Below, piece by piece: positions 1 through 64,000 of a stretch of DNA of 64,000 nucleotides. The stretch is from a virus, in IMG/VR virus record IMGVR_UViG_3300036791_000379, positions 32,182-96,181 of that record, one strand, 5' to 3'. Position numbers and translations under genes: made by a program. Positions within the stretch are counted from its first letter, which is position 1; the number at the start of each line of letters is the position of its first letter. The notes under the pieces were generated by a model, which saw only the letters and a program-made list of their open reading frames with translations, ran no database searches and was not told the DNA's origin.

Positions 1-194
1 CGCTTCGCTTTGCGCTCCCGCGTCTGCTGTTGCTTCCGTTCATGCTTCTCTCGATCGAGCTGCGCCTTAAGCCTATGGGCAGTGTGGCGCGCGCTCACCA
101 AGGCAATCGTGCCCTCGTCGCCTTTGAGCACCAAGGCGAGTTCTTCAGCGGACATCGACGGCTCGTCTTGCTCGGGTTTGGGGTCCTTGGCCAT
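1..194 (-). CDS. Small charged protein, truncated at the window edge
   Basis: The frame starts with ATG at 194 and runs off the left edge after about 64 codons. The start overlaps the stop of the next upstream gene by one base (TGATG), so the two are translationally coupled. The visible part is highly charged, with a Lys/Arg/Glu/Gln-rich helical stretch at its end that looks coiled-coil-like. No family is recognised. It is the last visible member of the short leftward run from the promoter near 1377. Confidence 0.6.
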   Translation of the reverse strand, partial: MAKDPKPEQDEPSMSAEELALVLKGDEGTIALVSARHTAHRLKAQLDREKHERKQQQTRERKAK

Positions 195-394
195 CACGTC
201 TCGGCCACCTCGAAACCCTCGCCGGCCAGCCGCTCCATCAGGTCTCGCGCTGCGCGCCAGTCGGTCGTGAAGCGCTCGGGCACACCCTGCCAGCCTTCGA
301 CCGGAAAATTCTCACGCGCGAACTCCTTCGCGGTCTCGCTCTCGGCGATCACGGTGATCACCGTGCCGTGGTTCTGGAATGCAAAGTCGGTCAT
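194..394 (-). CDS. Small hypothetical protein (66 aa)
   Basis: The start is the ATG at 394, which overlaps the upstream stop as ATGA; the open frame extends further but only the internal start fits the coupling. The protein begins MTDFAFQNHG and carries a mixed alpha/beta pattern with 'AARDLMERLAGEGFEV' near its C-terminus, the feel of a small ferredoxin-like fold. Function unknown. It belongs to the leftward run 1338 to 1. Confidence 0.65.
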   Translation of the reverse strand: MTDFAFQNHGTVITVIAESETAKEFARENFPVEGWQGVPERFTTDWRAARDLMERLAGEGFEVAET

Positions 395-615
395 TGGTCT
401 TCCTTCCGGCCTTCGGCCTTCGCCAGCGCCTTCGCCAGCTTGATCGTCGCCGGGTTCGACGTGAAGTCTTCCGGGAAGTCGATGCTCGACGAGCACATCA
501 CGTTCTCGGCTCCGTGGTTGGCCACGAGGCCCTTGAACTGCTTGACGCTCTCGATCGCGTTCTTTCGGCCGCCGATCTCAAGCATGACCTTGTCGTTGAC
601 GATGGTTAGAAACAT
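391..615 (-). CDS. Small hypothetical protein (74 aa)
   Basis: ATG at 615 is preceded by a GGAAGGA Shine-Dalgarno sequence. The protein has no Cys cluster or membrane segment and ends in a Lys/Ala-rich helix. It overlaps the next gene by four bases. No family is recognised. Position and coupling make it a real gene of the leftward run. Confidence 0.65.
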   Translation of the reverse strand: MFLTIVNDKVMLEIGGRKNAIESVKQFKGLVANHGAENVMCSSSIDFPEDFTSNPATIKLAKALAKAEGRKEDQ

Positions 616-616
616 C

Positions 617-1027
617 TCATCCTTCCAGTTTTGCCAATTCCGTCCGCGCCTGCTCGGCGCGCTTGCTGTAACCCTCGGCCTCGCGCTCCAGCCGGCGCAC
701 GGTTGCCTTGCGGCTCGCGCCCTCGGCCTTCTCCTGCGTCTTCTCGGCCAGTTTCTCCAGCCGTACCGCAGCGGCCTCCAGATTGGCCCGCGTCCGCACC
801 TCGTCGCTCACTGGCGTACAGGTGAAGTGCATCATGGCGATGCCGGCGGTCCACGAACCGTTGCCCAAGAAGTCCCAGAAGAACTTCAGGGCGTGCTCGC
901 CCTTGGCGATCTCGGAGCCGCAGCACCGGCAGAACGATTTCCGCTTGGCGGTGACCTGCTCGACCGTGCCGTACTCGACCCGGCCGGCGCGCACTTGCTC
1001 GACTTGGTATTTCAAAAGAATTTCCAT
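617..1027 (-). CDS. Small zinc-binding protein with C-terminal coiled coil
   Basis: The chosen start is ATG at 1027, overlapping the upstream stop by one base. Residues about 30-60 contain CRCCGSEI followed by GEHALKF and a later MMHFTC; together these form a C-x2-C...H...H-x2-C pattern resembling treble-clef or PARP-like zinc fingers. The last 60 residues are an Ala/Glu/Arg/Lys-rich helix, probably a coiled coil. A role in nucleic-acid or protein binding is inferred only. Confidence 0.65.
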   Translation of the reverse strand: MEILLKYQVEQVRAGRVEYGTVEQVTAKRKSFCRCCGSEIAKGEHALKFFWDFLGNGSWTAGIAMMHFTCTPVSDEVRTRANLEAAAVRLEKLAEKTQEKAEGASRKATVRRLEREAEGYSKRAEQARTELAKLEG

Positions 1028-1338
1028 CACGCCGCCTCGTTCAGCATCTCGGCGGAGAGCTTCCGCCACGGATAGGCCGCGACCATCTCGCGCATCGTGC
1101 CGAAGCAGACGCTCTTGATGTGGCCGACCTCCTCCTCCGCGCCGTTGATCTCGATCGTGCCCTTGCCGATGAACCGGCCGAACAGCTTGCGCTGATCGCT
1201 GGCGGTCAATCGACCGGACCACTTGCCGAAGATCGAACCGGTCTGCTCCAGCAGAAACACGGCCATGTTGCCGGCCGCATCGGTCCCGCAGTGAAAACCT
1301 GCGAGCGACGTGAATGGCTTGACTTTCGGCTTCCGCAT
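1027..1338 (-). CDS. Hypothetical protein, first gene of a leftward early transcript
   Basis: The open frame extends to 1404, but that start lies upstream of the -35 element of the promoter at 1363-1391. The ATG at 1338, preceded by GAGGAAG, is therefore the likely start, giving 103 aa. The protein has a beta-rich N-terminal half and no recognised motif. It heads the run ending at the left edge. Confidence 0.65.
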   Translation of the reverse strand: MRKPKVKPFTSLAGFHCGTDAAGNMAVFLLEQTGSIFGKWSGRLTASDQRKLFGRFIGKGTIEINGAEEEVGHIKSVCFGTMREMVAAYPWRKLSAEMLNEAA

Positions 1339-1362
1339 GACTTCCTCGTTCTCTTCATCACC

Positions 1363-1391
1363 TATATACGACGGCCTGTCGTATCCGTCAA
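1363..1391 (-). promoter_or_regulatory. Early promoter with internal operator palindrome (site 1)
   Basis: On the minus strand, TTGACG (1391-1386), a 17 bp spacer and TATATA (1368-1363). The spacer starts GATACGAC and ends GTCG, continuing into the -10 to complete the shared palindrome (consensus TATACGAC-N5-GTCGTATA). It lies just upstream of the 1338 start. Confidence 0.8.
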
Positions 1392-1894
1392 GCCGTCGCA
1401 GCAAAAATTTTCGCAGCCTTTTCCAACAGGATCGGCGAGGCCTTGCCCAGTACAGCGAGCTGCGCGGCCTTCTCCGGCAGGTAGGTCTTGGCGAACTTCG
1501 GCGACCGCTCGATCAGTGACGAGCAATTGTCGATAATGTCGGCGACCTTGATGGTCATGGCGCTCGGGGAGATCGTGGCAAGCCTCGCGGTCTCCTTGGC
1601 CTTCCGCTCGGCCCTCGGCAGGCCGCTGGCGCTGCGAAACACGTTGGTGACCTCGATGACGAGGCCGGCGACCTCGGGGCCAAACTCCGCCTCCAGCTCA
1701 GCAGCGCTGACACCGGTATCTTCGATGACGTCGTGCAGGATGGCGGCGGCGATCACCGCCTCGCTCGCGCCACTGGCCTCGACCAGATCGGCGACCGCCA
1801 GCGGATGGACGATGTAGGGCTCGCCAGTGAACATACGTTTCTGGCCGGCGTGCCTCTCATCGGCGAACATCGCGGCTTTCCTGATCAAACTCAT
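1388..1894 (-). CDS. HD-domain (p)ppGpp hydrolase-like protein (MESH1/SpoT hydrolase type)
   Basis: A 168 aa stand-alone HD protein. From the ATG at 1894 it carries the RSH/MESH1 hydrolase landmarks in order: H15 in ADERHAGQKR, YIVHP with H30, the HDVIEDT core (H54, D55, E58, D59) and IKVADIIDN further on. These are the metal and catalytic motifs of Mn-dependent (p)ppGpp 3'-pyrophosphohydrolases. No synthetase domain is present, as expected for a small alarmone hydrolase. The start at 1912 is rejected because it overlaps the -10 element. The likely role is removal of host alarmone during infection; some HD proteins of this group hydrolyse other nucleotides, so the substrate is inferred. Confidence 0.85.
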   Translation of the reverse strand: MSLIRKAAMFADERHAGQKRMFTGEPYIVHPLAVADLVEASGASEAVIAAAILHDVIEDTGVSAAELEAEFGPEVAGLVIEVTNVFRSASGLPRAERKAKETARLATISPSAMTIKVADIIDNCSSLIERSPKFAKTYLPEKAAQLAVLGKASPILLEKAAKIFAATA

Positions 1895-1911
1895 CTCAAC
1901 TCTCCACCCCA

Positions 1912-1940
1912 TATATACGACGCCCCGTCGTATATGTCAA
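1912..1940 (-). promoter_or_regulatory. Early promoter with internal operator palindrome (site 2)
   Basis: Minus strand: a perfect TTGACA (1940-1935), 17 bp spacer, TATATA (1917-1912). The spacer holds TATACGAC-GGGGC-GTCG, completing a perfect 8+5+8 palindrome into the -10. It drives the HD hydrolase gene. This is the closest match to the sigma70 consensus in the window. Confidence 0.85.
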
Positions 1941-1953
1941 GGCGTCTTTTCCC

Positions 1954-2946
1954 TCAGACGGCGGCCCACTGGCCGCCCTTCCATTCGTGTGTCTGCTTCC
2001 AGCCATCGTATCGCGCCTGCTCCTCGTTGATGTGCGCGCGGAGGTTCTTGATCTGGCCGGACAGGTACTCAACATGCCGCGCCTTGTAGGCATCGAAGTC
2101 GTAGATGCTATAGCAGGAGTCGCTACCCGGCCCGGCCTTGAACTCTTCGAAGCTCTCGCGCGACACGTTGAACGAGTGCTTCACGACCGGCCACTTGATC
2201 CAGTAACCGAACTGCTGGCCGCGCTGCGGGCCGATCAACTGGCGTTCGTACTCGAACACGATGGGCAGCTTCTCGGCCTTGATAGCGGCCCGGTGCTTCT
2301 CCGCACGCGCCAGACGATCCCGCATAAACTGGATCATCTCGCCGAGCGCCGCACGATCAACCTCGAACGGCAACCGCTTCGCGCCCATGCACGAGGCCGT
2401 CTGCCAACCGTAGCCGGGTCGCTCGTAGCCGTGGTGGGCGATGCTGCCCAGCTTGGCGAAAATCTGACGCTCGCAGCACTGGCACGTCATGCGGTCCGCT
2501 TCTTCCTCGATCTGCTTCGCGGACTTGACCTTCGGCAGCTCGCCCTTTTTCCTGATCAGCGGCTTGGCGGACTGCAGCATCTCGTGCAGCGGCAACAACC
2601 CGGTCAGGAAGGCGGCATACTCAGTCAGGCCGGCCTTCTGCGCCCGCTTCAATGCGGTCGGGATGCCGGTCGCGCCGCGCACGAAGGCGTCGTGATCGTA
2701 GGCAACGAGCCACCAATCGCTCTGATGATGAGCCTCGCCGTTGCGGCCAACGATGTGGGGACCAGTCTTCAAAAACGCTTCCGAGCCCTCCTCGACCGCG
2801 CGGTTGATGACATCCTTCGCGTCCTTGAACAGGACGTTGGGGACCATCCCGGAGGCGATGGCGGACTTCAGCTTGCCGACCACCTCGTGCAGCCGAATGC
2901 TGCGGCGCTCACTGATGAGGCTGGACTTGATCAATTCGATCGACAC
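1954..2946 (-). CDS. Hypothetical phage protein with central zinc-binding motif (330 aa)
   Basis: The GTG at 2946, preceded by GGAAGGAAAAGGGA, is chosen because an ATG at 2979 lies inside the -10 box of the promoter. The protein is helical, with a central motif CQCCERQI followed by SIAHHGYERPGYGW and SCMGA, i.e. C-x-C-C...H-H...C, probably a zinc site. I recall similar proteins as uncharacterised in other proteobacterial phages. The C-terminal third is coiled-coil-like and ends in a Trp-rich tail. Function unknown. Confidence 0.75.
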   Translation of the reverse strand: MSIELIKSSLISERRSIRLHEVVGKLKSAIASGMVPNVLFKDAKDVINRAVEEGSEAFLKTGPHIVGRNGEAHHQSDWWLVAYDHDAFVRGATGIPTALKRAQKAGLTEYAAFLTGLLPLHEMLQSAKPLIRKKGELPKVKSAKQIEEEADRMTCQCCERQIFAKLGSIAHHGYERPGYGWQTASCMGAKRLPFEVDRAALGEMIQFMRDRLARAEKHRAAIKAEKLPIVFEYERQLIGPQRGQQFGYWIKWPVVKHSFNVSRESFEEFKAGPGSDSCYSIYDFDAYKARHVEYLSGQIKNLRAHINEEQARYDGWKQTHEWKGGQWAAV

Positions 2947-2974
2947 TTGATTCCCTTTTCCTTCCGACCCGTTC

Positions 2975-3003
2975 GACATACGACACCCTGTCGTATGCGT
3001 CAA
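2975..3003 (-). promoter_or_regulatory. Early promoter with internal operator palindrome (site 3)
   Basis: Minus strand: TTGACG (3003-2998), 17 bp spacer, TATGTC (2980-2975). The operator is CATACGAC-AGGGT-GTCGTATG, a full palindrome with both outer bases changed in a compensating way, so dyad symmetry is kept. The -10 is the poorest of the leftward set. Confidence 0.75.
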
Positions 3004-3194
3004 GCGGCCTTCGTCAGTTTCTGCTTCCGGGCATACAGCACGCTGGAAGCGTCGTTGATCTGGTCGAGGTACTTGGCCTCGGCCTCGTAGTTCCAACCCA
3101 TCATGGCCATCGAGGCCTCGCCCGCGTCCTTGATGATGTACCGCAGCTCAGCGTCGCTTTTGGTCCAGTACGATTTGTTCTGAAGAGCCATCAT
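3000..3194 (-). CDS. Small hypothetical protein (64 aa)
   Basis: Leader-proximal gene of the leftward transcript from the promoter at 3237-3265. Two adjacent ATGs (3194 and 3191) could start it; the Shine-Dalgarno sequence is weak. The protein is helical, contains MAMMGWNYEAEA and ends in a basic tail. No family is recognised. Its stop lies inside the next promoter. Confidence 0.6.
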   Translation of the reverse strand: MMALQNKSYWTKSDAELRYIIKDAGEASMAMMGWNYEAEAKYLDQINDASSVLYARKQKLTKAA

Positions 3195-3236
3195 TTCCAA
3201 AACCCAATTCTCCGGCGGCCTCCCGCCTTCACCACC

Positions 3237-3265
3237 TATATACGACGCCCCGTCGTATACGTCAA
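3237..3265 (-). promoter_or_regulatory. Early promoter with internal operator palindrome (site 4, divergent pair)
   Basis: Minus strand: TTGACG (3265-3260), spacer TATACGAC-GGGGC-GTCG, TATATA (3242-3237). The palindrome is perfect. A further half-site (GTATACG) lies just upstream of the -35 at about 3271-3278. It is divergent from site 5 at 3332-3360. Confidence 0.85.
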
Positions 3266-3280
3266 GCCGGCGTATACGAT

Positions 3281-3295
3281 GCATGGCTGCCATGC
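3281..3295. repeat. Perfect 7+1+7 palindrome between divergent promoters
   Basis: GCATGGC-T-GCCATGC is a perfect inverted repeat centred between the two divergent promoters. It is unrelated to the TATACGAC operator, so it may be the site of a second regulator. Confidence 0.5.
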
Positions 3296-3331
3296 GCGGT
3301 ATCCCGGCACCTACCGCCCAGATACGACCGC

Positions 3332-3360
3332 TTGACGTATACGCCCCGCCGTCGTATATC
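3332..3360 (+). promoter_or_regulatory. Early promoter with operator palindrome (site 5, divergent pair)
   Basis: TTGACG (3332-3337), 17 bp spacer, TATATC (3355-3360). The spacer reads TATACGCC-CCGCC-GTCG, a near-perfect copy of the shared palindrome. An upstream half-site ATACGACC precedes the -35. It drives the rightward gene starting at 3412. Confidence 0.85.
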
Positions 3361-3411
3361 AGAGGCGAAGTTGAGTTGAGAGGCGGGATGGTCCCGCGAG
3401 AGAGGGTTTCG

Positions 3412-3849
3412 ATGGAATACGGTTCGTTGCGCGAGAAGATCGCGGCCGAGTCCAAGGCCCGCAAGGCCAAGTACGCGGCGTTCGAGTCGGCCTTCGGTGA
3501 GGCCAACCGCGCGGGTTTCGCGGCCGGTGAAGCGGCCAAGCCTCAAGCGATGGTGGTCAGCGAGCATGCCAGTCCTTTGGACGATGCATCGCCGGTCAAG
3601 AACCAGTGGTTCGTCGCGGACGGCGTCTGCGGTTTCGCGTGGGTCAAGGTCCAGAACGGCAACAGCTCGTTCGCCAAGTGGCTGACGAAAAACAAGCTCG
3701 CTCGCAAGAGCTACTACGGCGGCGTCGAGATTTCGATCTCGGCCCATGGGCAGTCGATGGAACGAAAGGAGGCACATGCTCGCGAGATGGCGCGGGTCCT
3801 GCGGGAAAAACTCGGCGTGGAAGCCTACGCCGATTCGAGGATGGACTGA
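3412..3849 (+). CDS. Hypothetical phage protein (145 aa), first gene of a rightward early operon
   Basis: ATG at 3412 with GAGAGGG upstream; an in-frame ATG at 3388 after GGCGGG is an alternative. The N-terminal 40 residues are charged and Ala-rich. The rest carries DGVCGFAWV and 'NSSFAKWL', similar in style to the 52942 gene, whose DGWCDGMKVLRV segment occupies a comparable place; the two may be distant paralogues under the same promoter type. Function unknown. Confidence 0.7.
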   Translation: MEYGSLREKIAAESKARKAKYAAFESAFGEANRAGFAAGEAAKPQAMVVSEHASPLDDASPVKNQWFVADGVCGFAWVKVQNGNSSFAKWLTKNKLARKSYYGGVEISISAHGQSMERKEAHAREMARVLREKLGVEAYADSRMD

Positions 3850-3861
3850 CGAACGAAAGGA

Positions 3862-3911
3862 GGTGTTTCGCCTCGGCGCTGTGTCCCCAAGCCAGCGCCG
3901 CACGAAACCCC
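3862..3911 (+). other. Strong intercistronic RNA hairpin
   Basis: An outer stem GGTGTTTCG / CGAAACCCC (8 of 9 paired) and an inner stem CGGCGCTG / CAGCGCCG (8 of 8) enclose an 11-base loop. It sits between two early genes, ending about 12 bases before the Shine-Dalgarno-preceded ATG at 3924. No T-run follows, so it is not a classical terminator; an mRNA processing or stability element is possible. Confidence 0.5.
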
Positions 3912-3923
3912 GGAAGGAAGATC

Positions 3924-4139
3924 ATGAAGCTCACCTATTGGATTGCTGAGTGTCTGACCGACAGTCACGCCTATTCTATACGCGCGCGAACCAAGCGCGA
4001 GGTCGTCGCGGTGCTGGCGAGCGGGAAATACCGGGCCTCGGACTACGGGTCGCCGAAGAAGGTGAGCGTCGAATACGAGAACGCCTTCGACCTGATGGAC
4101 CAGTGCATGAGCGAGGCTCGCGGTTACTGGGAGGCGTGA
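3924..4139 (+). CDS. Small hypothetical protein (71 aa)
   Basis: ATG at 3924 with GGAAGGAAG seven bases upstream. The protein opens MKLTYWIAECLTD, contains one Arg/Lys-rich segment and a Tyr/Ser-rich middle. Proteins with this opening and a SIRARTKREV-like helix are common uncharacterised phage products. It follows the hairpin at 3862-3911. Confidence 0.7.
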   Translation: MKLTYWIAECLTDSHAYSIRARTKREVVAVLASGKYRASDYGSPKKVSVEYENAFDLMDQCMSEARGYWEA

Positions 4140-4240
4140 AGAAACATGGCCGCGAACGTGGCGGCGATCCCCACTACGTTTGATCGTGACAGAGGGGCGA
4201 GGCGGGTGAGAGGCCGCCACAAATAAATGGATACGACCCC

Positions 4241-4269
4241 TTGACGTATACGGCAGGACGTCGTATATA
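4241..4269 (+). promoter_or_regulatory. Early promoter with operator palindrome (site 6)
   Basis: TTGACG, 17 bp spacer, TATATA. The operator is TATACGGC-AGGAC-GTCGTATA. The upstream half-site ATACGACC lies directly before the -35, giving the TACGACCCCTTGACG module also seen at sites 10, 11 and 12. Confidence 0.85.
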
Positions 4270-4307
4270 GAGGGTGAAGGCGGGGATGGCCCTGCCGGGA
4301 GAGCAAG

Positions 4308-4472
4308 ATGTTTGAAGTGATACAGGCGAAGCAGGTTGGTTCGGAATGGCACGTTTTCAACGTCGCCGCCCTGTCGAAGCCCGAGCACATGGACGGTCCG
4401 TACCAGAGCGAGGAAGAGGCGATGGAAGCGGCCGAATTGATCAGCCAGCCGTGGCAGGCGTGGCAGCACTAA
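4308..4472 (+). CDS. Small acidic protein (54 aa)
   Basis: ATG at 4308 after GGGAGAGCAAG; TAA at 4470-4472. The acidic protein begins MFEVIQAKQV and holds the segment YQSEEEAMEAAEL, the pattern of short beta-hairpin-plus-helix phage proteins. It is the first gene after the site 6 promoter and precedes the GTG-start gene at 4484 by 11 bases. Confidence 0.65.
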   Translation: MFEVIQAKQVGSEWHVFNVAALSKPEHMDGPYQSEEEAMEAAELISQPWQAWQH

Positions 4473-4483
4473 GAGGAGAGAAC

Positions 4484-4816
4484 GTGAGTAAGGAACTACA
4501 AGCCCTTCAGTCCGCCCGTGAGGCCGCGCTCGCCAAGAGCGCCGCGCTCTGGGAGCGCGACGAGCGGCAGGACCGTGGCAGCTGCGGCAGCGCGATCCTG
4601 AAGCTGGATGCCCGGAGCAAGCTGGCCAAGGTCGCGGTTGCCGAAGGCTTCGCCTCCAAGAGCGGCACCGACATCTATGTCAACTCGAACATCGCCGAAG
4701 GCGTGCGCTCGCAGAACGCCGACATCTGGCAGGACTCCATGCGGGCTTTCAAGAACGAGCTGGAGGCCGCCGGCTACGGCAAGGCCATCAAGAAGTTCTG
4801 GACCTACATCGACTGA
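4484..4816 (+). CDS. Hypothetical protein (110 aa)
   Basis: GTG at 4484 preceded by AGAGGAGAG, one of the best ribosome sites in the block. The protein is helical and Ala/Lys-rich with one RGSCGSA segment and ends 'FWTYID'. No family is recognised. It lies in the site 6 operon. Confidence 0.7.
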   Translation: MSKELQALQSAREAALAKSAALWERDERQDRGSCGSAILKLDARSKLAKVAVAEGFASKSGTDIYVNSNIAEGVRSQNADIWQDSMRAFKNELEAAGYGKAIKKFWTYID

Positions 4817-4826
4817 GGAAAGGCAA

Positions 4827-5183
4827 ATGAAAGTTTTCACAAAGGGCGTGCTGACCAAACTCGCAAAGAATGGCGCGGCGAGCCGCGCGGCGATCGAGAA
4901 GGACGGCAAGACGCCGGACCACAAACCGGTGCTCAAGGTTTTCAACCCGGCCGGAGCTGCGACGTGGCTGCTGACCGAGATCGACGAGGACGGCGATCGG
5001 CTGTTCGGCCTCTGCGACCTCGGCATGGGCGAGCCCGAGCTGGGCTACGTCTCGCGCGCCGAGCTGGAAAGCGTGCGCGGCCGGTTCGGCCTGCCGCTGG
5101 AGCGTGACATCTGGTTCAAGGCCGACAAACCGCTGTCGGAATATGCAGCTGCGGCCAACGAGAAAGGAAGGATCGAAGCGTGA
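4827..5183 (+). CDS. DUF2958-type protein
   Basis: 118 aa from the ATG at 4827 (GAGGAAAGG upstream). The segment WLLTEIDEDGDRLFGLCDLG followed by PELGYVSRAELE is the hallmark of the DUF2958 family, found on plasmids and phages, usually among replication or conjugation accessory genes. Biochemical function is unknown. Its stop overlaps the next GTG start by four bases (GTGA). Confidence 0.8.
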   Translation: MKVFTKGVLTKLAKNGAASRAAIEKDGKTPDHKPVLKVFNPAGAATWLLTEIDEDGDRLFGLCDLGMGEPELGYVSRAELESVRGRFGLPLERDIWFKADKPLSEYAAAANEKGRIEA

Positions 5184-5827
5184 GTTACGTGATTGAAATC
5201 CCGAGCAAGTACGGTCACCGACCCGACATCAAGATCGACCTGCCGCGCTTTGCCGCTGATCTGGCCAAGGAGCTGGGCGGTAAGCTGCAGAAGCCCGACA
5301 CCGATTACCCGAATGAGCGCCAGAGAATCCAGATCGGCGCGGACATGCTGGAGCTGGGCGCGAACAACTGGAAGAAACGGGTCACGGCCTCGCTCAGCGC
5401 GCCGGAGATCAAATGGGGCGACTGGTCGACCTATGACAAGGCACAGAAGACCGAGAGCGCCAGCGTCAACCCTGACGGCCGGTCGATCGCGGCGATTGCA
5501 AAGGACATCCGGAAGCGGGTGATCGAGGCCAACCAGCCGGCGCTGGCCGCGCGGCGCGCCTATGCGGCGCAGCAGCAGCAGAACCGGGAAGACATCGTCC
5601 GGCACGCCGACGCGCTGAAGGCCGCGCATCCGACGCTGAACGTCCGGGTCAATCAGGACAAGCAGAGCGCCGAAATCTACACGGGCGCGAGCGGTCACTA
5701 CATCGACGCCGCGCTGAGCAGCAGCGGCAAGGTTTCCATCAGGCGTCTCGGTGACGTGAGCGCGGAGCAATTCGCGAAGATCATGGCCGTGCTGGGCGCG
5801 AACAACGCGGAGGCGAACAGCCAATGA
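5180..5827 (+). CDS. Hypothetical protein (215 aa)
   Basis: GTG start overlapping the DUF2958 stop. A central helix is rich in Gln and Ala (a run of four Gln near residue 130), and the C-terminal part 'AEIYTGASGHYIDAAL' looks beta-rich. No family is recognised. It is coupled by ATGA to the following gene. Confidence 0.7.
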   Translation: MSYVIEIPSKYGHRPDIKIDLPRFAADLAKELGGKLQKPDTDYPNERQRIQIGADMLELGANNWKKRVTASLSAPEIKWGDWSTYDKAQKTESASVNPDGRSIAAIAKDIRKRVIEANQPALAARRAYAAQQQQNREDIVRHADALKAAHPTLNVRVNQDKQSAEIYTGASGHYIDAALSSSGKVSIRRLGDVSAEQFAKIMAVLGANNAEANSQ

Positions 5828-6345
5828 AGGAATACGGACTATTGATCAGGAAGCGCGACGTCTTCGGCACGCCGCACATCATGGCGACGGTGGTCTGCCG
5901 CGAGAAAGGCCGCGATGCCCCGCTGGGCTGCTCGTCGGACGGCGAGGCCGAATGGGACGAACAGGTGCCGAAGCATCTGCGCGGCACAGCGCTGGACGGC
6001 CTCTCCTTGGACGGCCACATCAGCGACTACGGCGGCGGCGAGTTCATCGGCTTCACGCCGGAATACCGCGAGGTGTTCTCGATGGAGCTGCCCAAGCTCA
6101 ACCGCATGGCCAAGACGCTGAAGCGCGTGATCAAGCAGAAGGAGAAGGACGAGTCCTATGAGCCGGGCGATACCTTCGTTTCGTTCGCCAAGGCACTGAA
6201 GCTGAGCTTCGCGGTGGTCAACAACGAGAACAATGCGGATCGGCCGTGGCACTACATGACGATTATCGAGGGCCGCAACTGCCTGCGACGAATGATCGAC
6301 GAAGCAGTCACTGCCTTTCGCAAACATCACACTACGACGGGTTGA
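5824..6345 (+). CDS. Hypothetical protein (173 aa)
   Basis: ATG at 5824 overlaps the previous stop. The N-terminal half is beta-rich, with MATVVCREKGRD and YGGGEFIGFTPEY; the C-terminal half is helical with a Lys/Glu-rich linker. No known domain is recognised. The TGA stop lies inside the -35 element of the next promoter. Confidence 0.7.
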   Translation: MKEYGLLIRKRDVFGTPHIMATVVCREKGRDAPLGCSSDGEAEWDEQVPKHLRGTALDGLSLDGHISDYGGGEFIGFTPEYREVFSMELPKLNRMAKTLKRVIKQKEKDESYEPGDTFVSFAKALKLSFAVVNNENNADRPWHYMTIIEGRNCLRRMIDEAVTAFRKHHTTTG

Positions 6346-6370
6346 CGTAGGCGTCAGACAGTCGTATATT
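6342..6370 (+). promoter_or_regulatory. Early promoter with degenerate operator (site 7)
   Basis: TTGACG, 17 bp spacer, TATATT. The left half of the palindrome is degenerate (TAGGCGTC) and the right half intact (GTCGTATA). An upstream TACGAC half-site is present. The -35 overlaps the stop codon of the preceding gene. Confidence 0.8.
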
Positions 6371-6399
6371 GATCGAGTGATGGTAGGAAAGGATTTGAA

Positions 6400-6804
6400 A
6401 TGAAGCGCCTTACCAAGGCCGACAGCGAACAGCAGGAGAGTCTCGTTCGCAACCTCGACGAAAAGGCCGGCGGCGTCCGCGAGGCTCTGGAGAAGATCAA
6501 CGCGCTGATCCGGGAGGAACTCAATCCAGCGATAGACGAATACAACGGCATGATCACCGAGACCGAGGAGTTCCGGACTGAGATCGTCGGCCGCATGGAG
6601 GACTACGTCAGCGCGCGCTCGGAGAAGTGGTCCGAGGGCGAAGCCGGCCAGAACTACACGTCATGGAAGGATGAATGGGAAGGCATCAGCCTCGAAGAAA
6701 TGCAAAACCTCGATGAGCTGGAGATCGACGGCATTGGCAGCGAGGGCGAGAGTTGCGCGGTCGCGACCGAGCTGGAGCAGCTCAACGCAGGCCCGGCTGA
6801 ATAG
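6400..6804 (+). CDS. Acidic helical hypothetical protein (134 aa)
   Basis: ATG at 6400 with AGGAAAGG upstream. The protein is very acidic and helical, with coiled-coil potential over residues 10-75 and a Glu/Asp-rich C-terminus. Similar acidic proteins occur uncharacterised on phages and plasmids; DNA mimicry is conceivable but unsupported. Confidence 0.7.
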   Translation: MKRLTKADSEQQESLVRNLDEKAGGVREALEKINALIREELNPAIDEYNGMITETEEFRTEIVGRMEDYVSARSEKWSEGEAGQNYTSWKDEWEGISLEEMQNLDELEIDGIGSEGESCAVATELEQLNAGPAE

Positions 6805-6819
6805 AGGAGAGCCAGCCGA

Positions 6820-7152
6820 ATGACGCCAGACCCGCTCGACATCCCGGAGTTTTTGCGACGGCAGCCCGGCGACGGGCAGACCCAGTGCGCGCAGCCCGGC
6901 ACCGTCAAGCCGAAGCGGCAGCGCCGCAAGAAACATCCGCCCGGCTGGGTCTACCTGACCAAGGCCGAGCAGGACGGCACCGCCGATGCGGTGACCATCG
7001 CATTGCGCAGGCAGCGCGAACACGAGCAGAAGAAGACCAAACAGAAACGGAAGAGCAAGAGGAAGAGAACCAATGCCGATGACGAAGGCCGCGCTGCTGG
7101 CGCGAAACCTCGACAACAAATTCAGTTACGCGGCCCCGCACCGGGTCTATGA
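6820..7152 (+). CDS. Very basic hypothetical protein (110 aa)
   Basis: ATG at 6820 after GAGGAGAG. Residues 30-40 and 68-90 are dense in Lys and Arg, suggesting nucleic-acid binding. Its last 79 bases overlap the next gene in another frame, so the extreme C-terminus is less certain. A mid segment PPGWVYLTKAEQ looks structured. Confidence 0.6.
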   Translation: MTPDPLDIPEFLRRQPGDGQTQCAQPGTVKPKRQRRKKHPPGWVYLTKAEQDGTADAVTIALRRQREHEQKKTKQKRKSKRKRTNADDEGRAAGAKPRQQIQLRGPAPGL

Positions 7153-7318
7153 GACCATCAGCGAGTGGGTCGGCTTCATGAAGACCGGCCGCGACTGCTG
7201 GCGCTTTGTCGCGCTCGACAACGACCTGACATATGAATCCGTGATCGGCCCGGTCTATCCGACGCGCAAGGCGCTGTTGGCGGACATGGCCCGCTATATC
7301 CGGGAGAGTGGGTACTGA
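7073..7318 (+). CDS. Small hypothetical protein (81 aa)
   Basis: ATG at 7073 after AGAGGAAGAG. It has a mixed alpha/beta pattern with GRDCWRFVALDND in the middle. No family is recognised. It overlaps both neighbours and is clearly part of the coupled rightward operon. Confidence 0.65.
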   Translation: MPMTKAALLARNLDNKFSYAAPHRVYETISEWVGFMKTGRDCWRFVALDNDLTYESVIGPVYPTRKALLADMARYIRESGY

Positions 7319-7524
7319 TGAAGATGCCCGACATCCCGCTGGAGATCGCGCGCAAGGTCATTGACGACATGCGCGCCTTCTATGCCGAGCAGGACGGCCA
7401 CAAACGCGACGGCATCGCTGCCGAGACGCTGGAGCGGCTGCGCCCCTATCAGCCGAAGTACGGCAAGAAGATTCGGCTGATGGACGTCAAGGAATTGTTT
7501 CAGCAAATGCACAGGGAAGGATGA
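7318..7524 (+). CDS. Small helical protein (68 aa)
   Basis: ATG at 7318 overlaps the previous TGA by one base. All-helical, charged, no Cys. Function unknown; retained because of tight coupling on both sides. Confidence 0.65.
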   Translation: MKMPDIPLEIARKVIDDMRAFYAEQDGHKRDGIAAETLERLRPYQPKYGKKIRLMDVKELFQQMHREG

Positions 7525-7745
7525 CCATGGGATACATGCTCGCGATCGGCCCCTGCATCGGCTGCGGCCAGACATTCAGCTTCAACCCGGAGAGAGTGCC
7601 GAGCAGCTCGGCCGTCACCGGCAAGCGCGAGCCGATCTGTCAGGGCTGCGTCGAGCGGCTCAACCCGATCAGGATCGCGAAGGGACTGCAGCCGATCGCC
7701 GTGCTGCCCGGCGCTTACGAGCCGGAGCCGGAGGACCGGCTGTGA
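7521..7745 (+). CDS. Small zinc-ribbon protein (74 aa)
   Basis: ATG at 7521 overlaps the previous stop; the ATG at 7527 is an alternative. Two CxxC knuckles (CIGCG near residue 12 and CQGC near residue 39) form a typical four-Cys zinc ribbon. Small zinc-ribbon proteins are frequent in this early block. Confidence 0.75.
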   Translation: MTMGYMLAIGPCIGCGQTFSFNPERVPSSSAVTGKREPICQGCVERLNPIRIAKGLQPIAVLPGAYEPEPEDRL

Positions 7746-7984
7746 TCAGGATCGCCGTCACCGCCCTCGCCCTGCTCGCTCTGCCGGCGCAGGCCCAACA
7801 GACCCGGCTCTACGGACCGGACGGCCGGAGCCTTGGCACGGCGGCGACCGCCGGCAGCTCCACACGCTACTACGACTCCGCCGGCCGCAGCGCCGGCACC
7901 TCGACGACGATCGGCGACACCACGACGTTCTACGACGCGCGCGGCAATGCTGTCGCTCGCTCAGCAAAGGATGGGAAACGATGA
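7742..7984 (+). CDS. Small exported protein with Tyr/Gly/Arg repeats
   Basis: GTG at 7742. Residues 1-18 are a clear signal peptide (IRIAVTALALLALPAQAQ, cleavage after AQA). The mature part has about three short repeats of the type Y-x-x-x-G-R-S with Thr/Ser linkers. It is probably periplasmic or outer-surface, a role conceivable in superinfection or envelope modification. An exported protein is unusual in this run. Confidence 0.7.
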   Translation: MIRIAVTALALLALPAQAQQTRLYGPDGRSLGTAATAGSSTRYYDSAGRSAGTSTTIGDTTTFYDARGNAVARSAKDGKR

Positions 7985-8226
7985 CCGTCACCCCCGCGAT
8001 GCACCGCGCGCTGGAGGCCGTCAAGGCCGGCCAATGCTGGCGGAATTACAACGACAAGGGCAACACGCTGCACGCACGGAACGGCGTCACATCGTCCGCG
8101 ATGTTGTGGCGTCTCGACAAAGCCGGGATGATCAAAGACTGCAAAGGCAACCACACATATCAGATCAGCTACACTCAAGAACTGACGCCGGCCGGCGAAG
8201 CTGCGCTCGGAGAGATCAAGACGTGA
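7981..8226 (+). CDS. Small winged-helix-like protein (81 aa)
   Basis: ATG at 7981 overlaps the previous stop. The segment SSAMLWRLDKAGMIKDCKGNHTYQISYTQELTPAGEAAL resembles the recognition helix plus wing of small winged-helix proteins, quoted here only in outline: a helix ending in GMI, a hairpin, then LTPAGEAA. Confidence 0.6.
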   Translation: MTVTPAMHRALEAVKAGQCWRNYNDKGNTLHARNGVTSSAMLWRLDKAGMIKDCKGNHTYQISYTQELTPAGEAALGEIKT

Positions 8227-8732
8227 GCGACATACGCAAACTATTCGAGATGCAAGTGACCGCGTTTGGCGGTCACCCGTACAGCCGCTTCATGCTGGAC
8301 CACGGCAACGAGTATACCATCGGGCCGAAGTCGTTCGCGGGCGAGCGCGCAGAGCCGGGCTCGTGCTTCAAGAACGCCAGCATGCTCGCCTTCGCGAGCC
8401 AAGACGGCAAGCGAGCCCTCGCCTATGTCGAGGGACAGATCGCGGTCCATGGCGTTCCCATCGACCATGCATGGTGCGTCAACGGCGATGGTGTGGTGAT
8501 CGATCCGACGCTGACGCCGGATGAGCGCGGCAACAGCATGGACTACGTCGCCGGTTATTTCGGCGTGCCGTTCCAGACCGACTATGTCCGCAAGGCGGTG
8601 ATCCGCAACGGCTACTACGGCGTGCTCAACGTCATGTACGCGCGTAAGACCCTGCCGAAGCTGATCGAGCTGGGACTGGAGGACGGCCAGCAATGGCTGC
8701 TCCGGGATCGCAGGAAAGGACGAAAGGCGTGA
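8223..8732 (+). CDS. Hypothetical protein (169 aa), possibly transglutaminase-like
   Basis: GTG at 8223 overlaps the previous stop (GTGA). The protein contains GSCFKNAS, then IDHAWCVNGDGVVIDPT and a C-terminal segment with NGYYGVL. A Cys followed by a His and Asp in this spacing recalls the transglutaminase-like/papain-like fold, where C...H...D is the catalytic order. This is pattern recognition only. Confidence 0.65.
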   Translation: MSDIRKLFEMQVTAFGGHPYSRFMLDHGNEYTIGPKSFAGERAEPGSCFKNASMLAFASQDGKRALAYVEGQIAVHGVPIDHAWCVNGDGVVIDPTLTPDERGNSMDYVAGYFGVPFQTDYVRKAVIRNGYYGVLNVMYARKTLPKLIELGLEDGQQWLLRDRRKGRKA

Positions 8733-9265
8733 GCGACATTCCCTTCCGCATGGCGCGCCGGCCGCGCGATGATCGCGGCTTCGCGGTCCCGGCCGTCCAG
8801 TTCATCGATCAGAACGGCAAGCCAGACTTTCGCGTGCTGGATCACCGGCTGATGGGCAAGACGCTGCGCGGTCGCCGCTGCGGCCTGTGCGGCGATCCGA
8901 TACGCAAGAACGTCTGGTTCATCGGCGGCCCGAAGTGTGTCGACAACGGCTTCTTCTACGATCCGCCGATGCACAAGGAGTGCGCGACCTACGCGCTGCA
9001 GACCTGTCCGCACCTCGCGCGTTCGAAGGGTAAGTATTCGCCGGTCCCAGATCGTATCGATGGTGCGACCATGATCGTGGGCCAGATGGACGACAAGAAG
9101 TCGGAGTGGTTCGGTTTGATGGAGTCCACCGGTTACACCTTTGAGCCCAGCGGCGACGGCATGATGCTGATCAAGGCCACGATGCCATGGGTCTCGGTCG
9201 AGCGCTGGCGCGACGGGAGCCTGATGCAGGAACACATGATGCGAGATTCGAGGAACAAGAAGTGA
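8729..9265 (+). CDS. Zinc-binding phage protein (178 aa)
   Basis: GTG at 8729 overlaps the previous TGA; ATG at 8750 is an alternative. Residues about 50-95 hold CGLCGDPI, GGPKC, MHKECATYAL and TCPH, a Cys/His-rich domain of two knuckles. I recall similar domains in uncharacterised proteins of actinobacterial and proteobacterial phages. The C-terminal half is beta-rich. Function unknown. Confidence 0.7.
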   Translation: MSDIPFRMARRPRDDRGFAVPAVQFIDQNGKPDFRVLDHRLMGKTLRGRRCGLCGDPIRKNVWFIGGPKCVDNGFFYDPPMHKECATYALQTCPHLARSKGKYSPVPDRIDGATMIVGQMDDKKSEWFGLMESTGYTFEPSGDGMMLIKATMPWVSVERWRDGSLMQEHMMRDSRNKK

Positions 9266-9513
9266 CGACGACGCCCCAATGGATGACCGGAACACCGAAG
9301 CGGCTGCTCGCCGATCTGCGCCCCGGCGGCGAGGTGCTCGGTCACAGCGGCCTGTGGCCGAGTTATATCCGGTTGCACAAGACCGAACTGTCAGCCGACC
9401 TGCGCAAGCTGCCGGCCGATCACCCCTGCATCTGGAAAATCGTCGGCGACCCGAATGAGACGGGTGCCTATGCCAAGAACCGCCGCACCGTGGTGGTGTG
9501 GCTGGGGAAATGA
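9262..9513 (+). CDS. Small hypothetical protein (83 aa)
   Basis: GTG at 9262 overlaps the previous stop. Features: three Thr after the start, GHSGLWPSYIRLHKTEL in the middle and a beta-rich end with VVVWLG. No family is recognised. Last gene before the site 8 promoter. Confidence 0.65.
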   Translation: MTTTPQWMTGTPKRLLADLRPGGEVLGHSGLWPSYIRLHKTELSADLRKLPADHPCIWKIVGDPNETGAYAKNRRTVVVWLGK

Positions 9514-9515
9514 TA

Positions 9516-9544
9516 TTGCCGAATACGACCAGATGACGTATATA
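9516..9544 (+). promoter_or_regulatory. Variant early promoter with half-sites only (site 8)
   Basis: TTGCCG (9516-9521), 17 bp spacer, TATATA (9539-9544). The spacer has ATACGACC and ends TGACG, so only a TACGAC half-site is present and the second arm is missing. It drives the small helix-turn-helix gene at 9605, so this promoter may be regulated differently from the others. Confidence 0.65.
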
Positions 9545-9604
9545 GACAGACCAAGCCGGCAGGGAATCGTTCCGCCGGATTTTTTCGAAAGGAGAAAACC
9601 GAAG

Positions 9605-9853
9605 ATGGGGAAGCCAAAACCTCTTCCGCAACATACCGTCAAGATGTCGGCCAAGGACTATCGCGCCGCGATCGACCGGCTGGGCATGAGCCAAACGAGA
9701 GCCGGACAGTTCTTCGGCTTCAGCGATCGACAGGGCCAGCGCATGGCGAGCGGCGACGTCAAGCTGCTGCCGGCCGTCGTCCATCTGCTGAAGCTGATGC
9801 TCAAGTACAAGGTCGATCCCGCCGATCTCGATCAGCGCTTCGTCGAGCAGTGA
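9605..9853 (+). CDS. Small helix-turn-helix protein (82 aa), candidate regulator
   Basis: ATG at 9605 with GGAGAAAAC upstream. Residues about 20-60 (AAIDRLGMSQTRAGQFFG followed by SDRQGQRMASG) form a helix-turn-helix like that of lambda-repressor-type and phage Cro-like proteins. It is the only obvious DNA-binding gene in the rightward block and has its own variant promoter, making it a candidate to bind the shared operator; no direct evidence links them. Confidence 0.75.
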   Translation: MGKPKPLPQHTVKMSAKDYRAAIDRLGMSQTRAGQFFGFSDRQGQRMASGDVKLLPAVVHLLKLMLKYKVDPADLDQRFVEQ

Positions 9854-10122
9854 TCGCAGATCAGACCAGCGCGGTGAACATGGTGCTGCAGAAACAGCAC
9901 GACGCCATGAAGCGCGGCCAGCTCGCGATGTGGACGATCTACGACAGTCCGCGCGACTGGCCGAACGGCCACATCGCGCGCCAGTTCGAGTACGACAAGC
10001 CGACCGAGGCGACGTTGACCGGAGACCTGCCGGCGTTGCGCGAGGTGTTTGCGCGCGCCGGCCTCGTCTGCCTGACCCGCAATCCGCAGGACCAGCCGCA
10101 GATCGTGGAGACGTGGATATGA
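9850..10122 (+). CDS. Small hypothetical protein (90 aa)
   Basis: GTG at 9850 overlaps the previous stop. It contains MWTIYDSPRDWP and HIARQFEYDKP. Similar short proteins are common uncharacterised products of alphaproteobacterial prophages. No known domain. Confidence 0.65.
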   Translation: MIADQTSAVNMVLQKQHDAMKRGQLAMWTIYDSPRDWPNGHIARQFEYDKPTEATLTGDLPALREVFARAGLVCLTRNPQDQPQIVETWI

Positions 10123-10337
10123 CCGATGCCGATCTGACTTTTCTCACGCGCAAGATCGACCGGATGATGACCGAAGTCGCATCAATGCGCGACGACATGA
10201 GCGTGCTGACTGCCATCGTGTTGCGGCTCGACGGCACGCAATCGGCGACACTGACCGAGATGCGCGCTGTCCATACCCAGATCGGCCGCATGAACGACCG
10301 CGTTCGCAAGCTGGAAAATTCAGAAAGTTCTGTATGA
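10119..10337 (+). CDS. Small coiled-coil protein (72 aa)
   Basis: ATG at 10119 overlaps the previous stop. Heptad-like hydrophobic spacing runs from residue 10 to 65 without Pro or Cys, so it is probably a coiled-coil oligomer. Function unknown. Confidence 0.65.
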   Translation: MTDADLTFLTRKIDRMMTEVASMRDDMSVLTAIVLRLDGTQSATLTEMRAVHTQIGRMNDRVRKLENSESSV

Positions 10338-10843
10338 GTGAGAAGCAGCTGCGCGACCTGATCACGTTCGCGTCCGAGTTTTGCGACCGCCAGTTCGCGG
10401 CGAAGGGCGTGATCTACCCGCGTTGGCACGCGGTCACGTCGAGCGGCGAGCAGTTCTATGAGACGTCACCGTTGCTGGACAAGGACCTCGCGGTCGCCAT
10501 GATCCGCGCGCTGTTCGATCTCCGCGACGTTGTCCGCTACGTCTTCATTGACGAGGCGTGGACACTGAGCCGGATGGTCCAGCCCGGCGAGGAGGCGAAG
10601 GTTCAGCGCGAGGGCCTATCGAAACATCCCGATCGCGTCGAGGTCGTGATGATCAGCGGCGAGGATCGCGAGTGCGGCCAGCTGATGCTCCATCGCAACA
10701 TCATCCGGCCGGCGAAGGGCAAGCCGTACCTTGGGCCGTTGCTGAGCCTCGATGAGCTACCGTTCATGCCGCAAGGTGGCCACGTCGACCAATCCGAAGG
10801 CCGTATGGTCGGCCTGCTGCCGAAGCGAGGGACCATGCAATGA
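10334..10843 (+). CDS. Hypothetical protein (169 aa)
   Basis: ATG at 10334 overlaps the previous stop. A mixed alpha/beta protein with FCDRQFAAKG near the N-terminus, a central 'YVFIDEAWTLSR' strand and 'VMISGEDRECGQLMLHR'. Family not recognised. Part of the tightly coupled operon. Confidence 0.7.
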   Translation: MSEKQLRDLITFASEFCDRQFAAKGVIYPRWHAVTSSGEQFYETSPLLDKDLAVAMIRALFDLRDVVRYVFIDEAWTLSRMVQPGEEAKVQREGLSKHPDRVEVVMISGEDRECGQLMLHRNIIRPAKGKPYLGPLLSLDELPFMPQGGHVDQSEGRMVGLLPKRGTMQ

Positions 10844-11121
10844 CGACAGTCGTTCTCACGCCGGCCAACGAGCAGCTGCGCATCGACGAGGTTTACCTGT
10901 TCGTCTCGATCGACGAGACCGGCGAAGGCGTCTGCGCCGCGCCGCTGATGGGTCCTGACAGCCTTGTCCCGCTGATCGCCGCTGACGAGGCCCGGCTCAA
11001 ATCGCTGGTCCCGGTCGCGCGCCAGCTCGCCAAGATGACCGGCGGGAAGATCAAGCTGATCAAATTCACCGCGCGCGAGGAGATCATGGAGATCACGCCG
11101 GACGGGAGCCCGACGCAATGA
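10840..11121 (+). CDS. Small hypothetical protein (93 aa)
   Basis: ATG at 10840 overlaps the previous stop. A beta/alpha pattern with FVSIDETGEGVCAAPL in the first half and a Lys-rich strand 'GKIKLIKFTAREEI' near the end. No family is recognised. Confidence 0.65.
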   Translation: MTTVVLTPANEQLRIDEVYLFVSIDETGEGVCAAPLMGPDSLVPLIAADEARLKSLVPVARQLAKMTGGKIKLIKFTAREEIMEITPDGSPTQ

Positions 11122-11339
11122 GCATCGAAGACATCGCGGACGGCCCGGAGCGCGATCGGATCATCTACGCCCTGCAGCGCGACCTGTGCCCGGACTGCGG
11201 CCATCTCGGCATGCGCGGTGGTCCGCGCGGCGGTGCCGGCCAGAACATTTTCTGCGAGGCCTGCGGTTCCGGCTTCAATGTCGCCCTGCCCCGCAACATC
11301 ATGTTTGTTCAGCGCATCGGTGGAGGCGTAAAGCAATAA
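11118..11339 (+). CDS. Small zinc-ribbon protein (73 aa)
   Basis: ATG at 11118 overlaps the previous stop. Knuckles CPDCG (near residue 24) and CEACG (near residue 46), separated by a Gly/Arg-rich loop, make a four-Cys zinc ribbon. It is the last gene before the noncoding RNA region. Confidence 0.75.
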   Translation: MSIEDIADGPERDRIIYALQRDLCPDCGHLGMRGGPRGGAGQNIFCEACGSGFNVALPRNIMFVQRIGGGVKQ

Positions 11340-11391
11340 TCGTATTCACCTGCTTTTTAGCGGCAGCCGCAGCTCGTCTGTCGTATACCCC

Positions 11392-11420
11392 TTGACAAAG
11401 CCGCAATACAGGCGCTTATC
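11392..11420 (+). promoter_or_regulatory. Putative promoter of the Y RNA / ro60 transcript
   Basis: TTGACA (11392-11397), 17 bp, CTTATC (11415-11420). Just upstream is a GTCGTATA half-operator. The -10 is weak. Transcription from here would begin near 11427 and include both copies of the 30 bp repeat, the tRNA-like RNA and the Ro60 gene. Confidence 0.5.
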
Positions 11421-11430
11421 CCGCGCCGCC

Positions 11431-11460
11431 ACGCCGTAGCTCTCGGTTACTTCGCTTTGT
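11431..11460 (+). repeat. 30 bp direct repeat, upstream copy
   Basis: This copy matches 11513-11542 at 26 of 30 positions, starting ACGCCGTAG and ending TTGT. The second copy forms part of the predicted Y RNA, so this may be a partial duplication of the RNA's 5' arm or a competing pairing strand. Confidence 0.6.
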
Positions 11461-11504
11461 CCTAAAAGCACCAAGATGCCGGGCGCGTCACTTGCTGGCA
11501 CCCA

Positions 11505-11642
11505 TGAGACAGACGCCGTAGAAGTCGGTTACTTCGCCTTGTAAGCGAGAGGTCGCAGGTTCGAGTCCTGTCGGGCCGAAAGGCTCGTAGCTCAGTTGGT
11601 AGAGCGCTTACGTGATCCGGTTTCGCATTTTGCTCTGTCTCA
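11505..11642 (+). ncRNA. YrlA-type Y RNA with circularly permuted tRNA-like domain
   Basis: Stem 1 (presumed Ro60-binding end): TGAGACAG (11505-11512) pairs perfectly with CTGTCTCA (11635-11642). Stem 2: GTAAGC (11541-11546) pairs perfectly with GCTTAC (11606-11611). Inside comes a T arm (GCAGG 11555-11559, loop TTCGAGT, CCTGT 11567-11571). Then an acceptor-like stem CGGGCC / GGCTCG (11572-11577 with 11582-11587) is capped by a GAAA tetraloop. Then TA and a D arm (GCTC 11590-11593, loop AGTTGGTA, GAGC 11602-11605). The T half therefore precedes the D half, joined where a tRNA has its free ends: the tRNA mimicry described for bacterial YrlA RNAs. A small hairpin GAAG-TCGGTTA-CTTC lies in the 5' internal loop. 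The Ro60 gene starts 43 bases downstream. Exact ends are unknown. Confidence 0.85.
11513..11542 (+). repeat. 30 bp direct repeat, copy inside the Y RNA
   Basis: Second copy of the repeat at 11431-11460, spaced exactly 82 bases from it. It covers the 5' side of the internal loop between the two long-range stems and the first bases of stem 2. Confidence 0.6.
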
Positions 11643-11684
11643 CCGGTTGCTCGCCGTCGTGGCACGACGAGAAAGGAGCGACCG

Positions 11685-13022
11685 ATGCGAACCAACATCC
11701 GCGCACAGAACGCCCTCCGCACCCATGAGGGCGCAATGGCCCACCCGATCAACGCCGAGCAGGCGCTGCGCCGGTCCGTGCTGTCCTGCCTCCTGTTTGA
11801 AAAGGAGTTTTACGAGGACGGCATCGAGATCGCCGCGCGCATCAAGACGCTGGCCGAGAGCGTGAAGCCGGAAACGGTAGCCGCGCTCGCGGTCGAGGCG
11901 CGCAACGTCATGCAGCTGCGCCACGTCCCGCTGCTCTTGCTGGAGGTACTGTCGCGCACGGCTGCCGGCCGCACTGACGCGCTGGTCTCCAAGACCATCG
12001 AGCGCGTGATTGCGCGCGCGGACGAGATGGCCGAGTTTCTGGCGATCTACACCGCAGGCGGCGATCGTCGTGCGGCGAAGGCTGGCCACGGTCGCCAGTT
12101 CTCCGCGCAGGTCATGCTCGGCATCGCTCTGGCGCTGCGCAAGTTCGATGCCTACCAGCTCGCCAAGTACGATCGGACCGGCAAGGTCAAGCTGCGCGAT
12201 GTCTTCCGCATCGTGCGGCCGAAGCCGGAAGACGACGCACAGGCAGCCTTCTTCAAGGCAGCCAAGGATGGCACGCTGCCCTCGCCCGATACGTGGGAGG
12301 TAGCGCTGTCCTCGGGTGCCGAAACCAAGAAGGAGGTGTTCGAGCGACTGCTCACCGGGGACAAGCTCGGCTATCTCGCGCTGCTGCGCAATCTGCGCAA
12401 CATGGCGGAGGCCGGTGTCGATCGTGATCTGGTCACCGACAAGATCGTGCTGCGCAAGGGCGCGGGTCGCGTGCTGCCGTTCCGCTACGTCGCGGCGGCG
12501 CGCGCGGTGCCGACGTTCGAGCCGGCGATCGACAAGGCGCTGCTGGCCGCGATCGGCGAGCTGCCGGCCTTCGCAGGCCGGACGGTGCTCTTGGTCGACG
12601 TCTCGGGTTCGATGAACGAAAAGCTCTCGGCGAAGTCCGATATGACCCGGATGGATGCAGCGGCCACGCTAGCCGCGATCTTCCCCGGCGATGTCCGGAT
12701 GTTCACGTTCTCGAACAGCGTGGTCGAGGTGCCAGCACGGCGCGGCATGGCCGGCATCGATGCGATCAAGCGCAGCCAGCCGCATCAGGGGACGTATCTC
12801 GGTCGGGCGCTGATGCAGCTGAACAGCGTGAACCATGATCGTATCGTGGTGATCACTGACGAGCAGAGCCACGATGGCGTGGCCCAGCCGGAAGGTGGCC
12901 CGGCCTACATGATCAACGTCGCTTCCAACAAGAACGGCGTTGGCTATGGCCGCTGGACCCACATCGACGGCTTTTCCGAGAACGTCATCCGCTTCATGCG
13001 GGAGTTCGAGACCCAAGCCTGA
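11685..13022 (+). CDS. rsr: Ro60 orthologue (TROVE plus von Willebrand A domain)
   Basis: 445 aa from the ATG at 11685 (AAAGGAGCG upstream). Residues about 10-270 are the helical HEAT-like TROVE module that forms the Ro60 ring, including DAYQLAKYDR, LRNLRNM and VLPFRYVAA. Residues about 298-445 are a von Willebrand A domain with the metal-site motif DVSGS (305-309) and later TDEQSHDG. Ro60/Rsr binds misfolded RNAs and Y RNAs; in Deinococcus a Y RNA tethers it to polynucleotide phosphorylase. The adjacent Y RNA makes this a complete two-component unit. No RtcB or RtcA neighbour is present, unlike many bacterial loci. The symbol follows the bacterial Ro name. Confidence 0.93.
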   Translation: MRTNIRAQNALRTHEGAMAHPINAEQALRRSVLSCLLFEKEFYEDGIEIAARIKTLAESVKPETVAALAVEARNVMQLRHVPLLLLEVLSRTAAGRTDALVSKTIERVIARADEMAEFLAIYTAGGDRRAAKAGHGRQFSAQVMLGIALALRKFDAYQLAKYDRTGKVKLRDVFRIVRPKPEDDAQAAFFKAAKDGTLPSPDTWEVALSSGAETKKEVFERLLTGDKLGYLALLRNLRNMAEAGVDRDLVTDKIVLRKGAGRVLPFRYVAAARAVPTFEPAIDKALLAAIGELPAFAGRTVLLVDVSGSMNEKLSAKSDMTRMDAAATLAAIFPGDVRMFTFSNSVVEVPARRGMAGIDAIKRSQPHQGTYLGRALMQLNSVNHDRIVVITDEQSHDGVAQPEGGPAYMINVASNKNGVGYGRWTHIDGFSENVIRFMREFETQA

Positions 13023-13027
13023 CAGGA

Positions 13028-13058
13028 GGCCCGCCCGCAAGGCGGGCCTTCATTTTTT
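13028..13058 (+). terminator. Rho-independent terminator after ro60
   Basis: GGCCCGCC (13028-13035), loop CGCAA, GGCGGGCC (13041-13048), then a T-rich tract. It lies between convergent genes. The complementary strand has AG-rich sequence after the stem, so it is mainly a rightward terminator. Confidence 0.9.
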
Positions 13059-13256
13059 CTCCAGCTCCGCGATCCGCGCCTTCAGCTTCCCGTTCTCGTT
13101 GATCGTCTGCCCGAGCTGGCGCGCTATCGCGAGATCGACGCGGAGCTGCCGGCGATGGTGGCGCACCTCGTCGACCAGCTGTCGGACATCGCCAGAGATG
13201 GTGGTGTCGTAGATCAGGTCCAGAGCGGCGGTGGAGAGAAAATCGTCGTCAGCCAT
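13050..13256 (-). CDS. Small hypothetical protein (68 aa), last gene of the leftward operon
   Basis: ATG at 13256 overlaps the upstream stop by one base. The protein opens acidic (MADDDFLS), then is helical with a likely coiled coil and a Lys-rich end. The stop is next to the ro60 terminator. Function unknown. Confidence 0.65.
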   Translation of the reverse strand: MADDDFLSTAALDLIYDTTISGDVRQLVDEVRHHRRQLRVDLAIARQLGQTINENGKLKARIAELEKK

Positions 13257-13609
13257 CACTGCTTCCCGAAGTCGGTGAAGAACTGGTGCATCTCCCGCTC
13301 GACCTGTTGGCGGCCGAACGGTGTCGACAGATCGGCGCGAATGATGCGGTCGGCAATCCGCTCCAGCTTGGGCGGCACGGTGCGATCTCCGTCGACCACC
13401 AAGACCAGCGGCTTCTCCAACAGCACGGAGGCACCGATCTGCAGGGCGAAACGGACGTCGAAATCGGACGAGATGTCGGGTGCGATCATCAGCACGTTGG
13501 CTGAGTCCCTCATCTGCGGGATCAGGTTCTTGCGCACGTCGGCCTCGAACTGCCGCCAACGCGGATCGCCGGTCGATATAAGCTCGCCGCCCCGTCGTCG
13601 TCGCTTCAT
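13256..13609 (-). CDS. Nucleotide-hydrolase/TIR-like small protein (117 aa)
   Basis: Start ATG at 13609. After a basic N-terminus the pattern is strand (VLMIAPD), helix (FDVRFALQIGASVLLEKP), strand (LVLVVDGDRTVP), helix, 'ADRIIRAD'. This flavodoxin-like order, with an A-x-Q-I-G-A helix and a conserved KPxxLVVD strand, resembles phage and actinobacterial proteins related to nucleoside 2-deoxyribosyltransferase or TIR-like folds. An acidic residue in the helix (D of DVRFAL) could be catalytic. Assignment is tentative. Confidence 0.6.
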   Translation of the reverse strand: MKRRRRGGELISTGDPRWRQFEADVRKNLIPQMRDSANVLMIAPDISSDFDVRFALQIGASVLLEKPLVLVVDGDRTVPPKLERIADRIIRADLSTPFGRQQVEREMHQFFTDFGKQ

Positions 13610-13639
13610 CTCACGATCTCCTTTTCGCGACCGAGCGGG

Positions 13640-13885
13640 TCATTGTTGCTTCTTGCGCAGATAGGCTCGCAAGTCCTCTACCATCTGCGGCGTGGTCTCG
13701 ATCTTTTCGTCGCCCTCGATCAGTGCGGCAGTGCATTTCATGCAGCGCAGCCGGTGCGGTCGCGGCGCGTGCGGCCGGTACTGCACCTTGCATTGGCACT
13801 CGGCGCAGCGGCCGATGCAGTTGTCGGGGAGGTACAGCTTTCCCTCGAACCGCGCGCAGACGAGAATGATCTCGTCGTCGCTCAT
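13640..13885 (-). CDS. Small zinc-ribbon protein (81 aa)
   Basis: ATG at 13885 overlaps the next upstream gene's stop as ATGA. Knuckles CAECQC and CMKC, with an intervening basic/Pro-rich loop, form a zinc ribbon. Ends in a basic helix. Function unknown. Confidence 0.7.
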   Translation of the reverse strand: MSDDEIILVCARFEGKLYLPDNCIGRCAECQCKVQYRPHAPRPHRLRCMKCTAALIEGDEKIETTPQMVEDLRAYLRKKQQ

Positions 13886-14082
13886 GGATAGACCCTGACG
13901 GTTGAGCCCTGCTGGTGATAGGGACAGGCGTCGTAGGTTTTTGCATCGGCGCTGCAGTCCAGTCGGCCCTTGGCGAATCTGCAGCCTTGGTGCGCCAGCT
14001 CGCTGCCGCATCGTGGCGGCTGATCGAGCCGGACCGATTCGCCGATGATGCAACGGCTGCGATCTTCGCTCATTCGCGCCAT
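13882..14082 (-). CDS. Small Cys-rich protein (66 aa)
   Basis: Start ATG at 14082, or the internal Met at 14073. Six Cys and two His are spread over 66 residues (RCIIG, RCGSE, GCRF, DCSA, ACPYH), suggesting a structural metal site. No family is recognised. Confidence 0.55.
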   Translation of the reverse strand: MARMSEDRSRCIIGESVRLDQPPRCGSELAHQGCRFAKGRLDCSADAKTYDACPYHQQGSTVRVYP

Positions 14083-14153
14083 TCCCCGAAGGCCTTGACC
14101 TGCAGTTCGCCGATCTGTTGGTTCAAGTCTTCACCCGTTCCTGCTGATTAAAG

Positions 14154-14429
14154 CTATTTTGTTGACCAGCCGCGCCGCCACATGAAGGCGCAGTAGGCCG
14201 CTACGTCGAGCGGATCGCCCTTCTCAATGTGTCGCAACAGTTCGGCTCGGCATTCGGCTTCCCAATCATCAGTACGCCAGTTGTCCCGGTAACCATACTT
14301 TTGCTCAGCCTTCGCGAGCTTGTCGGAGAGGGCTTGGGCAAAATCGCGGATCAATTGCCGGGTATTGGGATGCAGATCATCTCGCAAGACTGTAATCTGG
14401 TTCTCTGATGGTGCCGTGCAGTTGGTCAT
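14154..14429 (-). CDS. Conserved phage protein (91 aa)
   Basis: ATG at 14429. The segment KYGYRDNW, then 'ECRAELLRHIEKGDPLDVAAYCAFMW', matches a widespread uncharacterised phage family that I recognise by this signature. It is predicted all-helical. Usual neighbours are early accessory genes; function unknown. Confidence 0.75.
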   Translation of the reverse strand: MTNCTAPSENQITVLRDDLHPNTRQLIRDFAQALSDKLAKAEQKYGYRDNWRTDDWEAECRAELLRHIEKGDPLDVAAYCAFMWRRGWSTK

Positions 14430-14466
14430 TGTCTCACCTCGCGTTAATGCGCCACAAACGCTTCGC

Positions 14467-14886
14467 TCACGTCTTCACGCGCGAATAGGTGACGATGCTG
14501 CGATCGACGTTGCCGATCCTGTCCCACACCACCTCCGGCTTGATCAGGCCGAGCCATGTCACATCCTGTCGCAGTATCGCGATCGGCATCCGGCAGCTTG
14601 CGGTTTCGCCGAGATGGTTCGCACCGATGATCAGGCACTTGCCGGCGATCGGGTCCTTGGCGGTCGGCAGCAGGAAGGCGTGGATCGGCTCGCCGCGCAT
14701 TAGGCCGCCGTCGTCGACCCAGCCAGAATCCTTGTGGCCGCCTTCAAAGGCCGCGAGCCCGAAGTTGTCGAGAGTCTCGGCACCGATCAGTTCATGCATC
14801 TCGGCGAACGAGAGCGTGCTCTCCAGCTCGCGGACATTGCGGGCCTCCGGGTCGATCAGGATCGCGCGATAGGTCTTCTTGCTCAT
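14467..14886 (-). CDS. Phage protein resembling the DUF3846 type (139 aa)
   Basis: ATG at 14886. It opens with the RAILIDPEARNV segment typical of phage proteins of the DUF3846 type, then GWVDDGGLMRGEPIHAFLL and AGKCLIIGAN. Function of the family is unknown. The assignment rests on these two signature segments and is moderately secure. Confidence 0.65.
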   Translation of the reverse strand: MSKKTYRAILIDPEARNVRELESTLSFAEMHELIGAETLDNFGLAAFEGGHKDSGWVDDGGLMRGEPIHAFLLPTAKDPIAGKCLIIGANHLGETASCRMPIAILRQDVTWLGLIKPEVVWDRIGNVDRSIVTYSRVKT

Positions 14887-15038
14887 CGCCGCACCGCCAA
14901 GACCAGCGCCAGCGCCATCAGCTCGTTCAGCCCATTGACGGCCTTGATCAGGTGCCGGATGGCGAGGCCGTTGAAGACAAGGCCGATGCCGAGCACGAGG
15001 ATCGTAATCGATTGCGCCAGTTCGTGTGCTATTTGCAT
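14883..15038 (-). CDS. Single-pass membrane micro-protein (51 aa)
   Basis: ATG at 15038 follows a GGAGGAG ribosome site. Residues 10-28 (ITILVLGIGLVFNGLAI) are a transmembrane segment and the C-terminal part is a second hydrophobic stretch. Role unknown. Confidence 0.65.
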   Translation of the reverse strand: MQIAHELAQSITILVLGIGLVFNGLAIRHLIKAVNGLNELMALALVLAVRR

Positions 15039-15039
15039 T

Positions 15040-15594
15040 TCACTCCTCCACCACAAGTCTGGCTTCGCCGCCAAGCGCCTCGACCATTTCCGTGTATGTG
15101 TGCGTCCTCGTCGCGACCATCCCGCTCGTGATCTCGCGCCACTCACCATTCTCGTCGAACGGCGGCGGGAAGATCACGATGGCGTCCTTGGCGTTGTAGC
15201 GGACGATAGTCGCGATGCCTTCCTGCGCCCGGCGAAACATCCAGCGCCGCAGCGCCGGGTCGCGATGTGCGTCCGGGTGATTCGGATCGATCCAGACTTG
15301 CACGACCTGAATGTTCTGCTTGTTGCCGGTCCCGTCGTTGTTGACGGTGACGAAGTCCGGCATCACGTCGATGACATAGTGCGCCCGGTCGGGGCGCGAC
15401 AGCTCGTCGGCGTCGTCGTTGACGAGCCACCGGCAATTCCAGACGCCGCACTCGAACGGCATCTTGGCGGTGTGGTAGACCGCACAACCCTTGCCGAACT
15501 TCTGATGCTTGCAGCGCTCGCCCGCCTTCTTCTGCAGCGGCGGCACCGGCAGCAGCTTGCAGCAGAGCTGGCAGTCACCGCACTCGCGTTTCAT
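15040..15594 (-). CDS. YkgJ-type zinc/iron-chelating protein (184 aa)
   Basis: ATG at 15594. The N-terminus has CGDCQLCCKLLPV, then a C-x2-H-x5-GC segment and CGVWNCRW, the eight-Cys signature of the YkgJ-like zinc- or iron-chelating family. These proteins occur in bacteria and phages; the cofactor and reaction are not established. The C-terminal half is alpha/beta. Confidence 0.75.
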   Translation of the reverse strand: MKRECGDCQLCCKLLPVPPLQKKAGERCKHQKFGKGCAVYHTAKMPFECGVWNCRWLVNDDADELSRPDRAHYVIDVMPDFVTVNNDGTGNKQNIQVVQVWIDPNHPDAHRDPALRRWMFRRAQEGIATIVRYNAKDAIVIFPPPFDENGEWREITSGMVATRTHTYTEMVEALGGEARLVVEE

Positions 15595-15788
15595 TTGGCT
15601 CCTCGACCGAACTCTGGATTACTTTTTTGCTTGGCGATTAACTGATAGATGCGCTGCCTCGACAGGTGAAACTGGTCGGCAGCTTCACCCGCCGAATGGG
15701 TCTTCAGGAAAGCAAAGATAGCGCTGCGCCGCCGCTGCCATTTGTCATGGTCGGCAAAGCGCTTCCATTTGCCGGGTCCGTGCATCAT
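15591..15788 (-). CDS. Small helix-turn-helix protein (65 aa)
   Basis: ATG at 15788 overlaps the upstream stop. Residues 33-52 (AGEAADQFHLSRQRIYQLI) are a clear helix-turn-helix. The N-terminal half is basic. It could bind DNA as a small regulator. Confidence 0.7.
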   Translation of the reverse strand: MMHGPGKWKRFADHDKWQRRRSAIFAFLKTHSAGEAADQFHLSRQRIYQLIAKQKSNPEFGRGAK

Positions 15789-16018
15789 TGCTTCCTCGAT
15801 AGAACGACCTCGGTGCCGTCGACAATCGAATGATAGATGCCGCGTGCCGCATCGGTCGAGGTCTGAGCGAAGATCGGCATCGAACCGACATGGCCGTTGA
15901 GGATCGCCTCGAACTGGATGAAGGCCGAGATTTGATTGTCCGAGATGAGAACGACGAGGCCGTCGACCGTCCGGTCGCCGCACGTTACGATGCATTCGTC
16001 ACCGCTGGAGAACGTCAT
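15785..16018 (-). CDS. Small hypothetical protein (77 aa)
   Basis: ATG at 16018 overlaps the upstream stop. The beta-rich pattern with CIVTCGDRTVDGLVVLIS at the start suggests a small barrel. No family is recognised. Confidence 0.65.
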   Translation of the reverse strand: MTFSSGDECIVTCGDRTVDGLVVLISDNQISAFIQFEAILNGHVGSMPIFAQTSTDAARGIYHSIVDGTEVVLSRKQ

Positions 16019-16290
16019 TCTTTGGCGATCCTGCTCATGCGTTTGATATAGATCGTCGCTCGCCTGATCCGCTCGCCCGGCCGCTTCTCAGCTCTTGCCA
16101 TCAGGCGACCCCACACGATCCTGCGGACCTTGAACTGGCCGTTCTTGAGCACGGTGCCGAGCGCCCAGCATTCGGCATTGGAAGCCCGTACACTGGTCGC
16201 CGCCGCAAGCCGGGCCTTGGCGCTCTTCAGATCAAGCCGGGCTGTCTCGACCCTGTCCATCACGTCAGCCGTGGTCGCGTCTTTTTTCAT
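16015..16290 (-). CDS. Basic helical protein (91 aa)
   Basis: ATG at 16290. The N-terminal 45 residues look coiled-coil; the C-terminal half is very basic (GRLMARAEKRPGERIRRA), suggesting nucleic-acid contact. Coupled to both neighbours. Confidence 0.65.
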   Translation of the reverse strand: MKKDATTADVMDRVETARLDLKSAKARLAAATSVRASNAECWALGTVLKNGQFKVRRIVWGRLMARAEKRPGERIRRATIYIKRMSRIAKE

Positions 16291-16601
16291 CCCTTACTCC
16301 ACTTCGCGCGCTCGTAAATCTTGGTGAAGGTCAGGCCCGGCTCTACCGTCAATCGCTTGAGCATGGCCGCGAACGGCTCCTCCGGTCCGTCGATCCCGAC
16401 TTCAAAGTGACAGCCGGGGTTCGCGGTGTCGAAGTCGCGCAGATGCTGCAGCCACTTCTGCTGCAGCGCTTCCGGGACATGGGCACAGGTGAAGATTTTG
16501 ATGTCCAGCTTTTCCGCTCGCCGTAGCGGCTCACCCATCGGACCCGGTATCCCGTCCTGCTCTGGTAGCGGTCCCTTTGGTCCTTGTTCAGCGTTCGTCA
16601 T
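16287..16601 (-). CDS. Hypothetical protein (104 aa)
   Basis: ATG at 16601, after GAGCG. The first 22 residues are Pro/Gly-rich and flexible; the rest is alpha/beta with IKIFTCAHVP and CHFEVGIDGPEEPF. Similar small proteins occur in other alphaproteobacterial prophages. Function unknown. Confidence 0.65.
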   Translation of the reverse strand: MTNAEQGPKGPLPEQDGIPGPMGEPLRRAEKLDIKIFTCAHVPEALQQKWLQHLRDFDTANPGCHFEVGIDGPEEPFAAMLKRLTVEPGLTFTKIYERAKWSKG

Positions 16602-16740
16602 CGCGCTCGCTCCATTTCTTGAGCCGCGCCGCCCGGCGACGGGCATGCCGGTTGCCGGTCTCGGTTTCAGCGGCGATCCGCCGCATCGGGGTCGACGGCA
16701 GCCTCTCCATGTTGCGGCTCTTGTTTCGCTTCTTCGTCAT
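16588..16740 (-). CDS. Very basic micro-protein (50 aa)
   Basis: ATG at 16740 with GAGGAGGAAACC upstream. Nearly half the residues are Arg/Lys, with no hydrophobic core. A disordered nucleic-acid-binding peptide is the simplest reading. It overlaps the next gene by 14 bases. Confidence 0.55.
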   Translation of the reverse strand: MTKKRNKSRNMERLPSTPMRRIAAETETGNRHARRRAARLKKWSERDDER

Positions 16741-17015
16741 GGTTTCCTCCTCGACTGGAACGGCTCGATCCGCGCGCCCGGTGCCAGTTGCGAATGCGGT
16801 CCCGGCTGCTTGCAGATTTGACAGGTGATGATGGTGCCGGGATGCTCGGCGATCACCCGCTGGCCCGAAGGATAGATGCCAACCTCGTGGTGGCAGCTCA
16901 TGCAGCGCGCGACGATCTGATCGGGATGCACCATGTGCATGTCGGCGAGCCGCATCACGATCAGCTCCGGTGCTCGCGGTCGCCGCCATCCGCGCAGGCG
17001 CTCGAACAGCTTCAT
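16737..17015 (-). CDS. Small zinc-binding protein (92 aa)
   Basis: ATG at 17015. CMSCHHEVG and CQIC knuckles 28 residues apart form a zinc ribbon; a basic N-terminal helix precedes it. Coupled by ATGA to its neighbours. Confidence 0.7.
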   Translation of the reverse strand: MKLFERLRGWRRPRAPELIVMRLADMHMVHPDQIVARCMSCHHEVGIYPSGQRVIAEHPGTIITCQICKQPGPHSQLAPGARIEPFQSRRKP

Positions 17016-17221
17016 TTAGGTCCTCTGAGATACGCGCGGAGTCTCGGCTCCGAGCAGAACAGGATCGCATTGACCGCCGCCAAGTAGGCATCAATCGATG
17101 CGTACAGATAGCGGCCCTCGTTGAACGCAAGGCACGCCATCCAGACGCACGCCGCACCGACGAGCACGGCACCGACCTGCATGCAATAGGTGCTCGCGAG
17201 CAGCAGCAGCCTCGGCGTCAT
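17012..17221 (-). CDS. Small membrane protein (69 aa)
   Basis: ATG at 17221. Two hydrophobic segments (about residues 5-30 and 38-55) with a short charged loop suggest a two-pass inner-membrane protein. Function unknown. Confidence 0.65.
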   Translation of the reverse strand: MTPRLLLLASTYCMQVGAVLVGAACVWMACLAFNEGRYLYASIDAYLAAVNAILFCSEPRLRAYLRGPK

Positions 17222-17394
17222 TTGCGGAACTCCTTGCGGATGTCGGCTGCGATCAGCGCGCCGATCTTCTTTGCCATGGCGCGAGCGGAGGTTTCGCCCG
17301 GCGGCTCAAGCAGCTCGTGGAAATGTTCCGCGCGTTTGGCACAGGCCTCGACGGTCACATCGATCAGCGCGTCGCGTTCTTCGGGCGTCATCAT
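17218..17394 (-). CDS. Small helical protein (58 aa)
   Basis: Starts ATGATG at 17394, overlapping the upstream TGA, and ends TGA at 17218-17220, overlapping the next ATG. The coupling on both sides argues for a real gene of 58 codons. The protein has one Cys, a mid Pro-Pro-Gly and a basic amphipathic C-terminal helix. Confidence 0.6.
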   Translation of the reverse strand: MMTPEERDALIDVTVEACAKRAEHFHELLEPPGETSARAMAKKIGALIAADIRKEFRK

Positions 17395-17624
17395 GCGCTC
17401 CTCGCTTTCGCGATGTCCTCGTCAAGCTGTGCGACCAGCAGCTTGCGGGCGTCGAGCCCGAACTCGCGCTCGATCCGCAGCGCCAGCTCAATCGACAGTG
17501 CCGCGTTGCCGTTGACGACGTTCGACAGGCTTGGCCGGGACATCTGCAGACGCGCCGCCGCGTCGGTGACGGTCTGACCGCCCTGCACGATGACGGCCTC
17601 GTACACTCGCTCATATACTCGCAT
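17391..17624 (-). CDS. HigA-like helix-turn-helix protein (77 aa)
   Basis: ATG at 17624. Residues about 14-50 (QTVTDAAARLQMSRPSLSNVVNG) followed by LSIELALRIEREFG match the HigA/VapI antitoxin type of Xre domain. No HigB toxin gene adjoins it, so it is probably an orphan regulator. Confidence 0.8.
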   Translation of the reverse strand: MRVYERVYEAVIVQGGQTVTDAAARLQMSRPSLSNVVNGNAALSIELALRIEREFGLDARKLLVAQLDEDIAKARSA

Positions 17625-17980
17625 CAAGCATCCAGCCTCGCGCATTCGTTCGAACAGTAGACCGCGACATGCGCGGGCGGGATCGGCTTGCCGCAGTCGA
17701 AGCGCAGGCAGAGCCGCCCGTTGGCATCACCGGCAGCAACCCAGCCGCGTTTGCCGCAAGCCGAGCAGCCGTGGCCGCCGCAGCCGTGGCACTGCACGGC
17801 ATCGGCCGAATAGGTCTTGTCGCGCGGGATGTCCATCATGGCCTCCAAGGTAGCAAATTGGGCTTCCAGCTTGCGCTGGATGCTATTGAAGCGACGCAGC
17901 GCCAGATGGTGCCGCACCAGCGCCACCGCGTTGAGGACCATGACTGCGACGAAAATCCACATCCAGATGTTGTCGGTCAT
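17624..17980 (-). CDS. Membrane-anchored zinc-knuckle protein (118 aa)
   Basis: ATG at 17980. Residues 5-24 are a transmembrane helix, followed by a coiled-coil linker. Residues 63-76 (CHGCGGHGCSACGKRG) resemble a DnaJ-type zinc knuckle, and the tail has C-G-x-x-I-P-P and YCSNEC, another zinc site like those of DUF2116-type proteins. Function unknown. Confidence 0.65.
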   Translation of the reverse strand: MTDNIWMWIFVAVMVLNAVALVRHHLALRRFNSIQRKLEAQFATLEAMMDIPRDKTYSADAVQCHGCGGHGCSACGKRGWVAAGDANGRLCLRFDCGKPIPPAHVAVYCSNECARLDA

Positions 17981-18216
17981 TGTCGGCTCCTGCCGGCCGA
18001 GTCGATGTCGTGGCGCTCGGTCTGCGAGACCACCGAAACGGTCCAGCCCTTCCGTTGGCAGTGATCGCGGACGAGGTCGCGGGTCCACTTCTTGCGCTTC
18101 ATGAAGCCGACGATCGGTGCGGCCTCGATCACCACGTCGTCCCAGAGTACGATGCCGGCATTGAAGCGTTGTCCCTTGTCGGTTGCGCCCGTGATCTGGG
18201 CCAGCAGCTCGATCAC
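17977..18216 (-). CDS. Small hypothetical protein (79 aa)
   Basis: ATG at 18216. It contains FMKRKKWTRDLVRDHCQRKGW, a basic segment of helix-loop type. No family is recognised. Coupled to both neighbours by ATGA overlaps. Confidence 0.6.
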   Translation of the reverse strand: MIELLAQITGATDKGQRFNAGIVLWDDVVIEAAPIVGFMKRKKWTRDLVRDHCQRKGWTVSVVSQTERHDIDSAGRSRQ

Positions 18217-18452
18217 TGCAGCCTCGGCGGCCGGTCATCCCAGCCGAGCAGCCAGTGTGGCGTCTTGTGGAGAACGTCGCAGAGCCGGACGATCTCGGAC
18301 CCATACAGCACCGCGCGTCCCAGCTCCCAGTTCTCAATCTGGGTTTCGCTAAACCCGGTCAGCCCGGCCAGTTCGTTGCGGCTCATGTCGGCATCGTACA
18401 TCGCCTGTTGCAGGCGCGCGCCAATTTCCTTCCCCATCTTCGCTTCCGTCAT
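18213..18452 (-). CDS. Xre-family helix-turn-helix protein (79 aa)
   Basis: ATG at 18452. MSRNELAGLTGFSETQIENWELGR (about residues 23-46) is a canonical Xre helix-turn-helix. The C-terminus 'CDVLHKTPHWLLGWDD' is the usual cap of cI/Cro-like single-domain regulators. It is one of six DNA-binding candidates in this leftward block. Confidence 0.8.
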   Translation of the reverse strand: MTEAKMGKEIGARLQQAMYDADMSRNELAGLTGFSETQIENWELGRAVLYGSEIVRLCDVLHKTPHWLLGWDDRPPRLQ

Positions 18453-18481
18453 CGTCGTCCCCTTTCACCGCGCTGGTGTGT

Positions 18482-18634
18482 TCAGGGCCTCACCAAGATC
18501 GACACCCAACCGCAGAACGGAATGCCGAGCAGCACGAGACCCATTACGAAATTGCCTCGCAAAATCTCGCGTCCGCCGCCGATGCAAAGCAGCACCGTCG
18601 TGAACAGGCCGATGAAAAGCTGCGGTTGCGTCAT
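18482..18634 (-). CDS. Membrane micro-protein (50 aa)
   Basis: ATG at 18634 overlaps the upstream stop. Two hydrophobic stretches (residues 6-20 and 30-47) around a short basic turn suggest a hairpin membrane protein. Role unknown. Confidence 0.6.
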   Translation of the reverse strand: MTQPQLFIGLFTTVLLCIGGGREILRGNFVMGLVLLGIPFCGWVSILVRP

Positions 18635-19062
18635 GCGTGACCTTCCTGCTTCGGCGCGTAGAGCGAGACCAGATTGACGGCGAACTCGCCGGGGTCGAAC
18701 TCCTCCATCCACATCTTGTCGGCCGGGTAGGACACGCCGAATGTCTCGGCGATCATCTGAACCGCTTCTGGCGACGGCATCATGCCCTTCTTCGGACGGT
18801 TGATAACGCTGACCGAGAGATGTGTGCAGAGACCGGACGGCTGATCTTCGACGGAGAACGCGGCGCGGTAGCCGCCGGGGAAGATGATGTGCTGCGACGG
18901 CGGTCTTTCGAAACCCGGCTTGCGATCCGCCAGCTTCACCATCACGCTGTCCGGCGTGATGCCGTCGCGGAGCGTCTCGAACCTGATCGGATGCGCTTTG
19001 GCGTAGGCAATCATCTCAGCGACTCGTTTCTCTTCAGTCTCGCCTATCCGCAGTATGGCCAT
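18631..19062 (-). CDS. Conserved phage protein (143 aa)
   Basis: ATG at 19062 chosen (another at 19068). The segments MIAYAKAHPI, QHIIFPGGYRAAFSVEDQP and CTHLSVSV mark an uncharacterised phage family that I recognise by pattern. Predicted alpha/beta. Function unknown. Confidence 0.7.
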   Translation of the reverse strand: MAILRIGETEEKRVAEMIAYAKAHPIRFETLRDGITPDSVMVKLADRKPGFERPPSQHIIFPGGYRAAFSVEDQPSGLCTHLSVSVINRPKKGMMPSPEAVQMIAETFGVSYPADKMWMEEFDPGEFAVNLVSLYAPKQEGHA

Positions 19063-19648
19063 CGGCACGCTCCTTCGTGATCACTCCCACGACGGCATTC
19101 AATTGTGTGGCGAGCGACTGGCACTCGCTGACGACGTATTGCTGGTCGCGATAGATGCGCTCCCGGCCATGAACGATCTCGCGCATGATGCCGCGCGCCT
19201 CTTCCGGCATCGAGTCGACCATCTCGTCCATCAGCTTGTCGATGATGTCGGACCGGAACGGCATGTAGTCACCGGCATGGCCGCAGTCGAAACCGAACCA
19301 CCAGTGACCGTCCGGCTTGTCGCCCGGCACACGATCCTCGGCAAAGTTGACGCCGCCGTGGACTTGCAGCGCGATGCTGATCTCGCAGGCGTCGGTCAGC
19401 TCTTTGCCGCTGAACAAATGGATGAACAAATCCATGGGTCCGGTGCCCTCGAATCCACGTCGCCGCGCAAACCACGAGGCAGGGAGCTTCAGCAGATGAT
19501 TGGTCGGCAGGCCGAACAGCGGATGCCCCTCGCCGACGCCGACATAGCCACACCAATTGCCGCGAGGAATCCGCTGCATCCTGCACGGCAGGCCCTCGGC
19601 CTCAAAGTCGAGGCTGTCCGGCTCGGTTTCCCACGGACGCTCGGTCAA
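19034..19648 (-). CDS. Conserved phage protein (204 aa)
   Basis: ATG at 19648. Signature segments: GNWCGYVGVGEGHPL, VHGGVNFAED, HWWFGFDCGHAGDYMP and 'YRDQQYVVSECQSLATQL'. I recognise this as a widespread uncharacterised phage family. The conserved Cys, His and Asp in the FDCGHAGD motif could form an active or metal site. Confidence 0.75.
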   Translation of the reverse strand: MTERPWETEPDSLDFEAEGLPCRMQRIPRGNWCGYVGVGEGHPLFGLPTNHLLKLPASWFARRRGFEGTGPMDLFIHLFSGKELTDACEISIALQVHGGVNFAEDRVPGDKPDGHWWFGFDCGHAGDYMPFRSDIIDKLMDEMVDSMPEEARGIMREIVHGRERIYRDQQYVVSECQSLATQLNAVVGVITKERADGHTADRRD

Positions 19649-19836
19649 TTCATCGACTCCGCCATTGTTCGCTTCTTCATCGCCACGAGATCGTCCACGA
19701 AACAGGTCATGGCGCTGATCGCGTCGGTGGACGACACACCTCTCTCGGTCAGGTGATGATAGACGTCGAGCAGCCAGTTGTCGCTGTAGCCCCTGTCCCT
19801 GATGCGCTCGACGATCAGCGTGCGGTGGTGGTTCAT
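19645..19836 (-). CDS. Small hypothetical protein (63 aa)
   Basis: ATG at 19836. A helical protein containing NWLLDVYHHLTERG. Coupled to the next gene by ATGA. No family is recognised. Confidence 0.6.
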   Translation of the reverse strand: MNHHRTLIVERIRDRGYSDNWLLDVYHHLTERGVSSTDAISAMTCFVDDLVAMKKRTMAESMN

Positions 19837-19854
19837 GGAGTCCTCACTCCAGTT

Positions 19855-20190
19855 CTACTGACTCGGCGTCTTGAGTCTGGCTTTCCTGAACCAGTCTTCC
19901 GTGGCCTCCGGGATGTCGGAGGTGTCGATCTCTTCAGTCATCGACGCCGCCATCACGTCTGCGGGTGACGGCACCTCGATCTGGCGCACCTTGAACCACA
20001 GCTCGCTGCGCACGATGTCTTGCCAGACCCTAGCACCGAGACGATCGCCGATCTCGTTGTGGATCACCACGAGTTCGAGATGCGGCGGGTTGCTGGCCTT
20101 GGTGAAGGTAGCGATCCGCAGATTGGCCCACGGCTTGTTCATCGGAGAATAGATGAACCAGACTTCGCGGTGTTCCTGATCCTCGTCCAT
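19855..20190 (-). CDS. Hypothetical protein (111 aa)
   Basis: ATG at 20190 overlaps the upstream regulator's stop by one base. A beta-rich first half (VWFIYSPMN...IATFT) and an acidic C-terminus. No family is recognised. Confidence 0.65.
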   Translation of the reverse strand: MDEDQEHREVWFIYSPMNKPWANLRIATFTKASNPPHLELVVIHNEIGDRLGARVWQDIVRSELWFKVRQIEVPSPADVMAASMTEEIDTSDIPEATEDWFRKARLKTPSQ

Positions 20191-20627
20191 TACTCAAAGT
20201 CCGTATACGCGCGCACCAGAGTCCGAGCCAGATCGATCACGCCGCGCCGATGTGCGTTGCCGAGCTTCATCATAGCCTCGTTGATCGCGACGCCGTCCGT
20301 GGTCGCCAAGAAGTCGATGAAGCGCGACGCGCTCTCCTTGCCGTTGCCGCTCTTGAGATCATCCAGAAAATACGATGTGTTGACTTCAAGGATGGCGGCG
20401 ATCTGCACCAGCCGCGCCGATCCGATCCGGTTGACACCCTTCTCGTATTTCTGGACCTGTTGGAACGTCAGGCCGAGCCTGTTGGCCAGCTCCTGCTGGC
20501 TCATGTGCCGCTCCAGACGGCGGGCACGCAGACGCTTCCCGATGATGCGGTCGATCGACGTCACACCGCGAACGCTGGCCGTTATGCTGACGCGGCGTGC
20601 CTTTGTCGCCCTTGTCGCCTGTGTCAT
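20190..20627 (-). CDS. Xre-family regulator (145 aa)
   Basis: ATG at 20627 with AGAGGAGCG upstream. Residues 25-80 carry the helix-turn-helix MSQQELANRLGLTFQQVQKYEKG, the signature of a common alphaproteobacterial Xre repressor type with a C-terminal extension for oligomerisation. It is one of three regulators at the head of the leftward operon and the best cI-like candidate for the shared operator. Confidence 0.85.
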   Translation of the reverse strand: MTQATRATKARRVSITASVRGVTSIDRIIGKRLRARRLERHMSQQELANRLGLTFQQVQKYEKGVNRIGSARLVQIAAILEVNTSYFLDDLKSGNGKESASRFIDFLATTDGVAINEAMMKLGNAHRRGVIDLARTLVRAYTDFE

Positions 20628-20986
20628 CGCTTGACGCTCCTCTTCTTCGGTTTCGCGTGGCCGTTGGTTTTCGGCTTGGCCTGCTCCTGCTTCTCCGCCC
20701 ACGCCTTGGCAGCCTTGCGCTCCTTCTCGATGTCGATGTCATGCTCCTTGACGAACTCTTCGCGATAGCCGAGTGCCGTCATGACGCCAGCGACGGTGCG
20801 GTGTTGTGGGTTGCGGGTGTTGCCGTGGAAAAGTGCGTGAAGGCAGCTCGTCGAGATTCCGGACAGCTCGTGGACGAGGCCGAGCTTCGTGAAGAGATGT
20901 TCGTCCTGCAGCACCGTTCGCATTTTGTCGATGACAGGATTTTTATCGATGTAGCGATACGTCCTCAGTACGCGAAGCTCAGCCAT
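20624..20986 (-). CDS. Helix-turn-helix protein with basic tail (120 aa)
   Basis: ATG at 20986. Residues about 35-75 (KLGLVHELSGISTSCLHALFHG) form a helix-turn-helix; the last 35 residues are Lys-rich and disordered. Overlaps the preceding gene by eight bases. Probably a DNA-binding regulator. Confidence 0.7.
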   Translation of the reverse strand: MAELRVLRTYRYIDKNPVIDKMRTVLQDEHLFTKLGLVHELSGISTSCLHALFHGNTRNPQHRTVAGVMTALGYREEFVKEHDIDIEKERKAAKAWAEKQEQAKPKTNGHAKPKKRSVKR

Positions 20987-21638
20987 GGGCGGCCTCCACT
21001 TCGATCTTCATTCCCTTGGCGGTCAGCTCGTAGCCCGTGCCGTTGTGCTTGATGAAACCGCTCTTCTTGGCACGGTCGACGATGCCGCCCATGCTCTTTG
21101 ATGACACGCCGTGCGCGACGGCGCGCGTTTTGATTTCGCCGAGGGGAAGCGCGCCTTCCGCCAGTACGCGACGCAGCACGATGTTGCCCGAGCCGGGTGC
21201 AGCGCGCCCCTTCGGCCCATGCCTGACAGGAGCCGTCAGCGCTGGTGCATTCGATGCGATCGGCTGCGCCTGCTGCATCCCTCCTCCGCGCAGATCGGCC
21301 ATCGCCTTCGGCGTCAGCTCGTAGACGCCGCCTCCGTTGGACTTGACGATCTTCTTTTTCTTGAGGCCGTGCATCGTGCCGTAGATTTTCGCCTTCGACC
21401 GGCCGGTCGCTTGACACAGCGCGCTGATGTGTTGAGGCCCATTGGCGAGCAACGCGACGATCTGCATCTCGAATGTCGCGCCGTTGCCGTTCTTGGCAAC
21501 TGGATGAGGTAGCGCCTTCCGGGGGCCGCTGAGACCCAGATCGATCTTGACCACGCCATGCATCTCGTCGAGTCGCCGGAGCACCGTGCCCAGCGCGATC
21601 TCTTCGACTTCTAATTTAATTGGAAATGTTTTCGGCAT
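20979..21638 (-). CDS. Protein with two tandem winged-helix domains (219 aa)
   Basis: ATG at 21638, first gene of the leftward operon. Domain 1 (about residues 55-110) and domain 2 (about 155-215) share the layout helix, 'SKAKIYGTMHGLKKKKIV' or 'SSKSMGGIVDRAKKSGFI', then a wing ending YELTPKAM or YELTAKGM. The internal duplication is clear. It is probably a transcription regulator or DNA-bridging protein. Confidence 0.75.
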   Translation of the reverse strand: MPKTFPIKLEVEEIALGTVLRRLDEMHGVVKIDLGLSGPRKALPHPVAKNGNGATFEMQIVALLANGPQHISALCQATGRSKAKIYGTMHGLKKKKIVKSNGGGVYELTPKAMADLRGGGMQQAQPIASNAPALTAPVRHGPKGRAAPGSGNIVLRRVLAEGALPLGEIKTRAVAHGVSSKSMGGIVDRAKKSGFIKHNGTGYELTAKGMKIEVEAAHG

Positions 21639-21890
21639 CGCTTGTCCCTCTGCTGTTGCAGCGTTTCAGTTTCAGGGGATGTGCCGATTGAAAGTCGCGA
21701 GCCGGCATTTGCCGCTGCTCACGTTCGCCCGTCACACACACATTCTTTTTTGCTTTTCGGACCCGGTTCGAGCCGGTTGGTGCATATGAATACGACGTTC
21801 CCTTACGGTTGTGTAGGCAAAATTTCGTTCTGATGGTAAAAACTTTGCCGGATGGGGACGACACACACCGCCCCATTGCCGACAACTTTT

Positions 21891-21944
21891 GGACCTGCAC
21901 TTCGGGCGAAGATTTGTCTTCCGGTGTGCAGGTCCATCTTTTTT
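21891..21944 (+). terminator. Rightward terminator-like hairpin
   Basis: GGACCTGCAC (21891-21900) pairs perfectly with GTGCAGGTCC (21926-21935), followed by ATCTTTTTT. The 25-base loop can form a smaller GAAGA/TCTTC stem. No rightward gene is seen just upstream, so it may stop antisense or read-through transcription. Confidence 0.6.
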
Positions 21945-21957
21945 GCCGTGCTGCACG

Positions 21958-21986
21958 CAAAAAAATCCCCGCCCGAAGGCGGGGAT
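21958..21986 (-). terminator. Terminator of the leftward late operon
   Basis: On the minus strand, ATCCCCGCC, a four-base loop and GGCGGGGAT form a 9 bp stem followed directly by a T-run. It stands downstream of the last late gene (22047) and so ends the structural transcript. Confidence 0.9.
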
Positions 21987-22046
21987 CAAGGCCGGGAGAA
22001 CTGGTCAGACTGGCCAGAATGGCCATGGCCAAAGTGGCCACCACGT

Positions 22047-22253
22047 CTATTGCTTCTTCTGGTCCTTCAGGTCGAAACACTCCTTGGCCATGGTGGTGAG
22101 CAGGGCGTCCTTGCGCTCGACCGCCGCGCTGACCTCGCGCCACATCAAGATCGTGCTGGCCAAAAACAGCACGTTGAGGATGATGAGCGCGAGCACGAGC
22201 GGTTGATGCCGAAGCTCATGCACAATCGATCCTGCGACCCGGACGATCATCAC
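22047..22253 (-). CDS. Small membrane protein at the end of the late operon (68 aa)
   Basis: GTG at 22253 or ATG at 22250; both overlap the upstream stop. One transmembrane segment (about residues 18-38) is followed by a charged helix with ERKDALLTTMAKEC. Position after the tail fibre genes fits a lysis-accessory or fibre-associated membrane protein, but no family is recognised. Confidence 0.6.
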   Translation of the reverse strand: MMIVRVAGSIVHELRHQPLVLALIILNVLFLASTILMWREVSAAVERKDALLTTMAKECFDLKDQKKQ

Positions 22254-22834
22254 ACGATACTCTTGCTGGCAGGCGCGCCCTCATCGACCTGATAGATGTG
22301 AAGACTCAGCGTCTGCGCATTGGCGAACGGAGCGCCCGCACTGTTGCGTGGCGAGATCGCGATTGTCAGGGCTGCGACGTCGCCGCCGGGCGGAGCGCGT
22401 TGGGTCGCGCTCTCGATCCTGTGGCTGACGAACTGTGTCGCGTCGTTGCGCGCCTCGATGCGCAGCACACGACCGGGTAATGCTGCCGTCGTGAGCGTCG
22501 TCGAGATGTCGCTGTCGTCCTGATTGTTCTTGGCGATGACAATTTGCGTCGCGGTGGCAGCGTCATCGTTATTCCAGCCGAGCTGACCGATGCTCTTCAC
22601 AGCGGTGACGGCACCCGCGACCGCTTCGTAGCTGTCCGACCACGCCTTTAATTCGGACGGCGCAGGCGGCGGCGGATCGGGCGGCACATAGGGATCGGGC
22701 ACGCCGCCGTCATCGAGCCAGCGCTGATAGTCCTGCCAATCGCGGTTGGCGTCGTCGTTCGGGATGTGCGTCATGTCGGCGGTGCGGATCACGACGGCAT
22801 CGGTCTCGGTCAGTTGATAGTCGGCCATGTTCAT
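22250..22834 (-). CDS. Tail-fibre-associated protein (194 aa)
   Basis: ATG at 22834 overlaps the fibre gene stop. The first 50 residues (YQLTETDAVVIRTADMTHIP, then DWQDYQRWLDDGGVPDPY) are typical of the protein encoded after fibres in alphaproteobacterial phages. A Pro-rich hinge and a beta-rich C-terminal domain follow. Probably a fibre assembly or tip component. Confidence 0.7.
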   Translation of the reverse strand: MNMADYQLTETDAVVIRTADMTHIPNDDANRDWQDYQRWLDDGGVPDPYVPPDPPPPAPSELKAWSDSYEAVAGAVTAVKSIGQLGWNNDDAATATQIVIAKNNQDDSDISTTLTTAALPGRVLRIEARNDATQFVSHRIESATQRAPPGGDVAALTIAISPRNSAGAPFANAQTLSLHIYQVDEGAPASKSIV

Positions 22835-25458
22835 AGCCTCGCGTCGGCGACCCAATGCCACAGGCGGATCAGACCAGCGGCGGCTGCTCCTGCCGAATAG
22901 ACCCGCGCGGCGATGCTGGAGGTAAAGTCCACAGTCGCCGCGAGGTCCACAGTGCCATAAGCATCGTAGACAAATCCAACCGCGCCGGTCTGCACCGAGT
23001 AAATCTTCAGCGACGGTGCCGAGCGCTTCTCCACTTTGAACCGCACTGACTGACCAGCCTGAATTGCGGTCCCACTGAAGCCCCCACCTATCATCAAGAC
23101 CTCACATCCGTTGTAGGATGCCGCACCGGACGCAGTCGTGTAATCGTAGCTCTTCTCCCAATGGCGCTTGCAGAGCGCCAGTTCCTGATCGAAGGGCCGG
23201 ATCAGGCAGTTCGCGCGTGCAGAGCTTGGCACGTCGCTGCCGGGGGTGACGGTGACGCCCGTGATCTGCACCGTGTTGCTGACGCTGCCGAACCAATGCG
23301 TGTTCGCGCTGGTGCCGTAGAAATTCCCAGCCTGCCACGCATTCGGCGTGCCATAGAAGTTCGACCCGATGTCGAAACTGAAGTCGAACCACATGCCGAC
23401 CGTCTTGTCGGTGGTCCACGTCCCCGCAGTGTCACCCCCCACTGTGATCGTCTTGTATTCCCACGTTGCTGCCGCGTTGACGGTGAAGTTCGCGACATAG
23501 CAGCGATTGCCAGCACCGTTGTGGATCGAGACGGACGCCGTGCCAGCGACGGTCGCAATAATCCAGAAGCCAATCGTGATCGCACGCGCGCCCGCAGCGC
23601 CCCAACCAAGCCGCGCCATGCGGTAGCCCTCGATTGGATGCTGGATGATGGTGTAGTCGCCAGCCGCGACGCTCGCCATCGCCGTCGTCGCTTGCAGCGA
23701 GAAGCAGAACGGGTAGCCGCTGAACGGATTACCTGCGCTTTGAAACCCCCTGAAAACTCCCCCCGACGAACTCGTGAACAGGCACTGCCAGCCATCGACA
23801 ATGTATTTTTGCAAAGCGCCTGACACGAGCGCAACTGACGCCGTGCCGTTCTCCTGCGACACCTCCATCGCGCCGTTGATCTGCAAGCCGTTGAAGGCTT
23901 GGGCATCGAACGGCGCGGCGTAGATGTTGACGCGCGCAGTCTGCTGCTGCAACGAGTTGAGCGCCTGCGCCGCGTCGTAGCGCACCATGGCGTTGTAGGT
24001 GGCATTGACATCCGCCATGCTGGCGACCTGTTGCCACGCGCCCCATGCCGCGCCGACTTTCGAGCGCACATAGGTCGGACCGTTCGCGACTTCCAAACGT
24101 GTCGCGCGCTGGAACGTGTAATTCGCAGCGTCGGCATACCCGACGATTTCGAGATACCAGTACCCGGTCAAGGCGATGGGCAGATTGACGCACGATGGAT
24201 CGGCGGAGTAGGTGCCCGCCGCCGTCAGCGTGTTCAGATCGGTTGCAGCCGAAAGCGCAATCGTCTGGTTGATGCCAAGGTTGCCGCGTGCGGTCGCCGG
24301 GACAGTTATCTCAATGAGATTGTTGTCGCCTGACATCAAGCGATGCCAGCTTCCCCATGTGCCGCTGTAGTTTCGGACATAGACCGTCGCGATGTTCGCC
24401 TCGTACATCGTCGCGCGCTGCATGACGAAACCGGAATTTTGCGTCAGCACTTCCAGATGCCAGAAGTGACCAGCGACCGGGACGTTCGTGCAAGCGTTGT
24501 CGGCGGTGATGTAGGTGCCGGGGTTCGTGATCGTGTTGAGATCAGAACCAGCCGCAATCACAATCTCTTGGCGGATGCCGAGATTGAGCCGCGAGGTCGG
24601 CACGTTCGCGACATCGGACAGATTGTTGGTCGAGAGCATGTCGCCAGAGCCGGGACCGGACGGACCAGCCGGACCCGGTGGTCCCACCGGACCTTGAATG
24701 CCTTGGATGCCCTGAATGCCTTGCGGCCCACGGATGTTGCCGACCGGCGAGCCCCACGAGCTGCCGCTGTAGCTGTAGACATCGCCGTTCGTGGTGTTGA
24801 GATAGTTGTCTCCGGCGAGCACGCCGCTGATCGCGCCGGGAGCACCAGCGCCCTCGTACCAGAGCGTGCCGCGCACGCCTTGGATGCCCTGCGGACCCAC
24901 GAGCGACGCGCCTGCGGGCCACGCGCCACCCGCCTTCGGACCGAACAGGAAATGCGATGTGGTATTGATGAAGAAGTTGCCGTTGACGCCGACACCAGCA
25001 GTCGGATCGATGGCACCGTACAGCACCGTATTGCCGTCGACGCCGGGGTTGCCCTGCACGCCCTGAATGCCTTGCGGACCCGGTACGCCCTGAATGCCTT
25101 GGATGCCCTGAATGCCCTGCGGACCGATGAGCGACGTGCCAGCAGGCCACGATCCTGCAGCCTTCGGACCGAACAGGAAATGATTGGCCGTGTTGATGTA
25201 GCTGTCGCCGTTGATGCCGATCTCAGGCGTCGGATTGCCGATGCCATAATGGATTTGATTGCCCGGCAGGCCCGGCGTCCCGGTCGGTCCCTGCGGACCC
25301 GGCGGTCCGATAGGACCCGGCACTTCCGAAGCCGGACCCGGCGGTCCCTGCTCCAGTTCCTGAATGACCTCGACCGCGAAGTCAGCGACGACGACGACAG
25401 GATCGCTGCCGGTGCTGTCCGTCGAGACGTCGGTGTCTTGGCTGATGTCGACCTTCAC
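22831..25458 (-). CDS. Tail fibre with collagen-like and pyocin-knob-like segments (875 aa)
   Basis: ATG at 25458. After a short N-terminal anchor come Gly-x-y collagen-like runs (GPPGPA, GIQGIQGIQG) interleaved with two related units ending HFLFGPKA-G-WPAG plus a degenerate third. Two knob-like repeats follow, each with 'DLNT-T--GTY' and a Trp-Gly-x-Trp ending, resembling the pyocin-knob domain. The C-terminal 350 residues are beta-rich, with aromatic segments typical of receptor or carbohydrate binding. It is the likely host-range determinant. Confidence 0.85.
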   Translation of the reverse strand: MKVDISQDTDVSTDSTGSDPVVVVADFAVEVIQELEQGPPGPASEVPGPIGPPGPQGPTGTPGLPGNQIHYGIGNPTPEIGINGDSYINTANHFLFGPKAAGSWPAGTSLIGPQGIQGIQGIQGVPGPQGIQGVQGNPGVDGNTVLYGAIDPTAGVGVNGNFFINTTSHFLFGPKAGGAWPAGASLVGPQGIQGVRGTLWYEGAGAPGAISGVLAGDNYLNTTNGDVYSYSGSSWGSPVGNIRGPQGIQGIQGIQGPVGPPGPAGPSGPGSGDMLSTNNLSDVANVPTSRLNLGIRQEIVIAAGSDLNTITNPGTYITADNACTNVPVAGHFWHLEVLTQNSGFVMQRATMYEANIATVYVRNYSGTWGSWHRLMSGDNNLIEITVPATARGNLGINQTIALSAATDLNTLTAAGTYSADPSCVNLPIALTGYWYLEIVGYADAANYTFQRATRLEVANGPTYVRSKVGAAWGAWQQVASMADVNATYNAMVRYDAAQALNSLQQQTARVNIYAAPFDAQAFNGLQINGAMEVSQENGTASVALVSGALQKYIVDGWQCLFTSSSGGVFRGFQSAGNPFSGYPFCFSLQATTAMASVAAGDYTIIQHPIEGYRMARLGWGAAGARAITIGFWIIATVAGTASVSIHNGAGNRCYVANFTVNAAATWEYKTITVGGDTAGTWTTDKTVGMWFDFSFDIGSNFYGTPNAWQAGNFYGTSANTHWFGSVSNTVQITGVTVTPGSDVPSSARANCLIRPFDQELALCKRHWEKSYDYTTASGAASYNGCEVLMIGGGFSGTAIQAGQSVRFKVEKRSAPSLKIYSVQTGAVGFVYDAYGTVDLAATVDFTSSIAARVYSAGAAAAGLIRLWHWVADARL

Positions 25459-25805
25459 CGGCTCGCTCCCGGATTGTTGGTCAGCGTGCCCGACCAGATG
25501 CGATAGCGCTGCGTGGTGCCGGTGATGAAGCGGACCAGCGAGTGGTCGTAGTCGCCAAGGTCGAGGTGAACGAGCTGATCCTGCGTGATCTGCACGGTGA
25601 ACTTGCCGTTGGTCGGATCAATGATGACGAGCGCGCCGTTCTCGGTGGTCAGCAGCAGCTCTTCGGCGGCATCCTGCGCATGCCTGCGCAGGCCCATCCG
25701 CAGCGTGTTGCCGGTCAGATCAATCGGCAAGCCATCGACAGTCTGATAGGCGAACTGCCGATAGAAGTCGGCGTCGTTCTCGACGGTGATGTTGACGATG
25801 GCCAT
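25455..25805 (-). CDS. Tail-tip accessory protein (116 aa)
   Basis: ATG at 25805. A beta-sandwich-like pattern, DADFYRQFAYQTVDG then LTGNTLRMGLR and ITQDQLVHLDLGDY, resembles the N-terminal domain of BppU-type or lambdoid tail proteins that join fibre and baseplate. Coupled to the fibre gene. Confidence 0.65.
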   Translation of the reverse strand: MAIVNITVENDADFYRQFAYQTVDGLPIDLTGNTLRMGLRRHAQDAAEELLLTTENGALVIIDPTNGKFTVQITQDQLVHLDLGDYDHSLVRFITGTTQRYRIWSGTLTNNPGASR

Positions 25806-25811
25806 TGCCGC

Positions 25812-26426
25812 TCACCAGTGCTTCGGCTCGTGGTCGAGGAATGTCTTGAACAGCGCGATGATCTGCTCGCGCTTGGTGATCTTGCCGCTCTTCAGTCCGC
25901 CGATGGCGTTGTTGTAGGCGGTGTAGCAAGCCTGCATGTGATCGGAGAGGCCGGTCGCCAGAACACTCTTAATCTCCGCGTTGGTCACCGCGTAGCCGAC
26001 GCCGTCAGCGCCGAACCAGATCGTCGTGTATTGATTGTCGAGTTGTGCGCGGTTGGTTGCGATGTTGATCTCGGTGCGGTTGTACTGCGCCGTCATCACC
26101 GGGAAGCCGTTCGGTGCCGACACGGTCGCCGCCGACGTGAACCCGGCGTCAATCGCCAGATTGAGTTGGTTTCGCGCCGCATATTCCTGCGTGCAATAGA
26201 TGCCGTAAGGCGTCAGCACGTCTTGCAGCGCCGCGTCGGTCTGGTTGCCAGCATTGTCGCGCGGCCATGCTGTCGCCGTGTAGCCGTTGCTGACCCAATC
26301 GGTGTAGCCCTGATCGCTGGTCGGGATTTGCGTTTGCGATGCGCTCGAAAAAAGCCGTCCGTCGTCCGCCAACCAGTACCAGTTATAGGGATTGTAGGCG
26401 CTGCCGCCGATTGTACCATTAGACAT
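25812..26426 (-). CDS. Tail fibre-region protein with DUF4376-like C-terminus (204 aa)
   Basis: ATG at 26426 overlaps the upstream gene. N-terminus: YNPYNWYWLADDGRLFSS, as in alphaproteobacterial fibre-region proteins. The C-terminal half (LNLAIDAGFTSAATV, then WFGADGVGYAVTNAEI) recalls the DUF4376 arrangement of tail proteins. Probably part of the tail tip. Confidence 0.65.
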   Translation of the reverse strand: MSNGTIGGSAYNPYNWYWLADDGRLFSSASQTQIPTSDQGYTDWVSNGYTATAWPRDNAGNQTDAALQDVLTPYGIYCTQEYAARNQLNLAIDAGFTSAATVSAPNGFPVMTAQYNRTEINIATNRAQLDNQYTTIWFGADGVGYAVTNAEIKSVLATGLSDHMQACYTAYNNAIGGLKSGKITKREQIIALFKTFLDHEPKHW

Positions 26427-27741
26427 AGACGCCTCCGTTCGAAGTCGCGCCAGCGATTGTGCCGGGGAAGGCATTGATGCCGCCGCCGTTGCTGTCGATC
26501 ACCGAGTTGGTGGCCGATAGATATTTCTGTCCGGTGACATTCGCGTAGCCGGTGATGCCGCCTTGGAAGGCCAAGCTGATATTCGATGCGGCGAGCGCAA
26601 TGGCGAAATACGGAAGGGTGACCGCAGCGGGGATCGCCAGAGTCGGCAACTGCAAGCCATTGACGCCGACGTTGCCGTTGACGTTCGCATCGATCCAACC
26701 GCCGCCCTGAATTGGACCGCCCACCGAGCTGCCGACAATCCGGTGAGCAGCGTACAAGCCGACCGTTGCCTTGCCGACGTAGAGCGAGTAGCCAAGGCAC
26801 GCGCCCCAATCAATGTTGCGCAATGTGATGGTGCTGCTGGCGCTGAACTGCGCGCAATTACAGGTATCCGAGTTCACCGACTGACTGCCGGTCGAGATCA
26901 GCCGGAAGCCATCGACGGTTTGGACGCCGCAGTTGTAGCCGTTGCAGGCGGTGTGATTGACGCCGGTCACGACGACATTCTGAGGGTTACCGGAATTGCC
27001 CTGCCAAACGACTGCGCCGGACCCTGCGGGCGCTGGCAGCGTCCAGTTCGCATAGCCAGCGTAATCGGCGACATGCACGGTGACGCTGAAGCCGTTCAGG
27101 TTGAACTTGTTGATTTCGGTCGAGGCGCGCTGCAGCGTCTTGAACGGCCCCTTCACAGCGGAGACGAAGACCGCGCTGGTGCCGTCCCAAGCATCGTTGC
27201 CCGCGTTGCCGTCGACATAGTAGTCGCGCGATGCCGTCAGGTAGATCGGCGCACCCGCGACCGTGCCGCCCGACCACACAAGCTGGAAGGCCGCGCCATC
27301 GTAGACGAAGCAGCAAATCTGCCCGAGCCTCAACTCGCCGCCGACAATCGGTGAACCATCGATATGCACGATGGGCTTCGGTCCCATCGCGTTGACGTTC
27401 AGCACTGACGGCCCGGTGTTCGGGTTGCCGATCTTGGTGATGACCGTCATGTATTTGAAGTACACTGACGGCGCGGGTGACTGCGTCACCTGATAGGCAT
27501 TCGACGTGCCAGCGTCATCGTCCGAGATCAGCAACTGACTCTGCACCGCCTTCGCGAGCTGCGACAGATCGCCGTCATCTGGCAGCGCGAGCCCGGCGTC
27601 GGCGATCAGCGCAACGATCTCGCGCTGCGGATACTCGATGCTCTCGGCTGGCGGGATCGAGCCTGCGCGACCGACTGACGGATCGCCGTTGATGTACGGC
27701 GCGTTCGGATCGGTCACACCGTAAGGCTGATGATACTTCAT
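26419..27741 (-). CDS. Tail fibre / tail-tip protein (440 aa)
   Basis: ATG at 27741. The N-terminal 130 residues (HQPYGVTDPNAPYINGDPS, then SIEYPQREIVALI) match proteins that attach to the Mu-type baseplate. The rest is a right-handed beta-helix-like region rich in Gly, Asn and Val, fitting a trimeric fibre or enzymatic spike. No catalytic motif is recognised. Confidence 0.75.
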   Translation of the reverse strand: MKYHQPYGVTDPNAPYINGDPSVGRAGSIPPAESIEYPQREIVALIADAGLALPDDGDLSQLAKAVQSQLLISDDDAGTSNAYQVTQSPAPSVYFKYMTVITKIGNPNTGPSVLNVNAMGPKPIVHIDGSPIVGGELRLGQICCFVYDGAAFQLVWSGGTVAGAPIYLTASRDYYVDGNAGNDAWDGTSAVFVSAVKGPFKTLQRASTEINKFNLNGFSVTVHVADYAGYANWTLPAPAGSGAVVWQGNSGNPQNVVVTGVNHTACNGYNCGVQTVDGFRLISTGSQSVNSDTCNCAQFSASSTITLRNIDWGACLGYSLYVGKATVGLYAAHRIVGSSVGGPIQGGGWIDANVNGNVGVNGLQLPTLAIPAAVTLPYFAIALAASNISLAFQGGITGYANVTGQKYLSATNSVIDSNGGGINAFPGTIAGATSNGGVYV

Positions 27742-27757
27742 GGCGCGCGTTCCTCTT

Positions 27758-28549
27758 TCACGGCGTTCCTGCCATGGGGTCGTCGGGAATCGCGCCCGAG
27801 TAATCCCAGACAATTTGGGTGTGCGCTGGCTTCCAGCGGGCAATGATGCATTCGAGGTCCTGCGCGCGGCCGATGCGCAGATGAGGGTCGACGCCGGTCT
27901 GTCCGCCGCCGCCGCCGCAGCGGAACCACGTCAGGCTCGTCTTGTGGACATGCACCGTCCAGTAGAAGCGGTTGGTATCGGGACCGAGCCCGTAGTTCGG
28001 ATACTCCGACAGCTCGCCGTTCTGAACGCGCTCGCCGTTGATGTCGTAGACCGGCAGATAGCCGCGCACGAAAGTGCCGGAGAACATCGGATTGGTGCCG
28101 TCACCGTAGACGCGGTTGTCGCCGCAACGATCGAGTCCGACCATGAACGGCCGAAATTCGCTGATGGTGATCGAGTAACCGAGATAGGCCGCCGTATCGA
28201 TGAAGAACTGCCGCGACTGACCACCCAGCATGGTCATGCGCAGCACCAGCTCCTTCTGGCGTTGGCCGATGGTCTGCGCCTGCGACCAGCAGGGATCAGG
28301 CAGTCCCCAGTTGCGCTCCCAGTCCGGCAGCAGCTCCATCGTGATGCGCGGATCGCTCTCGATCTCCAGCAGGTCCGCCGCCCGGCCGTCGACAAAGCCC
28401 CAGTATTCGGCGAGGCCTCGACAGGTCAGGTCGAGCGTGGTGCCGGGATATTTCGGCCACGCCTGCCCCTGCGGCAGCAGCGCGAGGAAGGCGTTGCCGT
28501 AGTCGTCACCTGATCGTCGAACGTGGATATCGACGACGACGTCCGTCAT
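27758..28549 (-). CDS. Baseplate/tail protein of the Mu gp48 (YmfQ, DUF2313) type
   Basis: 263 aa, ATG at 28549. 'YGNAFLALLPQGQAWP' near the N-terminus and 'LLEIESDPRITMELLPDWERNWGLPD' are the hallmarks of the YmfQ family, the last baseplate protein before the fibres in Mu-like tails. A Gly-rich insert near residue 215 is unusual. It overlaps the gp47-like gene by four bases. Confidence 0.88.
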   Translation of the reverse strand: MTDVVVDIHVRRSGDDYGNAFLALLPQGQAWPKYPGTTLDLTCRGLAEYWGFVDGRAADLLEIESDPRITMELLPDWERNWGLPDPCWSQAQTIGQRQKELVLRMTMLGGQSRQFFIDTAAYLGYSITISEFRPFMVGLDRCGDNRVYGDGTNPMFSGTFVRGYLPVYDINGERVQNGELSEYPNYGLGPDTNRFYWTVHVHKTSLTWFRCGGGGGQTGVDPHLRIGRAQDLECIIARWKPAHTQIVWDYSGAIPDDPMAGTP

Positions 28550-29622
28550 GGCTCATCGAACAGGATGGTGCCGAGCACCGCCATGTAGCCCGGCGCTGGC
28601 ATGACGTAGTCGCTGTCGGTGACGAGCTTGAACGAGATCACGCCGGGCGCATTCATGATTGCGTAGGACACCCAAGCCGCGAAGATGGTCTGACCGGGGA
28701 ACGCCATTTCGTGCAGCATCTCGCGCACGCTGGCCTCGATCGCACCGGAGACCTCGGCGGTGTTCGGCACCAGATTGGCGATCTCGATGTCGATGAACTG
28801 CTTGATCGGCGCGACGACGTAGCAGTCTTTCACGGTCACCGGCCGCATCTTGTCGACGTAGTCGGCGACGGCGGTGATGTCTTGCGGCTGCGGCCAGCCA
28901 TCATCGTCGGCGTGCAGCTGATCCATCAGGAAGCGCACCGTCACGGTGCCGACGCCCATCTCGTTGGGATAGGCCCACGCCCGCGTCACGCCGGGGACTG
29001 CCAAGGCCCATGTGACGTAATCGCCCTGTGCGCCGCCCATCGGTGGCTGCTGGATGCGCTGCAGGATTCTGGCGCGCAGATCGTCGTCGTTCTCGGTGTC
29101 GACGCCGCCGAGCATGCTGACGACGGTCGCCGTGCTGTCGACGCCGGGGATTGCCAGCGCCAGTGTGTCCCCGACATTCATGTTGCCGACGATGCCGGGA
29201 TCGAGCGCGCGCACGGTGGTCTCGACTGGATTGCCACCTATCGTGACATCGGCCGTCGTCTCGTAATCAGCGAGTGGTCCCGTCAGTTGTGTCCCGGTCG
29301 GAACGATGACGCCAACAGTCCCGGTGAATGTCGCCGAGCCCTGCGCGAACGTCGCTTGCTTGCGGCCTTTCGAGCCATCGGAATTGACCAGCCAGATTTG
29401 TCCGTGCCGATCTAGCCATTCAGTCTCGGCAGTGTCGGGCAGGAGCTGCAGCGCCAGCCAGTCGACATACTGCAGCGTCAAATGGCACAGGCCGCCCTGC
29501 GCATCGGAGAGCACGCGCAGGACTGAATTGGGGACACTCGCGTCCGCGCCGGGCAGCGTCGCACGAATGTTGTCGCGAACGAGGCCGCGCACCTCTTTGA
29601 GCGTTGGCGTTGACCATGGCAC
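28546..29622 (-). CDS. Baseplate wedge protein J (Mu gp47-like)
   Basis: 358 aa, ATG at 29622. N-terminal 'LKEVRGLVRDNIRATLPGAD' and the central 'PTGTQLTG...TTADVTIGG', 'VNVGDTL' type of repeats identify the baseplate J/gp47 family. The protein forms the wedges around the tail hub. Confidence 0.92.
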   Translation of the reverse strand: MPWSTPTLKEVRGLVRDNIRATLPGADASVPNSVLRVLSDAQGGLCHLTLQYVDWLALQLLPDTAETEWLDRHGQIWLVNSDGSKGRKQATFAQGSATFTGTVGVIVPTGTQLTGPLADYETTADVTIGGNPVETTVRALDPGIVGNMNVGDTLALAIPGVDSTATVVSMLGGVDTENDDDLRARILQRIQQPPMGGAQGDYVTWALAVPGVTRAWAYPNEMGVGTVTVRFLMDQLHADDDGWPQPQDITAVADYVDKMRPVTVKDCYVVAPIKQFIDIEIANLVPNTAEVSGAIEASVREMLHEMAFPGQTIFAAWVSYAIMNAPGVISFKLVTDSDYVMPAPGYMAVLGTILFDEP

Positions 29623-29625
29623 GGT

Positions 29626-30129
29626 TCAGGACCCCTCGATCTCGTCCCATAGAATTTGAAAGCGCAGCTCGACCGGCGTCTTCGGTCCGCGATAAAGCAC
29701 CACATAGGCGTCGATCCGCTCGACCCCGATACGCATCGCCTGCACGTCGAAACTGGAGACGATCATCAGATCGACGAAGGGCTGCAGCGCCTCGACGATG
29801 TACTGCTCGACACGGGCAACGGTCGCCCCTTCGGGGTCCTCCGGTCCGACGATCTTGCTTCGTCTCAATAGCCAGAGCCGCGTGCCGATCGGCCAGCCGT
29901 CGAACAGCTCTTGGGCGTCGAGATCACCCCACCAGCCGGCGCGATCCGTCGAGTCCGGGTCAGGCAAGATGTCATCGGGCTGCGCCAGCGCGTCGGTGCC
30001 GAGCGCGACGATCACCGCCGAGGCGAGCGCCTGCGTGTCGTCGAGCGTGCCATCCGGCAGCAGAGACCAGTCGACGCTGATCGAGTAACGCGGCCAGCGC
30101 GGGTCCTCGACGAGACGGATGTCAGGCAC
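29626..30129 (-). CDS. Baseplate protein of the Mu gp46 type (167 aa)
   Basis: GTG at 30129, overlapping the end of the gp45-like gene by eight bases. The order 'LASAVIVALGTDALAQPDD', GWWGD, GTRLWLLRR and a C-terminal 'ELRFQILWDEI' is characteristic of the gp46 (GPW/gp25-like) family linking wedge and hub. Confidence 0.88.
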   Translation of the reverse strand: MPDIRLVEDPRWPRYSISVDWSLLPDGTLDDTQALASAVIVALGTDALAQPDDILPDPDSTDRAGWWGDLDAQELFDGWPIGTRLWLLRRSKIVGPEDPEGATVARVEQYIVEALQPFVDLMIVSSFDVQAMRIGVERIDAYVVLYRGPKTPVELRFQILWDEIEGS

Positions 30130-31126
30130 GAGCGGCTTCCAGCTCGGCGACGCGCTGTTCGAGGGCAGCGATGCGCGCCAGCGGGTCCTCCAGCGGCTGA
30201 CCGTCCATCGACGTCGGCGGTCCCGGCTTCGTCGCATTGACCAATACCGCGCCGACGCCGCTCGTCTCCGTGGTCATGCCGACGCCGCCGCTGACGCCGT
30301 AGATCGGATGGTCGGAGTCTTCGGTGCCGAGATGAATCTCGCCGATGAAACACCACTTCTTCGATTGCTTGTCGTAGTAGCCGACGACACTGTCATCGCC
30401 GTCGCGAAACTCGATCCGCTTCTTGCTGACACGCATCTCGTTGTTGACGCTCTCGCCCTCGTGCTTGTAGTCCTGCTGCTGGCCACCGCTCTGACCGGAC
30501 GTGCCGCCGCTGTCTCGCGCGCTCGGAGACGCCGAGCCGCCGCTGCTGCCGCCATCCTGCCCTTGTGCTGCACTGCCTCGCTTCGGGCGATCCTGTTTTT
30601 TCTTTTCGACGTGGCGCACGGACACGAAGCGCTCAGTGGTCTGACCGCTGCTGCCGCTTCCGCTGCTGCTCCCGTCACGCGATCCCGGAGTTGCCCCACC
30701 GCCGCCGCCCTGCTGCTGGCTGTCATCGGGATTGTCGAGCGAAAGGATATAGACCCCAGTGCGACGGATCAGCGTCATCTGGCCGAGATCGTCGTATTGC
30801 GAGTTCTCGCCCGGCTTCATGCTCATCGGCCGATAGCGGCGGTCATCCATCACACCGCAAAAATTCGACGTGCGGTTGCCGCCGAAATACGACATGAAGC
30901 CTTCGGCGCAATCCTCGATCTTGCCGTCCTTGCCCTTGGTCGCTGGCTTGACGACGCTGGAGAAGCCGTAGTTCTGCGGGCACTCGACGGCTTCCCGGCC
31001 CTCGCCCATCATTGCGCCCTTCATCTGCTGCATCATCTTGCCGTCGTCGATGGTGTCGATCAGGGCGCGAGCGCCACCGCTGGTGTAGCCGGTGAAACCT
31101 TGGGTCAACGGTGTCTGGCGATGCAT
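30122..31126 (-). CDS. Baseplate spike protein V (Mu gp45-like) with low-complexity insert
   Basis: 334 aa, ATG at 31126. 'ECPQNYGFSSVV', 'EGFMSYFGGNRT' and 'PGENSQYDDLGQMTLIRRTGVYILS' define the Mu gp45 puncturing spike. A Gly/Ser/Gln-rich segment of roughly 90 residues (about 143-230) interrupts the spike between the OB-fold and the C-terminal part. A coiled coil and the end 'ALEQRVAELE' follow. Confidence 0.9.
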   Translation of the reverse strand: MHRQTPLTQGFTGYTSGGARALIDTIDDGKMMQQMKGAMMGEGREAVECPQNYGFSSVVKPATKGKDGKIEDCAEGFMSYFGGNRTSNFCGVMDDRRYRPMSMKPGENSQYDDLGQMTLIRRTGVYILSLDNPDDSQQQGGGGGATPGSRDGSSSGSGSSGQTTERFVSVRHVEKKKQDRPKRGSAAQGQDGGSSGGSASPSARDSGGTSGQSGGQQQDYKHEGESVNNEMRVSKKRIEFRDGDDSVVGYYDKQSKKWCFIGEIHLGTEDSDHPIYGVSGGVGMTTETSGVGAVLVNATKPGPPTSMDGQPLEDPLARIAALEQRVAELEAARA

Positions 31127-31143
31127 GAGAACGTCTTCCTTTT

Positions 31144-32247
31144 TTAGGGCACTTCGGTCGCCGCTGGCGGCGCTTGCGGGTTGGCCGGGCTATCGACTGC
31201 ACCGAATGGCTTGTCTGACAGCATCCACGGCATCACCAGCTCCAGCACCGTCGTCGTGCCGCTGCTGTTGTCCTGCTGAAATGTTGCCGTCTGGATTTTC
31301 ATGATGAAATCGAGCATCGCCATCGGCGCGATAACGACCACATCGTCCCCGCATCGCCACAGATTCTTGCCGTCGCGCAGCCAGCCCTGCACGGTGACGT
31401 TCGCGCGGACTTGTGTGCCGTCACGAAATTGGGCTTCGTAATTGGCTCGCGAGATCACCTCGCCGATGCCCATCGCCGGGTGTTCCAAGACCGTCTGAAT
31501 GAATTTTTTGTAGCCCTTGTAGGCGCTGCTCCCGACCTCTGCTTCCATCTTGGCCGCGACACTTGCTGACAGTTCTTCGGCGTTGGAGCCTTGACCGATG
31601 GCATTGTAGATGGACGCCATCATCTCGTTCGAGATGACGCATTGCATCTTCTTGATGTTCTGGCCCTCGACGAGGTTTTGCACGGGCGAATAGGAATGAT
31701 CGCCGATCAGCAGCATGTTGCCGAGATGGTCCGAGCCGAGCGTAGCCCCGCGCTGCCGGGCCAGATGCTCGACATGGTCGAATACCAAAGCGCCCGGCTG
31801 CGCCTGACACTTCTTGAACGGCGTCGCGTCGACCGTCCCGATTGGGATCACCGACACGCCAAATTCGCCGTAGCACTTGCTGGCAATTGCCTGCAGCGTC
31901 ATGTTGTCGAAATTCGCCTTCTTGGCATCCACGCTGGACGTCCCGGCCGCCCATGTCCTGCCTGCACCTGATAATTCCACCTGATGGTTGCTGGCGTCAT
32001 AGGCAGTCTGTCGCGTCAGGATGATGCCGGTGATCGCCAGCTGCCCGCCGAGCCAAATCTCGCAGGAGTCGCCGGGCTTGAATTGCAGCGCTCCCCATGC
32101 ATCCGGCACGGGAGAGTATTCGGCAGCGGTAAACCGAAACAGCGGCCAGCCATCGGACCAGCGATGCTGGACCCAGACCGTTTCCCAGTCCTCGAATTTC
32201 ACGCCTTCGACTTGGAGCTGCGCGACTTCTGCCGGGTTGAAGGCCAT
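31144..32247 (-). CDS. Baseplate hub protein (Mu gp44 / gpD-like)
   Basis: 367 aa, ATG at 32247. 'WVQHRWSDGWPLFRF', 'QLAITGIILTRQTAYDASNHQVELSG' (in two parts) and 'VEHLARQRGATLG' mark the gp44 hub family. It forms the trimeric hub to which the spike attaches. Confidence 0.92.
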   Translation of the reverse strand: MAFNPAEVAQLQVEGVKFEDWETVWVQHRWSDGWPLFRFTAAEYSPVPDAWGALQFKPGDSCEIWLGGQLAITGIILTRQTAYDASNHQVELSGAGRTWAAGTSSVDAKKANFDNMTLQAIASKCYGEFGVSVIPIGTVDATPFKKCQAQPGALVFDHVEHLARQRGATLGSDHLGNMLLIGDHSYSPVQNLVEGQNIKKMQCVISNEMMASIYNAIGQGSNAEELSASVAAKMEAEVGSSAYKGYKKFIQTVLEHPAMGIGEVISRANYEAQFRDGTQVRANVTVQGWLRDGKNLWRCGDDVVVIAPMAMLDFIMKIQTATFQQDNSSGTTTVLELVMPWMLSDKPFGAVDSPANPQAPPAATEVP

Positions 32248-32253
32248 GGCGCT

Positions 32254-32928
32254 TTAGAACGACAGCGCCTGCCCGATGCGCGGCGCGAAGGCGGGATGCA
32301 CCACCTTGTTCTCAGCACGCAGTTCGTCGGCGCGTGAGGCGTCGGCATAGAGGCGATATGACAGGACCAGCGTCGGCTTGATCGCTGCAAACTGGAAGTT
32401 GAGCATTTGCGGCAGCGGCATTGCCGTCTGATAGAGAAAAAACATCGTCGCGGCATGCAGCGTCAGCAATGCCTGATAGACCATCTGGGCCATCTCATCG
32501 GCCGCGACCTCCTCGGCGTCCTTGAACGCCTGATTGACCTCGCCACGCACATAGTCGACATCGTCGCGGCTCGTGAACGTGGTGCCGGCGAGAACGAGCG
32601 ACATCTGCTGCAGGCTGAACAAGACGCAGGACTGATTGATCAGGACCGCAACCAGCGAGACCGGCGTCTCTGCGACCATCGCTTCCCTGATCCTGTTGAA
32701 CTCGTCCAGCGTCGCCCCGTTGTTTCGTGCCAGCGCGAAACAGGCGGACAATTTTGGGCCGATCACGTTGGCGACGATGTAAATCTCGGCATTCGCCTTC
32801 ATGTCACCGCACGCACGCCGGAGATCGGAGCCGGCGCGACCGACGAAATTGTTCGACGTCGCCACAAGCATGTCAGCCGCGAGAGCGGCGATGGTCGCGG
32901 CTTCGCGAACCTGTTGGATCGGGATCAT
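32254..32928 (-). CDS. Tail protein, C-terminal half of a split gpN-like protein
   Basis: 224 aa, ATG at 32928 overlapping the upstream stop. All-helical with PVSLVAVLINQSCVLFSLQQM and VLSYRLYADASRADEL; the latter recalls the C-terminal part of Mu gpN (DNA circularisation family), here a separate gene. Directly follows the N-terminal half. Confidence 0.7.
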   Translation of the reverse strand: MIPIQQVREAATIAALAADMLVATSNNFVGRAGSDLRRACGDMKANAEIYIVANVIGPKLSACFALARNNGATLDEFNRIREAMVAETPVSLVAVLINQSCVLFSLQQMSLVLAGTTFTSRDDVDYVRGEVNQAFKDAEEVAADEMAQMVYQALLTLHAATMFFLYQTAMPLPQMLNFQFAAIKPTLVLSYRLYADASRADELRAENKVVHPAFAPRIGQALSF

Positions 32929-33587
32929 GCATTGATGCTCCCGTTGGAGCTTGCTGGAGCTGGAGCGGCAGCGCCGCCGCTGTTCACAATCCCGGTTGCA
33001 GTGAAGCCTTGCGCCGTAATATCCAGCGCATTCGCGGCATAGTAGACGCCGGCCGCGCTGTCCCGCGTGCCGTTTGCCGGTGCCTGACCGTATTCCACGA
33101 AGCTCATGTCGAAGACGCAATAGCCGCCAAGGCGATCCTCTTCAGTGACGCGATAGCGCGTACACATGACATTCAGGATGCCGAGCAGCGGCAACTGCAG
33201 ATTGGCCGATCCATCCGTTTCCAGCGCTGTGATCAACTTGTCGCGCGGTTCGATGTAATTCTTCTTGCGCAGATCGTCTGCGTCGTGCGGATAGACAATG
33301 ATGTAACCTCGCACCGTGAACTCGCGGGCGCGACGGCCCATATCTTCGGCGTAGGGCACGTTGCGCTTCGGAAATTCGTGCGCGACCGTGCGGCGACCGG
33401 ACTCGCGAACACCCGTGTCGACAAAAAACGGCACACTCCGAAAACTGGCGCGCTTGAGATACTGACGCCACGCGATGCCGGACTGCAGTTGAAGAATCGT
33501 CGTGGCCTTGGGAATCCAGCGGAATGCTGGATCATTCGCTTCCGCAACGATCTGCGGGTCGGCTACCGGCACCAGAGACAATGGCAT
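32925..33587 (-). CDS. DNA-circularisation N-terminal domain protein (Mu gpN-like)
   Basis: 220 aa, ATG at 33587. 'WRQYLKRASFRSVPFFVD', 'RRTVAHEFPKRNVPYAEDMGR' and 'RLGGYCVFDMSFVEYG' are the signature of the gpN N-terminal domain, a baseplate hub component despite its historical name. It lies between tape measure and gp44 as in Mu. The C-terminal 45 residues are Ala/Ser/Gly-rich. Confidence 0.9.
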   Translation of the reverse strand: MPLSLVPVADPQIVAEANDPAFRWIPKATTILQLQSGIAWRQYLKRASFRSVPFFVDTGVRESGRRTVAHEFPKRNVPYAEDMGRRAREFTVRGYIIVYPHDADDLRKKNYIEPRDKLITALETDGSANLQLPLLGILNVMCTRYRVTEEDRLGGYCVFDMSFVEYGQAPANGTRDSAAGVYYAANALDITAQGFTATGIVNSGGAAAPAPASSNGSINA

Positions 33588-36307
33588 CAGGGACTCCCGC
33601 CTCGCATGTAGCTTCTCGCGGTATCGGCGACATTCGGACCAGTGTCGGTCGGCAGCATCTGGGTCTGCCGCTGCATCGAGGTTGGTGCGAGCAGATTATT
33701 GCCGGTGTAGTCCACCGTGGTGCCGCGCGGCGCATCGACCTTCACACTGAGGTTGCCGGTCGAATTGATCTCTTGCGACCTGCTGAGCGCGGGGCGATCG
33801 AGAGCGGGGCGATCGAGAGGATCGACCAGCCGATTCATCCCGTGCCAACTCAGATTCTCTTCGGTCAGACCGCCGCGATGACTCTCCATCCATCTGCGCT
33901 CGCCGTAAGCCTTCAGTGCATCCGAGGTCAGGGCCGGGCTGCCCGAGGCCGCGCCGGGGACGGCGTTGCCGGTGCTCCAATCGTAGGGCGTCCCAGCGGG
34001 CGGCACGTTCGGAAAAGACTTTCTGTCCTGTTCCTCGCGATACTGGCCGTAGTCCTGCAGTGTGCCAGCGGGAATCTGACTTGCGGCTGTCGGCGGCCCG
34101 GCGACCTTTGTGCCGGGCTGCTGTGCAACCGTCGCGGGCGTCTCGGTTGACATTCGATTGCGCCACGCCATCCATTTGCTGCGCGGAAAGTTGCCGCTTG
34201 TCCCCGGCGACCAGAAAGATTCGCCGCCAGAACTTTTCTGCAGGATGAAGCGACCGCTTTGCCCTTCGCGCTGGGCCAGACCGCCCGACGAGTTGTCTGT
34301 CGCATAGTTGCTGACGTTCGATCCGGCCAGCGCTGCCTTGAGGCGAGCCTCTGAGGCCGCGCGAAACTTCTGGTTACGCAATGCGCCGGGGTTATAGCCT
34401 TCGTAATATCCACCTTCTCTGGTGGTGCGGGTTTCTTGTTCGAGCGTGTGACCCGACACCGAAGCCCGGTTGAACGTCTCTTCCATGACGGCTTGATTGG
34501 CGACTGGATCGCGATTTTCGCCAGCAGCAATTCCCAGCAGCTTCTCGCGCAACCATGGCTTTGCTTCTAGCTCGGCCGCGAAACGCTCGCGGTCTTTCGC
34601 GAGGTTTGCGTTGACGTCTCCAGTCTCCGGCATCTCCGTTGTGCTGGCCGGGCCATCGTCACCACCACCGCCACCACCACCACCGCCACCGCCGCCGCCG
34701 CCACTTCGACCACCACCAAGCATTCGCGGAATCGCACCAGCCCAGCCGGGAGGCAGTCCACCGGGACCACCACCTCCACCACCGTAGCCACCGCCACCTC
34801 CTCCGCCGCCGCCTCCGCCAAGTGACGCGCCCTGAACTCCACCACCACCGCGACCGGCGCTGCCGGTCTGCAGATAGCTGTAAAAATCGACCAGCGCCTC
34901 GTACACGCCGCCCTTGATGATCGCCTGCGCGCGGCCCTCGCCGCTGCTGCCGCCGACACCACTGCCGCCGAATCCCTCGACGCCGTTGAAGCTGGCACGA
35001 TGTAGCAGCGGATTGACGTTGTCGTTCGCGCCTCTGTAACTCATGGGCGAGTATTTATAGACGCCACTCAGGCCGCCTTCTTCGGCCTGCGGCTGTGGCG
35101 CTGACGATGTGGGAGGACTTGCCGCTTCAGGGATTTTTCCGTCTTTAGGAAAAGCCCATTCTCGAATTTTCGGAATCAGCAACAGTGGTCCGAGCGTCAG
35201 GGCCTTCACGGCGTTCCATGTGTACGTCGCCCAGCCCTGCGCAAAGATGTTCAACTTCTCCATCAGCGTGACCGTCACCTGAAGCGCTTGGTTGACAATC
35301 GGCAACCCAAACGAAAGGAATGCCGTTTTGACGTCGGTGGCGATCTTGAGAATCTCCCGCCAATGCTTGGCTATCTCCGCGCTCTGCTCCTCGATCTTCT
35401 TTGCCTGCTCCGCCTCTTCCTTGGTCGGCTGCTGCATCGGGTCACGGAGATAGGCCGTGCCTGTTTGCTCACCCATCCGCCTGCCAATTCGCGCGGCCAG
35501 AGTGCTCGCGATCTCCTCAGAGCCGGTCCTCTTCAACCAGTCATCGTGAACCTGCTTTTCCCATTCGCGCACCTTGTTGTAGCGATCGATCGCGTTGGTC
35601 AGTTTCAGGTAATCATCGATAGCCTTTGGTGGGACGCCTTCGGACAGCAGTTGCTGTCGCAGCTTCGAGCCGCTCAGAGTCAGATCAGTAAGCGCCTCGT
35701 TCATATTGCTGAGCTGTGCAGCGGTGTTTTCCGCCGAGATACCAAATCTCTCATTTTGCTCGGTCATGCTCCGAAGCTGCCCGAACGTCATGCCCAGCGA
35801 GCGCGCGGTCTGACTGAGGGTGTACATCTCCTGCCCGAACTTGAAGACCGAGATGCCATAGGCCGCGAGCGCGGCACCGACCGCCACGATACCAACGGCA
35901 ACACCGCCAAGTCCGACGATGGCCAGCCGCGATGAGGCTCCCATCTCGGCCATCGCTATGTTCAGGCCCTTGAGGCCCTGCGTCGTCTCGCGGAAGCTGA
36001 GCGCAAGCTCCGGGAATGCCTCCATGCCGCGTCTGGCATTCAGCGCCATCTGCACGAGGCCACGGCCGGTTTCTTCGGCCGAGCGTGTCAACTCCCTCAG
36101 TGCCTTGTCGTGACTGGAAAGTCTTGGCACCGATTGCTGAGCGGCATTGCCGACTTGCTGCACGCTCGACGCCACCTTGTCGAACGCACCGCTCACCTGA
36201 CCGGCAGCCTGCGTGAGCTGCATGATCTGGTTGCGAATGTTGGTGAGCCCCGCCGACGCATTGTCGACGAGATTGACCGACAGTTTTAGTTCTTCAAACT
36301 CAGCCAT
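33587..36307 (-). CDS. Tape measure protein with glycine-rich segment and putative muralytic region
   Basis: 906 aa, ATG at 36307. The N-terminal third is coiled-coil (MQLTQAAGQVSGAFDKV) and a hydrophobic segment lies near residues 125-160 (IVGLGGVAVGIVAVGAALAA). A Gly-rich stretch covers about residues 500-570. After it comes 'LLGIAAGENRDPVANQAVMEETFNRASVSG' (in outline), which resembles phage cell-wall-hydrolase modules with a Glu in the AAGEN motif. Tape measures set tail length and often carry such lysins; the enzyme call is an inference. Confidence 0.88.
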   Translation of the reverse strand: MAEFEELKLSVNLVDNASAGLTNIRNQIMQLTQAAGQVSGAFDKVASSVQQVGNAAQQSVPRLSSHDKALRELTRSAEETGRGLVQMALNARRGMEAFPELALSFRETTQGLKGLNIAMAEMGASSRLAIVGLGGVAVGIVAVGAALAAYGISVFKFGQEMYTLSQTARSLGMTFGQLRSMTEQNERFGISAENTAAQLSNMNEALTDLTLSGSKLRQQLLSEGVPPKAIDDYLKLTNAIDRYNKVREWEKQVHDDWLKRTGSEEIASTLAARIGRRMGEQTGTAYLRDPMQQPTKEEAEQAKKIEEQSAEIAKHWREILKIATDVKTAFLSFGLPIVNQALQVTVTLMEKLNIFAQGWATYTWNAVKALTLGPLLLIPKIREWAFPKDGKIPEAASPPTSSAPQPQAEEGGLSGVYKYSPMSYRGANDNVNPLLHRASFNGVEGFGGSGVGGSSGEGRAQAIIKGGVYEALVDFYSYLQTGSAGRGGGGVQGASLGGGGGGGGGGGYGGGGGGPGGLPPGWAGAIPRMLGGGRSGGGGGGGGGGGGGGDDGPASTTEMPETGDVNANLAKDRERFAAELEAKPWLREKLLGIAAGENRDPVANQAVMEETFNRASVSGHTLEQETRTTREGGYYEGYNPGALRNQKFRAASEARLKAALAGSNVSNYATDNSSGGLAQREGQSGRFILQKSSGGESFWSPGTSGNFPRSKWMAWRNRMSTETPATVAQQPGTKVAGPPTAASQIPAGTLQDYGQYREEQDRKSFPNVPPAGTPYDWSTGNAVPGAASGSPALTSDALKAYGERRWMESHRGGLTEENLSWHGMNRLVDPLDRPALDRPALSRSQEINSTGNLSVKVDAPRGTTVDYTGNNLLAPTSMQRQTQMLPTDTGPNVADTARSYMRGGSP

Positions 36308-36482
36308 CGTCCGAGTTTTCCCGGCTTATGATGTGTGCGAGATCGATGGTCCGCTCCAGATGGAGACGAACCTCGGTCAGACCCATCTCAAGGAAGATTG
36401 TTGGCGAGACGTGGTAGAACCGCGCGAGCCGGTAGCAATCGAGAACCGGAACCTCGTTTACCAAGCCTCCGGATCGGGAATA
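36300..36482 (-). CDS. Frameshift extension of the tail assembly chaperone (gpG-T analogue)
   Basis: Open in the -1 frame relative to the upstream gene. The only own start would be a TTG at 36518 without a ribosome site. Read after a -1 slip at the T7 heptamer it adds 60 residues (YSRSGGLVNEV to the end) to 133 residues of the upstream protein. Such chaperones are made this way in nearly all long-tailed phages. The end overlaps the tape measure start by eight bases, as is usual. Confidence 0.8.
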   Translation of the reverse strand, partial: YSRSGGLVNEVPVLDCYRLARFYHVSPTIFLEMGLTEVRLHLERTIDLAHIISRENSDDG

Positions 36483-36880
36483 AAAAAACCGCGCAGCCTG
36501 TAGGCGCAGGAGTTCCAATCGCGCGGGTCCATGCCTTCGATGAACGGCTGCAGCACGCCGGACAACGCCGCCATCATCGTCGTCATCTTGCGGTCGAGAA
36601 TCACGACGTCGCCATTCTGATCAATATGACAGGGGTTGCCGTAGCGATTGATGTCGCCGCCGGTCGGTTCGCGGAACGATAGCTCCTTGACCATCTCGCC
36701 CTTCGATCCACGGATCGCCTTGTGCAGCAGCCTGACCTTGACCGGCCACATCTCCTCGACCGGCGCATCCGGAGCTGGAGCGGCCGGCGGCTCGTTCTCG
36801 ATCACCGGCCCGGCACGATGTGGAGCATCGGGCGGCTCAGCCGCGTTGACAAATCCCTCGCGCCTGTCTGGCTTGTTCAT
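36458..36880 (-). CDS. Tail assembly chaperone (Mu gp41-like)
   Basis: 140 aa, ATG at 36880 with AAGGAAAAGG upstream. A Pro/Ala-rich N-terminal 45 residues precedes 'VRLLHKAIRGSKGEMVKELSFREPTGGDI', the conserved core of the tail chaperone E/gp41 family. It lies between tube and tape measure. The unshifted product ends 'FFIPDPEAW'. Confidence 0.88.
   Translation of the reverse strand: MNKPDRREGFVNAAEPPDAPHRAGPVIENEPPAAPAPDAPVEEMWPVKVRLLHKAIRGSKGEMVKELSFREPTGGDINRYGNPCHIDQNGDVVILDRKMTTMMAALSGVLQPFIEGMDPRDWNSCAYRLRGFFIPDPEAW
36482..36488 (-). other. -1 ribosomal frameshift slippery site
   Basis: Seven Ts on the minus strand, read GGT TTT TTT ATT in the zero frame, fit the X-XXY-YYZ slippery pattern. 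Slippage moves the ribosome into the 36300-36482 frame. Confidence 0.8.
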
Positions 36881-36913
36881 GGCTTCACCTTTTCCTTTTG
36901 CGATCACTTGCGA

Positions 36914-37336
36914 TCATCCAGTGGTGCCAGCCGTCTGGATGTTGCTCTGCTCGGTGATGGTCGGCGGTCCGCCGCCCGTGATCTCCTCGCACCAGATGCC
37001 TTCCCAGCGCACGCGGACCTGACCGTCGCGTGAATTGGCCTCCAGTCCGGCCTTGCACGTCGCGCTGATCAGCGAGTACGTGAAGCCGTTGGCGAGCTGG
37101 GCTACGACGTTGACGTCCGTCATGCCGTCGAGTGTTTCGAGCTGCATGTCCGGCGTCGTGGAGATGTCGCCCTCGATGTAGGGCACGCGCGGCAGCTCCT
37201 GAAAGCCATGCACGCCATCCTGACCGGCGATCATGGTGCGCTCGACCGGCGACGGGCTGACGGTGAAGTTGCCGCGCAGCCGAAGCTGGTTACCGGCAAC
37301 GAACAGAAAGGCGATACCAGCAAATTTCTGGGCCAT
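36914..37336 (-). CDS. Tail tube protein (Mu gpM-like)
   Basis: 140 aa, ATG at 37336 after AAAAGGAGTG. 'LRGNFTVSPSPVERTMIAGQDGVHGF' (in parts), 'VPYIEGDISTT' and 'NGFTYSLISATC' identify the phage tail tube family of Mu-like phages. It follows the sheath gene as in Mu. Confidence 0.93.
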   Translation of the reverse strand: MAQKFAGIAFLFVAGNQLRLRGNFTVSPSPVERTMIAGQDGVHGFQELPRVPYIEGDISTTPDMQLETLDGMTDVNVVAQLANGFTYSLISATCKAGLEANSRDGQVRVRWEGIWCEEITGGGPPTITEQSNIQTAGTTG

Positions 37337-37396
37337 CTTGGTTCACTCCTTTTGGAATCTCTCGGGAGAAGGACGAACGCGAAACAGCGGCGCTCT

Positions 37397-38974
37397 TTAT
37401 GCGCCGCCGCCCGCTGCGACTTGTGTGCCGCCGCTCGGCACGCCGATGATGCCCTGATCGACGCCCCGGTCGTACTGCAGGCGGAATTGCGCCAGCACGG
37501 CGAAGACGCGGAGCTGGTTGATGAGGTCCGGCGGATAGAGCACGTTGACCCGGTTCGGATCGTTCGTGTCGCGCTCGACCAGCAGATTGGCCTTGAATGC
37601 GGCGATGTTCTCGACGAGGCCGTTGTACATATCGAGCCGATACTCGGAGACCAGCTCCGCCTTGATCAGGCTCGGCGTGACGATGGCCTGACCCGGACCG
37701 AAGCGCGTGCCGTCGTCGGCCAGCTTGTGGCGCGGGAAAGCCGACGTGATCGCCTGCTTCTGATTGCGCAACAGCCTCGCCAGCGTCGCCAACGTCGTCA
37801 CCAGCTCATAGGCATCATCCGGCTGACCATAGAGATTGAGCTGATAGGTCGTGGTCTCTCGCAGGATCATCGGCAGATTGTTGGGATCGGTCTCCTGCGT
37901 CGCGATACCGGACAGCGCAAGCGTGTTCAGCTCCGGCCGGTTGAAGCGCTGATGCAGCGGCGCTGGCAGAATGCTGGTGAGTTCGAGCGTCTGCAGCGGT
38001 CGCGCCGGATCGTTGATCAGGGCGCGCTGCGCCTTCGCCGTGTAGGCCGCGACCCACTCGTAGACCGGTGACGGCGCGGCGAGTTCGACTGCCATGATCG
38101 AGGTGACGCCGCTGTTCCTGCTCTCGCCGAAAGTCACGAGGGTGGGATAGTCACCACGCTTGGCCGAGAAGAGATGCCCGAAGAGCTGGCGCATCCAGCC
38201 CCAGCGGCCGGTGTCGGTGAAGCCGTATTCGGTCTCCCACGCCAGCAGCGACGTCGAGTCGGTGAACGGCAGCGCCACGTATTCGTAATTTTTCTCACCG
38301 AGATTGGAGATCGCGGTAGTGAACACTGGCGAGCCAGCGCCGCCGGTCAACATTCCCGAGCTGGAGTAAGTCATGGTGATGCCAGTCGGCAGCTCCTCGC
38401 TGCCCATGCGCCCGTAGTAGCTGTCGCTCATCGTGATGTCGTTGCCGCTGGTCCCCAGCCAGTTGCATGTCAACGACACCTCGGTCGGACTGGTGACCGC
38501 GCTGACCGGAAGAGAGAAGTCGGCGTTGATCGCCGCTGTGATGGCCGCGTTGATGGTCGTGAGATCGTCCGACGCGCCGATGTTGACCGGCACATTGTGA
38601 CCGGCGATGTAGAGGCTGATGGTGCCAGCCTCGTGCCCGCTGGCGTCAATCACGGGCGTGATCGTGCCGGTCGCCGCCGTGCCGCCCGTGGGCTCCGCGA
38701 CCGGAAGTCCCCACACTTCGTTGGCGAAGTTGTTGGCAAAGAAGGCGGCAAACATATTCGACAGATGCGAGCCTTCGCCGAACTGCTTGTCGGCCTGCGC
38801 CTGCGATCCAACCGGGATCGCGACGTCAGGCAGAGCAACGCCCTCCGCCGTCATGATACCGACGAGCAGTGAGGGCTGGTGAATGGTCCAGATACCAGCC
38901 TTCGACGGGTCGACCTCAACCCAGTACAACGGCAGTTTCCAGTTGGCAGGAATTTGGGAGAAGCTGATGGGCAT
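37397..38974 (-). CDS. Contractile tail sheath protein (Mu gpL-like)
   Basis: 525 aa, ATG at 38974 with AGGAGG. Landmarks: 'ISFSQIPANWKLPLYWVEVD' at the N-terminus, 'AGSPVFTTAISNLGEKNYEYVALPFTD' in the middle, and 'NRVNVLYPPDLINQLRVFAVLAQFRLQY' at the C-terminus, all quoted in part. This is the Mu-type sheath and shows that the virion is a myovirus. Confidence 0.95.
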   Translation of the reverse strand: MPISFSQIPANWKLPLYWVEVDPSKAGIWTIHQPSLLVGIMTAEGVALPDVAIPVGSQAQADKQFGEGSHLSNMFAAFFANNFANEVWGLPVAEPTGGTAATGTITPVIDASGHEAGTISLYIAGHNVPVNIGASDDLTTINAAITAAINADFSLPVSAVTSPTEVSLTCNWLGTSGNDITMSDSYYGRMGSEELPTGITMTYSSSGMLTGGAGSPVFTTAISNLGEKNYEYVALPFTDSTSLLAWETEYGFTDTGRWGWMRQLFGHLFSAKRGDYPTLVTFGESRNSGVTSIMAVELAAPSPVYEWVAAYTAKAQRALINDPARPLQTLELTSILPAPLHQRFNRPELNTLALSGIATQETDPNNLPMILRETTTYQLNLYGQPDDAYELVTTLATLARLLRNQKQAITSAFPRHKLADDGTRFGPGQAIVTPSLIKAELVSEYRLDMYNGLVENIAAFKANLLVERDTNDPNRVNVLYPPDLINQLRVFAVLAQFRLQYDRGVDQGIIGVPSGGTQVAAGGGA

Positions 38975-39018
38975 TGTGGCCTCCTAAATGGGCGCTCGAT
39001 GTGCTGTGAGGGTTTTTC

Positions 39019-39492
39019 TCAGGCCGCCGCGTCCGGCTGCGGAGACTGGTTCTCGTCCAGCTGCTGGGATTCGTTCTCGCCCGGCTGCTGGGACTCGTGA
39101 CGCTGATGGCTGCTCTTCGGAGGGGTCGGAGGCTCCTTCCCTTCCCCTTCCGGCTTGCGCGCCTGTGCCTGCTGCCGCGCGTTGAGCGTCTCATCGTCCG
39201 GAGGCGCATCGCCTGAACCCGGACCATCGGTCCGCACCGAACCATCGGCGATCCGGCGCGCGGTGAAGCTGTCGTTCGGCCACTCGACACCCTGACTGAT
39301 GTCATCGCGGAAACGGAGGCCGCCGCTGGGATGGCGCAACACCTCGCGCAGGGTCTCGTTGGCGGCGAACACCTTGACGGACGTCGGTCTGTCGCCTGCG
39401 ATCAGGCGCAGCCGACGCTTGCGCGCCTCGCGCAGTTTCGCACGCGGGTCTTCACGCTTCGTCGTCGAGGTCTGATTCTTCGGCGTGGCCAT
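39019..39492 (-). CDS. Small tail-region protein, DUF2635-like, with disordered tail (157 aa)
   Basis: ATG at 39492 with GAAGAGAAGGAA upstream. After a basic N-terminus, 'LRHPSGGLRFRDDISQGVEWPNDSFTARRIADGSV' (in parts) follows the pattern of the DUF2635 proteins encoded before Mu-like sheaths. The last 65 residues are Gln/Glu/Pro-rich and disordered. The start overlaps the upstream gene by 41 bases. Confidence 0.7.
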   Translation of the reverse strand: MATPKNQTSTTKREDPRAKLREARKRRLRLIAGDRPTSVKVFAANETLREVLRHPSGGLRFRDDISQGVEWPNDSFTARRIADGSVRTDGPGSGDAPPDDETLNARQQAQARKPEGEGKEPPTPPKSSHQRHESQQPGENESQQLDENQSPQPDAAA

Positions 39493-40204
39493 GGCTCTGT
39501 TCCTTCTCTTCGTCGAGTGGTTGCACTGCTGGAGGTGGGTAGGGTTCAAACACGTAGTCCGCACCGACTTGCTGGCGCTGCGCCATTTCGTCTGACGTGT
39601 CGCCGGGCTTGATGCCGGTCCGCACACTCAGCGTCAGCATGTTGTCGGTGATGATCGGCGCGTAGTCGGCCTCATACTTGACCGTCGCCTCGTATTGCAT
39701 CTCGGCGATCGGCGTTTCGTTGTTCAGGCCCGTGGCACCGAACACATGCCGCCGCGTGCCGCGCGAGACGCCCTCGATCCTGACGTTATCGGGCGTGCCG
39801 CCGATGCCCGTGTAAGGCGTCGTACTGATCATGTTCGTCAGGTACGGATCGCGCCACAGCGTGTTCATGATCGTCCAGAACGCCTGATCGAGCTTGGCCT
39901 CGCTCGCGACCGGATCGTTGTTCAGGATGATGACGGAGAAGCCGAGTTTCAGAAAATGCGTGAAGCGAATCTCGCCGGCATTGAGATCGCCGTCCGGGCT
40001 CATGTCCTCGTTGACGAAGTAGACGCCGAGATACGGGATGTTCTGCGACTGCACGCGCAGCTCTTTGCTCTTGCGCGCGGTGAACCCCTTGAAGAACTGG
40101 GTCGCCACCAGCTTGTCGAAAAACACGTCGCGGATCAGGAAGCTCCAGCTCTGGACCTCGCTCGGCGTCGGCGGCGGCACGATCCTCGGCGCTGCGGCGA
40201 TCAT
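39452..40204 (-). CDS. Tail terminator / Mu gp37-like protein (250 aa)
   Basis: ATG at 40204. 'FFKGFTARKSKELRVQSQNIPYLGVYFVNEDMSPDGDLNAG' and 'LDQAFWTIMNTLWRDP' (quoted in parts) resemble tail-completion proteins that set sheath and tube length in Mu-like phages. The C-terminal 40 residues are acidic. Located before the sheath as expected. Confidence 0.75.
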   Translation of the reverse strand: MIAAAPRIVPPPTPSEVQSWSFLIRDVFFDKLVATQFFKGFTARKSKELRVQSQNIPYLGVYFVNEDMSPDGDLNAGEIRFTHFLKLGFSVIILNNDPVASEAKLDQAFWTIMNTLWRDPYLTNMISTTPYTGIGGTPDNVRIEGVSRGTRRHVFGATGLNNETPIAEMQYEATVKYEADYAPIITDNMLTLSVRTGIKPGDTSDEMAQRQQVGADYVFEPYPPPAVQPLDEEKEQSHGHAEESDLDDEA

Positions 40205-40560
40205 GGTCTCTCCGTCATGATCTTGCGGATCGTCAGCGTGGTCTGGCCGCCACCGTCAGTGTATGAGTCGATGATCTCGTACTCGCCCTTCGGCACCAAG
40301 TTGCAATCCAGCGGAATAATGACGTGATCGTCCTGAATCGGCAGCACGCCGAACTCGCTCTCCCTGATGTCGAGGATTGTGCGCTGGTCGGAAAAGATCG
40401 CACCGTTCTCGCCCGCGACGTCGAAGGTGTAAGTGTTGAGGATGCCGCGCACGCCGTAGCTGCCGGCCAGCGGCTGCGATGCGAACGGCACGATCGTCAC
40501 AGGCACGGCCCAGACGTCGAAGATCGACCCCTGCAGCAGCAGATCGAGGTTCACGCCCAT
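40201..40560 (-). CDS. Head-tail joining protein (119 aa)
   Basis: ATG at 40560. A small beta-rich protein with WAVPVTIVPFASQP, RGILNTYTFDV and DDHVIIPLDCNLVPKGEYEI. Size and place between connector and tail-terminator genes fit a stopper or head-closure protein. Confidence 0.65.
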   Translation of the reverse strand: MGVNLDLLLQGSIFDVWAVPVTIVPFASQPLAGSYGVRGILNTYTFDVAGENGAIFSDQRTILDIRESEFGVLPIQDDHVIIPLDCNLVPKGEYEIIDSYTDGGGQTTLTIRKIMTERP

Positions 40561-40937
40561 GTCAGCGCCTTCTTGATCATGTCGACCATGCGGTCATGCA
40601 GCTTCACAAAAAGCTCCGGTCGCAGGATCGGACGTTGGGACGGTGCGCGCTGACCGGCAGGAACGGCCATCTTGGGCCGTGGCCTTCGCGGCGCGGTCCC
40701 GCTTGGTCCGGGTTTGCGCTGATCGCTCTGCCGCGATCTCGGCCAGATCGACGTCTCCGCAGTGGTCTCGGTGTCGGAGCCGCTGGTCTCGATATTCGGG
40801 AAATGGCGGTGCATGTCCTCGCGCTGCCAGTCGACGAGGGTCTGCGGCATCTCCTGATGCAAATCGGTGATCTTCTTCTGCAGCTCGTCGAGCTGCTTCA
40901 GCGTCTCGTCGGCCTCGACCTCGATCGTGAACGGCAT
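40551..40937 (-). CDS. HK97 gp10-like tail-joining protein (128 aa)
   Basis: ATG at 40937 overlaps the connector stop by one base. An N-terminal coiled-coil helix (ETLKQLDELQKKITDL) followed by LVDWQREDMHRHFPN and a basic 'RRPRPKM...RPILRPELFVKLHDRM' tail is the layout of the gp10/minor tail-joining family. Confidence 0.7.
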   Translation of the reverse strand: MPFTIEVEADETLKQLDELQKKITDLHQEMPQTLVDWQREDMHRHFPNIETSGSDTETTAETSIWPRSRQSDQRKPGPSGTAPRRPRPKMAVPAGQRAPSQRPILRPELFVKLHDRMVDMIKKALTWA

Positions 40938-41587
40938 CAGACGTAGAAGCGCATGTACTTGTAGAGCAGCGCGTTGACGGTCTCGGCCGCCTGCCCCAAT
41001 GGACCGATGCCACTCAGCTTGGCCGCCGCTGCATTGATGTCGAAGAATTGCACGCGCGACTCGCGGTGACTGATCGAGCGGATGCCGCTCGTGAGCTGCC
41101 GCGAGACGAAGATGCGCGCCGCACCAACCATGATCGCCAGCGCCTGCTTCAGGGCTGGCGGCGCTTCCTCCGGCAGATCGTAGCCGCCGGTATAGGTGAT
41201 GCGGATCGGCTCGCTCCACGTCGTGAAGAACTGCAGCTTGCCGCTGCGGTTCTCCAGTTCATAGCCAGCATTGATCACCGTACCATCGGGTGCGGTGATC
41301 GATTCGATGTCGTCATCGGCGACCGGGTAGTGCGTCAGAAACACGCGCCCGTTGCCGGTGTCGAACGGCATAGTGTCGCCGCGCCATGTCTCCTCGACTG
41401 TCTCCTTGGCAAACACCCGATTGCACATGGTGGCGATCACATCGGAATACTGCGTGATCCACATTTCCAGCTGAGCGTCCTCGGTGGGATTCGAGACGGT
41501 GATGCCGAGCATCGTCTTCATCTCGTCGAGCGTCGCCAGATCGATGCTGTCAGCCTCCGTGATCACCTTGACCGTGATGTCAGCCAT
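40937..41587 (-). CDS. Head-tail connector (gp6-like adaptor)
   Basis: 216 aa, ATG at 41587. 'LATLDEMKTMLGI', 'AQLEMWITQYSDVIATMCNRVF', 'YTGGYDLPEEAPPALKQA' mark the gp6/PF05135-type adaptor that binds under the portal. Confidence 0.85.
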   Translation of the reverse strand: MADITVKVITEADSIDLATLDEMKTMLGITVSNPTEDAQLEMWITQYSDVIATMCNRVFAKETVEETWRGDTMPFDTGNGRVFLTHYPVADDDIESITAPDGTVINAGYELENRSGKLQFFTTWSEPIRITYTGGYDLPEEAPPALKQALAIMVGAARIFVSRQLTSGIRSISHRESRVQFFDINAAAAKLSGIGPLGQAAETVNALLYKYMRFYV

Positions 41588-43328
41588 GGCTTTCGCTTTC
41601 CTCGTGATACTGCTCGAAGAATCCGCGACACGGCACCGGCACCTCACTGCCATCCGACATGATCAGCTTCAGTGTATAGGTCTTGCGGTCGATCTCGCCG
41701 CGCGCGATCGACGCGCCGGACACGCCGCGCGGACCGGCTTCGCCGCGCTCGCCCTTCAGCCCCGGCTTGCCCTGCCGTCCCGCCGATGCGATCAGCTGCC
41801 AGCCATCGCCCGGACATGCTCCCGGATCGTCATGCCGCGCCATGAAACTGGAGCCGTTCAGCGCGACAATGTCGAGGTGCTGATAGGTCTCGTCGTCGCG
41901 ATAGGTGCCCTTGATCTTCGGCGACACGGCATCACGACCGGGCAGCGCGAGCGGCTTCCAGTCGGCGTGCGGCGGCTTCTTGGAGGTGTCCTTGCGCGCC
42001 TGCCAAGTGCCGCCGTCGCAGACGACGACGTCGCCGTGATAGCTGATCTCGTCGTCGCTCCACGCGCGGACGATCGGCAGCTCGCCGGGTTCGCCCTTCT
42101 CTCCGCGCTCGCCTTCTTCGCCTTTTTCTCCGGGCTCGCCCGGAGAGCCGTCTGCACCCTTCTCGCCCTGCAGACCCGGCTCTCCGCGCTCGCCCTGCGG
42201 CCCTACCTGCCCCGCCTCGCCCTGCGCGCCGGGCTGGCCCGCTTCACCGGCCTCGCCTTTTTCACCGGGCTCACCTTGAGCGCCGCCAGCGCCCGGCTCG
42301 CCCGGCTCGCCTTGTGCGCCTTTTTCGCCTTCTTTGCCTTCTTCGCCATTGAGTCCTCTCTCTCCTTGTTCGCCCCGCTCACCGCGCTCGCCCTGCAGAC
42401 CGCGTTCGCCGAGCTGTCCCGGCTCACCCTGCGGTCCGGGCTCGCCCGGCTGCCCTATTTCGCCGCGCGCACCGGGCTCACCTTGGAGCCCGCGCTCGCC
42501 GATCTCGCCGCGCTCGCCAGCCGCACCCTGCGGTCCGGACTCACCCGGTTGTCCCATCTCACCGCGCTCGCCTTGGAGACCGCGCTCACCGATCTCGCCA
42601 CGCTCACCCGGCATGCCCTGCACACCTTGCGATCCGGGCTCACCCGGTTCTCCAATCTCACCGCGTGGCCCCGCTTCACCGGATTCGCCACGCTCACCGT
42701 TCGGACCCACTTCGCCGCGCTCGCCCGGCGCGCCATGCTCGCCGCGCAATCCTTGGACACCAGCTTTGCCCTGCGGTCCTTCCTTGCCGTCGAGACCTCG
42801 CCTGCCGGGCTCACCGCGTTCGCCGCGCGACCCGTGCAGACCTTTTTCGCCGCGCGGTCCACGAAGCCCTACAGGACCCACAAGACCGCGCTCGCCGCGA
42901 CCGCCGTCATTGCCCACCGGCCCGATGAAGCCGCGCTCGCCGCGTTCGCCGCGCTCGCCGGCAGGCCCTTGATCGCCGATCGAACCTCCCTCGCCCGGCG
43001 GCCCGACTGGCCCATCCTTCAGCTCGGACAATCGGGCGGTGACGCGCTCGTTGATATCCCGGACACGCTCGGTGAACTCGATCGTCATCCGCGCGGTTTG
43101 ATCGTCGAACGCGGCCTGCATCCGCAGGATCGTGGCCTCCAGATTGGAGACGATCGCAGCCGATCGTGCGACCATCAGCTCGCGCTCGCGCTCCCAGTGC
43201 GCGCGCTCGATGGCCAGCATCTTGCCCAGTGCCAAGTGCAAGATGTCGAGCTGATCGTCAGCTTCGTCAGTTGCGTCCGAAGCGATCGGCGGCTCTGATG
43301 AGCTTTCTGACTTCACGGTCGATAGCAT
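41580..43328 (-). CDS. Collagen-like virion protein with carbohydrate-binding-like ends (582 aa)
   Basis: ATG at 43328, overlapping the portal gene. Residues 1-100 are helical with a coiled coil. About 300 residues of uninterrupted Gly-x-y triplets follow, rich in GER, GPQ and GEP. Two aromatic modules then resemble CBM5/12 chitin-binding repeats ([14 protein letters not shown], '[14 protein letters not shown]'), followed by a short second collagen run and a compact C-terminal domain. Placed between portal and connectors, it is probably a capsid fibre or decoration protein. Confidence 0.8.
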
Positions 43329-44685
43329 CGCGGTTGCCTTTTTCGGGCGGGAGTGGTGCGGGAAGTACAGGCTGTGACGCTGCAGGCGGTGCTGAGGGCG
43401 GCGCGGGCGCGGCCGGGATCGCTCCTGCGGCGCTCAGAGGAACGACCTGTTGCTGCACGCGCGGCTCGTCGCCGAATTTGACGCGATCGAGACCCTCCTG
43501 CAGACGGGCCTCATTGGGCGCATAGATGCCGCCCTGCACGCCGCGCGCCAGTGCCTCGATGCGATCCTTCAGTGCCGATCGCAGCAATGCCGCAGTGTCG
43601 AACTCGACATATTCGTCGGGCTGGCCCTTCAGCATGAACAGCACGCCGAAGGCTTCCTCGACGTGGTTGAGACAGAAACCGAGGCCGGACGCGATCCAGC
43701 TCTGCATCAGCAGCTCGGTGGAATTGTATGTCGAACCGCCGAGGCCGAGAATCTGCAGCGGGATGCGGAAGGCCAGCGCGATGTGCTCATTCGAGAGCTT
43801 GAGAATCTCGGCCGTCGCGGCGTCCTTGCCTCCGACTGCCCACGGCGACACCTTCAGGCCGGCGGTCAGGATCGGCGTGCCGCCCTGATGCAGTGCCTTG
43901 GCCTGATCATTCCAGCGGTCGCGCAGCGCCTGCACCTGATCCTTGTCGAGCACCAGATCGGTGGACAGCACGGCGCTCGGCCGCGCCTCGTTCATGTAGA
44001 ACGCGGCCTGCTGGGCGGCGATGGCGTTGCTGACGCCGATGTCGCCATAGGCCGCGAGGATCGGACTCTCGCCGATAATCGGCACCGGATAACGCTGCCT
44101 TGCCGTGTGCAGTTTGATGTGCAGCACGTCGCGCTGCGGCACCACCACAGAGGACTGGCCAAGGCGCGCGCTGATCACGTCATTACCGTGCAGCTGATAA
44201 AAAATCTCGCCGTTCACCGCGAGGCGCGGAAACGACTGCTCCGATTTCATCAGATGAATCTCGTCGATCTCGTAGCGGTCATTGCGCAGGCACAGCCCGT
44301 AGGCGTTGCCGTCGAGATAGAGCGAGCGCACCGTGTTGAGCAGAAAATCGCTGATCGTCTGGTAGTCGTTCGGATAGCGCAGGATGCGGGCGAGAGCCGA
44401 GTTCATCACCCGGTCTCGTCCGCCTTTCCTGTTGAGCCGCCAATGATCGCCCGGACACATGGCGACGGTTTGTGCATAAGCCGAGACGCAGGCCTCAACC
44501 ATTGCTGACTGGGTGGACAGGCCGACAGGATCGTACCCCATCTGCCACCAGTTCAGAAAATCGCCCACGCCAGTTGGGAGCCAGCCACCCGTGATCGGCA
44601 AATACCATGGACCGGGATGGTACTCGCCCTCGGCCTTGACCTTCGTCGTGATCAGCCGAGAGATACGGGACAGCCAGCTCGCCAC
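43267..44685 (-). CDS. Portal protein (HK97 family)
   Basis: 472 aa, ATG at 44685. 'VEACVSAYAQTVAMCPGDHW', 'GNAYGLCLRNDRYEIDEIHL', 'AFRIPLQILG' and 'TYNSTELLMQSWIASGLGFCLN' (in parts) are portal landmarks. It forms the dodecameric ring at the packaging vertex. The C-terminus is Pro/Ala-rich. Confidence 0.93.
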   Translation of the reverse strand: MASWLSRISRLITTKVKAEGEYHPGPWYLPITGGWLPTGVGDFLNWWQMGYDPVGLSTQSAMVEACVSAYAQTVAMCPGDHWRLNRKGGRDRVMNSALARILRYPNDYQTISDFLLNTVRSLYLDGNAYGLCLRNDRYEIDEIHLMKSEQSFPRLAVNGEIFYQLHGNDVISARLGQSSVVVPQRDVLHIKLHTARQRYPVPIIGESPILAAYGDIGVSNAIAAQQAAFYMNEARPSAVLSTDLVLDKDQVQALRDRWNDQAKALHQGGTPILTAGLKVSPWAVGGKDAATAEILKLSNEHIALAFRIPLQILGLGGSTYNSTELLMQSWIASGLGFCLNHVEEAFGVLFMLKGQPDEYVEFDTAALLRSALKDRIEALARGVQGGIYAPNEARLQEGLDRVKFGDEPRVQQQVVPLSAAGAIPAAPAPPSAPPAASQPVLPAPLPPEKGNRDAIDREVRKLIRAADRFGRN

Positions 44686-44688
44686 GTC

Positions 44689-45000
44689 TCATTCACTCGC
44701 AGGACGAGCCTGCGTCTGCCGCGTCTGGTAGTTCTGCGGCTTTGCGTGCGACTTGTCGGCCTCCATATGCCGATGCTCTTCGTGCGGCTTGTTGAACGGA
44801 TCAGGCCCGCTACCGTCGTCCTCGTGTTCAAGGATGTGGCAGCCAAGCATGGCGAGATCATTCTCTTCCTGCGTCGGCGTCGGCTTGCCCTTGGTGCGTT
44901 CGGCAAACTCGGCGCGGGACTTGTCCGACGCCTTGCGCTCTTCGGCATGGACCTTCTTGGCGTTCTCGGAAGCCACGTCGTCTCCTGTTCTCGTCGTCAT
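44689..45000 (-). CDS. Small acidic head-region protein (103 aa)
   Basis: ATG at 45000 (a longer start at 45060 lacks a clear ribosome site). Charged, helical and low in hydrophobics, with CHILEHEDDGSGPDP and many His/Glu. It lies between capsid and portal. It could be a head-completion or scaffold-like protein; no family is recognised. Confidence 0.6.
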   Translation of the reverse strand: MTTRTGDDVASENAKKVHAEERKASDKSRAEFAERTKGKPTPTQEENDLAMLGCHILEHEDDGSGPDPFNKPHEEHRHMEADKSHAKPQNYQTRQTQARPASE

Positions 45001-45074
45001 GATGAAAAATACTCCTCGTCGTTGGGGGGTCGGTGCTCGTGCGCCGCTTTCACGGCGCATGAGTCAATGCGCGT

Positions 45075-47198
45075 CTACCAAGTGACGTTCTGGGTCCACG
45101 CAACCGTGCCAGCGCGACGCTGGGTCCAGTTGAGCGGCATCACCATGCGCAACGCCAGCGAGTCGGTCTGGAACAGCGAGCGCTGCGGAGCCGCGACCGT
45201 GGACGGCGATGCGACGAGGTCCAGCGGGGTCGTGTCCTCCATGTGCAGCGTCGCCTGATCGCTCATCTCCATTCGCGGAGCCTCACCACCGACCACCACG
45301 AAGTCGGCCGCATCGACGAGGATCAAGGTCTTCGTCGGCACGGTCGCCGAGTCGATGATCGGGATGCCGTTCAGAGTGCCGGCCGCAATCTCGGCCTTGA
45401 ACGGGAAGATGCCCGTGTTCGCTGCCGTGAGCAGCGACGCACGCAGCATGTCGGTCTGGTTGGCGAGCCAAGCCAGATTGCGAACATTGCCATACGTCGC
45501 CGTGCTGATCGAACCGATCAATGCGGTGATGTCGCCGACAAGACCAGCGATGCCGCCGCCAGCCGTTGGAGGCGTAGCTCCAACACCATTGAGCAGGCCT
45601 GCCGGCCTGATCACAGTCGCAGCGTTGGCATCGATCAGAACCGAGTCGATGGCCACGCTGGTGTCGTCTTGGATCGCCTGACGGATCAGTCCCTCGATCG
45701 CAGGCACGGAGTGGTCGCCCATCTCCCGAGTCCAAGTCGAGATGACTGCCATCTTCTTCGGCGTGAGCGTCTGCGAGGTGAACGCGCCCTGCCGGACGGG
45801 GATCGGCATGCCTTCGCCGACGAACGAACCCGCCAGAGACGGCGTGCGCGAGCGAGTCGGGATGACGATGCGGCCGGAGGTGCCGAAGCTCAGTGTCAGC
45901 CCCTTCGGCCCGAGGCGCGTCAGAATCGCCTTCGGCATCAGGAGTGGCATGAGATCGGCATAGGTCGTCTGCGCAAGTTCGGCGGCCCAGCCGGTGACCG
46001 TGGTCATGGCTGGTGCGGAGGCCGCGCGCGTGACGATCTCGACAATGGCCTTGGTGCCCTCGTCGTCGCCGTAAATCCGCAGCCGGGTCTCCTCGACCGA
46101 TTTGCCCGTGGCCTTGGCGATATACGTCACCGTGGCACCACGGACGAGGTAGTCGAGCAGATCGAGGTCCTTCTTGGTGCGGTTCAGGATCACGGAAGGC
46201 GACGCGATGCGCTCGCGCTCGGTGATCACAGTCGTGGAGATCGAGCGGCTGCGGCCTGAGCCGTTGCCGTTGCCGTTGTCGAGGTTCTTCGCCAGCAGCT
46301 TCTCGGAGCCGATCAGTTCTTCATGCAGCTTTTCGAGCTGCGTGAGATCGGCGCGCAATTTGCCGTTCGTTTCGATGTCAGCATCGCTGACGTTGGAATT
46401 GTCCATCTTTTCGAGATGGGCCTCAAGTTCGTCCCGCTTGGCGACGATCTGCGTCTCCAAATCGGTAATGCGCTGAGCTAGGCCAGACATGGCGCTGCCC
46501 TTTCTAGTGCGAGATGCAGAGGCGTGCTCGCCAGTGAACCCGCGACGCTTGGTGCCCGTGTTCTTTTTGCCTTGCTCGGCAAACACGAGACCAATTGTTG
46601 CGGGGGAAATGTTCAGAGACTTCGCGACGGACAGCGCGTTGGGATTGGCCGGCACGGCAACGAGCGACGTCTCCACCAGCTCACTCTTGGTGTAGACGCT
46701 GCCGCCGAATCCAAAATCGTCGTCTTCCTTGCGCGACTTCCGCTTGATCGGCTTGAAGCCGACCGAGACTGCTTTCAGGATGCCGGCGTCGATCAGCCGG
46801 CGAATTTCGTCGATGCGATCACTGGTGCCCTCGGGCGCGAGTTCGAGGTGGCCGCGCAGGGCCTTGTTCTCGACGCGGATGTTCTTCCACTTGCCGATCG
46901 GAAAATCCGACCGATGGTTGAACAGCGCGATCGGGTTTCGCTTGAAGTTGGCGAGTTCCCAGCCGTCCGACATGATGATGTCGTCCATGCGGTCCGGGGT
47001 TTCGTCGGACAGCACAAACTCCATGCCGTTGACGTTCTCGGCGTGGGTCTTGTGCTTGAGGCCGTTGACCGACTTGTTGTCCCACATCAACTGGCACTGA
47101 TCCTCGTCGCCCATCTCGTCGACGCAGTCCGACATGAACTCGTCTTCATCGTCGTAGTCATCGGGATCGCACGCCTTCATCGGCAACTTCTTCAGCAT
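45075..47198 (-). CDS. Prohead protease fused to HK97-fold major capsid protein (707 aa)
   Basis: ATG at 47198 with GAGGAGG upstream. Residues about 55-190 are a prohead protease: LFNHRSDFPIG (H95) and LKAVSVGFKP (S145) hold the usual catalytic His and Ser. Residues about 237-305 form a coiled-coil scaffold-like segment. Residues about 375-707 are the HK97-fold capsid domain, with MTTVTGWAAELA, EGMPIPVRQ, NANAATVI-like segments and VAWTQNVTW at the end. An internal ATG at 46490, behind AAAGGGCAG, could also yield capsid protein without protease. Protease-capsid fusions are known; maturation would separate the parts. Confidence 0.92.
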   Translation of the reverse strand: MLKKLPMKACDPDDYDDEDEFMSDCVDEMGDEDQCQLMWDNKSVNGLKHKTHAENVNGMEFVLSDETPDRMDDIIMSDGWELANFKRNPIALFNHRSDFPIGKWKNIRVENKALRGHLELAPEGTSDRIDEIRRLIDAGILKAVSVGFKPIKRKSRKEDDDFGFGGSVYTKSELVETSLVAVPANPNALSVAKSLNISPATIGLVFAEQGKKNTGTKRRGFTGEHASASRTRKGSAMSGLAQRITDLETQIVAKRDELEAHLEKMDNSNVSDADIETNGKLRADLTQLEKLHEELIGSEKLLAKNLDNGNGNGSGRSRSISTTVITERERIASPSVILNRTKKDLDLLDYLVRGATVTYIAKATGKSVEETRLRIYGDDEGTKAIVEIVTRAASAPAMTTVTGWAAELAQTTYADLMPLLMPKAILTRLGPKGLTLSFGTSGRIVIPTRSRTPSLAGSFVGEGMPIPVRQGAFTSQTLTPKKMAVISTWTREMGDHSVPAIEGLIRQAIQDDTSVAIDSVLIDANAATVIRPAGLLNGVGATPPTAGGGIAGLVGDITALIGSISTATYGNVRNLAWLANQTDMLRASLLTAANTGIFPFKAEIAAGTLNGIPIIDSATVPTKTLILVDAADFVVVGGEAPRMEMSDQATLHMEDTTPLDLVASPSTVAAPQRSLFQTDSLALRMVMPLNWTQRRAGTVAWTQNVTW

Positions 47199-47209
47199 GG
47201 GATTCCTCC

Positions 47210-47830
47210 TCACGTTTGCAGGAAGGCCAGCCACGAGCCCTCGACGCAGTCGATGGCCCAGCCCTCGTGCTCAAGGCGGGTTAGTGCCCGCGTCACCTCG
47301 ACGTCCGGATTTGAAAAGTCGTGCCAGCAGATGATGCCGCCCGGCCTCACCAGCTCGCGCGCGAGCCGGCTTTCGTGCAGCACCGCCGCTTCGCTGTGGT
47401 CACCGTCGATGAACACCGCATCGCACCGCTCAAGATCAGCGGCGACGATGGATCGCGACGGCGCGAGCAGCAGATGGAATCGCTCGTCGCTCGCGGCATG
47501 TGCGCCAGCATTGGCCGGCACCTCGCCTTGCTGACAGCGCAGCGTGGTCACATGCTCGAACGGGACATCGATGCCGATATAGGTTTCGATCGTCGGCACG
47601 TTCTCCAGCACGCGCGCCGCCGTGATGCCGGCATTGCAGCCGAACTCGATCATCACCTCCGGCGCGACGCTCTTGATCAGCGCGACGAGGATCGCCGTCT
47701 CGTGCGGCGTCATGTATTTGCTGAACGGTCCCCGGATCGGCGCGACGCCGAGTTCAGCGCTTGCGAATTTGCGCAAGCGCGCCGGCCCAGTCGCCGGCAG
47801 TCGGCTGCCGGCAAATATGCAAATTCGCAT
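47210..47830 (-). CDS. SAM-dependent methyltransferase-like protein (up to 206 aa)
   Basis: The frame opens at ATG 47830, inside the upstream gene; ATG at 47713 is a shorter start. 'VMIEFGCNAGITAARVL' is the SAM-binding GxG motif, 'YIGIDVP' the acidic strand, and 'CDAVFIDGDHSEAAVLHES' with 'VRPGGIICWHDF' match class I methyltransferases of the Methyltransf_24 type, which often act on sugars. Adjacent to a glycosyltransferase-like gene, it may modify a glycan. Confidence 0.82.
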   Translation of the reverse strand: MRICIFAGSRLPATGPARLRKFASAELGVAPIRGPFSKYMTPHETAILVALIKSVAPEVMIEFGCNAGITAARVLENVPTIETYIGIDVPFEHVTTLRCQQGEVPANAGAHAASDERFHLLLAPSRSIVAADLERCDAVFIDGDHSEAAVLHESRLARELVRPGGIICWHDFSNPDVEVTRALTRLEHEGWAIDCVEGSWLAFLQT

Positions 47831-49004
47831 ACCAAGGCGCGACCCACCGCCAGCTCGCCCAGTGCGACAGCAGGCCGACGACGTTCCGGTGACCGATCGC
47901 CCCGGCCAGATGCAGCGCTGCGGTGTCGACGCTGACGATCATGTCCATCTGCAGCATCAGCGCGGCGCAATCCGCGAAGTCGGCGAACTCATGGACGTGG
48001 ACGCCGATCGCTCGGGCCTCATCCGCGCCCTGAACCTGCACGCTGTGCAGTTGAGAGAAGCCAAACGGCTTGACCAGCTGCTGCAGCGGAATCTCGCGCG
48101 GATAGTCGCCATCGCTCGGCTTGCCGATCGACCACGCGATGCCGATGCGTTGCTGGTCAGGATGTGACTTTTCCGGGAGCCGACCGCGCCAGCGCTCGAC
48201 GAGCGTGGGTTCGACCTCGATGTACGGACTGCCGTCGACATTCTCTGGCGTGACGTGCAGGAAGTGCAGCAGATGCAGGATCGGGCAGAAATAATCCGGA
48301 GGTCGCTCGATGAGCGGTGGCGATGATCTGATGTTGGGCGGAGGAAACCTGCCGGGTGGAGCAAACTTGTCGGCGAGACGCTGCAGCTCGACCGGTACAT
48401 CAAGACGGACGTTCACGCCCATCTCCCAGAGCGGCTGGACATAGCGCAGCATCTGGATCGTGTCGCCGAAACCATGGGCGTGCAGCACAAGCAGTTTCTT
48501 GTCGCTCAAATCCTCGCCGCGCCACGGCTGCAGGCCGGCGTCGAGCGCGGCGCGAACCTGCGGCCGGATGAACGGCGCTTCCTGTTCGCATTGCCAGTAT
48601 TCGTCGAGGCCCTCGTCCCAGCGGCCGAGCGCCAGCAGCACCATGGCGCGGTTGAATTTGGCGCGCAGCGTCGGCGCAGCGCGCAGCGTCGCGTCAGCCT
48701 CGATCAGCGCCTCGGCAACGTGGTTGTTCTTGTAGAGCGCGACCGCAGCGTTGAAGTGGGAGAGATAGTCGTTGATGTCGACGGCAATGTCGTTGCGGAC
48801 AGCGCGCCGGCCGATCGGCGTGCCCCTGAACGCCACGGTGATCTCGTCCGGCACCTCGATGGCGTGGCCGTTGGTCCCCCGGACCTCCAGCACCTCGCCC
48901 TCCTTCGTGATCCCGCGCCAGCCGTAATCGGTTAGCTCGTGCGAGATGATCGGATGAAGTTCTGGCAATGCCTCTTTGACGAAGCTGTTGAATATCTCGC
49001 GCAT
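47754..49004 (-). CDS. TPR-containing glycosyltransferase family 9-like protein (416 aa)
   Basis: ATG at 49004. Residues about 80-145 form TPR-like helical repeats (ALYKNNHVAEALIEADATL, 'FNRAMVLLALGRWDEGLDEY'). The rest has GFGDTIQMLRYVQPL, the start of a GT-B N-terminal domain, and 'VSVDTAALHLAGAIGH...GLLSHWASWRW', the nucleotide-sugar site signature of GT9-like proteins. It sits between two capsid genes. Virion glycosylation or a surface-glycan role is inferred. Confidence 0.82.
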   Translation of the reverse strand: MREIFNSFVKEALPELHPIISHELTDYGWRGITKEGEVLEVRGTNGHAIEVPDEITVAFRGTPIGRRAVRNDIAVDINDYLSHFNAAVALYKNNHVAEALIEADATLRAAPTLRAKFNRAMVLLALGRWDEGLDEYWQCEQEAPFIRPQVRAALDAGLQPWRGEDLSDKKLLVLHAHGFGDTIQMLRYVQPLWEMGVNVRLDVPVELQRLADKFAPPGRFPPPNIRSSPPLIERPPDYFCPILHLLHFLHVTPENVDGSPYIEVEPTLVERWRGRLPEKSHPDQQRIGIAWSIGKPSDGDYPREIPLQQLVKPFGFSQLHSVQVQGADEARAIGVHVHEFADFADCAALMLQMDMIVSVDTAALHLAGAIGHRNVVGLLSHWASWRWVAPWYANLHICRQPTAGDWAGALAQIRKR

Positions 49005-49005
49005 G

Positions 49006-50076
49006 TCACTTCCATACGGGCGTCAGCCACGCGACCGCGCGCGAGTCCCGCAGCGCCCACGACACCGGCCAGCGCACCTTCACCGCGAGGCTGTCGGACT
49101 GGAACATCTCCTTTTCCGGTCCAATCGTGCCGGCAACGCCGGGTGCGGTGTCCATCACGAGCGTGGCCGCGTTCACCGTCTCCACATTCGGATCGGCGCT
49201 CAGCGCCGCGACGAGGCCGGCCGCCGCAATCACGATGATGTCGTTGCCAACCGCAGACGACGCGAGTGGAATGATCGTTGCGTCGGTGCCCTCGGCCTTG
49301 ATGCTGCCGAACCGCGCGCTGGCGCTGGCAACGCGACCGATCGATGAGACGATGAAGAATGGCCCTTTGCCGCCAACCGTCCCGACAGCGTTGAGCAGAG
49401 TGGCCATGTCCTCAAAGAAAGCGCCGAACGGATCGGCGCTCGCACTTGCTCCCAGTGCGGCAATGCCATTGCGGATGCCGGCGGGTGCCGCTGCCGTCGC
49501 AGCGTTGGCGCTGAAGAACACTGCGTCGAGCGCGAGTCCGGATGAACGGATAAGCGCGTCGCTGATCAGTGCCTCGGCATTGCTGCTCTCGACCATCTCG
49601 CGCGTCAGCGCTGCGATGGTTGCGAGCTTGCGTGGGGTCAACAACGCCGGACCCAGATTGAGCTGCCGCACGGGGATCGGGTCACCCTCGGCGACGAAGC
49701 CGCTGTTCGCCGCGCTCGCAACGAAACCCGGCGCGCTGACGATGCCTCCGCCATCCCAGTCGAGCAGCAGTCCTCTCGCCATGACATCGGCTGCAGTCGA
49801 CGCCGCACCCAGCGCCGCGACAGTGTCGACGACCGTGCGTCGCACCAGTTCGGCGGCCCAGCCCACGACGGACGTCATCGCCGGGTTGGACGCCGCGCGC
49901 GTCAGCAGCTGTTGCAGCGCGCGATCGTTCGGCCACATCTCCGCCGCCACATCGGTGACAGGACAGCGTCGCAGGCTTGCGATCGTTCTTGCGGTGATCG
50001 CTCGCGTGCAAAGATTGCCGCCCACAGCCTGTTCGCGCGGCTCGCGGCGAAACGCACTTTCACTCTCGTGCTTCAT
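49006..50076 (-). CDS. Second HK97-fold capsid-like protein (356 aa)
   Basis: ATG at 50076. Residue for residue it follows the capsid domain of the 45075-47198 protein: AASNPAMTSVVGWAAELV versus AASAPAMTTVTGWAAELA, EGDPIPVRQ versus EGMPIPVRQ, LTPRKLATIAALTREM versus LTPKKMAVISTWTREM, and matching C-termini with FQSDSLAVK and AVAW. It lacks protease and scaffold parts. It may be a minor capsid subunit or a diverging duplicate. Confidence 0.85.
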   Translation of the reverse strand: MKHESESAFRREPREQAVGGNLCTRAITARTIASLRRCPVTDVAAEMWPNDRALQQLLTRAASNPAMTSVVGWAAELVRRTVVDTVAALGAASTAADVMARGLLLDWDGGGIVSAPGFVASAANSGFVAEGDPIPVRQLNLGPALLTPRKLATIAALTREMVESSNAEALISDALIRSSGLALDAVFFSANAATAAAPAGIRNGIAALGASASADPFGAFFEDMATLLNAVGTVGGKGPFFIVSSIGRVASASARFGSIKAEGTDATIIPLASSAVGNDIIVIAAAGLVAALSADPNVETVNAATLVMDTAPGVAGTIGPEKEMFQSDSLAVKVRWPVSWALRDSRAVAWLTPVWK

Positions 50077-50091
50077 CGGCCCATTCCCTTC

Positions 50092-51678
50092 TCACTTCCC
50101 GACATAGGCGTGGAAACGATCCATGGATTGCTTGTCTTTGAGATCGAGGACGCCGCTCCAGCTCTTGCCGAGCAGCAGCTGCTTGCCCTGCGCGGAGTCG
50201 GCGATGGCCCACAGCGCCTTCGGATCGGAGCTGCGCGCGAGCTTCATCAGCGCATCGTTGGCGGACGGCTCGGGCAGCTCCATTTCCTGCTGCGGCGGCT
50301 CCTCGTCGTCCTCGATCGGATATTCCGGCAGCTCGCTGTTGCGATCGGCCCACTCGTACTTGTCCCGGTCGGACATGCTCGACCAGTATTCGTGCTGATA
50401 GTCGGCGACCTGATCGCTGAAGTCCGGCGGGTCCGCATCCTGCGCGCGATCTTCGGCCTCGGTGTTGAAGGCCTCGGTCAGCGCCTTGTCGATCTCCTCG
50501 CGCGCGGAGTCGCTCAGCATCTCGTTCGGCTTGATCGGCTCGATACCCGGCAGCGTCTGCTGCGCCGGGTCGTAGCCTTCGGGCTGCATCTGATCGAGCC
50601 GCTGATCGCTGAAGGCGATGCTGGCGTCGTTGCGGCCCTCGTAGTCGCGGTCGTAATCGACGTCGATTGCCGAGAGAATTTGCTCATCGGTGAACGGGAC
50701 GGCGGGATCGCCCTCCTCGGCGCGCTGCTCGCGCCAGCTCTTCAGCGCAGCTTCCGCCCATGTGCCGCCACCGCGCTGATTGAAGTCGTCAGCCAGATTG
50801 CTCTTGGCGTCGTCGAGCGCCGCGCCGCTGTCGCGCCAGTTCTGCTGCTCGCTGGAAACGAACTCGTCGTAGGTGGCCCGCGTCCACGCGGTTTCGATCG
50901 CCGATTGATCGTACTCGCCGATCATGTCCCAGCTTTCCGGCGTATAGCCGGAGCCGGTCGCGGTGTGGCTCGCGCGGTTGCGGTCGCCGCTCAGCTTGTC
51001 GCGCAGATCGCTCGACAGGTCACGCCACGATGACGCGGTCGGCACGTAACCGTACTTCGCCCACGCATAACCGCCGACGTCGATGTTGGCGCTGACCTCG
51101 ACCTTGTCGAGGCCGAGCTTCTGGTACATCGCGACATTAGCGGCGAGCAGCTTCTTGCCGACGTTGCCGCCCTGCGAACCCTTGTTGAGCTGGAAGTAAG
51201 CCGAGTAGGCCTTGTTGTCCTTGAGATTGATCTCGCGCTGGTAGGTGCCGATCTCCTTGCCGTCTTCCTCCAGTCTGCCGTCGATCGAAATCTTGTCGCT
51301 GTTCGGGCTGTAGCCGACGCGCATCGTGCCATCGAGCCCGCCGAGGAAGTGATCGCGAAACTCCTCCGGAGCTTCGTTGATCTTCTCGTTCCAGCGTTCG
51401 AGGAATTTTTCCGACCGCGCCTTGTCGACGCTGGTGTCGCTATCGAGCCTGACCTTGCCCTTGTTGAAGTCGGTGCTTTTGAACTTGCCTTTGCCCTTGT
51501 CGCCGCCGGCCGCCGGCTTCTCCGAGCTGCCGGCCCCGTCTCCGCCGCCGCCGCTGGTGAACTCGCCGCCGCCCGATGATCCGGCCGGCTCGCGCGGGTG
51601 CTGGCTCTCGTCCCATTCGCGCAATCGAGGCCGGGTGCGGGTGAGCGTTTCCATGCGGTTCCCCCGGCCCTCCAGCAA
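50092..51678 (-). CDS. Effector-like virion protein with GNAT-like domain (528 aa)
   Basis: The frame starts at 51678 (MLEGRGN) or ATG 51654 (METLTRTR). Near residue 24 lies EWDESQHPREPAGSSGGGEF, resembling the D-E-x-x-x-P-R-x-x-x-G-x-[FW] peptide found on other phage head-region effectors. Residues about 130-215 look GNAT-like: 'SQGGNVGKKLLAANVAMYQKLGLDKVEVSANID' (in parts) and YAWAKYGYVPT. The rest is acidic and helical. Probably packaged with the head; enzymatic activity is an inference. Confidence 0.7.
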   Translation of the reverse strand: MLEGRGNRMETLTRTRPRLREWDESQHPREPAGSSGGGEFTSGGGGDGAGSSEKPAAGGDKGKGKFKSTDFNKGKVRLDSDTSVDKARSEKFLERWNEKINEAPEEFRDHFLGGLDGTMRVGYSPNSDKISIDGRLEEDGKEIGTYQREINLKDNKAYSAYFQLNKGSQGGNVGKKLLAANVAMYQKLGLDKVEVSANIDVGGYAWAKYGYVPTASSWRDLSSDLRDKLSGDRNRASHTATGSGYTPESWDMIGEYDQSAIETAWTRATYDEFVSSEQQNWRDSGAALDDAKSNLADDFNQRGGGTWAEAALKSWREQRAEEGDPAVPFTDEQILSAIDVDYDRDYEGRNDASIAFSDQRLDQMQPEGYDPAQQTLPGIEPIKPNEMLSDSAREEIDKALTEAFNTEAEDRAQDADPPDFSDQVADYQHEYWSSMSDRDKYEWADRNSELPEYPIEDDEEPPQQEMELPEPSANDALMKLARSSDPKALWAIADSAQGKQLLLGKSWSGVLDLKDKQSMDRFHAYVGK

Positions 51679-51717
51679 AAGGCCCGTTCCGGCCCCATAA
51701 TTTACCTATACGACCCC

Positions 51718-51746
51718 TTGACGTATACGACGGCCGGGCGTATATC
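51718..51746 (+). promoter_or_regulatory. Early promoter with operator palindrome (site 10)
   Basis: TTGACG (51718-51723), 17 bp spacer, TATATC (51741-51746). Operator TATACGAC-GGCCG-GGCGTATA, with one arm changed. A complete extra TATACGAC lies just upstream of the -35, giving a 17 bp-spaced direct repeat of the half-site. Confidence 0.85.
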
Positions 51747-51774
51747 AGGGGGAGAGTTACGACGGAGATTTGAG

Positions 51775-52635
51775 ATGTTGAACGACGCGCTCGACGACCT
51801 GCTGGCCGGCCCGATGCTTTCGGAGCCGCGCAAGGCCCCGGCGAGCTACACGCCGAAGGGCTTTGAGGAGGGCTGCAGCAAGTGCGGCGGCTCCGGCAAG
51901 TTCTACGGCTGGTCCGGCCGCATGATCGGCCAGTGCTTCACCTGTAAGGGTGCGGGCAAGAAGGTATTCAAGGCCTCGTCCGCCGCGCGGGCGAATGTCC
52001 GGGCGCAGCGCGCCGAGCGGAAGGCCGAGGTTTCGGCCGAAGGTTTCGCCGCGTGGCAGTCCGCCAACCCGGCGCTCTGGGCTTGGCTCGACACGGCCGG
52101 CAAGGCCGGCAACACGTTCGCGGCATCGCTGATCGGCGGCATCATCAAGTTCGGTGACCTGACTGAAGGTCAGCGCGCGGCGGTCGAGAACAACATCGCC
52201 AAGGCGGCCAAGAAGGCCGAGCACCGCGCCGAGGCCGAGGCCAGCGCGCCCGAGGTTTCGATCGAGCGGATCGAGCAGGCGTTCGCGTCAGCTGCGGCTT
52301 CTGGAAAGAAGCGGCTGAAGCTGAAGCTGGTCGCCGGAGCCGAAGCGTTCGTGTTCTCCCCCGCGCCGATGCACGGCAAGAATGCCGGTGCGATCTACGT
52401 CAAGTCCGGCACGGACTATCTCGGCAAGGTCGCGGGCGGCAAGTTCATCGCTGCGTTCGGCTGCGACGAGATCAAGAAGGGCCTGATCGTCGAGGCCTGT
52501 GCGGACCCTGAACAGGCGGCGATTGCCTACGGCAAGCAGTTCGGCAGCTGCTCGTGCTGCGGCCGGACGTTGAGCGACCCGGTCAGCGTCGAGCGCGGCA
52601 TCGGCCCGATCTGCGCCGACAAGTGGGGGTGGTGA
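51775..52635 (+). CDS. Zinc-finger protein with DnaJ-like and C-terminal DUF6011-like motifs (286 aa)
   Basis: ATG at 51775 after GACGGAGAT. N-terminal CSKCGGSGKF and CFTCKGAGKK form a DnaJ-type zinc centre (residues about 34-62). A helical Ala/Lys-rich middle follows, then a C-terminal knuckle CSCCGRTLSDPVSVERGIGPIC (in parts) of the DUF6011 type. The two ends suggest nucleic-acid or protein binding. First gene of the rightward module inside the late region. Confidence 0.75.
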   Translation: MLNDALDDLLAGPMLSEPRKAPASYTPKGFEEGCSKCGGSGKFYGWSGRMIGQCFTCKGAGKKVFKASSAARANVRAQRAERKAEVSAEGFAAWQSANPALWAWLDTAGKAGNTFAASLIGGIIKFGDLTEGQRAAVENNIAKAAKKAEHRAEAEASAPEVSIERIEQAFASAAASGKKRLKLKLVAGAEAFVFSPAPMHGKNAGAIYVKSGTDYLGKVAGGKFIAAFGCDEIKKGLIVEACADPEQAAIAYGKQFGSCSCCGRTLSDPVSVERGIGPICADKWGW

Positions 52636-52871
52636 TGACCTCCCCATTCGATCCCGTGAAGTGGATGGCCGAGCACGGCCATCCCAGTTACGCCGCCGAG
52701 ATCAACGAGCTGCACGCGGTCCGCAATGAGATCATGGGCGATGCCGGCCGCTACTGGCAATTCTGCGAGATCACCCAGCACCAGCTCGCCAACATCGACG
52801 CCGTGATCGAGGAGGTCCGGCAGGCGGCCGAGGACCGCTACACCGACTGGGCCACGGACCCCTTGGATTAA
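52635..52871 (+). CDS. Small hypothetical protein (78 aa)
   Basis: ATG at 52635 overlaps the previous stop (TGATG). A helical protein with WMAEHGHPSYAAEINELH and an acidic C-terminus. No family is recognised. Last gene of the site 10 transcript. Confidence 0.65.
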   Translation: MTSPFDPVKWMAEHGHPSYAAEINELHAVRNEIMGDAGRYWQFCEITQHQLANIDAVIEEVRQAAEDRYTDWATDPLD

Positions 52872-52886
52872 ATCTCTTACGACCCC

Positions 52887-52915
52887 TTGACGTATACGTC
52901 TCAGTGTCGTATATA
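52887..52915 (+). promoter_or_regulatory. Early promoter with operator palindrome (site 11)
   Basis: TTGACG (52887-52892), 17 bp spacer, TATATA (52910-52915). Operator TATACGTC-TCAGT-GTCGTATA, plus the TACGACCCC module before the -35. It lies 16 bases after the preceding stop. Confidence 0.85.
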
Positions 52916-52941
52916 GGGGATGAAGAAAGAGGAGTTGAGAG

Positions 52942-53259
52942 ATGGCTTACGAAGCCCTCAAGGCCGAGATGAAGATGTGGCGCATGGGCGCTGGCCCGCT
53001 TCCGCCGAAGTACATCGCATTGCACAAGGCGGCGGCCGAGGCATCGCTGCCGGCGCTGAGCGCGAAGTTCGGTTTCCGCGTCATCGCGACCGAAATGAAG
53101 TCTGACGGCTGGTGCGACGGGATGAAGGTCCTGCGCGTCATTGCCGAGGATCAGGTCTGCAAGCTGCACGACCTGCACTGGAGCGACGCCAATGGCGGCT
53201 CGTGGTTCGAGAACGGTGCGCTGTTTTTCCGGCCGGCGAAAGCCCCCGGCTATATGTGA
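52942..53259 (+). CDS. Hypothetical protein (105 aa)
   Basis: ATG at 52942 after GAGGAGTTGAGAG. It contains GWCDGMKVLRVIAEDQ, WSDANGGSWFENGALFF and ends near GYM. The layout recalls the protein at 3412, which also heads a transcript from the same promoter type. Function unknown. Confidence 0.7.
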   Translation: MAYEALKAEMKMWRMGAGPLPPKYIALHKAAAEASLPALSAKFGFRVIATEMKSDGWCDGMKVLRVIAEDQVCKLHDLHWSDANGGSWFENGALFFRPAKAPGYM

Positions 53260-53276
53260 TCGAGAGGAGCATCCGA

Positions 53277-53522
53277 GTGGCATTCGAGGTCGATAAAATT
53301 GACGCCCCTTCCTACTGGGCCTCGTACCTGATCAACGGCGACGCCTCCGGGCTGGAGGACGCGGAACAGGCCGAGTGCGACCGCTGGTTCGCGGGTCTCG
53401 GCGATGGCTGGGACGTCGTCGACTGCAGCGAGGAAGGACACTTCGGCCGCTTCTACTTCGCGGTCGAGGGCCGGTGGTTGGGCTGCGATCTCGTGACTTA
53501 CTCGCTGCTCAAGTCAGTTTAA
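53277..53522 (+). CDS. Small acidic protein (81 aa)
   Basis: GTG at 53277 with GAGAGGAGC upstream. It matches a recurring phage and plasmid layout: 'YWASYLINGDASGLEDAEQA' then 'GHFGRFYF' and 'CDLVTYSLL'. Predicted alpha/beta. Function unknown. Confidence 0.65.
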   Translation: MAFEVDKIDAPSYWASYLINGDASGLEDAEQAECDRWFAGLGDGWDVVDCSEEGHFGRFYFAVEGRWLGCDLVTYSLLKSV

Positions 53523-53539
53523 CAGGAGAGAAAGAGAAC

Positions 53540-54163
53540 ATGGGTTGGTTATTTTTTCACAAGCCAAAAGGCAAGAAGGCCGTCGATACGATCAAGGACG
53601 GCTGCGGAGCCGAGTGGCTCGAAAAGCATTTCGTCGCCGCGACCGCGACCCGCGAGGCAGTGTTCATGGTCGCCAAGTTTCACGAGCCCGACAGCAAGGT
53701 CTACGTCCCGGACGCGGACGGCATGATCCGCGTGCTGCTGGTCTACGCGATCAAGAGCGTGCCGAAGGCGAGCGACGGTTACAATTTCGGCTACAAGGAC
53801 ATGGAAGAGACCATGGGTCCTTACGGCTGCCCGGCTCCGATGTCGATCATCGCCCAGTGCTCCGAGCTGCAGGACCCGATTGGTCCGCCGCCTGAGTGGT
53901 CGAGCCTGCAGTCCGCGCGCAACTATCGCGCCCAGTCCGCCAAGGCGGCCGAGCTGAAGGCGATCAAGCGGAAGCTGAAGCCCGGCCACAAGGTGACGCT
54001 GCCCGAGGCTCTCTCGTTCAACGGCATCAAGCAGCAGCGCTTCACGGTCGAGATTTGCCGCGTGCGCGGACGCAAGGGCATGAGCACGGTTTTCCGTGGC
54101 GAGAACGGCGGTCTCTACGGCCTGAGCGCCCGGCAGCTCGCTGGTGCGACGGTGGAGGCGTGA
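53540..54163 (+). CDS. DUF6927-type protein (207 aa)
   Basis: ATG at 53540 after CAGGAGAGAAAG. It opens MGWLFFHKPKG and has DGYNFGYKDMEETMGPYGCP, the pattern of DUF6927 proteins carried by phages and plasmids near anti-restriction or zinc-finger genes. The C-terminal half has a 'PGHKVTLPEALSFNG' beta-rich end. Function unknown. Confidence 0.78.
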   Translation: MGWLFFHKPKGKKAVDTIKDGCGAEWLEKHFVAATATREAVFMVAKFHEPDSKVYVPDADGMIRVLLVYAIKSVPKASDGYNFGYKDMEETMGPYGCPAPMSIIAQCSELQDPIGPPPEWSSLQSARNYRAQSAKAAELKAIKRKLKPGHKVTLPEALSFNGIKQQRFTVEICRVRGRKGMSTVFRGENGGLYGLSARQLAGATVEA

Positions 54164-54390
54164 TGAACGATCTCTACCAGTGGCAACCACATCGCGCGTC
54201 ACCGTACCTCGTGCTGCAGGGTCACGCTGATGCGGTGGTCCGCACGGTGAAGAGCCCGAATGGCCAGCACCTCTGGCAGTACGGCAAGCGCTACGGCTAT
54301 GCCGCGACCATCGAGGCGGCCAAGGCGTGGGTTGAGGCCCTCGCCGATCACTACAGCATCGAGCCGTCGAAGCGCTGGATGAAGCTGTAA
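54163..54390 (+). CDS. Small hypothetical protein (75 aa)
   Basis: ATG at 54163 overlaps the previous TGA by one base. A Trp/Tyr-rich beta-hairpin start (YQWQPHRASPYL) and an amphipathic helix end. No family is recognised. Confidence 0.65.
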   Translation: MNDLYQWQPHRASPYLVLQGHADAVVRTVKSPNGQHLWQYGKRYGYAATIEAAKAWVEALADHYSIEPSKRWMKL

Positions 54391-54400
54391 AGGAGCAAAG

Positions 54401-54739
54401 ATGCCAAAACGCAAACCCAAACCTCAACCCGACATTCGCCCTGTCAATTTTCTCGCCGTCGCGGACGATCTCGGCCTGACCGTCGTCAGCTACCTGCACG
54501 AGTCGATCGAATGCAACGATGGTGTCAGTCGCTGGCTGCCGCGCGACCTGATCGGCCGCGATGGCAAGTCGCTGATCGTGTTCCGCAGCGCAGACCGCGA
54601 ATACTCGATCAATGGCTGGTGCCCGTGGCATGACGGCATGTTCGGCGGGCGCTGCCAAACCATATCGTCGGCCCTGCACTGGATCAAAACCGCCAAAGGC
54701 GTTCGCGCCGGCACCATCGCCGATTTCCGGGGCGCGTGA
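54401..54739 (+). CDS. Hypothetical protein (112 aa)
   Basis: ATG at 54401 with AAAGGAGC upstream. A Lys/Pro-rich N-terminus is followed by an alpha/beta domain with VVSYLHESIECNDGVSRWLPRD and CPWHDGMFGGRC. Cys and His in the latter could bind metal. Function unknown. Confidence 0.65.
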   Translation: MPKRKPKPQPDIRPVNFLAVADDLGLTVVSYLHESIECNDGVSRWLPRDLIGRDGKSLIVFRSADREYSINGWCPWHDGMFGGRCQTISSALHWIKTAKGVRAGTIADFRGA

Positions 54740-54757
54740 ATTTATCGATGCGACCCC

Positions 54758-54786
54758 TTGACGTATACGACGCCTGATCGTATATC
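54758..54786 (+). promoter_or_regulatory. Early promoter with operator palindrome (site 12)
   Basis: TTGACG (54758-54763), 17 bp spacer, TATATC (54781-54786). Operator TATACGAC-GCCTG-ATCGTATA. A GCGACCCC module precedes the -35. Confidence 0.85.
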
Positions 54787-54812
54787 AAGGACGAAGGAAA
54801 GACGGAAACGAC

Positions 54813-55079
54813 ATGCACGACGAACACGATCATCTCGCCACCCCGGCCGAAGCGGTTGACGAATATGCCCGCAACATGGGCGGCGAATATCCGGATCGCG
54901 CGTGGCTGCTGCACGACTGGGACGTCTGGGTGAAGAACCCCCACTACGTCGGACCGCCGGTCCCACACCCGGAAACATACGAACCAGACGACGAGGACGC
55001 CGAAAATCTCGCAGTCGAGATGAGCGACAAGCTGGCTCGCCGCACCGCCAACCCCGGCGACGACGACATCCCGTTTTGA
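54813..55079 (+). CDS. Small acidic protein (88 aa)
   Basis: ATG at 54813 after GGAAAGACGG. It is His/Asp-rich at the start, with DRAWLLHDWDVWVKNPHYVG and an acidic end. Such acidic proteins can be DNA mimics, but nothing specific supports that here. Confidence 0.65.
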   Translation: MHDEHDHLATPAEAVDEYARNMGGEYPDRAWLLHDWDVWVKNPHYVGPPVPHPETYEPDDEDAENLAVEMSDKLARRTANPGDDDIPF

Positions 55080-55090
55080 GAGGACATCAA

Positions 55091-55420
55091 ATGATCAAGC
55101 ACTGGCACGACGTGAACCCGTGGCGCGACCAGATCACCTACGTGCCGATTGAGCGGCTCGCCGAGTGCGCTGCCGGCGGCACCATCGCTCTCGGCATCGG
55201 CGGCGAGGTCGTGCCGTTCGATGTGCCGTTCATCCTTGAGCACTGGGCGTCCTGCGGCCGAGACAAGCTCGACGCCTACATTCTGCCGCAGCCTCACGGC
55301 CGGCACAGCATCGGCGTGCGCTACGGCGCGGAGGGCAGCGAATACTTCTCGCCGCACAACGCCAACCCGGAAAAGACAGCGGCCCTGCTGGCCGAGTTCA
55401 CGAGAAAGGAAAACGATTGA
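55091..55420 (+). CDS. Hypothetical protein (109 aa)
   Basis: ATG at 55091 after GAGAGGACATC. A beta-rich first half with IALGIGGEVVPFDVPF and a second half with PHGRHSIGVRYG. No family is recognised. It overlaps the next TTG start. Confidence 0.65.
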   Translation: MIKHWHDVNPWRDQITYVPIERLAECAAGGTIALGIGGEVVPFDVPFILEHWASCGRDKLDAYILPQPHGRHSIGVRYGAEGSEYFSPHNANPEKTAALLAEFTRKEND

Positions 55421-55620
55421 CCGAGCCGAAACCACTGACCCGCGAGCGGAAGCTCGCGCTGATCTGGAAGCACTGCCATCGCGACTACAAGGGCAAGATC
55501 GACGGTGTCCGCACCATCATGACTTACCGCAACGGCACCTGCCTCGTCCCTCTCGATAATCTGACCGACGCCGAGATCGAGGACAAGCTGCCGAAACAGT
55601 ACAAACAAACAAAGGAGTAA
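55417..55620 (+). CDS. Small hypothetical protein (67 aa)
   Basis: TTG start at 55417 overlapping the previous TGA, with AGAAAGGAAAAC upstream. The start 'LTRERKLALIWKHCHRDYKG' has a helix with Cys/His, then a strand, then a Lys/Gln-rich tail. No family is recognised. Confidence 0.6.
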   Translation: MTEPKPLTRERKLALIWKHCHRDYKGKIDGVRTIMTYRNGTCLVPLDNLTDAEIEDKLPKQYKQTKE

Positions 55621-55630
55621 AAATATCACG

Positions 55631-55963
55631 ATGAAACGATCCCTACTACTTGGTGCCGCCATCAGCGTCGCTGCAGCGTCACCGGCATTCGCCAGCAGCG
55701 GCGGCGACGGGAACATCTTCCCCGGCCTGATCATGCTCGGCATCATGCTCGGTGCTTACTTCCTGCCGACAATCCTCGCCGCAATTCGCGAGCATCCAAA
55801 CGTCGTCGCGATCGGACTGCTGAACCTGTTGGTCGGCTGGACCGGCATCGGTTGGCTCGCCGCGCTTATTTGGTCGGTGATCAGCTTGGCCTCGCGCGAG
55901 CGCGTGATCTACATCGAGAACAACAATCGGCAGTCTCCGCCGCCGCTACCACCGCAGTTCTGA
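55631..55963 (+). CDS. Superinfection-immunity-like membrane protein (110 aa)
   Basis: ATG at 55631. After a signal-peptide-like N-terminus ending AFA comes a membrane segment, then FLPTILAAIREHPNVVAIGLLNLLVGWTGIGWLAALIW (in outline). This is the signature of the superinfection immunity family typified by T4 Imm, which blocks DNA entry of related phages. The Pro-rich tail is probably cytoplasmic. It suggests early superinfection exclusion. Confidence 0.82.
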   Translation: MKRSLLLGAAISVAAASPAFASSGGDGNIFPGLIMLGIMLGAYFLPTILAAIREHPNVVAIGLLNLLVGWTGIGWLAALIWSVISLASRERVIYIENNNRQSPPPLPPQF

Positions 55964-56139
55964 TGATCGCACGAACCTACTGCTGCCGTGCGCTGTTGCA
56001 CTCGCAGATCGCAAGACTCGACCTTAAGCTCAAGGGCCTCACAATGGACTGTCGTCGCCTCGCCAGAGCACGCGGCGAAGTCGAGACCGTCAGGCGACAG
56101 GTCGAGGCCATCGACAACGAAAGTCATCAGGAGGCATGA
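55963..56139 (+). CDS. Small basic helical protein (58 aa)
   Basis: ATG at 55963 overlaps the previous TGA. It is Arg/Cys-rich at the start and has a coiled-coil-like remainder (GEVETVRRQVEAIDNE). Function unknown. Confidence 0.6.
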   Translation: MIARTYCCRALLHSQIARLDLKLKGLTMDCRRLARARGEVETVRRQVEAIDNESHQEA

Positions 56140-56166
56140 TCAGTCAGAGTTTTAAGGAGTCCCAAC

Positions 56167-56376
56167 ATGAGCGAACAGCCGAAGTACGGCGCATTTGAAA
56201 GCAACCCGGCGCGCTTCACCGACACCGAAGCGTGGGTCTATCAGCACGACGACGTCTGGCGGCAGATGAATGCCGGCGAGGTCCTGCACCACGCCGCCGT
56301 GCTCACTGAAGCTGAATATCAGCGCGCCTTTCCGAACTTGCCTAACCTGCCGAAGAGCGCTTTCGCCAGCTCGTAA
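56167..56376 (+). CDS. Small hypothetical protein (69 aa), overlapping a late gene on the other strand
   Basis: ATG at 56167 with TAAGGAG nine bases upstream. It contains TEAWVYQHDDVWRQM and ends at 56376, so its last 58 bases are antisense to the end of the late gene 56319-58040. The protein is helical. Last gene of the rightward module. Confidence 0.65.
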   Translation: MSEQPKYGAFESNPARFTDTEAWVYQHDDVWRQMNAGEVLHHAAVLTEAEYQRAFPNLPNLPKSAFASS

Positions 56377-58040
56377 GCGACCTTCCTCCAGTCGGCTGGC
56401 ATCGCGTCGAGCGCCTTGCCGTACAGCTCGCGCTGCTTCGCGACGGCGTCGGCATACTTGGCCGGATCGGGCTTGACGCCGGTCGGCGCGCTCTCCCGCG
56501 AAACCTTGTAGAGGTCGTGGCCACCGCCGCCGTCCGGCGACTTCGCGTCCGCCATCTTCGGGTGCATCATTTGGATTTCGGCGATGATGCCGTTCGGCAG
56601 CCGCACGTTGGCGGAACGGTCGGCGTAGTTTTCGGCCGTCATCTTGAACGGCTCGGCCGCCACCTCGAAATGCTTGCCCAGCTCGGCGATGAGCTGGTCG
56701 GTCTGCTCCGGCTTGTCGACCAAGAACGTCGCGCGCGCGGTGTCGGTCACCGATGCGAGATTGCCGCCGCGCTCGACCGCCTTGTCCTGCACGCGCTTGA
56801 CACCGCTCTCGCTCTTGGTCTTCGGTCCGGGGTCCTTGAAGGTCAGCCCGAGCTTGGTGCCGATCTGCCGGCCGACGTCGCCGAGCGCCTTCTGGCCTTC
56901 GGCCGCGAGCCGCTTGACGTCATCGATGGTTTTGACCGGGGATTTTGCGATGAAGTCGTTCTTGACGGCTTTGGCGTGCTCGATCTTGCCGTCCTGCGGG
57001 GTCTTGACGCCGGGAGCGTAGCCGGCAACCGGGGCGCTGTCGGAGCCGCCGCCATCGGTCCAGCGGCCCTGATCGTCGCGCGGTTCGTCTTCGCTGAACT
57101 TGGCTAGAGGTCGCCGATGGCCCGCGCCTGATCGAGCGCCAGATTGATTTCCTGCTCGGTCAGCGGACGGCCCTTGCTCTTTTCCAGATAGTCGACGATC
57201 TGCTTTTCCGCCGGCAGCAAGCCGGCTTTCCGCTTTTGCGGCATCGTAATCGTCTGCGTAGTGCTTGCTTGGCTCATTAACTATCCAGTTGTCCTTTGAC
57301 GATTTCGCGCGCTCGATTGCGGCCTTCGCGTCATCGTTTAGATAGCCCTTCCAAGCCATAAAGACAACATCAGGTCGGCCGTGCTTTTCAATATCCCAGC
57401 CGTGCGCAAACTCCGGATTGAACTTGATGCGCCCGGTTTCTTCAAAGCCGAACTGGCGATAATAGCCGGGCAGATGGCCGTCATAGCAATCGAGCGTGCG
57501 CGCGCCCTTGCCGATCGCCTCGCCGACAAGGTCCGCCGCGATTCCCTTTGGCCCGCCGTTGTTGAACAGGTTCTGCAGATCGCCCTTCGGATCGATGGCG
57601 ACGCCGGCCGTCTTGTCCTTGGTGACGAGCAGTGTGTGGTCCGACAGATCGTCCGGCTTCAGCGGCGACAGGAATTGTGGACGTGTGGTCTTGTCGCGCG
57701 CCGCGATGAATGATTCCGGTGATGTCGAGACGAGTCCGGCAGGCGACTCGCCGTCGCCCGATCCGCCATCGCCTCCGCCGCCATCGGTCCACTGCCCTTG
57801 ATCATCGCGCGGCTCGTCTTCGTCGAAGCGATGCAGAAAGCGCTTGGTCGAGGCCTTCGCGGCCGGCGGCGCATGCAGCGCGGCGATCTCGGCGTCCGTC
57901 AATCCGATCTCTCTGGCGACGCTGTCGCTGATCCTCTGCGCCGCCGCGTCGTCACCGTCGTCGAGGATCGCGTCGTGAATCTTCGCGTCCCGCAACCGAT
58001 GATCCTCGATGTAAAACAGATCGCGCTCCAACATCGCCAT
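56319..58040 (-). CDS. Effector-like virion protein: GNAT-like segment plus RelA/SpoT-like domain (573 aa)
   Basis: ATG at 58040. Residues 1-70 are helical. A motif FDEDEPRDDQGQWTDGGG appears near residue 73 and again, as FSEDEPRDDQGRWTDGGG, near residue 315, suggesting that two genes were joined. The first module (about 130-245) has GNAT-like 'YYRQFGFEETGRI'. The second (about 345-530) has 'SVTDTARATFLV', 'VRLPNGIIAEIQMMHP' and HDLYK, the pattern of phage RelA/SpoT-like nucleotidyltransferase domains. The stretch between them is low-complexity and overlaps a small out-of-frame gene (57104-57277). Confidence 0.75.
   Translation of the reverse strand: MAMLERDLFYIEDHRLRDAKIHDAILDDGDDAAAQRISDSVAREIGLTDAEIAALHAPPAAKASTKRFLHRFDEDEPRDDQGQWTDGGGGDGGSGDGESPAGLVSTSPESFIAARDKTTRPQFLSPLKPDDLSDHTLLVTKDKTAGVAIDPKGDLQNLFNNGGPKGIAADLVGEAIGKGARTLDCYDGHLPGYYRQFGFEETGRIKFNPEFAHGWDIEKHGRPDVVFMAWKGYLNDDAKAAIERAKSSKDNWIVNEPSKHYADDYDAAKAESRLAAGGKADRRLSGKEQGPSADRAGNQSGARSGAGHRRPLAKFSEDEPRDDQGRWTDGGGSDSAPVAGYAPGVKTPQDGKIEHAKAVKNDFIAKSPVKTIDDVKRLAAEGQKALGDVGRQIGTKLGLTFKDPGPKTKSESGVKRVQDKAVERGGNLASVTDTARATFLVDKPEQTDQLIAELGKHFEVAAEPFKMTAENYADRSANVRLPNGIIAEIQMMHPKMADAKSPDGGGGHDLYKVSRESAPTGVKPDPAKYADAVAKQRELYGKALDAMPADWRKVAYELAKALFGRLGKFGKAR
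57104..57277 (-). CDS. Small embedded gene, out of frame inside the effector gene (57 aa)
   Basis: ATG at 57277, TAG at 57104-57106, in a different frame from the surrounding gene. The peptide MSQASTTQTITMPQKRK then LLPAEKQIVDYLEKSKGRPLTEQEI and ending QARAIGDL looks like a genuine small helical protein; the GRPLTEQEIN...QARAIG ending recurs in phage proteins I recall. The large gene's own translation across this stretch is low-complexity Arg/Gly/Ser/Ala, which supports this as the ancestral coding frame. Confidence 0.6.
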   Translation of the reverse strand: MSQASTTQTITMPQKRKAGLLPAEKQIVDYLEKSKGRPLTEQEINLALDQARAIGDL

Positions 58041-58160
58041 GACCTGCTCTCACCGTTGAGTGACTGCCATTCGTCCCCTGCTCCAGCTTCCGCGAACGGC
58101 GCTCGACCTTGCTTCTCCAGCGCGCCACCATGCGCGCAACGCCATCGCAAAACCGGCAAG

Positions 58161-58490
58161 TCACCGTCGACCCGCCCGGTTCGCCGGATGTCGCGGATCG
58201 GTCGGCCAGCCGTCGTCGTCGATGTCCTGCGTATAGCCGTGCATGTCGATGCGTCGCTTGTGGATGTCGTGGCAGTCGAAGCAGAGCGACTGCAGCGCGC
58301 CCATCACGAATTTATTCCAGTCGCCATTGTGCGGCTCGACGTGGTCGGCGACGCGCGCCACCGTGACAATGCCGCGCTCCGCGCAGAACTTGCACAGCGG
58401 ATGGGCGTTGAGCTGCAGCCGGCGGCGGCGCTTCCAGAACCCGGTGTCGTAGAAGTGTTGCCACTGGGTCCGGGTCGAGCTTTCGTCCAT
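58161..58490 (-). CDS. HNH endonuclease (109 aa)
   Basis: ATG at 58490, overlapping the endolysin stop. 'HPLCKFCAERG', 'ADHVEPHNGD' and 'LQSLCFDCHDIHK' form the HNH motif with two CxxC zinc knuckles. HNH proteins near terminase genes assist packaging in HK97-like phages. Confidence 0.9.
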   Translation of the reverse strand: MDESSTRTQWQHFYDTGFWKRRRRLQLNAHPLCKFCAERGIVTVARVADHVEPHNGDWNKFVMGALQSLCFDCHDIHKRRIDMHGYTQDIDDDGWPTDPRHPANRAGRR

Positions 58491-59620
58491 CAGGCGACGA
58501 ACTCCCAGTCGACCTCGCCCATGCCGTCGATGCCGATCGCGCTGGCGAGCGCGGGTGACAGGTCGATGCCCGCGCCGTTGGTCTCGCGTCCGCTCATGTC
58601 GGTGCCGCTCTCGGCCTGCGGTCGCGTGCCGTTGCTCCAGTACGGATCGTCGGTGTTCCACGGCCCGACATCCTCGATCGTGGCCGTCGCCGATTTCCCG
58701 GTCGCGCGATTGTAGACGCGGACCTGCGGTCGCTCGCCCTCGATGCGGTCCGGCAATGCGATGTAGAGATCGGTGTCGTTGAGCACCTTGTCCGGATCAT
58801 AGGCGCTGGTGTTGTAGTCGCCCTCGCCGCCGAACACGCTGGCGATGATGCCGCACTGGTTTGGCGGAATGCTCGGCGCGTTGTGAAAGTCCTGTCCGTT
58901 GATCGACAACGTGACGTCGCCATGCATGGCGATCTGCAGGGTGACGACGTTGCGGCAGCGCGGGCCGCCCGTGACGCGCTGTCCGTTGATGATGATGGTG
59001 ACGTCGCCTTCGACCGCGCCGAGAATGTCGACCCGGTTGTCGCCGGTCAGATCGGGCGGCGGCTCCGGCTCCGGCCGCTCCGGCCTTTCGGGCGGGGCCT
59101 CGACCTCGCGTCCGGAGATCGCATCGGCGATCGCGGCGCAGATCGCGTCGAAGTTCGCGCGATACAGATCGGCATCGGCGGCGGAGTCGACGAAGCAGGT
59201 CTCGATCAGGATCGCCGGCTCTTCCGTGCTGTTGAGGAAGAACAGGTCGTCGCGATATTTCTCGCCGCGTTCGATGAAGTCGCCGGCCTCGACGATGGCG
59301 CTGCAAACCTCTTCGGCCAGCTCGGCCTGCGTGACGTAGAGCACCTCGCAGCCCATCGGCTTGGTCGTGGTCTCGTAGGCGTTGAAGTGGACGCTGACAT
59401 CGAGATCGCGCTGCTGCGCGTTGTGAAAATTCACGATGGTGTTGAGGTTCTCGTTCTGCGACGTCGAGGTGTCGTCGTGGAACGTCTCGACCGCGACGCC
59501 GCGCCTGCGCAGCTCGTCGGCCACCTCCTCGACCACCCGGCGCGCTTCATCGACCTCGTCGAGATAGCCGCTCGCGCCGCGAACATACTTGCCGTGGCCG
59601 GATGAAATCACGACGTCCAT
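58490..59620 (-). CDS. Endolysin: N-acetylmuramoyl-L-alanine amidase with C-terminal barwin-like domain
   Basis: 376 aa, ATG at 59620. SSGHGK, 'DVSVHFNAY' and 'ILIETCFVD' are the Zn-binding His, His and catalytic Glu motifs of Amidase_3. After a Pro/Glu hinge (about residues 175-195), the C-terminal part with 'NGQRV', 'GIIASVFGG' and 'VRVYNRATGKSATATIEDVGPW' is RlpA/barwin-like double-psi barrel. Cleaves the peptide cross-bridge from glycan at lysis. Confidence 0.9.
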   Translation of the reverse strand: MDVVISSGHGKYVRGASGYLDEVDEARRVVEEVADELRRRGVAVETFHDDTSTSQNENLNTIVNFHNAQQRDLDVSVHFNAYETTTKPMGCEVLYVTQAELAEEVCSAIVEAGDFIERGEKYRDDLFFLNSTEEPAILIETCFVDSAADADLYRANFDAICAAIADAISGREVEAPPERPERPEPEPPPDLTGDNRVDILGAVEGDVTIIINGQRVTGGPRCRNVVTLQIAMHGDVTLSINGQDFHNAPSIPPNQCGIIASVFGGEGDYNTSAYDPDKVLNDTDLYIALPDRIEGERPQVRVYNRATGKSATATIEDVGPWNTDDPYWSNGTRPQAESGTDMSGRETNGAGIDLSPALASAIGIDGMGEVDWEFVA

Positions 59621-59622
59621 GG

Positions 59623-59880
59623 TCATACACTCCGTCGAAAGGCGTCGCCGGCTGCGGCGCTGAAGTCGTCCGCCGTCAGTCCGAGATGATCGCGGGCGAG
59701 GCGCGCGGCGATCCCAAGCAGGGAGGCCACCTCGACCGCCGCGCGCTTGTCCTGCGACAGGAGCAACTCGGTCTGGCGCAGCTGTTCAACGATGTGCCGC
59801 AGCACACCGTTGCAAGTCGTGGCGTAGGCCTCGGCCGTGTTCAGCTCGTGCGGCTTCCAGTCGTCGCGGTTCACGACCAC
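59623..59880 (-). CDS. Hypothetical protein upstream of the endolysin (85 aa)
   Basis: ATG at 59880. All-helical, without a membrane segment, with RHIVEQLRQTELLLSQDK in the middle. It overlaps the small membrane protein gene by ten bases. Could be a lysis accessory, but no evidence beyond position. Confidence 0.65.
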   Translation of the reverse strand: MVVNRDDWKPHELNTAEAYATTCNGVLRHIVEQLRQTELLLSQDKRAAVEVASLLGIAARLARDHLGLTADDFSAAAGDAFRRSV

Positions 59881-59969
59881 ACCAGCAGCCCGACCGCCAC
59901 GATCACCGTGGCGGCAAGCAAAACCACGACCAGCACGGTGAGTTTGGCGTCATCATCGATCGGCTTCAC
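59871..59969 (-). CDS. Single-pass membrane peptide, candidate pinholin-like protein (32 aa)
   Basis: GTG at 59969, with GGAG ten bases upstream. VKPIDDDAKL followed by a hydrophobic segment LVVVLLAATVIVAVGLLV is a single transmembrane helix, located directly before the endolysin. Holin-like role is inferred. Confidence 0.55.
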   Translation of the reverse strand: MKPIDDDAKLTVLVVVLLAATVIVAVGLLVWS

Positions 59970-60110
59970 TCTCACAACTCCGTGACCCTTGCGCGGCTGC
60001 GTTTCGCGAATGTGATGCGATCGATCCGCGAGCGCTCGCTCTGCATTTTCCGAGTCAAGAAGTTTTTTCTGTGACGGTTTCTGCAATCCGTCAAGCACGT
60101 CACACTGGCG

Positions 60111-60154
60111 TATACGACAAATCGCCGATTTGGCGAAAGACGGTTTGCTATACT
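60111..60154 (+). promoter_or_regulatory. Putative promoter of the 60220 gene
   Basis: An extended -10 (TTTGC-TATACT, 60149-60154) lacks a clear -35. A TATACGAC half-operator lies at 60111-60118, about 30 bp upstream, in a position like the upstream half-site of the other promoters. The rest of the 59970-60219 gap shows no gene. Confidence 0.45.
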
Positions 60155-60219
60155 TCTCCACGCGCGGACAGGAGTGTCCGTCGCAGGCTGTTTGAAACTG
60201 TGAAGAAGAAAGGAAGACT

Positions 60220-60699
60220 ATGACCAAGAGAGATGCTCTTGCCGCCATCAATCAATTCGTGGCGGACGAGACAACGGCGCGGCCCTTCAGAAAAGGAGAC
60301 CGTGTCCGGCTCCTTCGACTCGACGGTACGCTGAGCGACGAAGTCGTGACGCTGCACGATCTCTGGGGTGACGAAACCAACCCCCGGAATGCATCGTTCA
60401 TCGAGGGAGTCGAACAGCTCTGGCACACCGACCTGATGCGGCACGAAGACGACAGCTCCCCTGTCGTCGTCCCTGATGGTGGCGTCTGGTACATCGCCAG
60501 AGGCAACAACATGGGCTGGGGCCGCGCGCAGTCGGAGAAGCAGGCGATTGCCAACATGCGGCGGAACGGCGGCAAGGTGACAGCCTATGTCGTCGCCCGC
60601 GTCAGCAAGTGGACCACCGTCACCGGCATGGGCTCGCTGAGCTACCCGTCGGGCATCGAGCCGGTCGAGACCAAGACGGTCGACCCGAAGAAGACCTGA
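60220..60699 (+). CDS. Hypothetical protein (159 aa), lone rightward gene among late genes
   Basis: ATG at 60220 with GAAAGGAAG upstream. N-terminal helix, then 'FRKGDRVRLLRLDG' (small barrel) and 'DGGVWYIARGNNMGWG'. No family is recognised. It has its own terminator and a possible own promoter, so it is a moron-like unit expressed apart from the late operon. Confidence 0.75.
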   Translation: MTKRDALAAINQFVADETTARPFRKGDRVRLLRLDGTLSDEVVTLHDLWGDETNPRNASFIEGVEQLWHTDLMRHEDDSSPVVVPDGGVWYIARGNNMGWGRAQSEKQAIANMRRNGGKVTAYVVARVSKWTTVTGMGSLSYPSGIEPVETKTVDPKKT

Positions 60700-60707
60700 C
60701 ACCAACA

Positions 60708-60735
60708 CCCCGCGCTACCAAGCGCGGGGTTTTTT
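60708..60735 (+). terminator. Rho-independent terminator after the 60220 gene
   Basis: CCCCGCGC (60708-60715), loop TACCAA, GCGCGGGG (60722-60729), then six Ts. Confidence 0.92.
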
Positions 60736-60827
60736 CACACCAGCGTGTAGATCAGCACTGCGACCGCGAGCAGCGCCAGTCCGATCATGATGTAAACGAC
60801 GCGGTCGTCGTTGAACGGAGAGGCCAC
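60735..60827 (-). CDS. Membrane micro-protein (30 aa)
   Basis: GTG at 60827, overlapping nothing but starting just after the stop of the 60830 gene. VASPFNDDRVVYIMIGLALLAVAVLIYTLV has a charged N-terminus and a single transmembrane helix. Small single-helix proteins near lysis genes can be holin-type; unproven. Confidence 0.55.
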   Translation of the reverse strand: MASPFNDDRVVYIMIGLALLAVAVLIYTLV

Positions 60828-60829
60828 AC

Positions 60830-61330
60830 TCAGCGAGGTTCAGGCTGCGGCACCGGCTGCTGATCGGGATGCGGTCCCTCGGGCGCGCCGAGCGGCTGGA
60901 TCATGCCGGCCACCGCCTCGCCGGCCACCACCTCGATGTCGCACAGCGTGATCAACTCGCGCACGCCATCGCCGAGATCGGCATCGGCCGTCGCTTGGAC
61001 CTGCGCCTGTCCGGCCGCGCCGACCGCCCGGACGCGGCAGACGGTGGAGTCGACGGGGTCGACCTCGACCGTGAGCATGGTGTCGTCGGACGTCTCCCAA
61101 CTCACCTCGCCGTCGACCTTGGCCTTGTTGCCGTTGGCGTCGACATAGCCGACTTGCATTCTCACGGAGAACTCGACGGGCAGCGTGTACATGACATGGT
61201 CCCCTTCTGCGGTGATGGTGAATTGTTCAAACGTGACGGTCAGCAGCTGCTTGCCGGCTGGAGGCGCGGCGACCTGCATGAGCTGCAGCGGATTTTTGAA
61301 GACGATCTCGACGCGAGACAGATCAACCAT
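60830..61330 (-). CDS. Ig-like domain protein (166 aa)
   Basis: ATG at 61330. 'YVDANGNKAKVDGEVSWETSDD' and 'VEVDPVDSTVCRVRAVGAAGQAQVQATADADLG' (in parts) follow the BIG2-type Ig-like fold. A Pro-rich C-terminus follows. Such proteins occur as virion decorations; role inferred. Confidence 0.7.
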   Translation of the reverse strand: MVDLSRVEIVFKNPLQLMQVAAPPAGKQLLTVTFEQFTITAEGDHVMYTLPVEFSVRMQVGYVDANGNKAKVDGEVSWETSDDTMLTVEVDPVDSTVCRVRAVGAAGQAQVQATADADLGDGVRELITLCDIEVVAGEAVAGMIQPLGAPEGPHPDQQPVPQPEPR

Positions 61331-61640
61331 TGTAGCTCTCGGGCCAATCGCACAGCGGCACGGTCCGGCCGTTCAGTGCGTGCGGGTTGTCGCCACAAAA
61401 TTCTATCATCCCGTTCTTGATGAAGTAGTGACACAGCGTTTCTTGCCTGCCGTCTTCATCGGTCATGAAGCAGCGGATCGACGGATGAAACGTCGGCCGC
61501 TCCAGATCGCCGTTGAAGCTCCAGATCGCGCCGTAGCGGTTGCGCTCTGCAGTGGCGATGCCGTGCGGCTGGTCGCAGGCCGGGCACCAGTGATGATACC
61601 CGGAGACGACGTCTCCAATCCGGTACGGGCGCAGCTTCAT
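61323..61640 (-). CDS. DUF6527-type phage protein (105 aa)
   Basis: ATG at 61640. 'WCPACDQPHGI', 'IWSFNGDLERPTFHPSI', 'CHYFIKNGMIEFCGD' and 'LNGRTVPLCDWPE' define this family, which usually neighbours terminase. A zinc site from the Cys/His residues is likely. Confidence 0.83.
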   Translation of the reverse strand: MKLRPYRIGDVVSGYHHWCPACDQPHGIATAERNRYGAIWSFNGDLERPTFHPSIRCFMTDEDGRQETLCHYFIKNGMIEFCGDNPHALNGRTVPLCDWPESYNG

Positions 61641-61646
61641 GGATGC

Positions 61647-63230
61647 TCATCCGATCAGCGCCTCGATGTCGATCGGCTTGGTGTTGACGCGGTCGCGCGA
61701 TCGGAAGCCCAGCATCATGGCGAGCGCCACCGCGCCATCGATGCGGAAGCGCGCCTTGTCCTTGTCGAGCTTGCGGTTGCCGGCCGGATCAGTCGTCGCC
61801 ACCGCGTTCGCCATGTTCCAGTTCAGCACCGGGCTGTTCGGATGGATCAGCTGGCGCTCGACCACGGCCAGCTCCAGCGCGTCGATCGCCGGACCCATGT
61901 CGCGGTAGCCCTGACCCCACGGCACGAGGCGAAGACCATCGCCCGGCTTGGTGCCTTCGACGTCCTCGTAGGCCGATAGCCCGATGCGATCGAACTCGCG
62001 CAGCAGGTCTTTGATGCGCCAGCGATCGTAGGCGAGGCCCTTGACCTTGTAGATCGTGGTCAGCTCGGCGACCTTGCGCGCAATCGCCTCGGGGTCGATC
62101 GAGCGGCCCTGTGTGACGTTGAGGTGCTCGGACTTGAGCCATTGCTCGTAGCGATGCGAGCCGGCACCGAAGTCGCGCAGCGAATGGACGTCGAGCTGGT
62201 CGGCCGGTTTCCAGAACAGCGGCAGCACGCGCACCGGCTCGATCGCCGAGCCGACCACGAGCGCGGTCAGATCGACCACACTCGACAGGTCGAGCGCCAT
62301 GTAGACGTCCTCGCCGGGCACCAACGCGGAACGATCGGGGCCGGCGCAGGCCATCCACTCGGCGCGTGAGATCAGCGTCGAGACCGGCGACACGCGCTGG
62401 TTCAGGAACAGGTTGCGGACCTTCGGCTCCTCGGCCGGCAGGCGCTTGGCCTTGCGCACCGCCGCGACGAGGTCCTCGCGGTTGCGGAATTTGCCGAGAC
62501 CGGGGTTCGCCTTCTTCCACTGCTTCTCGTCGTCGAGTTCGCAATCCTCGTCGGCGGCGTACAGGTGGCAGACGATCGAGGGATCAATCCCGGACAGGCC
62601 GTCATCGATCAGCTTCGACAGCACATGCTCGGGATCGTTCGACTGGGTCGAGATCACGATGAACAGCGGCTCGTTGCGCGCGCCGAACGCGGTATCGAGC
62701 ACGTCATAGAGATCGCGGTTGCGGGCCTGCGCCAGCTCGTCATAGATCGCGACGCTCGGCAGCAGCCCGTGCTTGGTGGTGACCTCGCTTGAGACCGCGC
62801 GATAGACGCTGCCGGTGCGCCGCGCCACCATGGTCTTGGTCGACGGCACGATCTCGATCTGCTCGCGCAGCTCGGGCTCCAGCTCGACGATCTGGCGCGC
62901 GAACTTGAACACGATCGCCGCCTGCTCGCGATCGTTGGCGGCGGAATAAATCTCGCCGTTCACGATCGCCTCGGGACCGACCAGATGTGCCAGCACGATG
63001 CAGGCGATCAGTGCGGTCTTGCCGTTCTTGCGCGCGATCGACAGGATCGCCCGGCGCACCACGCGGTTGAGGCCGTAGTGTGGCTCATAGATCGCGCGAA
63101 TGAACGCCTTCTGGAAAGCGTCGAGCACGAACAGCTTGCCCTGCCCGATGCCGCTCGGCACCGTCAGGCGCTCGATGAACTCGATCACCCTCGCGGCGCG
63201 GTCCCGCTTGCGCGTGGGCGCGACGATCAC
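61647..63230 (-). CDS. Terminase large subunit
   Basis: GTG at 63230 overlaps the small-subunit stop by four bases; a longer upstream frame is a shadow. 527 aa. 'ILSIARKNGKTAL' (about residues 62-74) is the ATPase Walker A, VAIYDEL (about 160-166) the Walker B, and IVISTQ (about 191-196) the coupling motif. Later 'VYMALDLSSVVDLTAL' begins the RNase H-like nuclease with its first Asp. It drives DNA packaging, HK97/P27-group type. Confidence 0.95.
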   Translation of the reverse strand: MIVAPTRKRDRAARVIEFIERLTVPSGIGQGKLFVLDAFQKAFIRAIYEPHYGLNRVVRRAILSIARKNGKTALIACIVLAHLVGPEAIVNGEIYSAANDREQAAIVFKFARQIVELEPELREQIEIVPSTKTMVARRTGSVYRAVSSEVTTKHGLLPSVAIYDELAQARNRDLYDVLDTAFGARNEPLFIVISTQSNDPEHVLSKLIDDGLSGIDPSIVCHLYAADEDCELDDEKQWKKANPGLGKFRNREDLVAAVRKAKRLPAEEPKVRNLFLNQRVSPVSTLISRAEWMACAGPDRSALVPGEDVYMALDLSSVVDLTALVVGSAIEPVRVLPLFWKPADQLDVHSLRDFGAGSHRYEQWLKSEHLNVTQGRSIDPEAIARKVAELTTIYKVKGLAYDRWRIKDLLREFDRIGLSAYEDVEGTKPGDGLRLVPWGQGYRDMGPAIDALELAVVERQLIHPNSPVLNWNMANAVATTDPAGNRKLDKDKARFRIDGAVALAMMLGFRSRDRVNTKPIDIEALIG

Positions 63231-63733
63231 GACTGGTTGGCGAGCAGCCCGGAGAATTTGCGCTCGGCTTCCTCGCCCGACGCGGTGCCATTGACGCGGG
63301 TGCGGCTCGACGGCGTGAAACCGAACTCGACGCAGAACCGCATCAGGTTCAGCGAAGCATTGGCCGCGATCTTCACCAGCGGGTTGGTGATGTGGCCGCC
63401 GTTCGCGCCCTCGACCAGCAGGCCGCGATGCTTCGGGTTTTCCTGCGCCATCTCGTACAGGGCGTCCTCGGCCTCGCACCAGCGCGCATAGGCGAGGCAG
63501 TACAGCGACAGCGGCCGGTAGTCGGCGATCGTTAGGATGCCCAGCCGGTGCAGCTCCGGCGCGATCCGGTTCCACTCCTCTCGGGCCACCTCCGACCGGC
63601 GGATGTGGTGAGGTGCCGGCGGGCACTCCGCCTCGACCAGTGGCTGGATTTCGCCCTTCGGCAGCGGCCGGTGCCCGGTATTGCCGCGCAACAGCTTCAG
63701 CTGCGTCGGAACTGCTTTTGCGCCGCGCATCAT
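63227..63733 (-). CDS. Terminase small subunit (P27 family)
   Basis: 168 aa, ATG at 63733 with AGGAG upstream. 'RGAKAVPTQLKLLRGNTGHRPLP', 'PPAPHHI', 'EWNRIAPELHRLGILTIADYRPLSLYCLAYARWCEAE' (in parts) are P27-family signatures. It recognises the packaging site, probably the repeats just upstream. Confidence 0.93.
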   Translation of the reverse strand: MMRGAKAVPTQLKLLRGNTGHRPLPKGEIQPLVEAECPPAPHHIRRSEVAREEWNRIAPELHRLGILTIADYRPLSLYCLAYARWCEAEDALYEMAQENPKHRGLLVEGANGGHITNPLVKIAANASLNLMRFCVEFGFTPSSRTRVNGTASGEEAERKFSGLLANQS

Positions 63734-64000
63734 GATGGAACTCCTATGGAACTCGGCGGAACTCTCTCCGGCGGTGTCTGGATGCCGCAAAAGAGAATGT
63801 TTTTCTCCTTTCGCGATTGGTGCCTTATTACCGAACTGGGCGAGCTGGAAAAACCTGCGAACGTGGAACTCACTTAGCAGGGGCCGTTTCGGACCTATTT
63901 TGGAACCGAAGCAAAAAGATCAATGATTTCATCTATTTGCGAGGAGAATAATCTTCTACACCACCAAAAACCCGAAATTCTGCGGGCGCAATAATTGGAG
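63734..64000. other. Region upstream of terS with GGAACTC repeats
   Basis: No credible gene in about 270 bp. GGAACTC occurs at 63737-63743, 63748-63754 and 63758-63764 (spacings 11 and 10 bp) and again at 63865-63871. The rest is more AT-rich, with 'GATCAATGATTTCATCTATT' like sequence near 63920. It probably holds the late promoter and possibly the packaging site. Confidence 0.6.

Follow-up and report, generated by a model that had tools for sequence, protein, structure and literature searches.

A second HK97-fold capsid gene linked to a glycosyltransferase gene in a soil phage of the Bradyrhizobium group, and its relatives in probable phage satellites

In phage T4, the hexamers and the vertices of the shell are formed by two HK97-fold paralogs, gp23 and gp24, which are encoded in one genome and cut by a separate protease. 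A capsid homolog with an HK97 fold is also encoded by the satellite SaPIbov5. This protein, Ccm, has 355 residues, is 24% identical to the capsid protein of the helper phi12, contains an 87-residue delta domain, forms the pentamers of the small shell, and is unable to build a shell alone (PMC8569155). In Caulobacter, flagellins are glycosylated by FlmG, which consists of a TPR and a GT-B part and acts on them via the former (PMC7591256). In the cluster O mycobacteriophage Corndog, genes for an O-methyltransferase and a glycosyltransferase lie between portal and protease, and the authors proposed that the capsid is modified (PMC4351075).

The locus analyzed here stems from a phage from soil that belongs to the Bradyrhizobium group and the relatives of which are Bradyrhizobium prophages. 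Like T4, the phage encodes a pair of HK97-fold paralogs, MCP1 and MCP2, but protease and scaffold are present in MCP1 only, and the two paralogs diverged before the phage group arose. Ccm is the same kind of gene as standalone capsid genes of Bradyrhizobium satellites and, according to the tree described below, as MCP2. In contrast to Ccm, MCP2 is resident in the phage itself and is coupled to a glycosyltransferase gene, and the host group is unrelated to that of SaPIbov5. The location of Ccm in an integrase-bearing satellite without portal and large terminase is shared by the standalone Bradyrhizobium genes, but not by the phage-borne MCP2. The N-terminal delta domain is absent from MCP2 and from the satellite genes, in both of which the open frame ahead of the HK97 domain has a median length of 16 residues. 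Furthermore, the pentamer position is an observed one for Ccm and a proposed one for MCP2. The phage glycosyltransferase (GT) and FlmG are both soluble proteins with an alphaproteobacterial background in which an N-terminal TPR part is joined to a C-terminal GT-B part. The likeness is one of architecture only, and the phage GT differs in its GT9-like domain and an extra N-terminal beta domain; by analogy, FlmG would be the closest working model. Corndog likewise has an O-methyltransferase and a glycosyltransferase gene inside the head gene run, but no second capsid gene has been reported, and enzymes and order differ. MCP1-type protease-capsid fusions with 26–28% identity are encoded by Rhizobium phage RHph_X2_26 and Pseudomonas phage PAJU2, and their annotated stretch contains neither a second capsid gene nor a GT or methyltransferase gene between the head genes.

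Organization of the locus and predicted proteins

The window, i.e., the whole stretch of 64,000 nt that was analyzed, comprises positions 32182–96181 of an IMG/VR virus contig of 96,181 bases. The head genes are arranged on the minus strand in the order small and large terminase (63790–61647), 528-aa protein, MCP2, TPR-GT, methyltransferase (MT), and protease-MCP1 (Table 1). They are followed by the 123-aa protein, portal, collagen-like protein, connector, and a contractile-tail set (sheath, tape measure, baseplate), which identifies the phage as a myovirus. The genes from MCP2 to MCP1 form a single run. Only one base separates the TGA of MCP2 from the ATG of GT, the start codon of MT is inside the GT gene, and the stop codon of MT is followed by AGGAGG and then by ATG 47198, the likely start of MCP1. 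These junctions mark the genes as a single translation unit. The four genes and their coordinates had been described correctly in an earlier, sequence-only reading, with a minor correction for the fusion only: GTG 47234 (719 aa) is probably not its start, but ATG 47198, which has the AGGAGG motif ahead.

Table 1. Features of the head gene region, in coordinates of the window
Feature	Position	Strand	Remarks
Small terminase	63227..63790	-	Homolog carried by satellite L209
Large terminase	61647..63200	-	phrog_9, longest-frame residues 140-648; upper bound approximate, true start probably below 63226
528-aa protein with GNAT-like stretch	50092..51678	-	Upstream neighbour of MCP2
MCP2, second HK97-fold capsid protein (predicted), 356 aa	49006..50076	-	No protease or delta domain
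TPR + GT-B (GT9-like) glycosyltransferase (predicted), 416 aa	47754..49004	-	
Methyltransf_24-type SAM methyltransferase (MT), 206 aa	47210..47830	-	Overlaps end of GT gene; optional in relatives
MCP1, prohead protease-coiled coil-capsid fusion, 707 aa	45075..47198	-	From ATG 47198
Peptidase_S78 domain of MCP1	46635..46943	-	Residues 98-200 of 719-aa reading; Pfam
MCP1 capsid domain aligning with MCP2	45078..46154	-	Residues 361-719; BLASTP
Conserved 123-aa protein	44689..45060	-	Between MCP1 and portal
Portal protein	43267..44685	-	Phage_portal, E 7.9e-63
Collagen-like protein	41580..43328	-	Between portal and connector

The alignment of the 356-aa protein with the capsid domain of the fusion, on which the earlier reading was built, was reproduced by BLASTP (31% identity over 362 columns, fusion 361–717 and MCP2 21–354, E 4e-31). 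Searches of Pfam and PHROGs assigned Peptidase_S78 (98–200) and Phage_capsid (422–660) domains to the fusion. MCP2 had no match in Pfam and matched the major head protein phrog_617 in PHROGs (E 1.9e-14). Structure prediction, which had been proposed as a check, was run on MCP2. The AlphaFold2 model, of moderate confidence (pLDDT 74, pTM 0.74), matched HK97 capsids and encapsulins in Foldseek, with 8gta as the best match (E 4.9e-10), and also the shells of R4C, P4, and SaPIbov5. On the basis of homology, phrog_617, and this predicted model, MCP2 is an HK97-fold capsid protein, which confirms the earlier observation of two homologous capsid proteins.

The median dN/dS was 0.24 for MCP2 and 0.17 for MCP1, and MCP2 is under purifying selection. 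Its frame is intact in about 100 relatives, and 35 columns are invariant. The median identity of the capsid domains was 54% for MCP2 and 71% for MCP1, indicating that MCP2 evolves faster than MCP1. MCP2 is an old, conserved second shell gene.

The GT protein matched GT9 of Pfam with 19.7 bits, below the cut-off of 22, and its TPR match was also below the cut-off. Its predicted model (pLDDT 91) matched the GT9 enzymes 3tov and WaaC (E 4.9e-6 to 1.7e-4); GT9 enzymes were the nearest folds, followed by OGT and SPY. A small N-terminal beta domain precedes the TPR part (about 77–139) and the GT-B part (from about 165). The motifs HxxGxGD (H175, G178, G180, D181), D300-x-P302-R303, and D360-T361-x-A363-x-H365 are present, and H175, G178, G180, D181, D300, P302, R303, D360, T361, and H365 are invariant across 29 GT relatives. 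The protein is thus modeled as a GT-B fold with GT9-type motifs. MT matched Methyltransf_24 of Pfam with 51 bits (cut-off 26.3, E 2.9e-13); in the relatives it is optional, and its position varies. Catalytic motifs, GT9-like model, and MT score therefore uphold the earlier assignment of a TPR plus GT9-like and a Methyltransf_24-like gene between the capsid genes. The podovirus MW202512 encodes a distant relative of the TPR-GT, located a few genes after the MCP gene and followed by an FkbM methyltransferase. This parallel and that of Corndog show that such enzymes became associated with capsid genes more than once.

Distribution and origin of the second capsid gene

MCP2 had 293 relatives in IMG/VR, none in INPHARED, and four weak matches (28–32%) among plasmids, and a relative with 62% identity was present in a prophage of Bradyrhizobium stylosanthis. 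In addition, 266 genomes of the genus Bradyrhizobium were searched, and one of them contained three prophages with MCP2 and GT (G199). When IMG/VR loci with MCP2 and at least 800 bp downstream were inspected, GT was found in 87 of 87, at a distance of at most 30 bp in 69 of them. When loci were sampled via MCP1, with at least 2.5 kb of upstream DNA, GT was present in 43 of 44, the exception being of the B. stylosanthis type; MCP2 was found in 41 and, additionally, in the cut-off or divergent cases that were checked. MCP2 is located directly before MCP1 without GT or MT in B. stylosanthis and genome G013, and without GT in the prophages L048, L213, and L214, showing that the tie of MCP2 to the head genes is independent of GT. 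A divergent MCP2 copy in genome G040 is also located directly before MCP1. Seven related prophages contain MCP1 only, without MCP2 and GT; their portal is the same, as is the terminase in six of them. GT without an MCP2-family gene was found in no relative of this group; a candidate, L183, was rejected because a divergent MCP2-family gene is present just ahead, at the contig start. The 528-aa GNAT-like gene shifts its place and is found before MCP2 or between GT and MCP1. In summary, the presence pattern is nested, with GT only together with an MCP2-family gene and phage MCP2 only together with MCP1. The sampled sequences are mutually related, and therefore this is a pattern and not a count of independent events.

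The Bradyrhizobium set also contained about 27 standalone capsid-like genes of about 340–440 aa with no adjoining portal, in surroundings that include genes for tyrosine integrases and for primases or replication initiators. When 121 neighbouring proteins of at least 230 aa were scanned, 23 integrase matches and many primase/replication matches were obtained, and neither portal nor large terminase was among the 25 commonest families of these proteins. From their gene content, these loci are best read as PICI-like phage satellites. A baseplate-hub homolog is located near one of them (L216). Another, L209 in genome G243, encodes a 239-aa small terminase (phrog_83) that is 58–66% identical to those of most Bradyrhizobium prophages of the group and 35% identical to that of the window, as would be required for packaging of the satellite by such a helper. 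The satellite genes C3, C4, and C9 were also considered as small terminases and rejected, as only C4 was weakly similar (hhalign E 2.4e-4, prob 44). A candidate for flanking att repeats was found at best for L208, in the form of a 27-nt repeat 11.2 kb apart that may also be a widespread intergenic repeat.

A maximum-likelihood tree was built from 66 capsid domains. In this tree, MCP1 formed one clade, the sister group being the fusions from prophages of Mesorhizobium and Enterovirga. Phage MCP2 formed one clade among the satellite genes, with L108 (98/81) and with the satellite gene L109 and the extra phage copies L003b and L180b (100/98). The G040 copy grouped with other satellite genes (100/97), and thus more than one transfer of the gene between phages and satellites took place. 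One clade of MCP1 and MCP2 was rejected by the AU test (p 2.5e-4), as was a single clade of all satellites. In agreement with the former result, the median identity of MCP1 was 42% to the Mesorhizobium/Enterovirga outgroup fusions, but 33% to MCP2. A recent duplication of MCP1 inside this phage is therefore rejected, and in this sense the duplicated shell gene of the sequence-only reading does not hold. The homologous shell genes and the sugar and methyl enzymes of that reading are retained.

By its place in the tree, the MCP2 lineage appears to be common to phages and Bradyrhizobium phage satellites. A transfer from satellite to phage would suit the data by inference because the satellite genes are the more diverse set. 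We tentatively suggest that phages of the Bradyrhizobium group repeatedly took capsid-redirecting genes from their own satellites, that the main lineage made one of them a regular, enzymatically glycosylated shell subunit, and that helper and satellite exchange capsid genes.

Proposed role of MCP2 and candidate substrates of the glycosyltransferase

We hypothesized that MCP2 is a minority shell subunit beside MCP1, most likely at the pentamers, and that the linked TPR-GT glycosylates a virion protein, probably MCP2 or the shell; we give this proposal even chances. Without protease and scaffold (delta) domain, MCP2 would probably be unable to form a shell alone, and it would co-assemble with MCP1 as the source of both. 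MCP2 and its satellite relatives match Ccm in size and divergence, and therefore a minority position is most likely, the pentamer being favoured by the precedents of Ccm in SaPIbov5 capsids and of T4 gp24. Two points speak against the proposal: MCP1 may fill all capsomer positions in some phages of the group, as suggested by the seven close relatives that make heads without MCP2, and MCP2 lacks the delta domain that Ccm has. The cytoplasmic enzyme would hold its protein substrate via the TPR part, like FlmG, and add a sugar, which MT, where present, would methylate. Incorporation of MCP2 into the virion, its pentamer position, enzyme activity, substrate, and methylated sugar are what we infer, and decoration of capsid or fibre by these enzymes is plausible.

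The hints at the substrate are in conflict. Gene coupling points to MCP2, whereas protein distances, if anywhere, point to MCP1: GT follows MCP1 (partial r 0.62) more than MCP2 (partial r 0.13), so the mirror-tree comparison does not favour an MCP2-GT pairing and speaks against MCP2 as the sole substrate. Other surface proteins may be substrates, as a fibre-like gene is located between MCP2 and GT in L003 and L183, and a 128-aa gene and a proline-rich gene in L074. That GT acts on a collagen-like or fibre-like fibre or decoration protein instead of the shell, which would be compatible with MCP2 as a shell subunit, is possible with perhaps one chance in a few. In these three loci, the inserted genes directly precede GT, but in most loci only MCP2 adjoins it. 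The collagen-like protein was rejected as the reason for GT because its gene is present in GT-plus and GT-minus relatives alike.

It is somewhat less probable that the phage captured MCP2 from satellites as a capsid gene and uses it against them, by competing with their capsid protein, or to switch the shell size, so that MCP2 is not a constant vertex subunit. The position of the MCP2 clade among satellite genes, the repeated movement seen with the G040 copy, the existence of phages without MCP2, and the small terminase of the phage group in L209 are in agreement with such a use. Nevertheless, MCP2 is kept in nearly all IMG/VR relatives sampled and is coupled to GT, which a constant role in the virion fits at least equally well.

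GT9 enzymes are mostly LPS heptosyltransferases, and the nearest folds of GT, 3tov and WaaC, belong to this family. GT and MT could thus modify a host surface sugar for superinfection exclusion, their place among the head genes being incidental. We consider this unlikely, as GT is part of the head operon, 1 nt behind MCP2, was not found in the group without an MCP2-family gene, and has the TPR-GT architecture of the protein O-glycosyltransferases FlmG, OGT, and SPY. Lastly, the faster evolution of MCP2 would fit a decaying or functionless duplicate, but this explanation is hardly credible because purifying selection, intact frames, and invariant columns contradict it.

Implications for phages and satellites of Bradyrhizobium

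The ingredients of this locus are known, but their combination is new, and no published account of such a gene pair or of Bradyrhizobium satellites was found in the open-access literature searched. The part most worth following is the sharing of a capsid gene between helper and satellite. If true, a capsid-gene lineage would be common to phages and their parasitic satellites outside the staphylococcal system of Ccm, and a phage shell would contain two paralogs, one of them with a dedicated glycosyltransferase. Bradyrhizobium genomes offer a natural series of MCP1 only, MCP1 with MCP2, MCP1 with MCP2 and GT, and satellites with an MCP2-like gene, in which the origin of vertex subunits and the purpose of glycosylating the capsid can be tested directly.

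Satellite-like elements in Bradyrhizobium

About 27 satellite-like elements were detected in Bradyrhizobium genomes (loci L204–L209 and L215–L235), which combine an integrase, a primase or replication initiator, and a single-domain capsid gene. The capsid gene is followed by conserved unknown genes of the clusters C3, C4, and C9. Descriptions of these elements were not found in the literature searched. Satellite L209 encodes its own small terminase (table).

In genome G100, a standalone capsid gene is broken into two frames; it is a satellite copy in decay. A reverse transcriptase gene adjoins the standalone capsid gene of L207, and perhaps it is a defence gene aboard the satellite. In L216, a baseplate-hub homolog (phrog_177) lies about 2.7 kb from the standalone capsid gene; either the satellite carries a tail gene or a prophage remnant is located close by.

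Coordinates of the features
Feature	Position	Remark
Stretches of the L003 head region	L003:2121-3176 and 3180-5123	
Split capsid gene	G100:C2:4660292-4661367	
Small terminase, satellite-borne	L209:11188-11907	58–66% identity to the small terminase of most Bradyrhizobium prophages of the window phage's group
Repeat array	L231:11990-12338	
Collagen-like gene	window 41580-43328	
Baseplate-hub homolog	L216:5312-6406	
Reverse transcriptase	L207:6549-8249	

Head genes of the phages

The single head region of phage L003 holds three HK97 capsid genes. Two different genes of the family of MCP2, the second capsid protein of the window phage, stand there as a tandem pair; a long fibre-like gene comes next, and after it the glycosyltransferase and methyltransferase genes. 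Between portal and connector, the window encodes a collagen-like protein whose repeat comprises about 104 Gly-X-Y triplets and differs widely in length between relatives (10–120 triplets).

A repeat array in satellite L231

Behind the C3/C4 genes of L231, six tandem repeats were found at a spacing of 56–60 bp. Each contains an inner inverted repeat that differs in sequence between the copies, and despite this variation the pairing seems to be kept.
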